A DNA stretch of 64,000 bases from the NCBI GenBank assembly GCA_903813345.2, contig CAIIXF020000012.1:30467001-30531000 (forward strand), read 5' to 3'. This DNA is from Owenia fusiformis (taxonomy: Eukaryota; Annelida; Polychaeta; Sabellida; Oweniidae). This document shows positions 1 through 64,000 of this stretch, piece after piece (the stretch's first letter is position 1; each line of letters begins with the position of its first letter). The translations under genes and the position numbers were made by a program. Under the pieces are notes generated by a model. The model had not been told where the DNA came from. It was given only the letters and a program-made list of their open reading frames with translations, and ran no database searches.

Positions 1-654
1 TGACTTAACATGGGCACCAAATTTTGAGCTTTTAAAACGCCATAACTTCCGAACCGGAAATCTGATCGAAATTTGGTTTGCAGATTCGGATTCCTGACAA
101 AATTCTACTCCTAATTCATAACTCATACATTGAATTTGGAGCACGTTTTGGTGTGACCTACTTTCCGGACGCCATATTTCAAAATCGGTAAGAGTAATCA
201 AAAAACGGATGGCACACTTATGAAAGGGCTGTTTGTAAGCTACAGGATGAAAAAAAGAAGAAGACGTTTCGAGAAATAACGACGAAGATAATAGACAGAA
301 GACTGAAAATGTAAGATTTGACCTAGTTCTTGACCTTTGACCTAGAAAAAAATTTGACCTAATTTCCCACCAACTAGATACTGAACCTAAATGAACTGTA
401 TAATGGTCTTTACTGGATACCTTATAGTTATTGAAAAAACTCTTAAAGAAAAATAATAATAAGAAGAAGAAGAAGAAGAATACTGGCAAAAACAATAGAC
501 TCCAGATTGACATCTGGAGTCTAATAATAACTAGATTTTGGAAATTGAACGAAGTTCAATTTCAGACTCCAGATCTAGACTTTTTTTAGCCGAGTCATCC
601 AGAATAAGCCGAGTCATCCAGAATAAGCTGAGTCATCTAGAAAGAGATGGATAA

Positions 655-838
655 ATAAAAAAGGAAGGTAGGATAGGATAGAATGGGAAAGAACGATAGG
701 ATAGAATAAGAAAGAAGGATAGGATTTGATAGAATAGAATAGGAAGAAAGGATAGGATAGGAAGGATAGGAAGGAAAAGATATGAAGAAAGGATAGATAG
801 GAAGGATAGGATAGGATGAGATAGGAAGAATGGATGAA
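655..838. repeat. Purine-rich minisatellite block 1
   Basis: Imperfect copies of ggatagaataggaa-type words give a strongly strand-asymmetric purine block. It occupies a fixed place in the large satellite unit, just after repeated gccgagtcatccagaata words. Confidence 0.85.
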
Positions 839-2574
839 TTTTTCAATATTTTCTTCTCTACTCTTGACTTTCTATCAGGATACCATCAGATCGATTTTTC
901 TCGAAATTTCAAAACGCTATAACTTGGTTTGCAGATTCGGATTCCTGACAAAATTCTACCCCTAATTCATAACACATACGTTAAATTTGGAGATTTTTTA
1001 TTTTGACCTACTTTTCGGACACGCCATAACTTCCGAACCGGAAGTCGGATCGAAATTTGGTTTGCAGATCCGGATTCCTGACCGAATTCTACCCCTAATT
1101 CATAACTCATACGTTAAATTTGGAGATTTTTTATTTTGACCTACTTTTAGGAGACGCCATAACTTCCGAACCGGTAGTTGGATCGAAATTTGGTTTGCAG
1201 TTCCGGATTCCTGACAAAGTTCTACCCCTAATTCATAACTCATACGTTAAATTTGGAGATTTTTTATTTTGACCTACTTTTCGGACATGCCATAACTTCC
1301 GAACCGGATATCGGGTCGAAATTTGGTTTGCAGATCCGGATTCCTGAGAAAATTCTATACCTAATTCATAACTCATACGTTAAATTTGGAGATTTTTTAT
1401 TTTGATCTACTTTTCGGACACGCCATAACTTCCGAACCGGAAGTCGGATCGAAATTTGATTTGCAGATTCGGATTCCTGACAAAATTCTACCCCTAATTC
1501 ATAACTCATACGTTAAATTTGGCGAATTTTTATTTTGACCTACTTTTCGGACACGCCATAACTTCGGAACCGGAAGTCGAATTGAAATTTCTTTTGCAGA
1601 TTCGGATTTCTGAGAAGATTCTATTCTTAATTCATAACTCAAACGTTAAATTTGGAGAACTTTTTATTTTGACCTACTTTTCGGACACCATATCTCAAAA
1701 GTGGGTCAAAATACTTTCTGACGGCAAAAGGCTAACACTATTAGCGTACTCTTGGCTACATGTATACAAAATTTCGAAGAATATAATTAATCTGTAGTGT
1801 CAGAATCGCAAAAATAAGGAAAAACTTTGAATTTGACCTAGATTTTGACCTAGGCATTTTGGTGTCCAAATTTTGAAGCTAGATGGCTTTTGAGGTCCCA
1901 TTCTTTTAGATGCTTTCATTATATTTAGCTAAACTCAGTCTATATTTCATATTTTTTACTTCAAAAAAATCTTTTTTCCCATTGACTTAACATGGGCACC
2001 AAATTTAGCGATTTTTGAGCTTTCAAAACGCCATAACTTCTGAACCGGAAGTCCGATCTAACTTTGGTTTTCAGATTCGGAATCCTGAGAAAATTTCCTA
2101 TATGACTAATATCCTGGACATTTGATTCGGAGAACTTTTTTTTGGACCTTGTTTTCGGACACTGATATCTCGAAATCGATTTGAGATATCAAAAAACTTA
2201 ATCGACCCTAGGTTTTCTACTTTTTTATAAGGAACACAATGAAAAAAACCCGGATCGAAAATATTGAAGGACGACCGAGAAAATCGAAAAAAGTGACAAA
2301 GTACTGGATTTGACCTAGTTCTTGACCTTTGACCTAGCTAAAAATTTGACCCAATTTCCGAGGAACTAGATTCTGGACCTAAATTGACCAAATGACTGAC
2401 TTTACTGAAAACCTTATGGTTATTGAGAAAACTGGGTTTGAATAATAATAATAACTAGATTTTGGAAATTGAACGAAGTTCAATTTCAGACTCCAGATCT
2501 AGACTTTTTTTTAGCCGAGTAATCCAGAATAAGCCGAGTCATCCAGAATAAGCTGAGTCATCTAGAAAGAGATG

Positions 2575-2768
2575 GATAAATAAAATAGGAAGGTAGGATA
2601 GGATAGAATAGGAAAGAACGATAGGATAGAATAAGAAAGAAGGATAGGATAGAATAGAATAGAATAGGAAGAAAGGATAGGATAGGATAGGATAGGAAGG
2701 AAAAGATATGAAGGAAGGATAGATAGGAAGGATAGGGTAGGATGAGATAGGAAGGATGGATGAATTTT
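2575..2768. repeat. Purine-rich minisatellite block 2
   Basis: Same ggataggatag-type block as at 655, in the next large satellite unit. Confidence 0.85.
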
Positions 2769-3985
2769 TCAATATTTTCTTCTCTACTCTTGACTTTCTA
2801 TCAGGATACCATCAGATCGATTTTTCTCGAAATTTCAAAACGCTATCACTTCCGAACCGGAAGTCGGATCGAAATTTGGTTTTCAGATTCGGATTCCTGA
2901 CAAAATTCTACCCCTAATTCATAACTCATACGTTAAATTTGGAGATTTTTTATTTTGACCTACTTTTCGGACACGCCATAACTTCCGAACCGGAAGTCGG
3001 ATTGAAATTTGGTTTGCAGATTCAGATTCCTGACAGAATTCTACCCTTAATTCATAACTCATATATTCAATTTGGAGAACTTTTTATTTTGACCTACTTT
3101 TCGGACACCATATCTCAAAAGTGGGTCAAAATACTTTCTGACGGCAAAAGGCTAACACTATTAGCATATTCTTGGCTACATGTATACAGAATTTCGAAGA
3201 ATATAATCAAAGTGTAGTGTCAGAATCGAAAAAATAAGGAAAACCTATGAATTTGACCTAGATTTTGACCTAGGCATTTCGGTGTCCAAATTGTGAAGCT
3301 AGATGGCTTTTGAGGTCCCCTTCTTTTAAAGGCTTTGATTATATGAAGCTGAACTCAGTCTATATTCCGTATTTTTCACTTCAAAAAAATATTTTTTCCC
3401 ATTGACTTAACATAGGCACCAAATTTAGCGATTTTTGAGCTTTCAAAACGCCATAACTTCCTAACTGGAAGTCTGATTCGAATTTGGTTTTCAGATTCGG
3501 AATCCTGAGAAAATTTCCTATAAGACTAATATCCTGGACATTTTATTCGGAGAATTTTTTTTAGGACCTCGTTTTCGGACACTGATATCTCGAAATCGGT
3601 TTGAGATATCAAAAAACTAAATCGACCCTAGGTTTTCTACTTTTTTATAAGGAACACAATGAAAAAAACCCGGATCGAAAATATTAAAGGACGACCGAGA
3701 AAATCGAAAAAAGTGACAAAGTACTGGATTTGACCTAGTTCTTGACCTTTGACCTAGATAAAAATTTGACGCAATTTCCGAGGAACTAGATTCTGGGCCT
3801 AAATTGACCAAATGACTGACTTTACTGAACATTTTATGGTTATTGAGAAAACTGGTTTAGAATAATAACTAGATTTTGGAAATTGAACGAAGTTCAATTT
3901 CAGACTCCAGATCTAGACTTTTTTTAGCCCAGTCATCCAGAATAAGCCGAGTCATCCAGAATAAGCTGAGTCATCTAGAAAGAGA

Positions 3986-4168
3986 TGGATAAATAAAATA
4001 GGAAGGTAGGATAGGATAGAATAGGAAAGAACGATAGGATAGAATAAGAAAGAAGGATAGGATAGAATAGAATAGGAAGAAAGGATAGGATAGGATAGGA
4101 AGGAAAGATATGAAGGAAGGATAGATAGGAAGGATAGGGTAGGATGAGATAGGAAGGATGGATGAATT
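3986..4168. repeat. Purine-rich minisatellite block 3
   Basis: Same block in the third large satellite unit, nearly identical in order of words to the block at 2575. Confidence 0.85.
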
Positions 4169-5399
4169 TTTCAATATTTTCTTCTCTACTCTTGACTTTC
4201 TATCAGGATACCATCAGATCGATTTTTCTCGAAATTTCAAAACGCTATCACTTCCGAACCGGAAGTCGGATCGAAATTTGGTTTGCAGATTCGGATTCCT
4301 GACAAAATTCTACCCCTAATTCATAACTCATACGTTAAATTTGGAGATTTTTTATTTTGACCTACTTTTCGGACACGCCATAACTTCCGAACCGGAAGTC
4401 GGATTGAAATTTGGTTTGCAGATTCAGAATCCTGACAGAATTCTACCCTTAATTCATAACTCATATATTCAATTTGGAGAACTTTTTATTTCGACCTACT
4501 TTTCGGACACCATATCTCAAAAGTGGGTCAAAATACTTTCTGACGGCAAAAGGCTAACACTATTAGCATATTCTTGGCTACATGTATACAGAATTTCGAA
4601 GAATATAATTAAAGTGTAGTGTCAGAATCGAAAAAATAAGGAAAACCTATGAATTTGACCTAGATTTTGACCTAGGCATTTCGGTGTCCAAATTGTGAAG
4701 CTAGATGGCTTTTGAGGTCCCCTTCTTTTAAAGGCTTTGATTATATGAAGCTGAACTCAGTCTATATTCCGTATTTTTCACTTCAAAAAAATATTTTTTC
4801 CCATTGACTTAACATGGGCACCAAATTTAGCGATTTTTGAGTTTTCAAAACGCCATAACTTCCGAACTGGAAGTCAGATCCAAATTTCGTTTTTAGATTC
4901 GGAATCCTGAGAAAATTTCCTATAAGACTGATATCCTTAACATTTGATTCGGAGAACTTTGTTTTGGACCTCGTTTTCGGACACTGATATCTCGAAATCG
5001 GTTTGAGATATCAAAAAACTAAATCGACCCTAGGTTTCCTCCTTTTTTATAAGGAACACAATGAAAAAAACCCGGATCAAAAATATTGAAGGACGACCGA
5101 GAAAATCGAAAAAAGTGACAAAGTACTGAATTTGACCTAGTTCTTGACCTTTGACCTAGATAACAATTTGACCCAATTTCCGAGGAACTAGATTCTGGAC
5201 CTAAATTGACCAAATGACTGACTTTACTGAACATTTTATGGTTATTGAGAAAACTGGTTTAGAATAATAAGAAGAAGAAGAAGAAGAACTAGATTTTGGA
5301 AATTGAACGAGTTCAATTTCAGACTCCAGATCTAGACTTTTTTTAGCCGAGTCATCCAGAATAAGCCAAGTCATCCAAAATAAGCTAAGTAATCAAGAA

Positions 5400-5582
5400 A
5401 AAGATGGATGGATGAAAAAGGAAGGAAGGATACGATAGAATAGGAAGGAACGATAGGATAGAATAGGAAAGAAGGATAGAACAGAATAGGAAGAAGGGAT
5501 AGAATAGGAAGGATAGGAAGGAGAGGATACGAAGCAAGGGTAGATAGGAAGGATAGGATAGGATCAGAAAGAAAGGATTTAT
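5400..5582. repeat. Purine-rich minisatellite block 4
   Basis: Most diverged copy of the purine-rich block, in the fourth large satellite unit. Confidence 0.8.
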
Positions 5583-7189
5583 GCATTTTTCAATATTTTC
5601 TTCTCTACTCTTGACTTTCTATCAGGATACCATCAGATCAATTTTTCTTGAAATTTCAAAACGCAATAACTTCCGAACCGGAAGTCGGATCGAAATTTGA
5701 TTTACAGGTTCGGATTCCTGACAAAATTCAACCCCTAATTCATAACTCATACGTTAAATTTGGCGAATTTTTATTTTGCCCTACTTTTCGGACACGCCAT
5801 AACTTCGGAACCGGAAGTCAAATCGAAATTTGGTTAACAGATTTGGTTTTCTGAGAAAATTCTATTCTTAATTCATAACTCAAACGTTAAATTTGGAGAA
5901 CTTTTTATTTTGACCTACTTTTCGGACACCATATCTCAAAAGTGGGTCAAAATACTTTTTGACGGCAAAAGGTTTACGCTATTAGCACACTCTTGGCTAC
6001 ATGTATACACAATTTCGAGGAATATAATTAAAGTGTAGTGTCAGAATCGCAAAAATAAGGATAAACTATGATTTGACCTAGATTTTGACCTAGGGATTTT
6101 GGTGTCCAAATTTTGAAATAAGGTAGCCTTCGAGGTTCCCTTCTTTCATAGGCTTTCGTTATTTTAAGCTGTAATTAGTCTATATCTTGTATTTTACACT
6201 TCAAAAAAATCTTTTTTCCCATTGACATAACATGGGGCACCAAATTTAGCGATTTTAGAGCTTTCAAAATGTCATAACTTCCGAACCAGAAGTCGGATCG
6301 AAATTTGGTTTGCAGATTCGGATTCCTGAGATAATTCTGTACTTCATTCATAACTCAAACGTAAAATTTGGAGAATTTTTTATTTTGACCTACTTTTCGG
6401 ACACCATATCTCAAAAGTGGGGCAAAATACTTTCTGACGGCAAAAGGCTAACACTATTAGCACACTCTTGGCTACATGTATACAAAATTTCGAAGAATAT
6501 AATTAATCTGTAGTGTCAGAATCGCAAAAATAAGAAAAAACTTTGAATTTGACCTAGATTTTGACCTAGGCATTTTGATGTCCAAATTTTAAAGCTAGAT
6601 TGCTTTTGAGGTCCCATTCTTTTAAAAGCTTTCATTATATTTAGCTGAACTCAGTCTATATTTCGTATTTTTCACTTCAAAAAAATCTTTTTTCCCATTG
6701 ACTTAACATTGGCACCAAATTTAGCGATTTTTGAGCTTTCAAAACCCCATAACTTCCAAACCGGAAGTCTGATTCGAATTTGGTTTTCAGATTCGGAATC
6801 CTGTGAAAATTTCCGATAAGACTAATATCCTAGACATTTGATTCGGAGAACTTTTTTTTGGACCTCGTTTTGGGACACTGATATCTCGAAATCGGTTTGA
6901 GATATCAAAAAACTAAATCGACCCTAGGATTCCTACTTTTTTATAAGGAACACAATGAAAAAAACCTGGATCAAAAATATTGAAGGACGACCGAGAAAAT
7001 CGAAAAAAGTGACAAAGTACTGGATTTGACCTAGTTCTTGACCTTTGACCTAGATAAAAATTTGACCCAATTTCCGAGGAACTAGATTCTGAACCTAAAT
7101 TGACCAAATGACTGACTTTACTGAAAACCTTATGGTTATTGAGAAAACTGGGTTAGAATAAGAATAATAAGAAGAATAATAAGAATAAG

Positions 7190-7452
7190 AAAACTGACGA
7201 AAACAATAGACTCCAGATTTCATCTGGAGTCTAATAATAAGAAGAAGAAGAAGAAGAAGAATAAGAAAACTGACGAGAACAATAGACTCCAGATTTTCAA
7301 TCTGGAGTCTAATAAGAAGAAGAAGAAGAAGAATAAGAAAACTGACGAGAACAATAGACTCCAGATTTTCAATCTGGAGTCTAATAATAAGAAAACTGAC
7401 GAAAACAATAGACTCCAGATTTCATCTGGAGTCTAATAAATAAATAAATAAA
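7190..7452. repeat. Hairpin cluster with GAA and AATA microsatellites
   Basis: Four copies of a perfect hairpin, agactccagat / atctggagtct with a 3-5 base loop, lie at 7208-7232, 7284-7310, 7356-7382 and 7410-7434. They are joined by gaagaagaa and ctgacgaaaacaat spacers and end in an aataaataaata run. A fifth copy lies at 497-522 inside the satellite, so the hairpin belongs to that repeat family. Confidence 0.85.
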
Positions 7453-7474
7453 GAAGAATAACTACAAAAATGAT

Positions 7475-7498
7475 AGGAGGCCCCTTGAAGGGCCTCCT
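7475..7498. repeat. Short GC-rich inverted repeat
   Basis: aggaggcccc ttga agggcctcct-type palindrome at the end of the satellite region. It looks like a hairpin, but nothing ties it to a transcript. Confidence 0.6.
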
Positions 7499-8006
7499 AA
7501 TAATATTTTTTAAAAATTAATTTGTTAATAATTTGTGGTACTTAATTATGCTCCTTGGAATTTCAAAGAAATTTATTTCGAACACAGTAGATCAAGATTA
7601 AAATCATGACTTGTGTCAGCTATATGAATATATTTATTATGGTTTATACACACACGTACTGTATATGAATCAAAATGTGCGAATAGTTCGGTTGACTTTA
7701 ATAAAATGAATGCAATCAAATATTTGTTTTATTATTCAAAGTTATATTCCTCACTCACATTAATGGAATAGCAAAATATTGATGTCTAATTAATCATAAC
7801 AGTGTCACGTGGCTTTCGTTGGATATTGCCTCTTATTTTTTGTCACGTAAAGGACATGGACCAATCAGAGAGTAAGGAATATGTCAGTGGTATAATAGTT
7901 GATTCTGTTTCACAAGATAATGTTTTACAAATCATCCAAATTTAAAGAAACAGGTTTCCATACCTGTCAAGAAGATACAGACGCAATTATCAAAAGTGGA
8001 TCGTAC

Positions 8007-8123
8007 CTTGGTCACACCGATCTCCTTCCTTTCCCGGCTCGCAAAGACATTTGAAATTTCCCCCGAATGTGTTAATACATACGGCCTTCTTGCCATGGCA
8101 TGGGCTCGAGCTGCATGCGTCTT
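8007..8123 (-). CDS. Gene A exon 13: EGF-like module
   Basis: 117 nt between ttcatgtag and gtacgatcc, phase 1-1. It contains DACSSSPCHGKKAVCINTFG and CLCEPGKEGDRCDQ, a complete six-cysteine EGF. Twin at 41659-41775. It is the last gene A exon I can find before the satellite. Confidence 0.85.
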
Positions 8124-11100
8124 CTACATGAAAAAACAACAACTAAAATCACTTGCAAAATTCATAATTAAGAAATTTAGACCGAAGAGCAGAGGTAATA
8201 TTGTTAAATACATCCCACATGGCTAAGCACAAACGCTTTCTTTACCCCGAGCGATCGTAGGAAGTGATGGGTTCGAATGCTGTTGTGCCTAGCCCTAAGA
8301 GGTGTATTCGACGATATTGCCCATGTTCTGAGGTTTATATTGCGATTGGAACATGAAAAGTTCGCTATTACGATACGGGCCGCCGTTATGACGTCACATG
8401 TTATTCGTATAACGAAGGGTATTGTTCGTGAATATACCCCGGGTTAAATATTGACTTTGTTCACAGTTTATATAGAAGGCGTACAGTTATGTTCGAATAG
8501 TAGTCAATGATCTACCTAGCTAGGATGTGTCTCTATAAGCCATTCACCACCCACAGTTTACAGGTTTATGAAGCATCTACTAACGTCAATAGGGATACAA
8601 TCTATAAATTTGACACCTTCGGCTGCATTGTGCAGGCTCTCAACTTAAGAAATATAGACCGAAGAGCAGGGATAATATTAGGGGCCTAAGGGCTTCCCAC
8701 TAAGGGCTAAGTAAGGGCTTCCCTCCTTCGGTCGTTCAGGGCACTGAAAAAGTTTGTGCCTAGCCCTAAGGGTTATAGTCGACGATATTACACCTACTCT
8801 GAAGTCTATATTACGATTCGCACATGAAAACTCAACAAAATGTTTCAAGTATTCATTATATATCCGCCATTACTACGGCCCGCTGTTATGACATAACACA
8901 TTAAACGTATTACCACGGGCAATGTTCGCAAATATAACCCGGGTGAAATGTTGACTTTGTTTACAGTTTATAGAAGCCGTGAATACAGTCATGTTCGAAT
9001 GTCTAATATGCAAACTATTGATGTGCCATGTTCATGCAAAGTTAACATCATTTTCTACAATCCGATGATGTATTGTATTGTATACAATATAATATAAGTG
9101 ACTTTATTTTACAGAGTTGTTAATCAAGAAAATGAAACTACGATTTTGACTTTTTCTTTTTCAAAACTGTACAATGCTCTTACCATTTGAAGGCCATGAG
9201 CAGTTGGTGTTGGAATCAGGTACGTCTGAAAAATAAAATATTTGTGTAATTGAATTGTCAAGCTAAAAAGAATGGAATGTCGCATTTAGGTAATGACTTA
9301 AATTAAGCAGCTCTTGTATATATTGTAAAATCCTGCTCATTTTGGTACATCGAAGCAATTATGATATGTTGGCTGGGTTGAAGATGTCATATGATGATGT
9401 CAGATGTTATAACCTATAACCTATGACATCATAAAATCTAGTCATTACATTCTAGCGTCTTTTGGAATATCACAAGGTGCGACAGAGTTTATTAGAAAGG
9501 TCTATCTCAGGCCCATAGACCGGATTTTCCAAGTGTGGAGGGGTTGCACAGTTTCAAAAATCTTTGACAACTTTGGCCCTAAAAATGGCCGAACACACGT
9601 AAAAAGGCTCTCATAAGGGAGAAAACGGCAATCAAAATCTTACCTTCGCTGCAGTTCAGCCCTTTCTTGTTTGGAGGACACAAACACTGGAATCCTCCGT
9701 TCCAGGGGATAGCAACGCCCTCGTTGCACGGAGCTAAAAAATAGAAATCATACCGTGAGCATTTCAAGATCATAGTTTCAGGAGCGCTTACCAAACCAAT
9801 GAGTTCGACAATGCATGTAATTCCTTACCTTAAGCTTATTTCAAAGACAAAATTAAAGGGTAGGCGTTAAGTGTTCAGGTTTCTTATTCCATGAGGGGTA
9901 CATAATTCAATTAACTATGATACTACTGTCGGTGTGAAAGTTTTGACTGTTTCCTGGTTTTAAAATACTTGGTATGAAAGTCCCGGACTTTAAAATCTGT
10001 AATTGGAATTCCAATGGGAATTACGGTCTTTTGTGGACTTTAAAACCTAGAATTGATTATCAATATTAAGCCCTACTTTCACAATTATGATCTATTGTCT
10101 GAATATGGTAGAAAGTTGGCGTTACTCAAGCTCCATAGGCTAATGCTGAAAACAATTAGATGCTGCCTTGTAGCACTTTTTAAATTGAACAATTGTCACA
10201 TCCACAAAAATATATGAATGATATCATGAATCAAAGAAATTTCAACCATGATGTCATCAAATGACATAATCTAGGGTTGACATGGCAACATCAGCTTGTT
10301 TTGTATTTTCCAGGATACTTTTAAGTATGTTAAAATTACCTCGAACCCATATCTTTCATCTATTTTTTTCAATGCTGCTCCGCCTGCCCCTGACTCGTGT
10401 TACTATAGCAATTATAACTTTTTTCTTCAGGAACTTGTTCATTGTAATTCAAGATCCGTGTAGGTATACTGAGTGAAAATTTCAGCCAGATTGATTGAGA
10501 AACAAAAAAATTAGAGTACTTTAACAAGAACTTTATGAACGCCCTGTATATTAGAAATCACGACCGAGATGTAGCAGGTCCCTAAGGATATAAGTAGCAA
10601 TGCATCTTAGGATAAATACACTAAATGCCTATGGTTAATATTACTAGATAGAGTAGTACTAAGAGTAGTAGAACAGTGCCATTTGCATGTTCGAAAATTG
10701 AATAACAACAAAAACAGTGCTTACCCATCTTGCAATCTGTACCGTTTCCTTGGTAACCAGGTAAACACGTGCAACTAACACCTCCGTTTGTGTTCGCACA
10801 TTCTGCATTAATATCACAGTTGTTCAGCGCAGGATCTGTGCATGGATCCACTACGGCTTCCGTACCTGAAATATATAATTTGATTCTGTGTCATTTTGTG
10901 TCACTAGACGATTGCCATTTACGACAGAGATAATGTAACATTATACATTGTGAGATCGAGGCAGAATCAACATTTTACTTGCACTGTATTACATTCTTGA
11001 AACATTACATGTATTAACAACGATAGAGGTAATACTTTACATGATGTCCCGTTCCCTACATATCCAGATTTGCAAACACAGTTAATATGACTTGACATAG

Positions 11101-14100
11101 CATCTTTGTTTTTGTTATATGACAATTATCAATGTAAATGACAATGTAAAATTATTAATGTGAGAGTTAGATAGAAACGATTTTGTACTTGTGCATGTTA
11201 CATTACATATTGATAACGTTAGAGGTAATACTTTACATGATGTCCCGTTTCCTAGAAATCCAGATTTGCAAACACAGTTAACCTCAGTTTCACTCACAGG
11301 GGTACAGTTTGCATTATAATTACAGATGTTAAAGGGAGAATTACATGGATCTGGATAACCTGAAATATAATTTGACATAGCATCTTTGTTTTGTAATAAG
11401 ACAATTATCAATGTAAATGACAATGTAAAATAATTGATGTGAGAGTGAGATAGGAACAATTTTGTACCTGTGCATGTTACATTACATATGTAAAAAAAAC
11501 AAGAGTTCATTGTTTTTGAAAATCGACACTTGGCAAGCTTTTAAAAACCAGTGTGGTATAGAAGATGCATCAATAGTTGAATAGAGAGAACAAACGAAAT
11601 CAAAGTTTAACGTTGAATAGCCAAGTGTAAGCTACGGCCTCGGCTATTATATCCCTTGTCTTTTAATGACGTGACAGCCGTCTACGAATTGTTATCATTA
11701 AATGTTTGATACGGATAGGTAATACTTTACATGATGTCCCGTTTCCTAGAAATCCTGATTTGCAAGTACAGTTAACACGGTCGTCTGAACCAGGGGTACA
11801 TTCTGCATTAGCGTCACAGTTGTTCAGCGCAGGATCTGCGCATGGATCCACTACGGCTTCCGTACCTGAAATATATAATTTGATTCTGTGTCATTTTGTG
11901 TCACTAGACGATTACCATTTACGACAGAGATAATGTAACATTATACATTGTGAGATCGAGGCAGAATCAACATTTTACTTGCACTGTATTACATTCTTGA
12001 AACATTACATGTATTGATAACGATAGAGGTAATACTTTACATGATGTCCCGTTCCCTACATATCCAGATTTGCAAACACAGTTAATATGACTTGACATAG
12101 CATCTTTGTTTTTGTTATATGACAATTATCAATGTAAATGACAATGTAAAATTATTAATGTGAGAGTTAGATAGAAACGATTTTGTACTTGTGCATGTTA
12201 CATTACATATTGATAACGTTAGAGGTAATACTTTACATGATGTCCCGTTTCCTAGAAATCCAGATTTGCAAACACAGTTAACCTCAGTTTCACTCACAGG
12301 GGTACAGTTTGCATTATAATTACAGATGTTAAAGGGAGAATTACATGGATCTGGATAACCTGAAATATAATTTGACATAGCATCTTTGTTTTGTCATAAG
12401 ACAATTATCAATGTAAATGACAATGTAAAATTATTGATGTGAGAGTGAGATAGAAACGATTTTGTACTTGTGCATGTTACATTACATTTGTAACAGAACA
12501 AGAGTACATATTGTTTTTAAAAATCGACACTTGGCAAGCTATTAAAAACCAGTGTGGCATAAAAGATGCATCAATAGTTGAATAGTGATCAGTACAAACG
12601 AAATCAAAGTTTAAAGTTGAATAGCCCAGTGTAAACTACGGCCTTTGCTACCCCTCGTCCTTTATTGACGTGACAGCCGTCTACGAATTGTTTTTCATTA
12701 CATGTTTGATTCTGATAGGTAATACTTTACATGATGTCCCGTTTCCTAGAAATCCCGGTTTGCAAGTACAGTTAACACGGTCGTCTGAACCAGGGGTACA
12801 TTCTGCATTAGCGTCACAGTTGTTCAGCGCAGGATCTGCGCATGGATCCACTACGGCTTCCGTACCTGAAATATATAATTTGATTCTGTGTCATTTTGTG
12901 TCACTAGACGATTACCTATTACGACATAGATAATATAACATTATAAATGTGAGACCGAGGCAGAATCATAATTTTACTTGCATTTGTAAAAGGGAGAACC
13001 ACATGGATCAAAATAACCTGAACTATAATTTGACAGAGCATCTTTGTTTTGTCATAAGACAATTGTCAATGTAAATTTTCTTAAACGCGTACTTGAACTT
13101 ACGCTTTCAGGTGCACGGTTTGCATTCACAATCATTATGTAACTTTTTACTATTAGAGTAGGATTTATTCTGAATATTAAACAAACATGGAACATTATTT
13201 CACATCTTGTGCTGGATTTCTTTCGTCAAATTTGTCAACTTGCACGTATCATGATGATGCTGCTATCGTTAATCCATAACAATTAATTGAAACGGATGTC
13301 TAATATTCAATACGACAGAAAACTGAACGTTCATCGTCAACATTTCGATTTGAATGTCTTATAATTAATAATATCACTTACGTATAAGTGTTAAAATGTG
13401 TTTGAATTGTGCAGTTTTTTTTATCACAGTTGAATAAACACATCGATGGTCAGTATTTTCCCAACACGTAAAGAATAATTGTCTGTCGTTGTCCGATTTT
13501 GTCCCTTAATGCCCCATTCAAAAATAACATGTTTGTTCTTTTCAAGGGACATTACCAGACAAATAAACGCTGTAATCCAGACATCATCGGACAAAATGGG
13601 ACGACGACGGACATTGTCCGATTATGTCAGCGGGACAACAGCGGACAAGTTTGGACAAAATGGACTAACGGTCAAGCCGGACAATGTCCCATAATTCTCC
13701 ATTCTTATAAATGACAACTCTAATGACAGGGATAATACTTACATGTAACGCCGTCCCCTTCAAATCCCGGTTGGCAAGTACATGTATAATCAGATCATCC
13801 AGTGGAATAACATTCAGCATTAGAATCACAGGGGACAAGCGTCAAACATGGATCGGTTGGCAGACCTTCAATACAATTACATGTTGTGGCATTATTATTT
13901 TTATTTTAAGATGTTTATCAATTACAACTAAAGAGACAGTGTAACGTTATTGGACTGAAGCGAGATTGAGATAGAAACAATATAGTACTTGTACATTACA
14001 TATTATGAGGTTATATAATGGTTCATTCTGTATATCGTGTTTATATCGAGTGAGTATATGATATATTCACAAGTGAGCGTAGTTGTATACGATGACGATA

Positions 14101-17100
14101 TACCACTCTCCACTGTATATCGTTGTTAAAGACCCATGTTATACAACTGTAATTGGATTAACACCCAGGTATTTTTATTTTCCAAACTTCAGAGGGCTGG
14201 GAATCATTGATGCTCAACGCTTTTGAATACGATAAATGCTGTTTTAAATAGGTTTTACGTATGCCAATAATTTCTCAAATTATGAGTTGAGGATATCATG
14301 CAACAGGACAACCAACAACCAACTGTCAGAATTGAACGCAATACGTCGAAAACAGAATACAATGTTTTTTGGGGATTTAGCTATATTGTAACCCCTTAGA
14401 AGTAATAAATATGGCTTCTCTAAGCCAAAATAATCTGAAGGAAAAAGCCAATCAGACTGGAACAAATTTGAGCGGGCTTTTTAAATTTAATTTGAATTTC
14501 TATTGATGTAAGTGGAAATTCAGGGCTAGGAGCAAGGCTCAGAATTGATAAGTTGATAAAAAAATCGCTTTACAACAAATAACACTACAATATCAGGGGG
14601 TTACTCTAATTGTGTTTTTAGGAGACCCGATCTTTTTAAATATGTTTGATCTGAGATTGCTTTCATTTTTAAGTGGATAAAATTGATTTTTGTACCGGGA
14701 AATGGACACTGGCGGTGTCTGCCTACATATTATTGTAACTGCTATGCATGTAATTTAACTATTTTTAATTGTAGCGGTGACATTAACAATTCTGAACTGC
14801 CAGAATTTTATGTCAAAATGCTAGGATGCTGGCAGAAGTACAAAGCTCCAGCTAACATTAATAATTCAATTCTTTGGAACAATAATATAATCAAAATAAG
14901 TGGAAAAGCAGTTTGTTTTAAAAATTGGATTAAAAAGGGCATTAACTTTTTAAAAGACATCTGTATTAATAATGGAATAATGCCATATGAACAATTGTCT
15001 CATATCATTGGAAAAAATGCAACTACCCTAATTCAGTATATAGGCTAAAAAGCAAATATTAGCAAAAAGATTATTGTTGAACTAATTAGTTCTAAACTTT
15101 TATTGGTAGAAACATCCCTGAGAATTTCAAATGAATCCCTCAAACGGTTTGGCTGGAAACCTGTAGACAAGCCTTGACAGACAAGATTTTAGGACGGAAA
15201 ATCCAAAATGGCCGCCTTAACATTTACCCAGAATGCAGAAAAACTAATCAGTTCTAAACTTTCATAGGTAGAAACATCCCTGAGAATTTCAACAGTTTGG
15301 CTGGAAACCTGTAGACAAGATTATTCGTGACGCCCGCCCGCCCAACCGCCGGCCCGCCCGTCCGCCCGCCCGGCAAACTGATTACAATATAGCACCTTAG
15401 GGTGCGATAAAAACATTGAATGTTAGCCATCAAACTATTTCACTTCATCGTCTGAAAGATGGGTGTGACGTTATGGAAAAAGCGCCTCAATTTACCCGCT
15501 TCACTAGAATACGCTTGCTTTAAAAGCAACTCGTTCTTAATTTATAGGAAAATCGTCACACGGCCACCAAGATTGTTTTTAATTTACGGCATTTATTAAG
15601 CTGGGAGTCATGAACGTTCATCGTCAACATTTCGATTTGAATGTCTTATAATTAATAATATCACTTACGTATAAGTGTTAAAATGTGTTTGAATTGTGCA
15701 GTTTTTTTATCACAGTTGAATAAACACATCGATGGTCAGTATTTTCCCAACACGTAAAGAATAATTGTCTGTCGTCCGATTTTGTCCCTTAATGCCCCAT
15801 TCAAAAATAACATGTTTGTTCTTTTCAAGGGACATTACCAGACAAATAAACGCTGTAATCCAGACATCATCGGACAAAATGGGACGACGACGGACATTGT
15901 CCGATTATGTCAGCGGGACAACAGCGGACAAGTTTGGACAAAATGGACTAACGGTCAAGCCGGACAATGTCCCATAATTCTTCATTCTTATAAATGACAA
16001 CTCTAATGACAGGGAATACTTACATGTAACGCCGTCCCCTTCAAATCCCGGTTGGCAAGTACATGTATAATCAGATCCTCCAGTGGAATAACATTCAGCA
16101 TTAGAATCACAGGGGACAAGCGTCAAACATGGATCGGTTGGCAGACCTTCAATACAATTACATGTTGTGGCATTATTATTTTTATTATAAGATGTTTATC
16201 AATTACAACTAAAGAGACAGTGTAACGTTATTGGACTGAAGCGAGATTGAGATAGAAACAATATAGTACTTGTACATTACATATTATGAGGTTATATAAT
16301 GGTTCATTCTGTATATCGTGTTTATACTCGAGTGAGTATATGATATATTCACAAGTGAGCGTAGTTGTATACGATGACGATATACCACTCTCCACTGTAT
16401 ATCGTTGTTATAGACCCATGTTATACAACTGTAATTGGATTAACACCCAGGTATTTTTATTTTTATTTAAAAATACTAAATGGGACATTTTTCGTACCCT
16501 ACATATCATTTGATATTTAAGAAATTTGAAGGAAATTTAATATTTATTCTTCAGATTTATTAATTTTAGCTAAAACCTTGTTTCTTATTTTAATTTCAGC
16601 CTTTAAAAGTAATTAATTCCAAAATAAATGGCATTTTGCTTATCTAGGGGTCGTCAAAATACCCAGCGTGACGGCCTTTGGATTTTGTTTGAAGTTGAAA
16701 AATCAGCGTCACATTCCATTGTTACCTTAAAACTAATGACGTCATAATAAAGATCATTGTCCCAGGAAGTGATTCATACCTGTCTCATCAAAATTGATGA
16801 AAAAATAATGATTCTACATCATTTTGAAAAATAGCGCGCTCCTAAAATGTTACGCGTGACGGCATATTTCTAACGTTTTGACCCACGAAGGACGCTCTAA
16901 AATGCTCTAAAATGAAAAATTCCATGTAAAATATACAAATGAGGTTTTAGAGGGTACCTATACGAAGATTTTGATATATTACATGAGTATGTTCGCTTTC
17001 CGAACTTTCCCGATATTTACATGGTAAGAGCATGGAACGTCAAAATTTGAAATATGCCCCAGTATTGAACTTCGGTTCATAACATTATAAATGTGGGACC

Positions 17101-20100
17101 GAGGCAGAATCATCATTTTACTTGCATTTGTAAAAGGGAGAACCACATGGATCAAAATAACCTGAACTATAATTTGACAGAGCATCTTTGTTTTGTCATA
17201 AGACAATTGTCAATGTAAATTTTCTTAAACGCGTACTTGAACTTACGCTTTCAGGTGCACGGTTTGCATTCACAATCATTATGTAACTTTTTACTATTAG
17301 AGTAGGATTTATTCTGAATATTAAACAAACATGGAACATTATTTCACATCTTATGCTGGATTTTTTCGTCAAATTTGTCAACTTGCACGTATCATGATGA
17401 TGCTGCTATCGTTAATCCATAACAATTAATTGATACGGATGTCTAATATTCAATACGACAGAAAACTGAACGTTCATCGTCAACATTTCGATTTGAATAT
17501 CTTATAATTAATAATATCACTTACGTATAAGTGTTAAAATGTGTTTGAATTGTGCAATTTTTTTTATCACAGTTGAATAAACACATCGATGGTCAGTATT
17601 TTCCCAACACGTAAAGAATAATTGTCTGTCGTCCGATTTTGTCCCTTAATGCCCCATTCAAAAATAACATGTTTGTTCTTTTCAAGGGACATTACCAGAC
17701 AAATAAACGCTGTAATCCAGACATCATCGGACAAAATGGGACGACGACGGCCATTGTCCGATTATGTCAGCGGGACAACAGCGGACAAGTTTGGACAAAA
17801 TGGACTAACGGTCAAGCCGGACAATGTCCCATAATTCTTCATTCTTATAAATGACAACTCTAATGACAGGGAATACTTACATGTAAAACCGTCCCCTTCA
17901 AATCCCGGTTGGCAAGTACATGTATAATCAGATCCTCCAGTGGAATAACATTCAGCATTAGAATCACAGGGGACAAGCGTCAAACATGGATCGGTTGGCA
18001 CACCTTCAATACAATTACATGTTGTGGCATTATTATTTTTATTATAAGATGTTTATCAATTACAACTAAAGAGACAGTGTAACGTTATTGGACTGAAGCG
18101 AGATTGAGATAGAAACAATATTGTACTTGTACATTACATATTATGAGGTTATATAATGGTTCATTCTGTATATCGTGTTTATACTCGAGTGAGTATATGA
18201 TATATTCACAAGTGAGCGTAGTTGTATACGATGACGATATACCACTCTCCACTGTATATCGTTGTTATAGACCCATGTTATACAACTGTAATTGGATTAA
18301 CACCCAGGTATTTTTATTTTCCAAACTTCAGAGGGCTGGGAATCATTGATGCTCAACGCTTTTGAATACGATAAATGCTGTTTTAAATAGGTTTTACGTA
18401 TGCCAATAATTTCTCAGATTATGAGTTGAGGATATCATGCAACAGGACAACCAACAACCAACTGTCAGAATTGAACGCAATACGTCGAAAACAGAATACA
18501 ATGTTTTGGGGGGATTTATCTATATTGTAACCCCTTAGAAGTAATAAATATGGCTTCTCTAAGCCAAAATAATCTGAAGGAAAAAGCCAATCAGACTGGA
18601 ACAAATTTGAGCGGGCTTTTTAAATTTAATTTGAATTTCTATTGATGTAAGTGGAAATTCAGGGCTAGGAGCAAGGCTCAGAATTGATAAGTTGATAAAA
18701 AATCGCTTTACAACAAATAACACTACAATATCAGGGGGTTACTCTAACTGTGTTTTTAGGAGACCCGATCTTTTTAAATATGTTTGATCTGAGATTGCTT
18801 TCATTTTTAAGTGGATAAAATTGATTTTTGTACCGGGAAATGGACACTGGCGGTGTCTGCCTACATATTATTGTAACTGCTATGCATGTAATTTAACTAT
18901 TTTTAATTGTAGCGGTGACATTAACAATTCTGAACTGCCAGAATTTTATGACAAAATGCTAGGATGCTGGCAGAAGTACAAAGCTCCAGCTAACATTAAT
19001 AATTCAATTCTTTGGAACAATAATCTAATCAAAATAAGTGGAAAAGCAGTTTGTTTTAAAAATTGGATTAAAAAGGGCATTAACTTTTTAAAAGACATCT
19101 GTATTAATAATGGAATAATGCCATATGAACAATTGTCTCATATCATTGGAAAAAATGCAACTACCCTAATTCAGTATATAGGCTAAAAAGCAAATATTAG
19201 CAAAAAGATTATTGTTGAACTAATTAGTTCTAAACTTTTATTGGTAGAAACATCCCTGAGAATTTCAAATGAATCCCTCAAACGGTTTGGCTGGAAACCT
19301 GTAGACAAGCCTTGACAGACAAGATTTTAGGACGGAAAATCCAAAATGGCCGCCTTAACATTTACCCAGAATGCAGAAAAACTAATCAGTTCTAAACTTT
19401 CATAGGTAGAAACATCCCTGAGAATTTCAACAGTTTGGCTGGAAACCTGTAGACAAGATTATTCGTGACGCCCGCCCGCCCAACCGCCGGCCCGCCCGTC
19501 CGCCCGCCCGGCAAACTGATTACAATAAAGCACCTTAGGGTGCGATAAAAACATTGAATGTTAGCCATCAAACTATTTCACTTCATCGTCTGAAAGATGG
19601 GTGTGACGTTATGGAAAAAGCGCCTCAATTTACCCGCTTCACTAGAATACGCTTGCTTTAAAAGCAACTCGTTCTTAATTTATAGGAAAATCGTCACACG
19701 GCCACCAAGATTGTTTTTAATTTACGGCATTTATTAAGCTGGGAGTCATTAACAGAACTTTTAGGTTGGCGAAGGGAGATTCTTCTTTATATGCATGCTA
19801 AGTTTCAAGCTGCTAAAATATCCACCTATTCTTACATGATAAGCAAATATGTTCCTGAGCTGGGAATCTTTGAAATCGCGGAGACAGGTTTAATCACAGC
19901 GCGCAATGATATCAAATGACATCATATTTCAATTTGTGCTAAATAATTAAATACGATGACACAATTTGAAATTCGTTTACGAACGATAAAACTTATGAAT
20001 GACTTACGAAAGTGTTCTGTTAATGGCCAATTCTTAACTTTACTAATTCGTAAGTCATTCGTAACTTTTTAAATATTTACGAATTTCATAAAGTTAACAA

Positions 20101-23100
20101 TAGTTCCCGTGCCCCTAAATAACATTTGAAAATGTATAAAGGTTCCACCGTCGATTTTTTCTGTTATTTAGATTCAAAATTTCGGCTTTTTCTGATAATT
20201 GTAAGAATTTAATCAATTATCTCCAACAAGAAATGTAAATATTGCTCACCGGTATAGTTTTGCCATACGCGTATTAGACATGTGAACCGCTTAAAATGTC
20301 TTGGATTAACTTCAGTTTGATTATCTGAAGAATTTGAGTTCCAAGAAAATTCGATTCAGGGTAAATAAAACATTATTATGCCAATCTTTGTAAAGGCCTG
20401 TGACTTCTTACCCAATTGACCTTTTGCGATCAGAATTCAGGAATTTTGTTTATGGATACTGTTGTCACGTATTTCGTCTTATTGGTATGACGTCATATAG
20501 AAATGATATTAGACATGATGGAATCACGAAATGGCGGACACGTGGCAGTTTTGAGTTAAAAATATTGTCGTTTCTTATATAAAAACCATGGGTCGGATAT
20601 TTACCAGGTATGCCGATTTGACTAGATCATGAGTATGTCTATATATATGCGAAGTTTGGGTGAAATTCATACTAAACATCGATGCCTATAAGCGCCCCCC
20701 GTTTTTGTCAAAATCGAATGAATGAATGTTGATCTAGTCAAATAGAACGCTTTCGTGAAAAATAAATCAATAAAGCACGAAATATAGAAGATAATCTCTC
20801 AAAATCAAGCATCTTAAGCTGGGTGACCTAATTGTGACGTCACTAAAAGACAGAATCCATTCGGTGATCGCAAATCATCAATTGATGATTTGCGATCACC
20901 GGATTGATTCTATCTTGTAGTGACGTCACAACCAGGCCACACTGCTATAACTTTTTGATTTTTAGAGATTATCTTCTGTATTTCGTACTTTATTGAATAT
21001 TTTTTACGAAAGCGTTCGATTTGACTAGATCAACATTCATGCTAAGCACATACCAAGTCTAAGATCTTTCTGACATGATTTAGATAGCGGTTAAGCGCCC
21101 CCCCCCCCCCGATTTAAAAAAACAGGGGGGGGGGCGCTTATAGGCATCGATGTTTAGTATGAATAGATAGATTTACTCAGGATCTAGTCAAATCGGCATA
21201 CCTGGTAAATATTCGACCCGTGGTTTTCATAAAAGAAACGATAATATTTTTAGCTCAAAACTGCCACGTGTCCGCCATTTCGTGATTCCATCATGTCTAA
21301 TATCATTTCTATATGACGTCACACCAATAAGACGAAATACATGACAACAGTATCCATAAACAAAATTCCTGAATTCTGATCGCAAAAGGTCAATTCGGCA
21401 GTTCAATTGACGCCATATCAGATTTTAATTGACTCAATTTTTATAAACTTTGACATTTTTTGAGGAAAAATCTAAAATATTGTTTTTATTGTTTTAAACA
21501 AAAGTTCACGAACCCCTATATTAACATTTGAAAATATAAAAAGGTTCCACCGTCGATTTTTTCTGTTATTTATTTACGGAGTTTCGGCTTTTTCTGATAT
21601 TTTCAGAAATTTCATCGATTTTCACCAACAAAATGTTTTTAGTGCGAAAAAGTATGATCTCGCTATAAGTGTTATTGGGTATGCGAAGCATTTTACAATC
21701 GCTAAAAATGATATAAAAGCAATGCCTTTTATTGTCTGAATAGTTTGATTTCCAAGAAAATTCAAATGAGGGTAAATGAATTAAAGCCTTATAAGACTAA
21801 CATTTGTAAATGGTTCTTGACGCCATGTTGAATTTCAATCGCCTCTATAGTTCAATAAACTTTGATATTATTTGACGTAAAAATCGATGGTGAAACCTTT
21901 TTTTATTTTAGATGTTATTAAGAGGCACACAATTCGGTGGCTGTACCGTAGGCTAAAACGATTTTTCTTATACATCTGAGTAATATATGGGAATACTAAC
22001 CATTTTGATTTCCAAGGTTCTTATATAATATAAATTGCTCATACTAATGGCATTTAGCGGAAAAAGCAAGTTACATGCTAGTTTGCCATGTCTGTAAAAC
22101 ATTTAAATGCTGCCGCATTTGTTATACTGCTGGAATATAACGAACTAAGCTTGAACGAATACAAGAAAACACCCAAATTATGCAATTATTTTGAAAATCA
22201 GTGACGTGTAGTTCATTTGTTTGTTTAATTGTTGATGGGGCAATGTGCCACTGACGTGTGGGAATAGCATGACGATTAGATATTTCAAAGTTTCGCGTTT
22301 GAAAAGTGATGCCGGTGACTGAAATTACGATAAAAATGATATAGCGACGCAACGAGATATTTGTAGTTTTCTTCGAAAAATAAACATCAAATGTAGAAAA
22401 TAGTAAGGCATGCATGTCCACTTCACCCTGGTAGCTTAACATTGGATTCGTATATGTCATACAATTAATATTTGAAATACAACTATTCTTCTAACTTATG
22501 ATCGGACATAAGGATGATGTGTACTTCAAGGTAATATGGTAAAATCATTCTTATGTCCAATCATAAGTTCGAAATAGGAATTTTCGATACCTTTATATGA
22601 TACATAATTATATTTATTAGTTTTAGACCCTTATATGAGATTTTTAGTCGTTATATACCACAAACTTCCATTTTTCAAAAATCTACCACAAAAACTCAAT
22701 GAAAATGAACCGTAAAAACTAAACTTATTTTCACAAAGCTTCCGTTAAAACTCTCGCTATTTACAAGAAAAACTCCAGCAAAAACTACCGGATTTGCGAA
22801 AAGTACCGCAATTTTCAAAAAAATCTCCCGAAAAGTTTTCATTTTAGTTTGGCAGGTCTGGTAATAGAGATAGTACTTACATACTCCAAATTCATCCTTT
22901 TCATGTCCTTGGAAGCAAGTACATGAAGGAAGACCAAATCCATCAAGGTTAGTGTTACAAAATGAATTGGGATCACAAAAGATAGCATTGTCTAAACAAA
23001 GATCAGCAATACCTGGAATATAATTTGATGTTGGTGTTAATTTTTATTTCAATACAATGTCATTGACGTGAGATTTAGCAACAATATTTTACTTATGTAT

Positions 23101-23344
23101 GTCGCTTTAACTGTAATAATATTCTTAAAATGTTCTCCAGGCGGCTCGATTATTAAATCAAAAATTAAACTATTTTCCTCTTTTCACAGTTTTTCTGCAC
23201 CTATAAAGACTTTCTGCGATTTACCTCATTATGTTATTCTAAGCAAAGAAAATACTATTTAGATTTCCTACCATTCTTAATATTCATAACACAAATGATT
23301 AGGAATGCCAACCATATTGCCCGAGAACGCTTGGGTCGTGCCAT
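8007..23344 (-). CDS. Gene A: secreted EGF-repeat protein, 3' end not found
   Basis: Thirteen candidate exons are described below. Joined, they give a 24-codon signal-peptide exon, then nine EGF-like exons, a 90-nt half-EGF exon, a 42-nt linker exon and another EGF exon, in all 493 codons plus one base. Every internal junction is phase 1, so any exon can be lost or duplicated without changing frame. EGF modules of this kind form disulfide-bonded, adhesive or ligand-binding stalks outside the cell. The paralogue (gene B) continues with two exons for a GCRARF module. These are missing here, because homology stops at 7505 in satellite DNA; they lie left of the window or are lost. One exon (13743-13865) carries an in-frame TGA, and several exon relics lie between the good ones. 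Exon borders are my inference from GT/AG sites, phase and cysteine spacing; no transcript supports them. Confidence 0.75.
8280..9005. repeat. Intronic tandem repeat of gene A
   Basis: Two diverged copies of about 220 bp, starting at tgcctagccctaag near 8284 and 8757 and ending at atgttcgaat, flank a spacer with repeated agaccgaagagcag words. The block lies in the intron between exons 12 and 13 and is duplicated in gene B at 41.93-42.66 kb. Its small open frames show no domain. Confidence 0.75.
9184..9225 (-). CDS. Gene A exon 12: 42-nt linker exon
   Basis: Small exon between tatttttcag and gtaagagca, phase 1-1, reading VPDSNTNCSWPSN. It is conserved with good splice sites in gene B at 42839-42880, which is the main reason to trust so short an exon. 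Confidence 0.75.
9644..9733 (-). CDS. Gene A exon 11: EGF-like exon
   Basis: 90 nt between ctattttttag and gtaagattt, phase 1-1. It encodes PCNEGVAIPWNGGFQCLC then PPNKKGLNCSE, four cysteines, the C-terminal part of an EGF fold. Twin at 43298-43387. Confidence 0.85.
10725..10865 (-). CDS. Gene A exon 10: chimeric EGF-like module
   Basis: 141 nt, phase 1-1, donor gtaagcact. The first half and the flanking intron match 11731-11865 almost exactly, but the second half differs (ANTNGGVSCTCLPGYQGNG). Unlike the other exons it encodes its own sixth cysteine (DCKM). The next exon begins with CT rather than GT, which fits. A damaged relative lies at 46501. Confidence 0.85.
11041..11105 (-). pseudogene. 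5'-deleted EGF exon relic
   Basis: The 3' half of an EGF exon (INCVCKSGYVGNGTS) with an intact gtaaag donor. A deletion removed the first half and the acceptor, fusing mid-exon sequence to the intron word tttgacatagcatctttg found upstream of the intact exons. Confidence 0.8.
11237..11359 (-). CDS. Gene A exon 9: EGF-like module
   Basis: Duplicate of 12237-12359, shifted by 1,000 bp, with the same residues by eye and intact splice sites. Confidence 0.85.
11731..11865 (-). CDS. Gene A exon 8: EGF-like module
   Basis: Duplicate of 12731-12865, shifted by 1,000 bp; one clear coding difference (Ser for Pro in the CTCK.GF segment). Same acceptor, donor and phase. Confidence 0.85.
12041..12105 (-). 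pseudogene. 5'-deleted EGF exon relic, second copy
   Basis: Exact counterpart of the relic at 11041, 1,000 bp away, so the deletion came before the tandem duplication. Confidence 0.8.
12237..12359 (-). CDS. Gene A exon 7: EGF-like module
   Basis: 123 nt between ttatatttcag and gtaaagtat, phase 1-1. It contains YPDPCNSPFNICNYNANC and CVCKSGFLGNGTS. Same as 11237-11359, exactly 1,000 bp away. Confidence 0.85.
12731..12865 (-). CDS. Gene A exon 6: EGF-like module
   Basis: 135 nt between atatatttcag and gtaaagtat, phase 1-1. It contains VVDPCADPALNNCDANAEC and CTCKPGFLGNGTS, with the sixth cysteine made across the next junction. Near-identical to 11731-11865 and to the first half of 10725-10865. 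Confidence 0.85.
12984..13140 (-). pseudogene. Split and mutated EGF exon relic
   Basis: A good acceptor (atagttcag) is followed by YFDPCGSPFYKCK and a stop, the first third of an exon like 12237-12359. About 100 bp further along the gene lies NANRAPES, matching NANCTPVS with a Cys to Arg change. No functional EGF can be built. Confidence 0.65.
13460..13712. repeat. Repeat rich in cggacaaaatggga words
   Basis: A block with many ggacaa / gtccg words and imperfect inverted ends (ataattgtctgtcgt at the left, ggacaatgtcccataattc at the right) sits next to the EGF exon. Copies lie near 15.75-15.99 and 17.60-17.85 kb. It looks like a MITE-type insert copied with the exon; the open frames in it have no domain. 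Confidence 0.5.
13743..13865 (-). pseudogene. Gene A exon 5: EGF-like copy A with nonsense codon
   Basis: Twin of the exons at 16024 and 17881, but the second Gly codon of the STGGSD motif is TGA (plus-strand tca at 13795-13797) instead of GGA. Splice sites look the same as in the intact copies. Inclusion would truncate the protein; skipping keeps the frame because both ends are phase 1. Confidence 0.8.
14683..15048 (+). mobile_element. LINE reverse transcriptase C-terminal fragment
   Basis: A 121-codon frame with motifs LPEFYVKMLGCW, NNSILWNNNIIKI, W..KGINFLKDIC and YEQLSHIIG, the layout seen just after the reverse transcriptase domain of many non-LTR retrotransposons. It is 5'-truncated and lies opposite to gene A in an intron. 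About 370 bp of 3' sequence follows, including a doubled gaaacatccctgagaatttc segment and a C-rich stretch at 15331-15372. Confidence 0.7.
16024..16146 (-). CDS. Gene A exon 4: EGF-like module, repeat copy B
   Basis: 123-nt twin of the exon at 17881 with an open frame (STGGSDYTCTC). It lies in the middle one of three repeated blocks at 13.3-14.15, 15.61-16.46 and 17.46-18.3 kb. Phase 1-1, donor gtaagtatt. Confidence 0.75.
16460..17087. other. Intron stretch without recognised feature
   Basis: AT-rich gene A intron sequence between repeat blocks. I see no exon, RNA or element; two gcgtgacggc words near 16670 and 16855 are the only visible repeats. Confidence 0.5.
17126..17286 (-). pseudogene. 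Split EGF exon relic, second copy
   Basis: Copy of the relic at 12984-13140 in the other 2.66-kb duplicate, with the same stop and Cys to Arg change. Confidence 0.65.
17881..18003 (-). CDS. Gene A exon 3: EGF-like module, repeat copy C
   Basis: 123 nt, phase 1-1, with donor gtaagtatt. It contains PTDPCLTLVPCDSNAEC and CTCQPGFEGDG, a normal EGF cysteine pattern with the sixth cysteine split at the donor. The acceptor (gtattgaag) has a poor pyrimidine tract. It differs from the copies at 16024 and 13743 by a few bases, including Val to Phe near the end. Confidence 0.75.
18821..19186 (+). mobile_element. LINE fragment, second copy
   Basis: Duplicate of 14683-15048 with a few amino acid changes (Val to Asp, Ile to Leu) and the same C-rich 3' tail at 19469-19510. 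It was copied as part of the 2.66-kb block, not by a new insertion. Confidence 0.7.
19967..20087. repeat. Small inverted-repeat element (MITE-like)
   Basis: Ends gaaattcgtttacgaa and tttacgaatttc, with internal gaatgacttacgaa against ttcgtaagtcattc, so about 120 bp folds back on itself. Confidence 0.6.
20103..21960. repeat. Tandem repeat interrupted by a palindrome
   Basis: Two direct copies sharing ggttccaccgtcgatttttt start near 20103 and 21505. Each continues through ttccaagaaaattc and then ttgacgccat...taaactttgat. Without the 1-kb palindrome between, the unit is about 0.4 kb. Confidence 0.7.
20414..21395. mobile_element. Long palindrome / foldback element
   Basis: Two arms of about 480 bp pair almost throughout, from aattgaccttttgcgatcag at the left to its reverse complement at 21395. 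The centre is at about 20881 in gcaaatcatcaattgatgatttgc. Poly-C and poly-G runs near 21100-21140 and at 20694 lie in the arms. No coding capacity. It interrupts a tandem repeat in gene A intron 2. Confidence 0.8.
22494..22571. repeat. Short hairpin element
   Basis: aacttatgatcggacataag and cttatgtccaatcataagtt face each other across about 35 bp. Confidence 0.65.
22881..23012 (-). CDS. Gene A exon 2: EGF-like module
   Basis: Preceded by tatattccag and followed by gtaagtact, 132 nt, phase 1 at both ends. It holds five cysteines (LC, FC, FC, SCTC) ending in FGV plus a T. That T joins the GT of the next exon to give the sixth cysteine. Confidence 0.8.
23272..23344 (-). CDS. Gene A exon 1: start and signal peptide
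   Basis: Reads MARPKRSRAIWLAFLIIC then VMNIKN, a basic start followed by a hydrophobic core, typical of a secretory signal peptide. It ends at phase 1 before gtaggaaat. The start sits in ttccagattaaaATGG; the same start context and most residues recur in gene B at 49010, which supports both calls. The ttccag just upstream may be an acceptor for a 5'UTR intron. Confidence 0.8.
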
Positions 23345-23640
23345 TTTAATCTGGAAAGCGAAAACAAAATAAATACAGGTAAACCACATCTCATGCCACT
23401 TTAATTTGGAGAAGAGACGAGATTGAACAGAAAATCACATCTTGAATGAGTACTATTTAATCTGGAAAACGGAACCATTTGTTGATACCGTTTTCACCTA
23501 TACTAGGCAATTAAGGTGTGTCCGATTCCAATCAAAAGACAGTATTTCATTTGATTGATGGTACCATTTTACTCCGGAAAAATAGCACAGTGGATCTACA
23601 GATTTGCCGATACAATTTTATTTGGGAAAGCAAAAGGAAT
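23345..23640 (-). promoter_or_regulatory. Repeated start-site motif upstream of gene A
   Basis: On the minus strand the start context ctttccagattaaaatgg is echoed in diverged form near 23405, 23460, 23572 and 23615, spaced 45-110 bp. Each echo holds a pyrimidine-cag and a short AT stretch. This looks like local duplication around the first exon; promoter function is not shown. Confidence 0.35.
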
Positions 23641-23808
23641 TGTACAATGATTTTTTTTATTTATTATTCTATTCAAACATTACAAGTACAATAATTGGAA
23701 CAATTCAGATATTTTCACACCACCTTGATTCATTCAGATATTTGCAGCAGTCATACTTTTAAGTTCAGGTACATACTAAAATGTTTTTTTTTCAAATTGC
23801 GCCTCATA

Positions 23809-25709
23809 CAAATTTTGATTCACTTCGTCGAACTATTTTATGAAAATATAGTACTTAATTGCAAGGGTAAGTCTATTTGGTAAGATATTATTCTCATTAG
23901 CAATTGCCTTCCAAAAACCATGTCACGGGCATTTAAATCGAAATCAACTTTAAATAGACGCTTTAAATTCCCTTTGATTGCTTTCAGAAATACAGGGTGA
24001 CCGGAAAAAAAGGAGACCATTGAAGTAATCAATTTCTCCTAAACTAGACAAGTGCCATCAATGGAATTTTGCATACACTGGAACAGTTATATGGAAATTT
24101 GTTACTGAAGGTTTCAATACAAGCATTCAACTGGTTCAGGAGCTATGATCATTTACATAACATGCTCCAAATAGGCACAATTGAGACCAACGCAGAGTTG
24201 GATTCATATGGCAAACTACCCTTACATGTTCTGCCCTCTATGGCATTATTATGGCATTACATATAGCAGTGATTGCCTTCTTTAGGTCAACAATAGTCTG
24301 AGGATTGTTTTGGTATAGATTGTCTTTCAAATATCCATACAAAAAGAAATCAGCAGGATTCAAGTCTAGGCTGTAATGGCAATGAAGGGTTATCTGACAT
24401 GTGGTTCATCATCCTGTTGCCAAAGTGCTGATTTACCAAATCTTAAGAGTCACTTTAGGTATTGGGCATAGTGCCATGTTACTAAAACCCCTATATGGCA
24501 CAATTAAATCCCATATGGAAACCAAGGGCTGCCCAAAACCTCCTTAGGATGATACTGTAACTGAGTGGGACCACTGAGTCAGAAGCCATAGGTCAGATAA
24601 GCTTTGTCTCCATACACCTCAAATTTGAATCAACCTGATTTCTTTTTGTGGGGCAATTTGAAAGACAATGTGTACCAAAACAATCCTGAGACAATTGCTG
24701 ACCTAAAGGTGGCAATAAATGCTAAATGTAATGCCATAATAAGGTCGGAATATGTAAGGGTATTTGCCAAATGTATCCAGCTCTGCGTTGGTCTCAATTG
24801 CGCCTATTTGGAGCATGTTATGTAAATGATCATAGCTCCTGAACCAGTTGACTGCTTGTATTGACACTTTCAGGAACAAATTTCCATAGAACTGTCCTGA
24901 TGTATGCAAAATTTCATTGATGTCACTAGTCTATTTTAGGAGATATTGCCTATTTCAATGGTCTCCTTTTTTTCCGGTCACCCTGTATTTGAATCCTTTT
25001 GCACTTCCAGAATTTGTGTTTTAACGTATCTCGAAAGGCACAATAGTTACATTTAGAATCATTTTTAATGCCTATCTGTGCTAAAAAGGCATTTGTAGTA
25101 CAGATACCATGAAGTATTTTAAATTGAAGTTGTTTATTCTGTTTCGTACACATTTACATGTAAGGCATTTTAAAATAATCGGTTCTCTTTAATTCACGAT
25201 CATGTTTGTCTTTATATAACGGTTCCAAGAACTTGTTTCCATTTAATACTGTTTGATACAAATTTTGATTCACTTCGTCGAACTCTTTTATAAAAATATA
25301 GTACTTAATTGCAAGGGTAAGTCTATTTGGTAAGATATTATTCTCATTAGCAATTGCCTTCCAAAAACAATGTCACGGGCATTTAAATCGAAATCAACTT
25401 TAAATAGACGCTTTAAATTCCCTTTGATTGCTTTCAGAAATATTTGAATCCTTTTGCACTTCCAGAATTTGTGTTTTAACGTATCTCGAAAGGCACAATA
25501 GTCACATTTAGAATCATTTTTAATGCCTATCTGTTCTAAAAAGGCATTTGTAGTACAGATACCATGAAGTATTTTAAATTGAAGTTGTTTATTCTTTTTC
25601 GTACACATTTACATGTAAGGCATTTTAAAATAATCGGTTCTCCTTAATTCACGATCATGTTTGTCTTTATATAACGGTTCCAAGAACTTGTTTCCATTTA
25701 ATACTGTTT
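23809..25709. repeat. Tandem duplication of a LINE tail, one copy interrupted
   Basis: A unit of about 450 bp (acaaattttgattcacttcg to ccatttaatactgtttga) occurs at 23809-25256 with a 993-bp element inside it, and again uninterrupted at 25257-25709. Confidence 0.85.
23993..24985. mobile_element. TIR element with TA target duplication
   Basis: Ends cagggtgaccgg...ccggtcaccctg flanked by TA on both sides (23991-23992, 24986-24987). The adjacent empty copy reads tttcagaaatatttgaatcc at 25434, so the insertion is exactly defined. The arms are long inverted repeats of about 330 bp encoding the same transposase-like C-terminal segment on opposite strands (NWFRSYDHLHNMLQIG; DFFLWGNLKDNVYQ near 24630). 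It is a rearranged, non-autonomous Tc1/mariner-type element. Confidence 0.85.
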
Positions 25710-26179
25710 GAATTGATTTAATCGTTATTCTAGAAATTGTCACCTCTTTTTCACCAAGTTTCAAATACACGAGTTCTTCCTGTATGCTGGGTTCAAAGGT
25801 CGAATTTAAATCCGATTTCAATAAACGTTTCCAATCATTCGGTATAGCCTATATGATTGAAAAATACTCAAGAAATATAAATGACTCTCTTTTCCATGAC
25901 ATGTTTGTACATCACCTCCTAATCATTAATTAGGATTGATTTGTTATTCAAAATTATTTCCCCTTCAACCTCTGAACTGGTTCTAGGCGGCGACATATTT
26001 CTTAATTCTGAATAGTTTCGAAGCAAATTCATATAAAAGGTAGGAACATTGTGTGCTAGTCTTTTAATATCATAATTACATTGCAACAAAAAACTCAGTC
26101 CTCCAAGACGCTTGAAATAAACTTGAGGAATAAGCTTCAAGTGGCTAGTTTGTGTGTCAAGTAGACGTCTTAACCACAT
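25288..26179 (-). mobile_element. LINE 3' part (connection and zinc-knuckle region)
   Basis: Minus-strand frames in LINE order: MWLRRLL...YFKRLGGLSFLLQCN and FYMNLLRNYSELRN (26179-25919), a linker (25821-25609), then LQFKILHGICTTNAFL with C.YC.....HKFWKC (25608-25288). Stops separate the parts, so it is dead. No upstream catalytic domain was seen. It lies 5' of gene A's first exon on the same strand. Confidence 0.75.
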
Positions 26180-26244
26180 AAATTTCAGGGCTTTCTACAT
26201 TGTGAACATATTGAAACTTCGAAACTGCCTGGGACTTGATTATG

Positions 26245-26330
26245 AGAACCTTTCCATAAGAAGTAAGATATACAAGGGCCGAGCAATATATTCGCTACTT
26301 TTATTTTCTTTTATATTTGTTTATTTCCAT
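26245..26330 (+). mobile_element. LINE end fragment, opposite orientation
   Basis: tacaagggccgagcaatata is the reverse complement of sequence at 28856-28882 and reads YKGRAIYSLL on the plus strand, as the piece at 28815 does on the minus strand. Two LINE tails thus face each other around 26.3-28.85 kb. Confidence 0.55.
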
Positions 26331-26600
26331 TGAAATTTGGTACAGACATAGAGTGTAGAATTCCGCATCTTCTGATTCCATTTTCAAGCCCATTGCCAAA
26401 TATGGCAAAAAATTATGGTTGTCATAGCAACGGGAGGAATGAGCCACTGGAGCTGCCCAGAATTTTACTGCAATTGCACATGCAACACTATCTTTATATG
26501 CCCATTTCTCATAACAAAAACATTCAGTTTGGGTAATTTTTATAAACATTGTTTACTGGACATTGATCCAATATTCAGAACAATGGTTGTGATGTCATAG

Positions 26601-27077
26601 ATGTTCTTTTCAAACAATAAAGAGGTCACAATTGATCCGCATATACATCACAAAAGAGAGACTCTGCTTCCTGAGTTGCAGGTCTTGCGAAAGAACTTCA
26701 TGGATGCAGTTCGTAAAAAGCGCCCAGTATTGATCAACCATATGATATATCATCAAGATAATGCTCCATCACACAGGGCCCGTGAGGTAACTGATATATC
26801 AGCAGCTCTAAACATTGAAAAAGTTGATCATGCACCATACAGTCCAGACCTTGCATTGTGCGACTTTGAAATTTTCGGCAAACTGAAGAATGAGCTACGC
26901 GGGCAGAGGTTTGGTGACCGTGAAGAAGTGGTTGAGGCCGTCCATAAGGCCCTAAAAGACCTATATGGAAATGGAAACGGACTGCAACAGGCCTATCAAG
27001 ACTGGCTTTCCCGATGTAGAAAATGCATAGCTGCAGATGGACACTATTTTGAGAATGAGGCATGGAATGAGGAGTAA
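26601..27077 (+). mobile_element. mariner-type transposase, C-terminal fragment
   Basis: The 158-codon frame has HQDNAPSHRA (D53) and YSPDLALCDF (D88), with 34 residues between the acidic residues as in DD34D mariner transposases, followed by KLKNELRGQRF. The N-terminal DNA-binding region and first catalytic Asp are missing. I did not find clean terminal repeats, so it is a relic. Confidence 0.85.
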
Positions 27078-27119
27078 CTGTCTTAATTAACAAAAAGCAT
27101 GTTTATCCAAAATGATGGC

Positions 27120-27600
27120 ATATTCTATACTTTCTATACTTTCGAACTGCTTTTTTAAATGATACTTTTTTCAGTCTTAGACGATTGGACTCTCTAAAGT
27201 CTATACATGTCTATACTTTCTATACTGTCTATACTTTTGATTTTGGTGAATTCCCTATATCTATACTTTCGATACTTTCTATACTTTACATTTTGGTGAA
27301 ATCCCTATGTCTATACTTTCGATACTTTCTATACATTGTAAAACAATATGTGACGTCATAAGTTTCTTGGTCACTTTCGATTTTGGTGAATTGCCTCAAT
27401 GTATTGTAAAACAATATGTGATAGAAAGTATAGAAACTATAGACATCTAATTTGTCAAAGACAGTTTTGTGAAAAGCAGATAGAAAGTATAGAAACTGTA
27501 GACATCTGAAGACAGTTATGGGGAAACGCAGATCGAAAGTATAGAAAGTATAGAAACTATAGACATCTGATTTGTCGAAGACAGTTACAGTACAGGTCTT
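27120..27600. repeat. Degenerate ctatactttcgatac repeat
   Basis: Irregular copies of ctatactttctatac and its reverse complement, related to the minisatellite at 28030. Short frames only. Confidence 0.7.
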
Positions 27601-27629
27601 GCCGAAGATCTTATAATTATGCATCGCGG

Positions 27630-27765
27630 CGCAGAACTTCGGTGCATCCATCGGTGCATCGATGCACCCATTTCGGTGCATCGATCGGCGCGTTCGATGC
27701 ACCGATTGATGCACCGATCGTTGCAATGGGGAATTCTGTCGGTGCATCGAATGTTGCGCCGATCG
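27630..27765. repeat. Cluster of ggtgcatcgatgcacc palindromes
   Basis: About eight overlapping copies of gtgcatcgat / cggtgcatc words, a GC-richer island in AT-rich DNA. It splits the minisatellite into two parts. Confidence 0.7.
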
Positions 27766-28029
27766 GCACAATAACTTGGGACAGGGTAAATTACAATGGG
27801 GACAGATTATTTTTTAGTCTGATATCTGTACATTTAGATTGTACGCCAAACGTATAAATACTTTATAATCCTACTCTTCGAACACAGTATTTTAATTAGA
27901 CATTGACTTTTAACAAATATAAGCCAGCTCAAAATACTGTATATTTGAAATGTTTCGTACAATTTGCGTTTGTTATATATAACCCGACATTGCGTCGATC
28001 GGCACATATTTTCACTGATCATTAATAAA

Positions 28030-28622
28030 TAACGTCTTTACATGTATGGGGAAAAGCAGATAGAAAGTATAGAATCTATAGACATCTGATTTGTCAAAGA
28101 CAGTTATGGGGAAAAGCAGATCGAAAGTATAGAAAGTATAGAAACTATAGACATCTGATTTGTCGAAGACAGTTATGGGAAAAAGCAGATCGAATGTATA
28201 GAAAGTATAGACATTTGATATGTCGAAGTCAGTTCTGGGAAATAGCAGATAGAAAGTATAGAGAGTATAGAAACTATAGACATCTGATTTGTCTAAGACA
28301 GTTATAGGAAAAAGCAGATCGAAAGTATAGAAACTATAGAAACTATAGACATCTGATTTGTAGAAGACAGTTATGGGGAAAAGCAGATCGAAAGTATAGA
28401 AAGTATAGAAACTATAGACATCTGCTTTGTCAAAGGCAGTTAGTATGAAAGGGCATTTCGAAAGTATAGAAACTATAGACATCTGATTTGTCAAAGGCAG
28501 TTGGTATGAAAAAGCAGTTCGAAAGTATAGAAAGTATAGAAACGTCGAAGGTAGATAGTATGAAAAAGGAGATCGAAAGTATAGAAAGTATAGACAATGT
28601 ATAGAAAGTATAGACATTGCCA
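28030..28622. repeat. Minisatellite of about 60-70 bp units
   Basis: Repeats of agatcgaaagtatagaaagt plus aaactatagacatctgattt plus gtc(a/g)aagacagttatggg. Because the unit is often a multiple of three, the minus strand holds a 203-codon open frame of repeated YSFYTFYTFDLLFPI. I read that as a by-product, not a gene. Confidence 0.85.
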
Positions 28623-28814
28623 TAATTCTGGATATACCTCACAAAAAGGACATTTTGTATAAAAGTTGTTTTCTGAAACATTGTCACAAATGTCAGCTCC
28701 GGTGGTCACTATCAACCAATATTCAATGCCATGTAAAATATTACGGATGTAACCAAGTAAATGCACATTTGGTGATATTACAGAAAAATGTTTTTTCTAT
28801 TATTTTGGAAAATT

Positions 28815-28997
28815 TCAGGTAAGATACTTTATTATTAACAATTTGAGAGCAAAAAGTAGCGAATATATTGCTCGGCCCTTGTAATATTTGATTACTAGTG
28901 ACATCCTATTTAGCAAAGCGTTTTCATTATTTACAGATCTTCCGAACACCATATCATGGGCATTAAAATCAGGATTAACATTAAATAATTTGTTCAT
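28815..28997 (-). mobile_element. LINE C-terminal fragment
   Basis: LFNVNPDFNAHDMVFGRS parallels LFKVDFDLNARDIVFGRQ of the LINE at 25288, so this is another copy of the same family. It ends at the inverted junction shared with 26274-26300. Confidence 0.6.
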
Positions 28998-28999
28998 AT

Positions 29000-29740
29000 T
29001 TCACCAGTCTCGTGTTGTAACTTACACTGCGCGTTCAACTGTCACGTTTAATTTAGTACACAGTCGGTGATTATATCCACAACATCTCTAGGGGGCTTCT
29101 GTGATCTTGAACGTTTTTCTTTCTATTTCTAATTTTTGGGCCCTAAATCTGCCAAATTTTAATAAATCGGCATTCACTCAAAATATAATATCATGAAAAA
29201 ACACACAGCGTGAGCAATGAGGGAATGTGGGAATGAGAAACATCAACATCATTCAAAGTAAGCTGTATGGTTATGTGTCGGTCATGGAAATAAAAAGAAA
29301 GCATATAGCATGTGGAATAGGAATGTAACGGTTACATACATCGCTATTCCCACAAAGTTATAACATGATCATAAGTGAAACTGATAGTGAAATGTATTGT
29401 TTCCTGGTTTGGCAATGACTCATTCTTTGCTTTAATTTAAATATAAACATAAAAATATGAATAAAAGTAGTTTTTGATTGTACGTTTATATTTCACATCG
29501 TTTTTAAGTAATTTTGTATCCTTTTTTAACACTTGCTTGATAAAGTTTTACGAAGACAATTGAACTTATTCAAAAATTATATAACGATGATCTTAACGCT
29601 CATATACCGGCTCATATACCGGTACAGTTGAGTCAGAATTACTTCAGAATTTGACAACCTTATCTTATAGAATCGCATTTTAAAGTAATATCACGATAGC
29701 TTTGCATTTAAAACGACTACTCGTATTGTTGTGTTTTAGA
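29000..29740. other. AT-rich stretch without recognised feature
   Basis: No convincing exon, RNA or terminal repeat on either strand. It joins the LINE remnant to the duplicated flank that starts near 29.75 kb. Confidence 0.5.
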
Positions 29741-30079
29741 GTAGAAGCCTGGTACTGGGAGGGATTCTGACTTCAATTTCATTACCACTTTAAGGGCCAA
29801 AATTCCCCTTTGACATGAAACGTTGCCAACTACCTTTTAATGAGCATCCCTTTCTTATTGAAGCAATGGATCTCACATATTTTGACCCAAGAATACAATT
29901 GTCTGGTTAAAATCGGCACTTTTTACAGAAAAAAATGGAGGCCAGATCTAAAAGGCGCACAATCCCATCCTTTCAAACGATAAATGAAATCATAGGACAA
30001 ACTTCATCATCGTTTGTTTCTAAAGAGGTCAGTTGCTCAATATCTAGGTTCGTTACATCGAGGTTCATTGCCAATGTAA

Positions 30080-30219
30080 TGCCTGGGTCACATATGCTCT
30101 GATCCATCGGCCGGCGCCCGGCCGATTGAGTGTTTTGTTCAATATTGTATTTAATTTTGAACAAAATACTCAATCGGCCGGGCGCCGTAGTGAAAATTGG
30201 AGCAAATGTGACCAAGGCA
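30080..30219. mobile_element. Harbinger-like MITE with TAA target duplication
   Basis: Ends tgcctgggtcac and gaccaaggca are inverted repeats. Inside is a near-perfect hairpin ggcgcccggccgattgagt / actcaatcggccgggcgcc. The paralogous flank at 49685 reads ccaatgtaaggcccatcc with no insert; here it is ccaatgtaa-[element]-taaggcccatcc, giving a 3-bp TAA duplication, the rule for PIF/Harbinger. No coding capacity. Confidence 0.85.
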
Positions 30220-30546
30220 TAAGGCCCATCCTTCGTCATGCCGTTTACATAAAAGAAGTTTGTTCAACCTAACTATCTCCAGTTGATTTTGGCAAAGTTT
30301 TAGACATCTACATGCATTTCAACCAGGTCAGTTAATAAATTACAATGACCAAGTCAATCAATGTGCCTATTGGCAAGTAACCATTAAGTGTTACGTAAAA
30401 CTTTCCAAAAAACCGGTTTAGACTATAGTCTCCTGGATTGGTCATTTTTTAAAAACTTGGGGAGTTGGAAAATTCCAGTATATTGAAATCGTCTCCCTGA
30501 AGATAAAACAATTCGCGAGACATAATAATTATCCAAGGGATAATAT

Positions 30547-30693
30547 GATATTATATAATGGTTGATTCCGTATATCGTGTTTATACTCAAGTGAGTATAT
30601 GATATATTCACTAGTGACTGAAGGGAACGAGTGAATATATCATATACTCACGAGAGTATAACGATATACAGAATCAACCATTATATGATCTTA
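30547..30693. mobile_element. Palindromic MITE
   Basis: atataatggttgattc...gaatcaaccattatat with arms carrying gtatatcgt and gagtatatgatatattcac. Half of this palindrome is found in the gene A intron repeats at 14.01, 16.29 and 18.14 kb, where the second arm is replaced by other sequence. Confidence 0.8.
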
Positions 30694-33408
30694 TTATCCC
30701 AACATAATATGTAATCAATAAAAGGTTAATCTAAATTCAGCAGTTGCATATCAAGTCAAAGAGTTGTATACGCTGCCCAGGAGTTGTATACGCTATCGCT
30801 ATCCAGGAGTTGTATATCGTTCTCAAGAGTTGTATACGATGAGTGTTGGTTTTATATTGCAGTTATACAATGCTATTATATAAAGCACTTAGGGTGGGAT
30901 AAGCCAATATATATTCTTGTTATACAAGCTAGGGTATCAGTGAACATCCCACTATATAAGACCATACTTGATCGAGGGTAATCGATGTACAAAACAGTGA
31001 TAGTCAACCTATGCCTGCCATTACCCAAAATTTTGTCGTATCAAAATATCAATTTTACCATTAAGCATTAGAAGATTCTGAAACTGGACCTTGAATTAAT
31101 TGTGAAAAGGATTTGATTGTCAAAATAGAAAAAATAGAATATTTGTGTCTCGATATATACTACAATATTGCTACATAAGCAGACAGAGGTGTTTTATACA
31201 ATGACTTCAACCTGAGTAACGTTAAATATGTTTCCGGGATAGCGTTTCAGTCATATTTGACGCCAACCGTTCGTTGGTCATAGCTTGCCAAAATACGGCC
31301 GCCGTACCTTATGCGTTCCCTTTTAGATACATTTATCAATCAAATGGATTATTAAACCGATTGGATGTTATATTGAAATATAGAATGACACAAACGATTG
31401 GCCGTCAAAAAATTATCATTTGAAAGTACTATGTAAACAATCCCAATTATTTTCTCCGTACCGCAACTACCGCAGATGCTACAAATTGCAGTGGAAATTA
31501 AACTACTGTAAAAGAGAATAAAGCAAAAATAGCAAATACACTGATAGGCCCTTGGAAAATCTAGCCCCCTCTTTTGCCGGTCCGAAAGATTTAAGGGGCC
31601 CAAAATCTGTTCATCCCGACATAAACAATTTTGATAATAAACTGGCCTCATTGGGTATTACTTTTTATTTTAAACCTATTTTAAGCAAAAGGGGTCCAGA
31701 TTTTCCCCCTGAATACCCAGGCCAACAAGAAGAAAACTAGTTCCAGAATTATTCAGCACCAAAGTCAAAGTAGCCAAATTACGTTGATTGCTAACAGGAT
31801 AGTTTAAAGTTTGTTCTATCTATATGTTTGAAAGTTACAATGCATGGCTTTTAACGTTAAAATATTAACTTCCAAGAGATGGTGAAAAGTATATGATATT
31901 TGGGCAAAACCGTGTCAAGTTTCTGAGTAACTAATTTTGCTCTAAACTTTTATTTTGTCCATGGGACAACCTCTTTAGTTTTTATCATCGATTTAAGAAA
32001 CCAAATAAACTTCGCTTACCTTATTTCGTTTTCGCTCGGCCTCCTACCGCATGAGTCAATGACATTAATTGTGCAATTTTATATATAGCGTTGGTAGGCT
32101 GTAACCATCACCGTGTTTAGATTGTAAATTTAACGTTATGATTGGTTAAAAAGATTAGCTTCCATGCTGGTTTAGTATTGAAAAAAAGATTTTTAGCTCT
32201 CAGTTGGATAGCATACCATACTCCTATAAAAATATATACATCATTTGCTTAGAAACATTATACTATTGCTATAAAATATTAAATTCATTTGGTTTAATTA
32301 GTTTGATTAATTTATTCAAAGTTTCCCATGGCAATTTCGACCACATTGTTATCTAAAATTGAATAACAACCGGTTTTAAAATGCCATGTAATCTCTTGTA
32401 TGACTTACATAGACTTGTGTATGATATTCGTACTTCCACAGGATGTCATCGTCTATTATAATCATGAATCTACAGTGTACATGGGAAACTAATAGCAGTT
32501 CATCACTGAACGGAAATGGTGAATCTAGTGGTCCAAGTCCTAGCGTACTATTGGAAATATTCTTTATTTTTTCAAATAGCAGTATTTCATATGTGAGTAT
32601 TCAAAGAGGTAACATGACATTGACCTTTGGGAAATAGTAGCAGGTTTTACCTGTTTAACAGTACGATGACTCTCTTTCGTGACGATTGACTAAGCTCACT
32701 TATAACATCAATGAGGATTGGCAGCCATTTTCAAACTCGATCCTTCGTTGCCTGCAGTGGAACAATTCAGCAAAAATATTTTAATAAGGGTTTCTTTTGA
32801 CCAAGTATTTCGTTAAGAGATGGTCATTACGAGTATTAATAGTAATATTCAAACTTCCTTGGCAGTTGTAGTATTCAAGATATGAGTAATATCGATACCA
32901 CATTGGTGTACGCCAGGAAACGGAGTATGAGTTTAAATAACGGCTTCCAATCTTCCTTGCTTAACAACAGAAAATAAAATACTAGTGTCTAACGAGGGTC
33001 ACTTTGGTTATAAGGGATGATCCTGGACCCGGACAGAATAAAATAAGTGAAATATATGTTTCTGATTTAACAAACTGGAAATTATGGTCTAATGATTTGC
33101 TGGCCAAGACCAGCTTGCTTCAAATTCAATGTTTTTGTGCCAAATTACAAAAAGGGGAAACACCTTAAAACTTGACAATGAAATATATAACTTACATGAA
33201 CACAGATTTCTATTCATGATAAACCGGTTTTATACTCACTCAATTCAGGTCACATACATGTTTAGGCCAGGCAAATGGGTTCATAAGAGGCCCACACAGC
33301 ATCCCCAAAATTGCAACAGTTTTTTAAATTAGTCTTATATTATGCATTTTAATATCAGTTGAAAAACATGCCAAAAAATGTATAGAAATGTTTGCAATGG
33401 ACAAATAT

Positions 33409-34124
33409 GAAAAGGCCATGTGCAGTATGGCCAGTGATTTTAGACGGTCATATCTTTCACCATGAGTACTTTCTGGGCATAAATACTCTTTATTAAAACA
33501 TAATGTTTTCTTTCAAGTGATGTACCCATGATGATAAAAATATCAATCAAACAATTCGAAAAATTATGAATAGGGACCCCATGCCAACAAAATTTCAAAA
33601 TATTGAACCTATTTACTCAAAAGAGGATCTCCCTTTTCTGATTTTTATTGCATGACAAGAATATTTAACAAGGGGTCTAAAACATCTTCAAAAATCAAAT
33701 TAGTATTGAAAGTCTAGTTTTGAAGATATCATTTTCCATGACCAAAATTATGCTGTAAACAATGGATAGCACGAGTTTTTCCTATGGGATAATAACATGG
33801 GATGTAGTTTTTAACTTTATAATGCATTTAAATACCCGTCTCCTTTTCAGAAATTGTTAATTTAATGTAGAGGAGACTTTTAATATGTTTTAATTGAGAA
33901 AAACGAGATCCTCTTTTTTGAAAATAAGCCTTACTTTTTTCAAAAAAGTGACAAGGTGGGGTCCTAATCCATAATTTTTCAGAGAGTTGGATTGATATTT
34001 TAGTATCATGGGGACTTCACAACATATTGTTTTAATAAAACCCACTGAATTTGTGGCCAGCAAGTACTCATGGTGAAAGATATGACTGTCTAAAATCACT
34101 TGCCATACTGCACGTTGCCCTTTC
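33409..34124. mobile_element. Foldback element, about 715 bp
   Basis: Outer arms pair for more than 60 bp (gtgcagtatggccagtgatt... with tttcaccatgagtacttt) and pairing continues inward with gaps (cataatttttc, catattgttttaataaaa). No transposase. It lies just beyond the left limit of the duplicated flank. Confidence 0.75.
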
Positions 34125-34425
34125 ACTCCCGAAGGTACTGTAGACATTTTTGCCTACTTCACTTGTTCAGAATCTCATACTTAATGCTCATCTTCAATTC
34201 AAATTATCTTTTTTGCATTCAAATATTATCTCTTTTTATACATTGCTAATTGTTCTATAAATTATTCTCTTTCATTTGACATAGATATTATGTATTTCTT
34301 TTATGTATGTGAGATTATCATAGAAATTCATTGTCTTATTTTTATAATAAATGTCAAATGTGTAAATTATGTAACTTGTACGAAATTTATGCAGTTTAAC
34401 CAAATCTTCTTGACTTTGACTACAT

Positions 34426-34440
34426 TGGTGGCAGTGGTAT
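34426..34440 (+). other. Retroelement primer-binding-site-like sequence
   Basis: tggtggcagtggt here equals the primer-binding site just after the left LTR at 50304. It may mark the inner edge of a decayed LTR to its left (about 34.2-34.42 kb), but I cannot show a second LTR. Confidence 0.3.
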
Positions 34441-34827
34441 TTTTCTTCTAATTTTGCTGTGTTGTTGTTTGCTGTTTATTTCTCCTGATTTGCTGACTTT
34501 TGCTGATTGTTGCAGACATGCGCTAACATCACAGTCAGTGGATAGGTCAAAATACATTTCTGTAGAGATTTATTCTCTATTCATTTCAACTTTTGACTAT
34601 TACATTTTCTATAACTCAATTTCACAAGGGGATAAGTTGGTTTTCTGCCCATGTGGTTTACAAAAATTGAAAAAATCCTATATTTAAAAACAGTACCACC
34701 TTAAAGCCCCCGATAAATCGGGCTACGTATACCGCCGTATTTACATTAGGGGATTAGAAGAGTTTATTTTTTACTTATGTATGCAAGCAATATCAATATT
34801 AGGCCTTCATGCATGTACTCGTGTGTA

Positions 34828-35142
34828 TTACATACCTAGCGAAGCATTTGTATGGAAGTCAATGGGAAAGTTAGCGAGCTATATCCACCGATATTGCCCG
34901 ATTACCCCGATATAGCCCGCTTACCTCGTTTTGATATTAGATTTCTTTAATAACCATGATAATATCATGACGTCACGTCATTGATACAAAGTAACCATGG
35001 GAACAAAGGCATGTAATACATCAGTTATGTCACTATGACGTGAAATATGCCTTCGTTCTTGCCCAAATATAGAGCCTCCCAAGGTCGGCCTATATTGGGA
35101 GAACTCAGGCATATTTCACGTCATAGTGACATAACCTCTAAG
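34828..35142. repeat. 312-bp direct repeat, copy 1
   Basis: Near-identical to 35322-35634, from attacatacctagcgaagc to gtcatagtgacataacctct. Its right third is a hairpin: gttatgtcactatgacgtga pairs with tcacgtcatagtgacataac across about 60 bp. Confidence 0.9.
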
Positions 35143-35321
35143 TACAATTAGCATGCCATTCAATATTATATAAGCCAGGCTATTGAAGTACAACATAATG
35201 TACACTATTTATGTGTATACTACATGGAAATACAATTCCCTGGGAAACAAAACACAAATACTTTTTATATGTTCAAAATGAGTCATTTGATTGATGCATA
35301 CACTTAATACCTTCATGTATT

Positions 35322-35634
35322 ACATACCTAGCGAAGCATTTGTATGGAAGTCAATGGGAAAGTTAGCGAGCTATATCCACCGATATTGCCCGATTACCCC
35401 GATATAGCCCGCTTACCTCGTTTTGATATTAGATTTCTTTAATAACCATGATAATATCATGACGTCACGTCATTGATACAAAGTAACCATGGGAACAAAG
35501 GCATGTAATACATCAGTTATGTCACTATGACGTGAAATATGCCTTCGTTCTTGCCCAAATATAGAGCCTCCCAAGGTCGGCCTATATTGGGAGAACTCAG
35601 GCATATTTCACGTCATAGTGACATAACCTCTAAA
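35322..35634. repeat. 312-bp direct repeat, copy 2
   Basis: Second copy, separated from the first by about 180 bp. No TG...CA ends or primer site are seen, so I do not call the pair LTRs. Confidence 0.9.
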
Positions 35635-35639
35635 TATAA

Positions 35640-36490
35640 ACATCTAATAGTATATCTAATAGTTATTTTCAATTCCAATGTTGAAACTTGCCTGGTTACG
35701 ATTATACGGGAAATCAACACGGGACTATAGTTGTACACCTTCCTGGCTTACCTCTGAAGCCTGTACCCTGTAATCTCTTTATATAGGTTGGCGAGAGCGC
35801 TGCGCCTGCGCAGTTTTAAATTTTGGCACGTACCACCTTAAGGACTGTAAAAAATAGTTTGCACTTTTTAAATATGAACTCACAAAAACCAAACATGTCA
35901 TTAACTGACGTCTCTGATCATGAGCTACATGTGAACACGTCTCAATTTTTACTTGAATCTCTTGGAGCTACTGGTGGGGTGTCCAACAAGCCGGAGAAAA
36001 GTTCTGTGGACAAAAGATGAAATTTTGGTCATTGTTCAGTAGAGAGTTAGATCGGGGGGGGGCATCACACATCAGTTACCTAGTGCCTTGGTTTACATTC
36101 TACGATTGTCAGTAGGCGAAATACACATATGTCCAAATTATTCATGTCAACTAGGCAGGCTGGGTACCCACCAAAAGTCGCCATCTTTGGTGGTCCCAGG
36201 AAAACGCTTAGATCTTTCTGAGTGAATTAATGTCGATAAAGAGTTATTTTATATGGTTTATATAATCCGAAAGTCTTCTAAATAAATCCATGTACTTATA
36301 TATCCACATAAATCGTTAGTAACGGCCTATTTGCATAGACTGATATTTTGCCAGAGCCTTTGTTTACATAAACCTGTTTGCTAACTGCCATCTATACTGA
36401 CCTATCTATACTGATGGTTTTAATATAATTTAAAATTTTGATAATCAGTAACATACAGTAGTTTCGAAGATTATATCTAAATGAGAAGTT
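35640..36490. other. Intergenic stretch without recognised feature
   Basis: One 65-codon frame at 35823 has no recognisable motif. No tRNA, exon or terminal repeat was seen. Confidence 0.45.
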
Positions 36491-36649
36491 AATAGAGAGG
36501 TTAAGCTACACGTATAAATGCAAACCATGAACCTGAACGCGTAAGTCACGCTCAAGTACACGTTTAAGAAAATTTTCTGTTAAGCTACATGTCTGAAACC
36601 ATGTCAGTGGACGTGGAGCTATATTATGTGGTGACTGTTTGTTAAGGTC

Positions 36650-36736
36650 ATGTCTCTATGGTGTAATGGATAGCACTTCGGACTCAAGTCCGTTAGGCCT
36701 TGATTCGAATCTAGTCGCATTAAAACTTTTTTTTTT
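36650..36736 (+). tRNA. tRNA-like sequence, probable pseudogene or SINE head
   Basis: Box A-like tggtgtaatgg (36659-36669), box B-like gattcgaatc (36702-36711) and a T10 run (36727-36736) are spaced like an RNA polymerase III gene. The anticodon arm is short by at least a base and the acceptor ends do not pair, so I do not expect a working tRNA. Confidence 0.4.
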
Positions 36737-37733
36737 ACTTTTGCTTTATTTCATATTCTACCACAATTAAAGAGTTCAGTGCACATTTCCATTATGATTT
36801 CCCCATGAACAAAATGAATCATTTTAGGTGTAACATGAAGAATACAATGTAACATAAAACTTTGGAAAATATTTAAGCGTTTGGACCCACATGGGCTGAG
36901 GTTGAGGTCATTAAGTTCAGCAAGGGTATATTGACTTGACATTGGATGTGTTCTATTGACTTAACACGTGGATACCAACAGGTTCAAATGGAGGCCATTG
37001 GTTTCTATTGATTTTCACAAAAATACCTGAAATACACTATGACCTGAATCGATTGCAAATTAAATAAACGACTTCACAATATGACACTAATGGTATATCA
37101 CATCAGATGTGCAAATATAAAGTTTGCAATCGATTCAGGTTATACTTCAAATTAAAAGATTATACATATTTTCATCATTTTTTCCTACAAAATGGCTATA
37201 GAAAAATGCTTCAAAAGCAACTTTTACACTTATGAAATCCCATACAACTTTGTAAATTCAAAGATTATACTGTTTTGTTTCATTAATTAATAACATATTT
37301 GGATAAGATGTAGGGATGTGTAGGATGCAAATGGATTTTGACAGACACAAAAAGACTTCCTGGTTTGGCATCTCTACCCCTGTACACTTTATGATAGAAT
37401 ATTGGCCCAAATAAGTGGCCCATTCATCAATACAGTGCTGAATATAGGTCAACAAGATACTAGTGTACATATAAATGTAATAATAAAAGCAGTATATTTA
37501 TTTTGAAAAATCACATGAATTTATTTTTGTTCATGGGGAGATCATAATGGAGAGCGCACTAGATCCTTTCTTGCCCTGGTTGTCATTTCATTTCTTTTAG
37601 TATACATATTGTACTAAGCTCCGGCTATCAAATTGGCCATGCCTTTTTATATCGTACGGAATGAACAAACTATCACATTTGAAGTTGTCATTTACCCATT
37701 AATATGTATTATTATTTCCAATTAACCCTACTA

Positions 37734-38525
37734 TCACACCAAACTAGTTCTCACTGCGTTCTCGAAAACGGGCTTCAACTGTATACGAACGGACTGGACC
37801 TACTAAGAACCGTTTGGGATCTATTTACAAACTTCATCGAACGTACTCGAACGGTTAGGTCCTCTAGAACTTAGACAATGCTCAAAATGTTCTCGTGGTC
37901 GTCACGTTCTACAATTAGAACGAGTGACAACGTACTAACGACGAGCTGGACGTACTACGAACGGAACCGTCGTACTTCAATCCTACTAGGGACGTTTTAA
38001 CAACGAGTTGAACTGTCTGCGGACGTGTTGAGAACGAGGTAGAACTTATTGCAAACGGGTTTAAACTGATAAAGAACGTATTTAACACTGCTTATGAACG
38101 AGTTAGCAAAAATATAGCTATCACACCAAACAAGTTGCCACTGCGTTCTTCAAAACTGGTTTTAAACTGTGTGCGAACGGAATGAACGTAGCAGCAACTT
38201 TCTAAGGTCTATTTACGAACTTTATGAACGTTCTCAGACGGGAATGTGATTTTAGAATTTTGAATCGATTCAAAATTCGATGACGACCATACCGTTCTGT
38301 AATCAGGTCATGTTGACCTTCTAGACTAAGGGACGCGTTCTACGACGTTGCACTCCGACGTGGTGCGACCTGAACGAACTGCGAACGAGATGGACGTATT
38401 GAAGACTGTTTAAGAACGAAGAAGCTAATTATTTCAGACATATTTCCCGACCACAGCCAGATTGAGCCCGTTTGACGACGTTTTCCTAGGACTGGCAAGA
38501 ACGGGTAAGAACTAGTTTGGTGTGA
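37734..38525. mobile_element. Nested TIR element rich in gaacg words
   Basis: tcacaccaaactagttct at 37734 faces agaactagtttggtgtga at 38525; the same end sequence recurs inside in direct order at 38105. The interior has dozens of gaacg / cgttc words spaced about 10-25 bp apart, like subterminal transposase-binding repeats. No coding frame of note. Confidence 0.75.
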
Positions 38526-38919
38526 AGGGGGGGGGTAAGGATTGGGGTTTACCAATGTAACAAGCAAGATTGTCTGTATCAAATATGGGCTCCCGGGCCA
38601 TACTAGAACATAGCTAAAATCAATCACGTATTGAGCGACATGTAATCACTCATATACACGTAAAAAACCTGTAACTTTCACGCTTACCTATAGAAAGTAG
38701 ACTAATCTGACGTCATTTTCCTGCGCGCGCATAGAAGTACACGTTCATGCTTTGTTTGAATACGCGTCTGTAAATTGCACGAATATGATAAATCTCATGT
38801 AAAAACCTGTAAACTTCACGTTGGCCCAAAGGAAATAAATAAATCTGACGTCATTTATCTGCGCGCGCTTTGAAGTTCACGTTCGAGTTTTGTTAAATAC
38901 GTGTAGCTTAACCTCTCTA

Positions 38920-40170
38920 GTGTTGCCTAAACCAAAAATGTCTGAAAAGTGATTCTAAGCTGAAAAGATGCTCTTAACTAGATTTAAAAGAGTGTAAAGG
39001 CAGAATCAGACCTATGGGGGTGACAAAATTACAAGCATCATGTTCAATTGACCTACCAATCTGTTCCTTAAAATCTCAAATACAAAATCTCTCAAAAGAT
39101 CTTTGATATATAATAAATTGTGGTGAAGTTAAATGGATTCAAGGTGCAAAAATGGGTGAAATATGTGTAAATTCTCCCAAATAATAAGAATGGTAACCAT
39201 TCTTATAGAAAATAACACATAATTGTAAAAATCTTTCGTTTTCCTAAAATAAAGTTTGCACTTTGGGGATTTTTAGAAAATAGACATGAAAGGAATGACA
39301 TAACCCAGAATTTTTTTTAAATTGAATCAATTTTTTGTTCACTGCTCTGATTCTCTCTTTAAGACCGCCTCTTTTCCATATAAGGAATGTTGACGAAAGT
39401 AACACTCTTAGAATACAATAATATTTTTATAACATACTGGCGTAGCGTCATTTACGCATACAAATACGAGAGATCTCGTTGGCTATAAATGAACCATTAC
39501 AAAAAAGGAGGGTTTCTATGCTCCATGATATATCTACAAATATTAGTAAAACAATCAATTTCCATTTATCGGGATGACAAAAAATGCTTATAATTGTTAT
39601 TCTTATAATTTATTATTATTCCAAAATAGTCGCATTTTGGGGGTCACCCTATTACATTTCTTCATCTTAGCCCCTAATTAAAAAATCAATTTTAAGAGTT
39701 GCTCAGTTAACGTTTTTGTGGCAGCTTACTCTCAATGCATCTTATTTTAAAAATTCAAATTTCAATGACGTTTAGCCGGAATATTTTAAAATCTAAAATG
39801 TCTTGAAAAAGCGTGGCGCGATTTTAAAACAACCAATACTATAGCTTAAATTCACAATATTCTTGTGAAAGTTCACACCAAGAAAAAAATTGTTAAATCT
39901 TAATTATTCTGGAAGAAACGCGTAATGGAACAATATGCCCATTTAATTTCAATGTTATTCAAAGAAAGAGTCAATTGCCCCACTTATTAACTGAGCATAT
40001 CTTTCAGTAAATGTACATAATCCAAAATAAAGTAGGCATAATGTTCATATGCATAACATCATGGTTGCACACTGCTTACTCAGCCGTCAAGCTCGTGTAT
40101 TTGATCGATCTTTTCCGAAAAATGGTCCCATTGTGAACAACAATAAAGGGCCTAAATCCTATGGGACCAT
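38920..40170. other. Region downstream of gene B
   Basis: AT-rich sequence with no recognised exon or transposon ends. Gene B's transcript probably ends just above this stretch. Confidence 0.45.
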
Positions 40171-40174
40171 ACAA

Positions 40175-40180
40175 TTTATT
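40175..40180 (-). promoter_or_regulatory. Candidate polyadenylation signal of gene B
   Basis: AATAAA on the minus strand, about 82 bases past the stop codon. Spacing is normal for a short 3'UTR; unproven. Confidence 0.5.
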
Positions 40181-40261
40181 CTTAGACAAGCATGTGTATG
40201 GATATACAAAGAAACAATATACATGACTTAAAGTGCATTGCATGTAGCCATCTGGATAGCC

Positions 40262-40379
40262 TCAACGCATCATTGGCTTTGCTTCAAAGTCTACACAGAA
40301 CCTTGCTCTACATCCACGAGCCACCCACATATCTCCCGTGTTTTGATCAAAGCCCCATTTGTCCTCAGTACACTTTGTT
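40262..40379 (-). CDS. Gene B exon 8: second half of GCRARF module and stop
   Basis: 118 nt after ctatttgcag, phase 2 in. TKCTEDKWGFDQNTGDMWVA then RGCRARFCVDF, a short tail EAKPMMR and TGA (40262-40264). The WG / WV / GCRARF spacing is what links it to DUF3011. Confidence 0.8.
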
Positions 40380-43300
40380 CTGCAAATAGAAACGTACAGA
40401 TCAGTTAACAGAACATTATACGATAAAAGCCGAACACTAAATACAGTTGATTTGTGAGCAGGTAGGTTCCGGGAATTACGTTCGCATATCATGCACAAGG
40501 GGTGTGATCAAACCCCCCTTAATATATGGAAAAATAACTGACGAATTAAATTTCATATTTTGACCTAAAATCTAGAAATTGAAATATCTGAATCTCTTTT
40601 TGGGGTTGAAAGAACTCTGAACGGTTTTCCCATGTTTGTGTTCTGTTTAAAGTTTTGTCCTTTCCCTTTGGCCCTTGGGCATACTTGTACAGGCCTGATT
40701 AATCATATCAATGGAAGATTTCACTAAACACACTAAAAATTTAAACCAAGAATAAATAACTATTTGACGTCATCCAGCCTCACCTGGACATCTGCCTGAT
40801 GCTGTGATGAATCATATGAATTTAAAATCTGAAATAAAAATAACTAACTATACATGACGTCATTCAGTCTCACCTGGACATCTGCCTGTCAACCACAGTG
40901 GCCTTTAAGCGCATTGATCGCATGAACTGAGCGTCGTCGTAAACGGAGCACGTTACGTTTCTCCATCGTACACTGAAGCAAGGGAAGCAGTGGGAACCTG
41001 GATAAATAAAACAACGTTAGAAATAAATACATAAGATTTCGTGAATTATACAATTTGATATGCTAAGACGTTTGATAAGTGCTGATAATATAGTCATGAT
41101 ATGGAAACTTCAAGACCAGTGGACATAACCAATAAATAAAAATAATTTTTTTAAAATTAATTTGTTGATAATTTGTGGTACTTAATTATGCTCCTTGGAA
41201 TTTCAAAGAAATTTATTTCGAACACAGTACGTAGATCAAGATTAAAATCATGACTTGTGCATGTAAGCTATATAAATATATTAATTTTATTATGGTTTAT
41301 ACACACAAGTACTGTATATGAATAAAAATGTGCGGATAGTTCGGTTGACTCTAATACAATGAATGCAATCAAATATTTGTTTTATTATACACAGTTATAT
41401 TCCTCACTCACATTAATGGAATAGCAAAATATTGATGTCTAATTAATCATGACAGTGTCACATGACTTTCGTTGGATATTGCCTCTTATTTTTGTCACGT
41501 GAAGGGCATGGACCAATCAGAAAGTAAGGAATATGTCAGTGGTATAATAGTTGATTCTGTTTCACAAGATAATGTTTTACAAATCATCCAAATTTAAAGA
41601 AACAGGTTTCCATACCTGTCAAGAAGATACAGACGCAATTATCAAAAGTGGATCGTACCTTGGTCACACCGATCTCCTTCCTTTCCCGGCTCGCAAAGAC
41701 ATTTGAAATTTCCCCCGAATGTGTTAATACATACGGCCTTCTTGCCATGGCATGGGCTCGAGCTGCATGCGTCTTCTACATGAAAAAACAACAACTAAAA
41801 TCACTTGCAAAATTCATAATTAAGAAATTTAGACCGAAGAGCAGAGGTAATATTGTTAAATACATCCCACATGGCTAAGCACAAACGCTTTCTTTACCCC
41901 GAGCGATCGTAGGAAGTGATGGGTTCGAATGCTGTTGTGCCTAGCCCTAAGAGGTGTATTCGACGATATTGCCCATGTTCTGAGGTTTATATTGCGATTG
42001 GAACATGAAAAGTTCGCTAGTACGATACGGGCCGCCGTTATGACGTCACATGTTATTCGTATAACGAAGGGTATTGTTCGTGAATATACCCCGGGTTAAA
42101 TATTGACTTTGTTCACAGTTTATACAGAAGGCGTACAGTTATGTTCGAATAGTAGTCAATGATCTACCTAGCTAGGATGTGTCTCTATAAGCCATTCACC
42201 ACCCACAGTTTACAGGTTTATGAAGCATCTACTAACGTCAATAGGGATACAATCTATATATTTGACACCTTCGGCCGCATTGTGCAGGCTCTCAACTTAA
42301 GAAATATAGACCGAAGAGCAGGGATAATATTAGGGCCCTAAGGGCTTCCCACTAAGGGCTAAGTAAGGGCTTCCCTCCTTCGGTCGTTCAGGGCACTGAA
42401 AACGTTTGTGCCTAGCCCTAAGGGTTATAGTCGACGATATTACACCTACTCTGAAGTCTATATTACGATTCGCACATGAAAACTCAACAAAATGTTTCAA
42501 GTATTCATTATATATCCGCCATTACTACGGCCCGCTGTTATGACGTAACACATTAAACGTATTACCACGGGCAATGTTCGCAAATATAACCCGGGTGAAA
42601 TGTTGACTTTGTTTACAGTTTATAGAAGCCGTGAATACAGTCATGTTCGAATGTCTAATATGCAAACTATTGATGTGCCATGTTCATGCAAAGTAATTAA
42701 CATCATTTTCTACAATCCGATGATGTATTGTATTGTATACAATATAATATAAGTGACTTTATTTTACAGAGTTGTTAATCAAGAAAATGAAACTACGATT
42801 TTGACTTTTTCTTTTTCAAAACTGTACAATGCTCTTACCATTTGAAGGCCATGAGCAGTTGGTGTTGGAATCAGGTACGTCTGAAAAATAAAATATTTGT
42901 GTAATTGAATTGTCAAGCTAAAAAGAATGGAATGTCGCATTTAGGTAATGACTTAAATTAAGCAGCTCTTGTATATATTGTAAAATCCTGCTCATTTTGG
43001 TACATCGTAGCAATTATGATATGTTGGCTGGGTTGAAGATGTCATATGATGATGTCAGATGTTATAACCTATAACCTATGACATCATAAAATCTAGTCAT
43101 TACATTCTAGCGTCTTTTGGAATATCACAAGGTGCGACAGAGTTTATTAGAAAGGTCTATCTCAGGCCCATAGACCGGATTTTCCAAGTGTGGAGGGGTT
43201 GCACAGTTTCAAAAATCTTTGACAACTTTGGCCCTAAAAATGGCCGAAAACACGTAAAAAGGCTCTCATAAGGGAGAAACGGCATTCAGAATCTTACCTT

Positions 43301-46300
43301 CGCTGCAGTTCAGCCCTTTCTTGTTTGGAGGACACAAACACTGGAATCCTCCGTTCCAGGGGATAGCAACGCCCTCGTTGCACGGAGCTAAAAAATAGAA
43401 ATCATACCGTGAGCATTTCAAGATCATAGTTTCAGGAGCGCTTACCAAACCAATGAGTTCGACAATGCATGTAATTCCTTACCTTAAGCTTATTTCAAAG
43501 ACAAAATTAAAGGGTAGGCGTTAAGTGTTCAGGTTTCTTATTCCATGAGGGGTACATAATTCAATTAACTATGATACTACTGTCGGTGTGAAAGTTTTGA
43601 CTGTTTCCTGGTTTTAAAATACTTGGTATGAAAGTCCCGGACTTTAAAATCTGTAATTGGAATTCCAATGGGAATTACGGTCTTTTGTGGACTTTAAAAC
43701 CTAGAACTGATTATCAATATTAAGCCCTACTTTCACAATTATGATCTATTGTCTGAATATGGTAGAAAGTTGGCGTTACTCAAGCTCCATAGGCTAATGC
43801 TGAAAACAATTAGATGCTGCCTTGTAGCACTTTTTAAATTGAACAATTGTCACATCCACAAAAATATATGAATGATATCATGAATCAAAGAAATTTCAAC
43901 CATGATGTCATCAAATGACATCATCTAGGGTTGACATGGCAACATCAGCTTGTTTTGTATTTTCCAGGATACTTTTAAGTATGTTAAAATTACCTCGAAC
44001 CCATATCTTTCATCTATTTTTTTCAATGCTGCTCCGCCTGCCCCTGACTCGTGTTACTATAGCAATTATAACTTTTTTCTTCAGGAACTTGTTCATTATA
44101 ATTCAAGATTCAAATGCATAAATAGTGTAGGTATACTGAGTGAAAATTTCAGCCAGATTAATTGAGAAACAAAAAAATAGAGTACTTTAGCAAGAACTTT
44201 ATGAACGCCCTGTATATTAGAAATCACGACCGAGATGTACCGATGGCACTAGACACCCATGCTGCAGGGCATTCATGGATGATATCACAGTCATGACGCA
44301 GTCTATCCCTGGCATGCGGTGGATTCTTACAAGTCTCGAGGAAATGGCTACATGGTCCCGCATGCAGTTTAAGCCTAAGAAATCACGCAGCATGACCATC
44401 GTCAAGGGACAACCCAAAGACACACTTTCAACATCCAAGGAGCAGCTATCCCATCCATCCAAGATGAACGCATAAAGTGCTTAGGGAAAGTTTATGACGA
44501 GACTTTAAAGGATAGCAACACCACTAAGGAAGTCTTCAAGGAACTAGAAAGATGGATGGAAACTATTAACAAGAGTCACCTCCTAGGTAAATTCAAGGTA
44601 TGGTGTTTCCAGTTTGGAGTAATCCCCCGATTACAATAGCCTTTCTCCTTGAATGAATTCCCTCTATCCCTTGTCAATTCCATGGAAAGGTTGTGCAACA
44701 GATTTTTGAGGAAATGGTTAGGAGAACCTCCAAGCTTCAGCTCCTGTAACCTTTACAGCACATCTTCAAAGTTGTCCCTCCCAATTTCTTCACTGGTGGA
44801 GGAATTCAAGGTGGCCAAAGTCAGGGCCATTACAACCCTTCGAATGTCCAAAGATCCTAAGGTCCTTTCCTCAGGAGAATCAATATCAACTGGAAGGAAA
44901 TGGAAACCTCAACAAGCAATAGCAGAAGCTGAAGAACGGGAGCGACATGAGCAGATAGTTGGAGTTGTTTGCCAAGGTCGATTAGGCTTAGGCAATTATG
45001 GTTCCAAGCTATTAGAAAAGACTCCAAAGGCAAAGAAAGACTGCCTGGTAAAGCAAACACGTAAAGCGCAGGAAGAAGAACGCCTTGTAAAAGCAGTGGG
45101 GCTTTCCAAGCAGGGAAACTGGACCCAACGGGAATCAATCTGGAAAGGTCTCCTACATGGAAAGATCTTTGGACAGTTGACCAAGCAAGCCTCAGCTTTA
45201 TATTGCGCGCCTTTACTGACCTTTTACCAACTCCAACGAACCTAAGCACATGGGGCCTTGAAGATGACAACACATGCTTTCTATGCAAAAGACCCAGATG
45301 TACCCTAACCCACATCCTGAGCAGCTGCAAGACAGCACTGAGTGAAGGCCGGTACAAATGGCGACACGACAAAGTCCTACAGAAAATTGCTGAATGGGTT
45401 GACAAAGCTAGAACACACAACAAGCAACTGGTCCCCATATTTCCAGCATTTCAACTGGAGGGAAAACAACCAACTCCAAGGACTAAGAATACAGACCCAT
45501 CAATTCCTCTCTCATCACTGTCTAAGGCCTCTGATTGGAAATTGCATGTTGACCTGGATAAGAAATTAGTCTTTCCTCAGAACATAGTAGCAACAACACT
45601 ACGTCCCGACATGCTACTTCTCTCTGAAAGTTCTAAGACCATACTAGTGATAGAACTTACAGTACCATGGGAGGAAAGAATAGACATATCCCACCAACTC
45701 AAGTACAACAAATACCAAGATCTAATCCATGAAGCCCAGAGCAAAGGATGGCAAGCAAGACTATACCCTGTAGAAGTAGGATGCAGGGGCTTCCCAGCTT
45801 TGTCTCTACGCTCATTGTTCAAAGACATTGGGGTACATTCTAGCCAACTCAGACGAGCAATGAGAGAAATTGGAGCAGTTTCAGAATCGTGCTCCAGGTG
45901 GCTCTGGATACGAAGACGTGACAAATGGACCCACCACCAATAGAACGAAGAAGTTTCCATCATTCTTCAACCACCAAATGAAATGTCCCAAAGCTTCAGT
46001 CTCTGGAATGGGAGTGTTGGTACCATCAAAGATCTTAAACCAGCCAAAGGTCAGTCACAAGCCTGACGACAGAGACAGCCAAGCTTATACTACCCAAAGC
46101 TCCATCCCACTTCATCAGCTCACGAACAGTCCTATAGATGTAGCAAAGCACTTGATGTTTATACACAATGAAATTATAACTTTTTTCTTCAAGAACTTGT
46201 TCATTATAATTCAAGATTCAAATGCATAAATAGTGTAGGTATACTGAGTGGAAATTTCAGCCAGATTGATTGAGAAACAAAAAAATTAGAGTACTTTAGC

Positions 46301-49010
46301 AAGAACTTTATGAACGCCCTGTATATTAGAAATCACGACCGAGATGTAGCAGGTCCCTAAGGATATAAGTAGCAATGCATCTTAGGATAAATACACTAAA
46401 TGCCTATGGTTAATATTACTAGATAGAGTAGTGCTAAGAGTAGTAGAACAGTATCATTTGCATGTTAGAAAATTGAATAAAGAACAATAACAGTGCTTAC
46501 CCATCTTGCAATCTGTACCGTTTCCTTGGTAACCAGGCAAACACGTGCAACTAACACCTCCGTTTTTGTTTGCACATTCTGCATTAACGTCACAGTTGTT
46601 CAGCACAGGATCTGCGCAATAATCCACTTTTTTTTACTTGTGCATGTTACACTACATACATGTATGTATGTAACAAATGTAACAAAAACAAGTGTTCATT
46701 GTTTTTGAAAATCGACACTTGGCAAGCTTTTAAAAACCAGTGTGGTATAGAAGATGCATCAATAGTTAAATAGTCAATACAAACGAAATCAAAGTTTAAA
46801 GTTGAATAGCCCAGTGTAAACTACGGCCTCGGCTACCCCTCGTCTTTTAATGACGTGACAGCCGTCTACGAATTGTTTTTCATTACATGTTTGATTCTGA
46901 TAGGTAATACTTTACATGATGTCCCGTTCCCTTCATATCCAGTTTTGCAAGTACAATTAACAGCTTCGTCTAAACCAGGGGTACATTTTGCATTATCGTC
47001 ACAGTTGTTCAGCACAGGATCAGTACATGGATTTGGCACACCTGAAATATAATTTAATATTGAGTCTTTGGACATTTACCGGCTACGAGGTAGACAAAGT
47101 AACATTGTCGATATGAGATTGAGACAGAACCGATTTGTTCTTGTGTATGTTACATTTACTGTGTTAAATATTATGGAAACATTGATAGTGATATAAATAC
47201 TACTTTCCATAAATTCCTTCAAATCCCAATTTGCATACACAGTTAATAACTCCACCCGCAGCAGAGATACAGACTGCGTTATAGCTAAATAAGTTCTACA
47301 GTGCGAGGGAGACGATGTAACAATGTTTATGTGAGATTGAGACAGAAACAATACTGTATTTGTGCATGTTACCTTTACTGTACGAGTATATAGTAAACAT
47401 AACCATGGTCAGAACAAAATCACTTATATAATAGCAAGTGATAAATCACATATTTAGGACAGGGATGATATTAGGATTATGTGGATGGTATAAGGAATCC
47501 GGGTAAATTTAAATAAAAAAAATTTTAAATCATTTGTCAACAGCTACCCAGATTCATTCTACAAACAACTCGTGGTCCTTTCCTTGTTCAAAATATCATT
47601 TTTTCAAAAATTTCTTTTTTTCAAAAAATTGATTTTTTCAAATATTTTTAATTTTTGATTTAAATAAACTTCATCTTTTAATTGTTTAAATATTGTGTGT
47701 TTGTTGCCCTTAAATTCTCAATGTTACCTTATAAATTTGAGATTGGGACAGAAACGATTTTGTACTTGTGCATGTTACCTTTACTGTGTTATATTATGGA
47801 AACATAAATAATACTTTACATGTTATTCCATCCCCTATAAATCCATATTTGCAAATACAGCTAACAGTGTTGAAATTCGCGATACAGATTCCGTTACTGC
47901 TACATATGTTCTTCACAGGATCATCACATACAGTGACTACTTTTAAACCTGAAACAAAATTTGATGTTGGTTTTAATTGTTATGAAATAAAACGTTTGTT
48001 AAATGCGAGGGAGACGATGTTACAATGTTTATGATTGAGACAGAAACAATACTGTATTTGTGCATGTCACCTTACTGTACACGAATATATTATAATTATA
48101 TTACCATGGTCAGAGCAATATCAGGTATACAAGGGCCGATCCAGGATTCCTGATAAAAATGATCAAACCTAAAAGTTATCATTCATTTTGCACATTTTTT
48201 TAGAGTAACCAATAACAATTTTATATGTTGGTAACAAATATTTCTGAAGATATGGCTGCTATAGTAACCTCAGTAACGCTTTAGCGGGACAGAGTAATGT
48301 TTGCGAAGTTTAGAATTAGTTTCCTTTTGAATAAATGATCATAATTTAATTACAAGGCTGCTTAATTCTACAAATGGCTGTTTTTATAGTAACTGCTGTT
48401 AATGTCCCAATTCGTATAAGTCATGTAGGACATTCCCCATATTCCCCAGATAATGTTCCCCTTTGATATTATTACATAACAAAACTAACGTCATATATAA
48501 TGTTTAATTACAAGATATATTTGCCTTATGCCAACTCAGAACAAAGTACATATTTTCACACATCTAAGCAAATTTAACAACATTTAAGCAGATTTAGCAA
48601 CTTTCAAGTGAATTTGGCATAAATTAAGCAAAAAGTAAATTTGCCTCCGCAAAAATTTGACAAAATACATGTAAGCATAGTGTTTGTTTTTTACAAAAGT
48701 TGCATAAATGAATGACTATACAGGGTGTTCCAAAACTAACAGGATTGGTCTTGGCATTTTGTCAATTCTGCACCAACTGTCTTCACATTTCTACACAATG
48801 TATTGCAACTAAAACCCTTACGTTTCAAAAAAAATAATGAAATATCCATACAACTCTATATTTTCAAATGGGTTAAAAAGAACTCCGTTGAACCTCATTT
48901 TCTGATTTTTAGCAAAGAAAATAATATTTGAATTTCTTACCGTTAATATGCGTTACACCAATGATTAGGAATGCAAACCATATCGCTCGAGAACTCTTGG
49001 ATTGTGCCAT
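40262..49010 (-). CDS. Gene B: secreted EGF protein with GCRARF module
   Basis: Exons at 48941-49010, 47820-47948, 46916-47041, 43298-43387, 42839-42880, 41659-41775, 40874-40997 and 40262-40379 sum to 816 nt and give 271 residues plus stop. Order: signal peptide, two EGF-like modules, half-EGF exon, linker, a complete EGF, then a C-terminal module with VTCSVYDDAQF, VVDRQMSRTKC, KWGF and MWVARGCRARF. That last part follows the pattern of DUF3011 (RQ.S...C....WG......WV..GCRA.F), a module with no assigned function. The product should be secreted, since no membrane segment is seen. Two damaged exons (47209, 46501) lie in its introns. If the 46501 exon is skipped, the frame holds but the preceding EGF loses its split sixth cysteine. 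An R2-type element and a duplicated donor also sit in the introns. Confidence 0.8.
40874..40997 (-). CDS. Gene B exon 7: first half of GCRARF module
   Basis: 124 nt from ttatccag to gtgagactg, entering at phase 1 and leaving at phase 2. It encodes SHCFPCFSVRWRNVTC and VVDRQMS. The donor and about 55 bp around it are copied at 40750-40798. Confidence 0.8.
41659..41775 (-). CDS. Gene B exon 6: EGF-like module
   Basis: 117 nt, same as gene A 8007-8123, six cysteines, phase 1-1. It joins the next exon through a Gly codon (CDQG). Confidence 0.85.
42839..42880 (-). CDS. Gene B exon 5: 42-nt linker exon
   Basis: Identical to gene A 9184-9225, phase 1-1, VPDSNTNCSWPSN. Confidence 0.75.
43298..43387 (-). 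CDS. Gene B exon 4: EGF-like exon
   Basis: 90 nt, same residues and splice sites as gene A 9644-9733 (PCNEGVAIPWNGGFQCLC). Confidence 0.85.
44064..44239. repeat. Direct repeat left of R2-type insertion
   Basis: Starts aattataacttttttcttca and ends cacgaccgagatgta. It is repeated almost exactly at 46172-46348 on the other side of the insertion. Gene A has the single, uninterrupted form at 10410-10573. Confidence 0.85.
44240..46171 (+). mobile_element. 5'-truncated R2-type non-LTR retrotransposon
   Basis: The element opens inside the reverse transcriptase at AFMDDITVMTQ (catalytic F-x-DD box, 44269-44295). It continues through FKPKKSRSM, then LVNSMERLCNRFLRKWLGE (44649 frame). A C-x2-C-x8-H-x4-C knuckle (CFLCKRPRC...H..SC, 45270-45325) and a restriction-like endonuclease region (RPDMLLL...IELTVPWEE...KY, 45600-45720) end the protein at 45943. 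That order defines R2-like, RLE-bearing LINEs. The frame changes at least twice (near 44400-44460 and 45200) and a stop lies at 44638, so it is dead. It is antisense to gene B, in the intron before the 43298 exon. Confidence 0.85.
46172..46348. repeat. Direct repeat right of R2-type insertion
   Basis: Second copy of the 176-bp repeat, followed directly by gcaggtccctaagg as in the empty gene A site. Confidence 0.85.
46501..46627 (-). pseudogene. EGF exon with damaged acceptor
   Basis: Counterpart of gene A exon 10725-10865: YCADPVLNNCDVNAEC and GVSCTCLPGYQGNG, donor gtaagcact intact. The first five codons and the tttcag acceptor are replaced by aagtaaaaaaaag from intron sequence. An AG at 46627 could still be used in frame (126 nt), but it has an A-rich rather than pyrimidine tract and would lose the split cysteine. 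Confidence 0.7.
46916..47041 (-). CDS. Gene B exon 3: EGF-like module
   Basis: 126 nt between tatatttcag and gtaaagtat, phase 1-1. VPNPCTDPVLNNCDDNAKC and NCTCKTGYEGNGTS make it the counterpart of gene A exons 11731 and 12731. Confidence 0.85.
47209..47290 (-). pseudogene. EGF exon relic without donor
   Basis: NAVCISAAGGVINCVC then KLGFEG is the 3' half of an EGF exon. The usual tcatgtaaag junction has become ttatggaaag, which destroys the GT and leads into a stop. The first half is absent, as in the gene A relics at 11041 and 12041. Confidence 0.75.
47820..47948 (-). CDS. Gene B exon 2: EGF-like module
   Basis: 129 nt between ttgtttcag and gtaaagtat, phase 1-1. VCDDPVKNICSSNGIC and SCICKYGFIGDGIT carry five cysteines; the sixth comes from the next exon's GT. 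Confidence 0.85.
48718..48900. mobile_element. Possible mariner end fragment
   Basis: ta-cagggtgttccaaaac resembles the outer end of Tc1/mariner elements and the end at 55562. The other end and coding part are missing. Confidence 0.35.
48941..49010 (-). CDS. Gene B exon 1: start and signal peptide
   Basis: MAQSKSSRAIWFAFLIIGV then THIN, phase 1, donor gtaagaaat. It closely matches gene A's first exon, including the ttccagattaaaATGG context. Confidence 0.85.
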
Positions 49011-50126
49011 TTTAATCTGGAAAGCAAAACGAAAAAGTACAGTAAAACCACATCTTGGATGCTACCATTCTATTCTAGAACCCCCCCCCCCAAAAAAAAA
49101 ATAAATAAATAAAATAAGCAAATAAAAAATAGTGAAGTTAATTACGCAAGGTATTACAAATTGCGCTACCCGAAATCGGACCGGGGCCATGAAATAGATG
49201 AGCCAAAGGGGGTGGATGGAATTAAATTCGTGCCGTGAAGGTATAAGAGTTAAATCATATTTTTAATGATACCTACATGTATTAAACAACGTTTCTGTTA
49301 TTTAAACTTTTGTCTAGCCTTAGCATGCACTTTGATACCACCTCAGGGTACAGACTTGGGTTTCGGATTGATCAAAATATTTTGTCATCTAATCAAGCCA
49401 TGTCGTATTTACACTTTATCTCGTTAAATTTTGATTTGCAGTTAAAACGACTGAAGTGTTGTCAAAGGAAGTATTTTGGCTGCCATTTCATTATCACTCA
49501 TAAATGGACAAAGATGGAACTTCCTTTTGACAAAAAACGTTGCCAACCACTTGTTTACAAAAATTGGCAATTTTTTCAGGTCAAATCCTAAAGCGCACAG
49601 TTCCTTTATTTTCAACCGGTATATGTAATCATAGGACAATATTCGCCATTTGTTGCCATCAATTGATCAACTATAGGCTCATTGCCAATGTAAGGCCCAT
49701 CCTTTGGTCATATCGTTCACATAAAACCGGTTTTATAATTAACGTATCTAACCCCAATTGAATTTGGCAAACTCTCAGACATCTTATATGGTCCCTGATC
49801 TTATTTTCATTAGGGCTCTAGAAAATGAGCGGTACTTTTTTACAAAAATGATTGTAACGTTTCAAAGAACAGACTTCCCTCATATAGAAAACACATTTTA
49901 TATTGATATAAACAGGGGCAAAAGGCATTGAAATGGGGGCTACACAAGTTAACCATCTCCAAGCAATTTTTATGTTTATACGTTTCGAGACGATTCAAAT
50001 ACGATCTGATTGACTTCCTACATGTTTGATGGAAAAATTTGGTAAATAATTTTACGCAACAAAATATTTTTCTAAGATGGCCGCTGCGCTGATCTAGGAA
50101 TGGCAGGAGACTTTTTGCCAAACCCC

Positions 50127-50303
50127 TGTCATGATATGTGTAATAAGTGCGCACTCTGTAGCTCCCGGGTTTATTTACTTTTACTGTACCTGCTGACCTG
50201 TCTTTTCGTTCAGTATAGAACGCCATCTATGAGAAGTGAAATAAAACTAAACCAGTACTACATATTTTGTCCATCTTATTTATTATAATAAGAGAACATA
50301 ACA
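50127..50303 (+). repeat. Left LTR of Ty3/gypsy element
   Basis: 177 bp, tgtcatgata...gagaacataaca. It matches the right LTR with no difference that I can see. Flanked on the left by ACCCC (50122-50126). Confidence 0.95.
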
Positions 50304-50321
50304 TGGTGGCAGTGGTGGGAT
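50304..50321 (+). other. Primer-binding site of gypsy element
   Basis: tggtggcagtggtggga directly follows the LTR. It is complementary, with one mismatch, to the 3' end of a standard animal tRNA-Leu (...CCCACCGCTGCCACCA). Confidence 0.7.
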
Positions 50322-50384
50322 CAAGCCCAAGAGAAAGCTTTTAATGAGATAAAAAGCGAGATTTCAAATGCTCCAACTTTACAA

Positions 50385-50696
50385 ATGTATGATGTTACAA
50401 AGCCAACAATGGTTAGTTCAGATGCAAGTTCTTATGGCATTGGAGGTTGTCTCATGCAGAAAACTAATGATCAGTGGAAACCTGTAGCTTTTGTGTCACG
50501 TACATTGTCTGATTGTGAAAGAAGATATGCTCAAATTGAAAAAGAGTGTTTGGCAAGTGTGTGGACATGTGAGAAGTTAGACAGATTTTTAGTTGGTCTC
50601 GATAGATTTATCCCACATACAGATCACAAACCAATGATACCTCTGTTTAATGAGAAAGACCAGATAGGGTTCCTCTACGTATTCAAAGGTTATTGA
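50385..50696 (+). CDS. Gypsy RNase H fragment
   Basis: SSDASSYGIGGCLMQ, PVAFVSRTLSDCERRYAQIE, KECLASVW and TDHKPM are the usual landmarks of the RNase H domain that follows reverse transcriptase in Ty3/gypsy polyproteins. The frame extends upstream without a start (WDQAQEKAFNEI). It ends early by frameshift, and the normal continuation is found in the next frame. Confidence 0.85.
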   Translation: MYDVTKPTMVSSDASSYGIGGCLMQKTNDQWKPVAFVSRTLSDCERRYAQIEKECLASVWTCEKLDRFLVGLDRFIPHTDHKPMIPLFNEKDQIGFLYVFKGY

Positions 50697-52243
50697 TTAG
50701 AATGATGAGATTTAATTTCATTGCAATTCATAGACCTGGTAAAGAGTTGGTAGTTGCTGATTTGTTATCAAGGAAACCATTGCCATGTCAATTAGATTCA
50801 AAAGAGGAAATTGAGATTCATGAGATTGAGCAAAATGTGTCATCTTCAGTCCTCAATTTGCCTATTTCTAGTGTTCGTCTCGAGAATTTGAGATTGTTGT
50901 CTGAGAAGGATGAAGATATCCAGAAAGTTATTGAATTCACTGTACAGGGTTGGCCAAGAAATGATATACCTGAGAATGTGTTACCATATTATGAGTATAG
51001 AGGCAATTTCAGCATAGCCAATGGTATCCTACTTTATGGTGATCAAATAGTCATTCCAAAGAGTTATCGCAGTGAGATTCTAAATAAGATACATGATCAA
51101 GGTCATTTTGGTCTTCGTAAGTGTAGAGAGAGAGCAAATTCATGTGTCTGGTGGCCAGGTATGAGCAACATGATAAAACAGAAAGTTAGTAGTTGTGATC
51201 ATTGTCAAAAGTACAAGCCTACTAAGCAAAATCAAACATTAATTAGTACTCCATTACCTGATAGGCCATGGGAGAAAATTGCAGCAGATATGTGCGAGTA
51301 TATGAGGAAACAGTATCTTGTTGTGATAGATTACTATTCAAGATTTTTAGAAATTGTGCATGTACCAAGTAGTGTCACAGCAAGAAAAATCATTGAGAGA
51401 CTAAAGTCTATGTTTGCCAGATTTGGAATTTGTGAAACATTGTTTACTGATAATGGACCACAGTTCACAAGTTCTGAATTTCAAGAGTTTGTTAAGGAAT
51501 ATGGGTTTAATCATGTGACAAGTAGTCCCCATTTTCATCAATCAAATGGTATGGCAGAACGCGCGGTTAAAGCGGCTAAGAAGATTCTTCGTTCGGAAAA
51601 TCCGTCATTATCTCTACTAGCTCATCGTGCAACTCCATCTGTAGCCACTGGGGTCAGTCCTGCAAAGTTATTGTATGGTAGAGAAATTCAGACTACTTTG
51701 CCTATAGTTCCTCATAAACTTAACTCAAGTGTAGTTGATCATTCCGCAGTGAAGCAACATGATGCTGAGTACAAAGCTCAAGTAGCAAAACAGTATAACA
51801 AAACTGCTTTAAATCATGTTCCTACACTGAAAACTGGAGATCATGTTAGAATGAAGTTGGACACTGAGAAACTTTGGAGCTCACCAGGTAAAATCCTAAG
51901 TACAGACAAAGCTCCAAGATCTTTCATTGTTGAACATCAAGGTGGTGTGTATAGAAGGAATCAGAGACATTTGATGAAAACTGAACATAAGCCTAATGTC
52001 CAAGTGCATATCAAAGATGATTTTGAGTATCCAGATACTAGCAGTAGTAATGTTCAAAATAACAATCATCAAGTGACTCCTATTTCTCCAAGTTCTATTC
52101 AGAATGAATTGTCATCTGAAGGTAGTGACCAAGTCAGTTCTCCTGTAAAGGAAAGTATTACCCCTACTTTCAGGTCACCAATTCAAACTAGATCCAGAAG
52201 TGGTATCACAGTATCTAAACCAGCAAGATATAAAAACTCTTAA
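50693..52243 (+). CDS. Gypsy integrase region
   Basis: 516 codons. IHRPGKELVVADLLSR closes the RNase H linker. The HHCC zinc site is H134, H138, C168, C171. The catalytic triad is D199 (AADM), D253 (TDNGPQF) and E289 (GMAER), a DD35E spacing. The C-terminal part (LKTGDHVRMKL, VEHQGGVYRRN) resembles the integrase tail, then a Ser/Thr-rich end. No key residue is missing, but the polyprotein upstream is absent. Confidence 0.9.
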   Translation: MIRMMRFNFIAIHRPGKELVVADLLSRKPLPCQLDSKEEIEIHEIEQNVSSSVLNLPISSVRLENLRLLSEKDEDIQKVIEFTVQGWPRNDIPENVLPYYEYRGNFSIANGILLYGDQIVIPKSYRSEILNKIHDQGHFGLRKCRERANSCVWWPGMSNMIKQKVSSCDHCQKYKPTKQNQTLISTPLPDRPWEKIAADMCEYMRKQYLVVIDYYSRFLEIVHVPSSVTARKIIERLKSMFARFGICETLFTDNGPQFTSSEFQEFVKEYGFNHVTSSPHFHQSNGMAERAVKAAKKILRSENPSLSLLAHRATPSVATGVSPAKLLYGREIQTTLPIVPHKLNSSVVDHSAVKQHDAEYKAQVAKQYNKTALNHVPTLKTGDHVRMKLDTEKLWSSPGKILSTDKAPRSFIVEHQGGVYRRNQRHLMKTEHKPNVQVHIKDDFEYPDTSSSNVQNNNHQVTPISPSSIQNELSSEGSDQVSSPVKESITPTFRSPIQTRSRSGITVSKPARYKNS

Positions 52244-52416
52244 AATATTAGGTATAAGACATTTAAAATATCTTGTGAGAGATGAGACATTCTAAACTGT
52301 TTATGAGTGATAAGTCATTTTCAGTATTAAAATAAGTAGTTAATCATGATAACTTGCTATATTTACTTTGTGTATTATGTGAAAGATTGTTTAAAGTAAA
52401 AATCTTAAAAGGGAGA

Positions 52417-52593
52417 TGTCATGATATGTGTAATAAGTGCGCACTCTGTAGCTCCCGGGTTTATTTACTTTTACTGTACCTGCTGACCTGTCTTTTCGTT
52501 CAGTATAGAACGCCATCTATGAGAAGTGAAATAAAACTAAACCAGTACTACATATTTTGTCCATCTTATTTATTATAATAAGAGAACATAACA
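52417..52593 (+). repeat. Right LTR of Ty3/gypsy element
   Basis: 177 bp, same as 50127-50303, preceded by the purine tract and followed by ACCCC. Confidence 0.95.
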
Positions 52594-52943
52594 ACCCCGA
52601 GTTTTCATTTTGAACGAAAGTAATTATCCTAACAAATCAGATCCATGTGCAGTATGAAAAGTGATTTTCTATCAATTTTCCCATTAAAAACATATTAGAA
52701 GATCCAGCAACTTCACAAATTAATTTGAAATTTATTTGATCGTCAAAATAAAAATTTCCCTTTCTAATGCGTCGTGATCTATAATATACACTTTTGCTAC
52801 ATAAGCAGTCAGACGTCTTTAAACAATGACTTCAACCTGTGTAACCTTTAATATGTTTCCGGGATTGCACGTAGTACAATGCTAAAAGGATATAAAGTTA
52901 AACGTATGTTTGAAAGGTACAATGGATTTAACGTTATAATATA

Positions 52944-53774
52944 CACTCCCCTCCATAAGTTTGTCAACCTTACCTCCCCCATTGAACTACATGTACTGTT
53001 AAAGTCTCTATACCTTTGGATTTTTATTTACTTAACCTACGATGAAAATCTTTATTCTATTGGTGGAAACACATTATTTCCAATACCTCCCAAATTTTCT
53101 CAATTTCTTTTCCTCAATTACAATAAGTCGAAAATTGATGATAGATTTGATGATTTTTTGAAAATTGACATTCCCATGTGAACCAATGGGAAAAGGTAGG
53201 TTTGTTGACAGAATATCCATACACCCGAGTCCTTGCAAAAAATACGAGTTAGGTAGGCAATTAAATTTGCTAACTTTATTTAACAAAAAATAGGGCTTTA
53301 AAGTCAAAATTGTTTTTCAAAAAAACTCTCACATTGAAAGAACACGGGAGGCGAAAAATGATTTTCAAAAATGACTTTGAAGCGCTGTAACGTTAGTAAT
53401 AATCAAATAAACTAAATACTCGGAGTACAAAAAAGTTAGACGATTAAATTTTCTATATAAACATATTTTTTGCTGAATCTTTTACTGAAAAGATATCCTG
53501 ATTTCTGATTTGCCCCGAACCATCCATTTCCCATTGGATTACATGGGAATGACGATTTTCAAAAATTCATCTTTAATATCAAATTTTGACCTATTGTAAT
53601 TGAGAAAAAAAATTGAGAAAATTTGGAGGTATCGAAAATAAAGTCAAGTTGCGTTTCCATCAACATTATAAGTTATTTCATCGCCGGTTAGGTAAATAAA
53701 AATTCAAACGTAAAGAGGCTTTAACACGTAGTTCAATAGGAGAGCTAAGGTTGCCAAGCTTATGGAGGGGAGTG
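52944..53774. mobile_element. TIR element with TA target, about 830 bp
   Basis: cactcccctccataag...cttatggaggggagtg with TA on both sides. Inner arms pair further (aactacatgtactgttaaag region with ctttaacacgtagtt; ttacttaacc with ggttaggtaa). The gene A flank near 31.85 kb (aacgttaaaatatta...ttccaagag) has no insert. The short frames inside have no transposase motif. Confidence 0.8.
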
Positions 53775-53803
53775 TATATTTTCAAGAGAATGGTAACAGG
53801 CAA

Positions 53804-54168
53804 TACAAAGGAGGAGGGAAGTTAGTGCAACAGATTTTGGACAGTCATATGTTTGATTTTGGCCATTTCCTGGGGATTTAAACAGGTGCATATGTTAGGC
53901 GAATGCATTACCTCCAGGGAAATCACTTCTAGAGATGATAAAATAATTTCGACTTTGAGACAGGGTAGATGCAAACAACCCACCCACATGTTTTTTCTGA
54001 AACGTTTTCATGATTTTTAACCCCTTCCATCCCTGCTTTTTAATTTTTCTTGCACCAATATGTTGCATTTGGCCTAACATATGCAATTGTTTAAATCCTT
54101 AGAAAATGGCCAAAATCCAAAATATGACTGTCCAAAATCTGTTGCGCTAATTTCCCTCCTCCTTTATA
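53804..54168. mobile_element. MITE, about 360 bp
   Basis: Arms of about 90 bp: aaaggaggaggga...acagattttggacagtcatat against its reverse complement ending at 54166. Absent from the matching gene A flank near 31.89 kb. Confidence 0.75.
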
Positions 54169-55249
54169 TCTAAAAAAAGAATTTCATTTTTGGGCAAAAC
54201 GTGTCAAATTTCTAACTAATAAATTCTAACTAACTAATTTTTCTCTAAACTTTTATTTTGTCCATGGGACAACCTCTTATCATCAATTTAATAAACCAAA
54301 TAAACTTACCTTATTTCGGTTTCGCTCGACCTCCTTATGTATGATTATGTATGTATGATTAATGTTGTGTGTGCCTATACAATTTCATATATAGCTTTGG
54401 TAGGCTGAACCAACACCGTGTTTAATTGGAAATTTAACGTTATGATTGGTTAAAAACATTAGGTACCATGCTGATCTAATATTTAAAAAAACATTTTTTA
54501 GCTTTCAGTTAAGTTGTACCCTACTCCTATAAAAATATATACATCATTTGCTTAGACACAGAATATTATTGCTATAAAATATTTAATTAGTTTAATTAGT
54601 TTGATTAATTTATTCAAAGTTTCCCATGGCAATTTCGACCACCCTTGTTATCTAAAATTGAATGCAACAACCGGTTTTAAAATGCCATGTTATCTTATTT
54701 TTATATACTAAGTATATTTAAATGGTGGCTTCCAATTCTCCTTGATTAATATTTTAAATAGATCTAGAAGACAACATAAAGGAAAATACTAGTGTCTAAC
54801 GAGGGGACACTTTTGTTATAAGGGATGATGCTGGGATTCTACTATACAGCTGAGTTACGGGACAGAACAAACTGTGTGGAAAACAGGTCCGTAGCCAGGA
54901 TTTGCCAAGGGTGACTTCAGTTTTAAAAAATGTCCAAGGTGGAGTTCACATTTGCCAATCTTGACCCGAATATGGCTAAAATCATTTGAGAAGTGCTCAA
55001 AATGGTGAATAACTGCATGATTTTGAAATAACCCCCCCCCCCCCATGGCTACGGGCCTGGAAATAAATGTTTTTGATTTAACGGACTGGAAGTAATGGTC
55101 TATTTTGTGCTTTGCTGACCAAGACCAACTTGCTTCAAATTCAATGTTTTTGTGCCAAATTGGCGATGAAATATATAATTTTAATGAACACAGTCTTCTA
55201 TTCATAATAAACCGGTTTTATACTCAATTCGGGTCACATACATGTTCAG

Positions 55250-55560
55250 TCATTCGACCTTTCAATAAGCAATAATTCAAATTTCAAACCAATTGATAGC
55301 GTACATCAATAATATTTTTATGTTAAAAATGACAGGTATGGTTCGGGAATAAGTCAGAGCCTAACTCACAAGCGCAGCAAAAGTTTTTTTGAGAAAAATA
55401 CATTTTTAAATATTTAAGTTCGCATCGAAAGACATGATACAGAAATATAAAACTTATATATTCAACTAATGTAGGCCATAAATATATATTTGTGATATTT
55501 ACAAAATATCTAGGGATGGATTCGATGAATTTTGAAAATATTTTTCCTTTTACGGTTAAG
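55250..55560. other. Intergenic stretch without recognised feature
   Basis: Nothing supported on either strand. It begins where homology to the gene A flank ends. Confidence 0.45.
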
Positions 55561-55561
55561 T

Positions 55562-56345
55562 ACAGGGTGTTGCAAAATAGATGGGACACTCGTATTTCAA
55601 AAATGAATCTTGATATTATCGAAGAAAACATATCATATTATATTATACCATTGGATAGGAAATTTACTTATCTTTATTCAAATTTATTATAATGCCTGTC
55701 AGCCAGGGTCCACAATACAAGTGACGTCACTTTCGTTTCAAAATCTGATCAATTAAAGCCCTCAATCTTGGCATTAACTTGTTGATATTATCATTGATAT
55801 GCTTTTGAAATAATAAATTCCACTTTTCAACAATTCTGTCCTTAAGGGACTGAATAGATGTAACGGGTTCAAAGTGACCAACTTTGTTAGTTCTCCTCAT
55901 GTGTGGTAGTCGCAGAATTTAGCAACGGGTGATCTGGTTGGAGGGGCATTTATTAAGGCGGATGAATCAATACATCCTGTACACAGGACCTATTCCTGAT
56001 ATCATATTCTGATCATCACATTTTCGAACAAGATGGGGCTCCAAGCCATAGATCACACAAGAAAGTAAAACATTTAAAAGAGAATGTGCCTCAATGTATA
56101 GCCCAAATCACTGCCCCCTCCCCAGATCACCTGATGCGACTACCACGTATGGGAAGAAGCAACAAAATTGATGTATCATGAACTCCTTACATCTATTCAG
56201 CCCCTAAATGACAGAAGTGTGAGAAGTGGAATGCATTGTCTCAACAGCATGTCAATGATGCTACTGATCAGTTTGGGCCAATATTGAGGGCTATAATTGA
56301 TCGAAATGGAGGACATATTGAACATCTGTTTCTGGTGACAAACAA
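55562..56345. mobile_element. Rearranged Tc1/mariner relic
   Basis: Starts ta-cagggtgttgcaaaatag. A minus-strand transposase tail lies at 55730-55930. A plus-strand piece at 56010-56310 has FEQDGAPSHRS and KHLKENVP, then a shortened and mutated continuation of the same tail, so two copies face each other. No intact catalytic domain. Confidence 0.7.
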
Positions 56346-56524
56346 CTTGTTTTTGCAAGTTTTTGAAAACCTGTTTTCAATTCAATTTATTTGATTTCAT
56401 AAGTCTTATATAATATACACTATAAAAACAAATCACTAGACGTCCTAGTGGGTATATGTTGCGGTTTAACAGAAATTTTAAAATGACATCTAGACTACAT
56501 ATAAAAGAAAGCACTTAATATATT

Positions 56525-57869
56525 AGTCCATGGTATGACTTCCGAATATGAGAGATCCGTAGCACACTCTAGCGCAGCAACATTTGAAGCAATATTTATG
56601 AAGGTGTACATGTCTTGATTCTTTTAAAATACCATTTGCTGAAAAAACTTCCGGCTTTCGGGTCGAAAAATGTCTTTCATCACAAGGGGTCAAAAAACGT
56701 AAATATTTTGATTCGACCTTTTATACATTTTATAAGACACAAACCGTTATTCTTAGCATACGAACAAAAATAAATTATCATAATTTGAAATATTCTATTC
56801 AATTTTACCGTAGATGTCGGTGTTTAATTAGTGTAATTATGCAAGTGTGTTTTTCAGATTTTGTTTGATTTTTCAAATATGAGCCAAGCCGATTCAACAA
56901 AATTATGTGGAATATTTAGGTAATTTATGATTGGGAACATATTAGTTTTCTTACCATTTAAAACATTTTATTACCAGAATTTTTCCATATAATCGCAAGG
57001 GGTCTAACAACAAATTATTGTTCATGTTTTACAAAACATAATACAATAACAAATAGGTAAGATTTATATCTAATTAAATGTTACAGAGGTATTTGAATGT
57101 TCATATATTCCAAGGGCATGTCCAATAATCAATTAGAGTCATATGCAATCGAACGCCTTGAAATTCTTCCTCGACGTTACTTGTGGCTATCATTAAGTTT
57201 TCTGATGGCTGTTTGTTTTTTTTACCTTACCGCTGGATACAATCAGATTTTAGGAAGATAATGATAACGATTTTTCTCAAATATTCATGAATTCGATCAA
57301 GTCTTGATGGTTGTTTTATAAGCAACTGAGATATATCTAACTACGGGAAAAAGAATTTTAGCTGTAGTCCCAATTAGTCAAGGAAGAGCAATAGGCCCGC
57401 CTTTATTGATAATTTTCACCGCTGAATAAAGGTCAATATCTCAAAACGTATTGAGACCCCTTTGTAAAAAAAACTAGCATAATTTAAACATTTGTCATTC
57501 CAATATAAAAGTGATTCATTTGTAGCATTTATCTTATTAATACATCAGAAACAATACAAAACGTCGGTACACTGATTACATATTTTTTGGTATTGATGAG
57601 AAAAATAACCTCAAACTTTTAGCTTAGAAACATAAATCATATATTTAAAATCATTTTTTAAATTATTTTCTGTTGCATTGTGTACTCCAAATTGTGAAAA
57701 ATTGGGATTTTATTTTTTGGTGATTTTTTGACCTCTGTTAATGGCAGGCATAATTCAGCCTAAAAGCCGGAAGTATATTGAACGGTTATAATAAAAATTA
57801 TTAGGGGACATATGTAGGTATGTTAATGTAACCTTTATTAGACGTCCTAGAGATTTCATACCATGGACT
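56525..57869. mobile_element. TIR element, about 1.35 kb
   Basis: agtccatggtatga against tcataccatggact, with inner acttccggcttt against aaagccggaagt. The flanks carry agacgtcctag words at 56437 and 57839. No coding frame. Confidence 0.6.
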
Positions 57870-57944
57870 ATATTATGTTACACGTACCTACATAAAATGG
57901 TATTAACAATTAATTTAACAAAGTTCTTTCAAATCAAAAATAAA

Positions 57945-57950
57945 TTTATT
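57945..57950 (-). promoter_or_regulatory. Candidate polyadenylation signal of gene C
   Basis: AATAAA on the minus strand about 300 bases past the gene C stop. Confidence 0.4.
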
Positions 57951-58249
57951 TGTTTACAAAAGCACTAAATTGCGAAATAAAATTATATAGAATGAATTAT
58001 TCTAGCAAATAAGGGCACATCAGAGAATGTATAGCATCGCGTAGAAGTTGCGTATACATGATTATTCCTACTGTATACTTTTTCCTACTATTACATGATT
58101 TTTCCTACTATTCATAGATGTAGGAAATAATCGGAGAATAATTCAACCGATATTACGAATGATAGAGTATAAACAAACGATTCTAAATGTTCTACATCTG
58201 AGGCTGGAATAGTTTGTTCAAATACCGGATGTGATATAATGAAGACTTA

Positions 58250-58421
58250 TTAGTTCCATACATAGTTTGTCACACCCACTCTATGCGTCCGTTTTCTTAG
58301 TGAGTGGCGCACTAGCAAACAAATGAGAAGAATGAGAAGGAAAGACCCTGCTGTACCCAGTGCAACTGCAGCCTCTGTATTCAAGTCCGTGCAGTATATC
58401 CCCTTGTACATGAAGTTACAA
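58250..58421 (-). CDS. Gene C last exon: EGF end, membrane helix, tail
   Basis: 172 nt after tttttttttcag. CNFMYKGIYC completes the EGF. AAVALGTAGSFLLILLICLL is a clear membrane helix, followed by RHSLRKRTHRVG as a positive stop-transfer and VTNYVWN before TAA. Confidence 0.88.
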
Positions 58422-61400
58422 CTGAAAAAAAAAACGTAACGTAACAACTAAAAACGTAATATCGACAACAGCTGAAACCAATATCGCTTTAAAACCAGTG
58501 CAAAAACACTGAAAAAATTCAAGGACCCAACGTTTGAAGGGAATGGATTAATGGACTGTAGTGGCACTCATGTTGTGGCACAATAACGCTACAGACTGTT
58601 TTGTGTCACGAATGTACCAGTTTACACTAATACTGTAGTAGGTCTAAAATGCAGTACAATGTTGTAAGATTATTGCATTATATGCCCTAGATTCAATGAC
58701 ACCAACGTCGTTACCCTTAGGCTATTTTTCACTCATGATCTCACCTGCATCGCGGGGAGCTGTTTACGTTAGTGCAACTGCCTCCATTCTTGCACACAGA
58801 GTTGTGTTCATACACAGAACACGCTTCGGTTATTACAACTGAAACACATACATACTTAAGTGATGCAAATATAACAAATACATAATCGAAGACATTTAAC
58901 CATGTTAATGAATGTGAGATTATATTGTAAGTTATTCAAAATCGCTCCTTGAAAATGTACCTTCCATACAAAAGCAGGAAAATTTAAGAGAAAAACACGA
59001 CACAGAATACAGGTACAATAAGAAACTTAACACTTAAATTACCGTCTTCTCCATCCTGTTTAATGGTTGGTTTCCCCTTCACCACGTACACTTTGTCGTC
59101 TGGATCAGTCAGTTTCCCACCTCCATTATCAATTGCAGCCAACAGCTCAAGGGCAACTTCGGATATGGCTATGGTGTCTAGTTCTGTCTCATATTCAACA
59201 TCGTGCTCAACTCCGATACTACCATCACTAAATCGGAGAATCTTATCGTTGTGAGTTTTATTATAACAATTTTAAAGGTGCAACAATTAGTGCAACGATC
59301 ATCAACCAGTGTCAAAATATAGTTAAGTTTGGATATTTCATCAAGACTACCATATAGTTTCATTATCTACAATGAAACCTCCTAGATGAAAATTATTTCA
59401 GCTGATATTCCTCTTGAAACGTGGTGGATCTTAAAAATCTATAAGTGGGATTCCCTTTATAGAAGCTTAGAACTGAATTTCTTAATGCTGAAATTGATGG
59501 TCTATACATACATTTTAAGAAAAAAGGTATGTCAAAGAAGGTTTTAAGCCAAATGTTGACCTGATAGCCCAGAAAAATAAATATTTTCGAATTTTCTCTC
59601 TACAGTCATTGTTGCCCTATCATTTGCTGATTGTTAGAGTCTGTTTGTGTCGGTTGGTGCAATTACGCAGATGCGAGTAAGTAGTTACCAGTTTCACCAC
59701 CAGGTGGCTCGTTCGGGTCAGATAGCATGGCGGGTATAGTAGAAAGTTCCCTTTAACTTAAACTACATCTGTTTTAGTGGTTCAATTTTCATATTACTCT
59801 TACGTATCTAATTGTTATGTAAATTAAAATATGTCCAGTAAAAGAAAATGTTATCTGTCAAATACAAGAAAAGATATTTCAGTTTTTGTGATTTTGTAAC
59901 ATGGGGTCTATAAGGAATCAACCAGAACTAGAAGTCACATTTTCAAAAAAAATTTAATTTTCAAAGTTGATAAACAATTTTCGAAACCATATTTCTAGAT
60001 GTACTTTTACATTTAGATTTCAAATATGACATCACTTTGACTGAATTTTGAATATTTAATGACGTAAATCAAGATTACTTCTACTCGCATCTAGTCTATT
60101 AAACTGTTGTATGATTTAGTTTTCATTCCTGGTATATAATGTGATGATGAGTGTGTGGTGGTATTGGATATTATGTTAGCTTGCTTAATATACTAGATAG
60201 TGAGGTGATTGAAGTGAAATGAGTCTGGGCATATTTGCGCATCACGTCATCATGTGAGCCTACGTATGTTCCGCTTTCAGAACAGCGAAGTTTAAAGGGA
60301 TATTCCTTGCAAGCCCATTTCTTTGTTGATACGGTAGCTCTACCCATTTTATACTATTCATATGTAGAAAAACATGGGAGAATGTTTTGATGTAGTCAAA
60401 AATGATCATTTAAAAATTCAGCGCTTATTTCATGTGGGCAACCATGATTTAAGATTTCATAAAGAGAGTGATGTCATCAACCAATTACTTCAAAAAACTT
60501 TCTAATGACAGTATAGGAAAGTAGCAAAATATCACCACTAGACAATTGAACAAGAGATGACACAAAAACCGATGCCATCTTATTTTGAAACAACGTTATA
60601 CAATATGAGATTAATATTTTGCAAGATACAAACCAAAGAGGATAGGCTACAGGCCTGTCAACTTGGGAACACCTAACATGAGTGACTTGGAAATGTTGAA
60701 CACCTCCCCTCAAAATGTGGACACCTTGGTCCAAATCTGAACACCTTGATCCAAGTTTTGAACACCTTGGTTTAAATTTTAAAACATCCATCAACGGGGG
60801 GGGGGTAGGTACGAAAAATTTCGGACGGAATGCGTGACATATCTGTAATTCGCGTGAAAAGTCCGAACGAAAGGCGTACGTTTTTTTCCCGTCGTTCGTA
60901 TTTTTCCTGTGTAGACGATCTTTTTTAGAAAATTTTCTACAGAAATATTTTTGCTTGACAATTACCAGGTAAAATGCGTATTTGCGTGACATTTTCTGTC
61001 ACGCAAAAATAACTGGCGTGACTTCAAATTCTTCAGCAAATGCGTGACAAATACGCAAATTGCGGGACAGTTGACAGGCCTGAGGCTACCAAGGTTCCAA
61101 CTCGATATTTGACGTTGACTCTGATCGATACCAACATTGAAAACTGACTATGAGTTTATAATCAGCGATCCAAAAGATTTGAAACAAATATATTGGTCAC
61201 ATCTTCTGTGTTTTTGAATTTATTGTTTGGAAAAAAACAAAACTCGCAATCCAAATTCTGGAGTAAAAAAATGGTGGATGTGTCTGATTTCGAATTTTGT
61301 AATCATGACATCTCCACATATGGCAAAATTTCGAGATTGAAGCCTTAAAACCAATCCTCCTTGGATGCAAATTAAGAACTGATGACACCACTTTCTGTGT

Positions 61401-64000
61401 AGAATTTTAAAATATGTTGGCCCACATAAAACGAGCACTGCATATTATTAAAAAATGATCAATTTTGACCCACATAAAACATTTCCTAGGTTTTGTTGAT
61501 AATGAATAGTAAGAAATGATTAGAGCTACCATATCAAGAGAAAATGGGCTCGCAGGAAATATTCCTTAAAACACGAAAATACTTACTAGAAACGTCTTAT
61601 GTGAACTGCCTTGAAAACGATGCTCTTTACTCTTTGGTATATTATTGAAAGCTGGAAATATTGTTACAAACAAAATCCATTGTTATTTATAATTAAACCG
61701 AGCACGACTTCCATTTGGTCAAATGGCTATGCCGAAACATTACTTACAATACTTATTATAAAGTAATAAATTATAATTTCGTCTTCATGAAGTGATCATT
61801 TTTAGCATTGATGAGTGGCTTAAGCCTCAGTCACATTTGCGCAAGTAACTTTCCTATGGTCGCCTTTGAATTTCTGCTGTCAGATACCTTAGCAGTCACA
61901 TTTGCTATCAGTCGTGCGTCGTACTTTGATTTTGATGAGACATAAAATAAAACTATGGTTGCCGCATGGTCTTTAAATTATGACGTACAGCCAGTGTAGG
62001 GCGTTCCTACGTCGGGCGTAACTTCTGTTGACAGATAGACGCGAGGCGACTGCAGGGGGGGGGGCAATTCTACGGTTCGCAAAGGTCAATTGTAGCCCAT
62101 AATATTTTAGGGCAACCAAAAGACTTCTGTACGCCCGATGTATGGCCACCGTGTGACCTTTCCATGGTCTGACCGCGGCTTTTCTACGGTGACCATAGCA
62201 ATTTATAATTTCTACGATGACGCTACGGCCTGCAAAGTGCACGGCTTACGGATACAGCAAGGATACCGTAAGGGGACCATAGCTTTCCTATGATTATCGC
62301 AGAAATTTACTATTTCAGGGAACTACGGTCGACGTGCGATCGCCGTAGAGCAAATGTGACTGAGGCTTTTCTTTCGATGCAAAAGTCATTTCATTATAGC
62401 CCTAAAGTGGTGTAAACGTATTTTATGTCTTATGATGAGTGCTTACCATTGACGTAATGCTTGCATTGAGGGAGATTGTTGCAGGATCTAATGGGTTATC
62501 ATAAATCCCATACAGGAATGTCATTTCGAACTCTATAGTGATCGTCACCATATCTATAAGTAATATAAGAGCAAGATAAATATGAAGGATTGAAGGCCAT
62601 AGTATACACGTTGTTTTATATGCTGAGTCCTAGTGTAGCTACCCCTTGTGACCCCCTCCCCCCCCCCCCCTGTGTTGTCGGAGCTTTATTTTGACGGCCA
62701 ATCAAGCAAAGCTATTCATTTAAGAACCATTTTAGGCGCCAAATTCAAAAAGAAAAACAGTATCTATTGGATACGATTGGATATCACCATCAGTATGATA
62801 TGATTTTAGTAGCGCATACCAACAAAGTATCATAGTATTCATAGAATAAATGCAGTTATAAGAGACACATACTTGCATTAATAGGTGAAGTGGACGTTTC
62901 AGGTACCATGAATGTAGCTTCGAAGGATACATTTGCAACTGACATTGCCATGGTAGTTGCAAGGGGAACAAATATCACTTCTACACATGTCGAGTTGACC
63001 TGAAATATATTCCATGACAGAGAAGCTACTACATAGCACAAACTAACTGCAGATTATACAATACCTCAAAATGGTATTTTCACACACAAATTGTATTATT
63101 TTGTTCTCAAGTAATTCGACTTGGTGATAGTGATACTCAACACCATGAAATTGGATAATTCTGCTACTCAATCATTGCTGCAACCATGGTAACATACCTT
63201 TGAGTATCCTTCTTTACATGAACAGAAAAACGACCCTTGCGTATCAGTGCATATCTCATCTGTTCCACATGGATCTATTGAATGGTAACATTCGTTAATA
63301 TTTTCACACTCTGTACCGTTTCCTTCATAGCCTCTCTTGCATGTACAGTCGTAGGAACCATCGGTGTTGGTACAGTTGGCGTCCGGGTCACACGGTTGTA
63401 ACGTAGCACATTCATCATTGTCTAAGACAAAGAGTGATTCCTTTTATTGGTGTTTTGATTTATTGTACTCTTCGAATGGTTTATATATTTATAAATCAAT
63501 ATAACTGACATATTTAAAGCTGTATAAATCGGTCTCTTCAACAAACCCAGCTTCACATAAATATTAAAGGATCCGTTATTACTGACACAGTTATCGTGGA
63601 TTTTTGCCATTATGAAATTTACGGTTGCGACCTCTTATTTGTATCAGATGTAAAAGGGTACAGGTAGGAGGTCCTCTCAAATTATGGTCCTACTCTTCAT
63701 TGATGTTTCTGGTGACCCCTTTCCCTTATTATCACACAATCAGGGCCATTAATGCATATGTTTTTATTGTACCCACCTACACATCTTACTATATCACCAT
63801 CCTGTTGAAATCCTTCATCACATAAACACGCATAGGATCCATTATTGTTAACACATTGAGCATTATCACCACATATTGTAGAGTCATCAACACACTCATC
63901 TATGTCTTCCTCGCAGTTCTCTCCTCCCCAACCTGGTACACAGTCAGTACAACCAATACTGGCATCGCATTGTCTGGCTCGGCTTCCACATTCACATAGA
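58250..64000 (-). CDS. Gene C: EGF-SEA-EGF membrane protein, 5' end outside
   Basis: Seven exons in order: 64000-63777 (continues outside), 63421-63198, 62999-62873, 62553-62447, 59241-59043, 58838-58745 and 58421-58250. Modules: a cysteine-rich EGF-like stretch, three calcium-binding EGFs, an SEA-like region with a GSIGV motif, one EGF split by an intron, a transmembrane helix and a 19-residue basic tail. Phases agree at every junction. EGF-SEA-EGF-TM is the layout of membrane mucins and some other cell-surface proteins, in which the SEA module often self-cleaves at G/S. It is probably a type I plasma membrane protein. It is not homologous to genes A and B beyond the EGF fold. The 3.2-kb intron at 59.24-62.45 kb holds several transposons. 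Confidence 0.8.
58745..58838 (-). CDS. Gene C exon: first half of last EGF
   Basis: 94 nt between gtgtttcag and gtgagatca, phase 1 to 2. ACSVYEHNSVCKNGGSC then TNVNSSPRC; the rest of the EGF is in the next exon. Confidence 0.8.
59043..59241 (-). CDS. Gene C exon: SEA-like end with GSIGV motif
   Basis: 199 nt, phase 0 to 1, donor gtaatttaa. ILRFSDGSIGVEHDVEYET has the strand-turn-strand with a G-S that SEA domains often cleave, followed by AISEVALELLAAID. The acceptor acgataag is weak, so the 5' border is less sure than the others. Confidence 0.65.
60292..61569. mobile_element. Foldback element in gene C intron, about 1.28 kb
   Basis: tttaaagggatattccttgc...gatacggtagctct against its reverse complement ending at 61569, arms about 65 bp. 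It contains a younger insertion at 60650. A 171-codon minus-strand frame at 60477-60992 runs across both elements and shows no domain. Confidence 0.7.
60650..61082. mobile_element. Nested hAT-like MITE, 433 bp
   Basis: caggcctgtcaact...agttgacaggcctg with aggcta repeated on both sides (60644-60649 and 61083-61088). End sequence fits hAT-type elements; a 6-bp duplication is within the range reported for small hAT relatives but shorter than the usual 8. Internal gaacaccttg(g/a)tc words are tandem. Confidence 0.75.
61822..62368. mobile_element. TIR element, about 547 bp
   Basis: aagcctcagtcacatttgc against gcaaatgtgactgaggctt. The ends share gcct..gtcacatttgc with the Harbinger-like MITE at 30080, so it may be the same family, though I see no clean TAA duplication. 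A frame at 61973-62242 has no domain. Confidence 0.7.
62447..62553 (-). CDS. Gene C exon: SEA-like middle
   Basis: 107 nt between acttatag and gtaagcact, phase 1 to 0. MVTITIEFEMTFLYGIYDNP then LDPATISLNASITSM, beta-strand-like with one N-glycosylation motif (NAS). Confidence 0.65.
62873..62999 (-). CDS. Gene C exon: linker / SEA-like start
   Basis: 127 nt between atatttcag and gtatgtgtc, phase 0 to 1. VNSTCVEVIF...NVSFEATFMVP; its first Cys (STC) can complete the preceding EGF. The NVSFEATF strand resembles the start of an SEA fold. Confidence 0.65.
63198..63421 (-). CDS. Gene C exon: two calcium-binding EGFs
   Basis: 224 nt after tgtcttag. NDECATLQPCDPDANC with CTNTDGSYDCTC, then NINECYHSIDPCGTDEIC with CTDTQGSFFCSC. 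The second EGF ends at EGYSK without its sixth cysteine, phase 0, donor gtatgttac. Confidence 0.85.
63777..64000 (-). CDS. Gene C exon: EGF-like plus calcium-binding EGF
   Basis: Open to the window edge. CECGSRARQCDASIGC and CVPGWGGENCEE precede DIDECVDDSTICGDNAQC and CVNNNGSYACLC. The last motif fits the C-x-N-x4-Y-x-C-x-C hydroxylation pattern of calcium-binding EGFs. Donor gtgggtaca, phase 1. Confidence 0.85.

What the first reader, a model, noticed from the sequence alone, without database searches (positions are those of the whole stretch)
44064..46348. R2-type insertion flanked by 176-bp direct repeats
The truncated element sits between two near-identical 176-bp copies of a sequence that is single and uninterrupted in gene A (10410-10573). 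The simplest reading is a very long target site duplication, made by staggered cuts far apart. Most LINEs make short ones; long duplications have been described for R9, an R2-related element of rotifers. The element carries a restriction-like endonuclease, which fits.
Basis: partly seen in the sequence, partly recalled or inferred. Interest (0 to 1): 0.75.

Follow-up and report, generated by a model that had tools for sequence, protein, structure and literature searches.

The report
LINE insertion with 176-bp target duplication
A broken jumping gene of the R2-like kind landed in a gene cluster and doubled 176 bases of its landing site; its relatives in the same genome make duplications of very different lengths, and each front end of a complete copy that was examined has the tail of another copy directly before it.

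Summary
A 5'-truncated LINE (44240-46171) with the end of an RT, a CCHC knuckle and a restriction-like endonuclease motif lies between repeats of 176 bp (44064-44239) and 177 bp (46172-46348). Two paralogous loci, gene A and one about 30 kb upstream of the window, carry the segment once. The repeats differ at 1.7% of sites (0.85% each); the element has 0.88% private substitutions. Duplication and insertion look equally old: a target-site duplication (TSD). The first ~153 bp belong to an old dispersed repeat, but the duplication ignores that repeat's borders.

The R9 comparison holds only in part. Relatives have TSDs of 74 bp (empty sites shown), 67 bp (unique DNA), 38 bp and 15-18 bp; 28 of 35 scorable insertions show nothing above chance. 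Long TSDs recur but vary; similar cases are published for L1. No rDNA was found near the copies.

Unexpectedly, 29 of 29 examined unit 5' ends, in six or seven families, follow directly on a 3' end of the same family, as in Penelope pseudo-LTRs. The fragment matches its own downstream unit best (14 of 18, 4 ties). This points to a template that runs past one unit.

The parts
44064..44239 (+). left copy of the target-site duplication (176 bp)
44240..46171 (+). 5'-truncated RLE LINE, 1932 bp; begins at about aa 565 of the 1134-aa ORF of relative L016; its first 2 bases match no relative; ends with the family 3' end ..TATACACAATGA
44221..44475 (+). ORF fragment with the RT motif AFMDD (its first codons lie in the left TSD copy)
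   Evidence: PF00078 E 6e-5, below the curated cut-off
45065..45943 (+). ORF fragment with CCHC knuckle and restriction-like endonuclease motif
   Evidence: (zf-RVT E 4e-7)
45275..45328 (+). CCHC motif CFLCKRPRCTLTHILSSC
   Evidence: conserved in relatives
45602..45679 (+). endonuclease core motif RPD-x14-E (RPDMLLLSESSKTILVIELTVPWEER)
   Evidence: that this motif marks a restriction-like endonuclease is recalled
46172..46348 (+). right copy of the target-site duplication (177 bp)
10410..10573 (+). empty site in the paralogous gene A, single contiguous copy (164 bp, internal ~13-bp deletion)
43966..44216 (.). right part of an old dispersed repeat into whose end the element inserted; left end not determined

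Best explanation
A LINE with a restriction-like endonuclease and an R2-like RT, not confined to rDNA, inserted by target-primed reverse transcription, probably into an intron of an EGF-domain gene. First-strand nick: before AATTATAAC (now 46172). Reverse transcription started at the element's RNA 3' end and stopped within the RT coding region. The second strand was cut or opened about 176 bp downstream, after ..GAGATGTA, so that gap filling duplicated the 176 bp. Shown: single-copy paralogous empty sites, a whole-length duplication abutting both element ends, equal ages of duplication and element within small counts, and perfect 67- and 74-bp duplications at relatives. Inferred: TPRT itself, the intron, which enzyme made the second cut (element or host), and the order of steps. 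At clade level the second-strand break is loosely placed: most scored insertions have no detectable duplication and a minority have long ones.
For: Two paralogous empty sites. L and R copies carry only private changes relative to A and L001 (3 substitutions, 1 indel), 1.7% apart = 0.85% each, against 16 private substitutions in 1826 columns = 0.88% in the element. Anchored repeats at 35 scorable insertions: 176, 74, 67, 38 and 15-18 bp stand clearly above the permuted maximum of 8. L052: 74-bp duplication; in 3 of 3 fetched copies of its host repeat (L066-L068) the two flank matches overlap by exactly 74 bp. L054: 67 bp, identical, found only at these two places in the genome. L040: 38 bp. Published staggers for RLE LINEs run from a 2-bp deletion (R2Bm) through 9 and 13 bp (R8, R4) to 126 bp (R9) (PMC6895275, passages). 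Extremely long TSDs on 5'-truncated L1 in HeLa cells (PMC2912911, passages) and in repair-deficient cells (PMC5223499, passages).
Against: 28 of 35 scorable insertions of the same clade have no duplication above chance, so the enzyme does not normally cut 176 bp apart. The empty sites are paralogs; no empty allele was available. The age estimate rests on 3 substitutions, and the 0.88% is a lower bound (only columns in which all other rows agree). A tandem duplication shortly before the insertion cannot be strictly excluded.
Confidence: 0.87

Rival explanations
1. The 176-bp segment was tandemly duplicated first and the element later inserted exactly between the copies.
For: Tandem duplication is common in this gene cluster. 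At 4 of the 39 scanned insertions (L022, L044, L053, L063) the flush repeats are better explained by older tandem repeats.
Against: Neither gene A nor L001 has a tandem copy. The element abuts both copy ends within about 2 bp. The ages of duplication and element agree. Independent perfect 67- and 74-bp cases exist.
Confidence: 0.05
2. A refinement of the same event: the long duplication reflects host repair (an unrelated host nick, or repair synthesis) completing a stalled, 5'-truncated insertion, not a stagger made by the element's endonuclease.
For: TSDs of 38 bp or more occur only on 5'-truncated single copies (4 of 19, against 0 of 16 partial-tandem insertions; chance that all four fall there 0.074). 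Large TSDs of L1 in NER-deficient human cells (PMC5223499, passages).
Against: The association is not significant here, and R9 makes a 126-bp stagger (PMC6895275, passages), so an element-made long stagger is possible.
Confidence: 0.35
3. The repeats come from two different copies of the dispersed repeat, brought together by ectopic recombination.
For: About 153 bp of the 176 bp belong to a dispersed family.
Against: Both copies include ~20 bp of unique sequence and the locus-specific variants shared with gene A and L001; the repeat continues to the left beyond the duplication.
Confidence: 0.02

Closest known systems
R9 (R9Av) of bdelloid rotifers, R2 superclade
   Same: Restriction-like endonuclease LINE with a target-site duplication above 100 bp.
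   Different: R9 inserts at a site in 28S rDNA (PMC5035012, passages) with a 126-bp stagger (PMC6895275, passages); the original R9 paper was not read. Here no rRNA gene was found near the copies and lengths range from none detected to 176 bp.
Non-site-specific R2 families (R2NS)
   Same: R2-like RT, insertions outside 28S genes (PMC5035012, passages).
   Different: The word 'tandem' does not occur in that paper's main text, so it reports no partial tandem in those words. Clade position not tested here.
L1 5'-truncated insertions with extremely long TSDs
   Same: Long, variable TSDs on truncated copies (PMC2912911, PMC5223499, passages).
   Different: A different endonuclease class (recalled); the cases seen in these passages are from cultured cells.
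Penelope-like elements with pseudo-LTRs
   Same: Partial tandem of one full and one 5'-truncated copy (PMC3846280, PMC11167929, passages).
   Different: PLEs carry a GIY-YIG endonuclease and a telomerase-related RT; here there is an RLE motif and an R2-like RT.
HeT-A/TAHRE of Drosophila and GilM/GilT of Giardia
   Same: LINEs in head-to-tail arrangement; the HeT-A 3' UTR holds a promoter that faces the downstream neighbour (PMC5537684, passages).
   Different: Those are telomeric arrays; here they are dispersed insertions, each with one truncated upstream fragment.

Membership tests
R2 clade | RT homologous to R2 | tested here: met
   Profile A2 against PDB, 5 sequences matched: three named R2 (best R2Tg, E 4e-39) and two named 'reverse transcriptase-like protein' (8gh6 E 1e-20, 8ibw; R2Bm, recalled). 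Homology to R2 does not by itself place it in the R2 clade
R2 clade | insertion in rRNA genes | tested here: not met
   No Rfam match at gathering score in 19 element loci (129 kb) or in the window; flanks differ between copies
R2 clade | restriction-like endonuclease with (R/K)PD..(D/E) motif after a CCHC knuckle | tested here: met
   By motif only: C911 C914 H923 C928 and R1023 P1024 D1025..E1040 invariant in 11 of 11 ORFs. Motif recalled; no Pfam endonuclease hit; no structure predicted
R2 clade | N-terminal zinc finger(s) plus Myb | tested here: inconclusive
   K55 N56 G59 I62 H63 C71 of a finger-like CxxC..FKNE.GVKIH...C motif invariant in 11 of 11 ORFs; the string FKNE itself in 5 of 9 ORFs printed; Myb not examined
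R2 clade versus HERO, NeSL, Dong/R4, CRE, Utopia | position in an RT/RLE tree with all RLE clades | not testable with these tools
   No reference sequences of the other clades at hand
R9 | 126-bp duplication at a 28S site | tested here: not met
   Variable lengths, no rRNA gene nearby
Penelope-like elements | GIY-YIG endonuclease and PLE-type RT | tested here: not met
   Pfam finds RVT_1 and zf-RVT only; RT matches R2; RLE motif at the C-terminus
Penelope-like elements | partial-tandem (pLTR) organisation | tested here: met
   29 of 29 examined unit 5' ends follow a 3' end of the same family
HeT-A-like promoter-in-tail elements | promoter in the 3' region of the upstream copy | not tested
   No transcription data

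The most novel reading that the evidence does not exclude
These RLE LINEs do not copy a simple linear monomer. Their template runs across the 3'-to-5' unit boundary (a circular RNA copied in more than one lap, or a concatemeric transcript), so every insertion that reaches the unit's 5' end carries on into a second, truncated lap. The upstream fragment then acts as a pseudo-LTR, perhaps carrying the promoter. The window copy would be an insertion that stopped within the first lap. That would be a Penelope-like life cycle evolved with an R2-like enzyme.
Probability: 0.35. Interest if true: 0.85.

Novelty: new variant of a known kind. Interest (0 to 1): 0.6.

Why it matters
The second half of LINE integration, second-strand cleavage included, is poorly understood (PMC6895275, abstract and passages). 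A clade whose insertions range from no detectable duplication to 67-176 bp, some with exact empty sites, is natural material for that question. The partial tandem suggests that an R2-like enzyme, a class now used for gene insertion, either nearly always jumps end to end or copies a template longer than one unit. It would also link the pseudo-LTRs of Penelope elements and the tail promoters of HeT-A to a third, independent case.

Tried and rejected
Insertion of new full-length copies at the 3' end of old truncated ones: rejected, because the upstream fragment is most like its own downstream unit (14 of 18) or tied (4 of 18), and in none of the 18 closer to another locus (e.g. L020 100% over 2155 bp, next best 87%). 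Flush repeats of 108 bp (L044), 149 bp (L063) and 160 bp (L053), and the repeats at L022, were not counted as TSDs. TRF finds arrays of matching period in both flanks of L063 and L053, but at L022 only in the 5' flank. At L044 it finds no such array; there the 108-bp repeats are only 88.9% identical while the insertion's two laps are 99.95% identical, so the repeats are probably older. HDV-like or other ribozyme: no Rfam match at gathering score in 19 loci; only twister-P5 at 24.4-24.7 bits against 37.6 in 7 loci searched laxly. Control LINE family: no same-strand overlapping pairs within 10 kb among 69 listed matches apart from one split element; weak, because only 68 of 5737 candidates were scored and partial copies score low. 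Common truncation point of L018 and the L020 fragment: probably chance. Units left out of the 29: L056 and C4:228466 (no 5' UTR motif in the letters read) and L041, L042 (begin inside the ORF). Of 51 loci with element copies (L016-L065 and the window), 12 were left out of the scan for lacking a clean junction (L024, L026, L028, L029, L032, L033, L036-L039, L049, L056). Of these, 10 were in the simpler scan (exact repeats of 10 bp or more) and showed no flush repeat; L049 and L056 were not.

Full report
Observation. The window (G000:C12:30467001-30531000) holds two copies of a 176/177-bp segment at 44064-44239 and 46172-46348, with 1932 bp of a LINE between them. They differ by three substitutions and one 1-bp indel. 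Gene A carries the segment once (164 bp, with a ~13-bp internal deletion); its left side matches 41137-44239 at 97.8% over 3.1 kb and its right side matches 46172-46628. A third paralog about 30 kb upstream of the window (L001) also has it once: the two flank matches overlap by 175 bp. An open frame on the minus strand at 46866-47075 encodes an EGF domain (PF12947), so the element probably lies antisense in an intron; the gene model itself was not built.

What the repeat is. About 153 bp of it are the 3' end of a dispersed family (41 matches listed; 40 of 226 candidates scored). In the alignment of the two window copies, gene A and 15 fetched copies (the third paralog and 14 others), the family similarity continues to the left of 44064 and ends near 44216, whereas the duplication starts at 44064 and runs ~20 bp further into unique DNA. 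Both copies carry this unique stretch and the locus-specific variants, so the right copy came from this place.

Age. Left and right copies each have only private changes relative to gene A and L001. Three substitutions in 176 bp give 1.7%, or 0.85% per copy. In the element, 16 of 1826 comparable columns are private substitutions (0.88%, a lower bound; ten aligned copies or parts of copies). Duplication and element look equally old within the error of these small counts.

The element. The open frames carry the end of an RT (AFMDD; RVT_1 23.2 bits, below its cut-off of 29.6), a zf-RVT/CCHC motif (above cut-off) and an RPD..ELTVPWE endonuclease motif. A relative (L016) has an open frame of 1134 aa, with RVT_1 at E 3e-21. 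The profile of 11 such ORFs matches five solved sequences, three named R2 and two named reverse transcriptase-like protein (R2Bm, recalled). No rRNA gene reached gathering score in 19 element loci (129 kb) or in the window. Whether the element belongs to R2, HERO or another RLE clade could not be tested.

Duplications at relatives. I fetched 50 further loci with copies, chosen by DNA or protein similarity and, for the more distant families, by open-frame length before any flank was read. Of these 50 plus the window, 39 had two usable junctions. A scan for direct repeats flush with both junctions (within 12 bp, up to 500 bp out) was compared with 156 permuted flank pairs, whose maximum score was 8. 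Four insertions (L022, L044, L053, L063) whose flush repeats are better explained by older tandem repeats were set aside; the case is clear for L053 and L063, less so for L044 and L022. Of the remaining 35: the window 176 bp, L052 74 bp, L054 67 bp, L040 38 bp, L023 15-18 bp; L019 scores 11 (poly-A) and L055 scores 10 (not flush); 28 score 8 or less. L052 is confirmed by 3 of 3 fetched copies of its host repeat, in which the flank matches overlap by exactly 74 bp. The 67-bp sequence of L054 occurs only at its two places in the genome. All four duplications of 38 bp or more are on single 5'-truncated copies (4 of 19, against 0 of 16 partial-tandem insertions, p = 0.074).

The unexpected structure. 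Four copies of the window's own family reach a common 5' end, and each is preceded, without spacer, by a 3' fragment of the same family; a search with the 5' end found these four at 89-100% identity and four more at 66-70%. In other families the same holds: family T 5 of 5 with fragments of 599 to 1875 bp, L057, L058-L060, L061-L063, L064-L065, C1:58.7M and C151. An exact search for a conserved 5' UTR motif gave 23 places, with one match to the reversed control. 14 were known; the 9 new ones all have a family 3' end directly upstream, matching at 73.5-100% and ending at the last or third-last base of the 3'-end reference. A looser pattern gave the same 23, with two control matches, and a pattern for L061-L063 gave just those three. 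With L061-L063, L064, L065 and C1, which the first pattern does not cover, this is 29 of 29. Fragment lengths in the 18 loci read in full run from 48 to 2158 bp. The fragment matches its own unit best in 14 of 18 and ties in 4, though L017 and L061 reach only 97.9% and 98.2%. The boundary sequence is the same or nearly so within each family. No locus with two complete units is in the 94 protein matches listed (91 of 512 candidates scored). Searches of this genome give lower bounds, so single full-length copies of diverged families may have been missed.

Mechanism of the tandem. Three readings remain: nearly obligate end-to-end template jumping (described for R2 RT, PMC12203849, passages; at low levels in vitro, PMC10499050, passages), concatemeric transcripts, or circular RNA. 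For a continuous template: no examined unit ends exactly at its 5' end, the junction hardly varies within families, and fragment and unit share variants. Against it: fragments are short (mean 766 bp), no second full unit was seen, and no ribozyme was recognised. A promoter in the 3' region, as in HeT-A (PMC5537684, passages), would explain why such copies stay active, but it is untested.

5' RNA. The first ~130 nt of ten units from six families fold into a row of short hairpins; 10 of 16 pairs have changes on both sides, 95.6% of cells are paired, and covariation is 0.572 against at most 0.096 for slid controls.

Known or new. A long TSD of an RLE LINE is known in R9 (126 bp), and extremely long ones on truncated L1 copies (PMC6895275, PMC2912911, PMC5223499; passages only). 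I saw no report of variable long TSDs with partial tandems in an RLE LINE clade in the listings (titles and abstract starts of a part of the hits, open-licence papers only).

Noticed in passing
L016:3173-3312 and 5' UTRs of the other families: Conserved 5' RNA with a row of GAAAG-type hairpins separated by UGAC motifs and strong covariation; no Rfam family at gathering score; function unknown.
   Followed up: partly
L021, L058-L061, L063 fragment starts; also L025, L027: 6 of 18 upstream fragments begin within 24 alignment columns around the ORF motif VEVGCRGFPA; a simulation on fragment lengths gives 0.002 under a uniform and 0.035 under an exponential model for six within 72 nt. Possible RT stop or transcript start.
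   Followed up: partly
L043-L046: Near-identical (99.9%) full-length copies with open 1154-aa ORFs: this LINE family was active very recently.
   Followed up: no
L041 and L042, around 1478 and 1459 (element orientation): Two relatives in different flanks begin at the same ORF position, inside the N-terminal finger (FKNELGV).
   Followed up: no
3' ends of the families read: Similar tail motif of the type GTAGC..GCATC..GATGTTTA, perhaps a small hairpin, directly before the unit boundary; seen by eye, not tested.
   Followed up: no
window 1-19800: Many internal direct repeats, e.g. 12935-15615 against 17079-19753 at 98.8%: a locally duplicated stretch.
   Followed up: no
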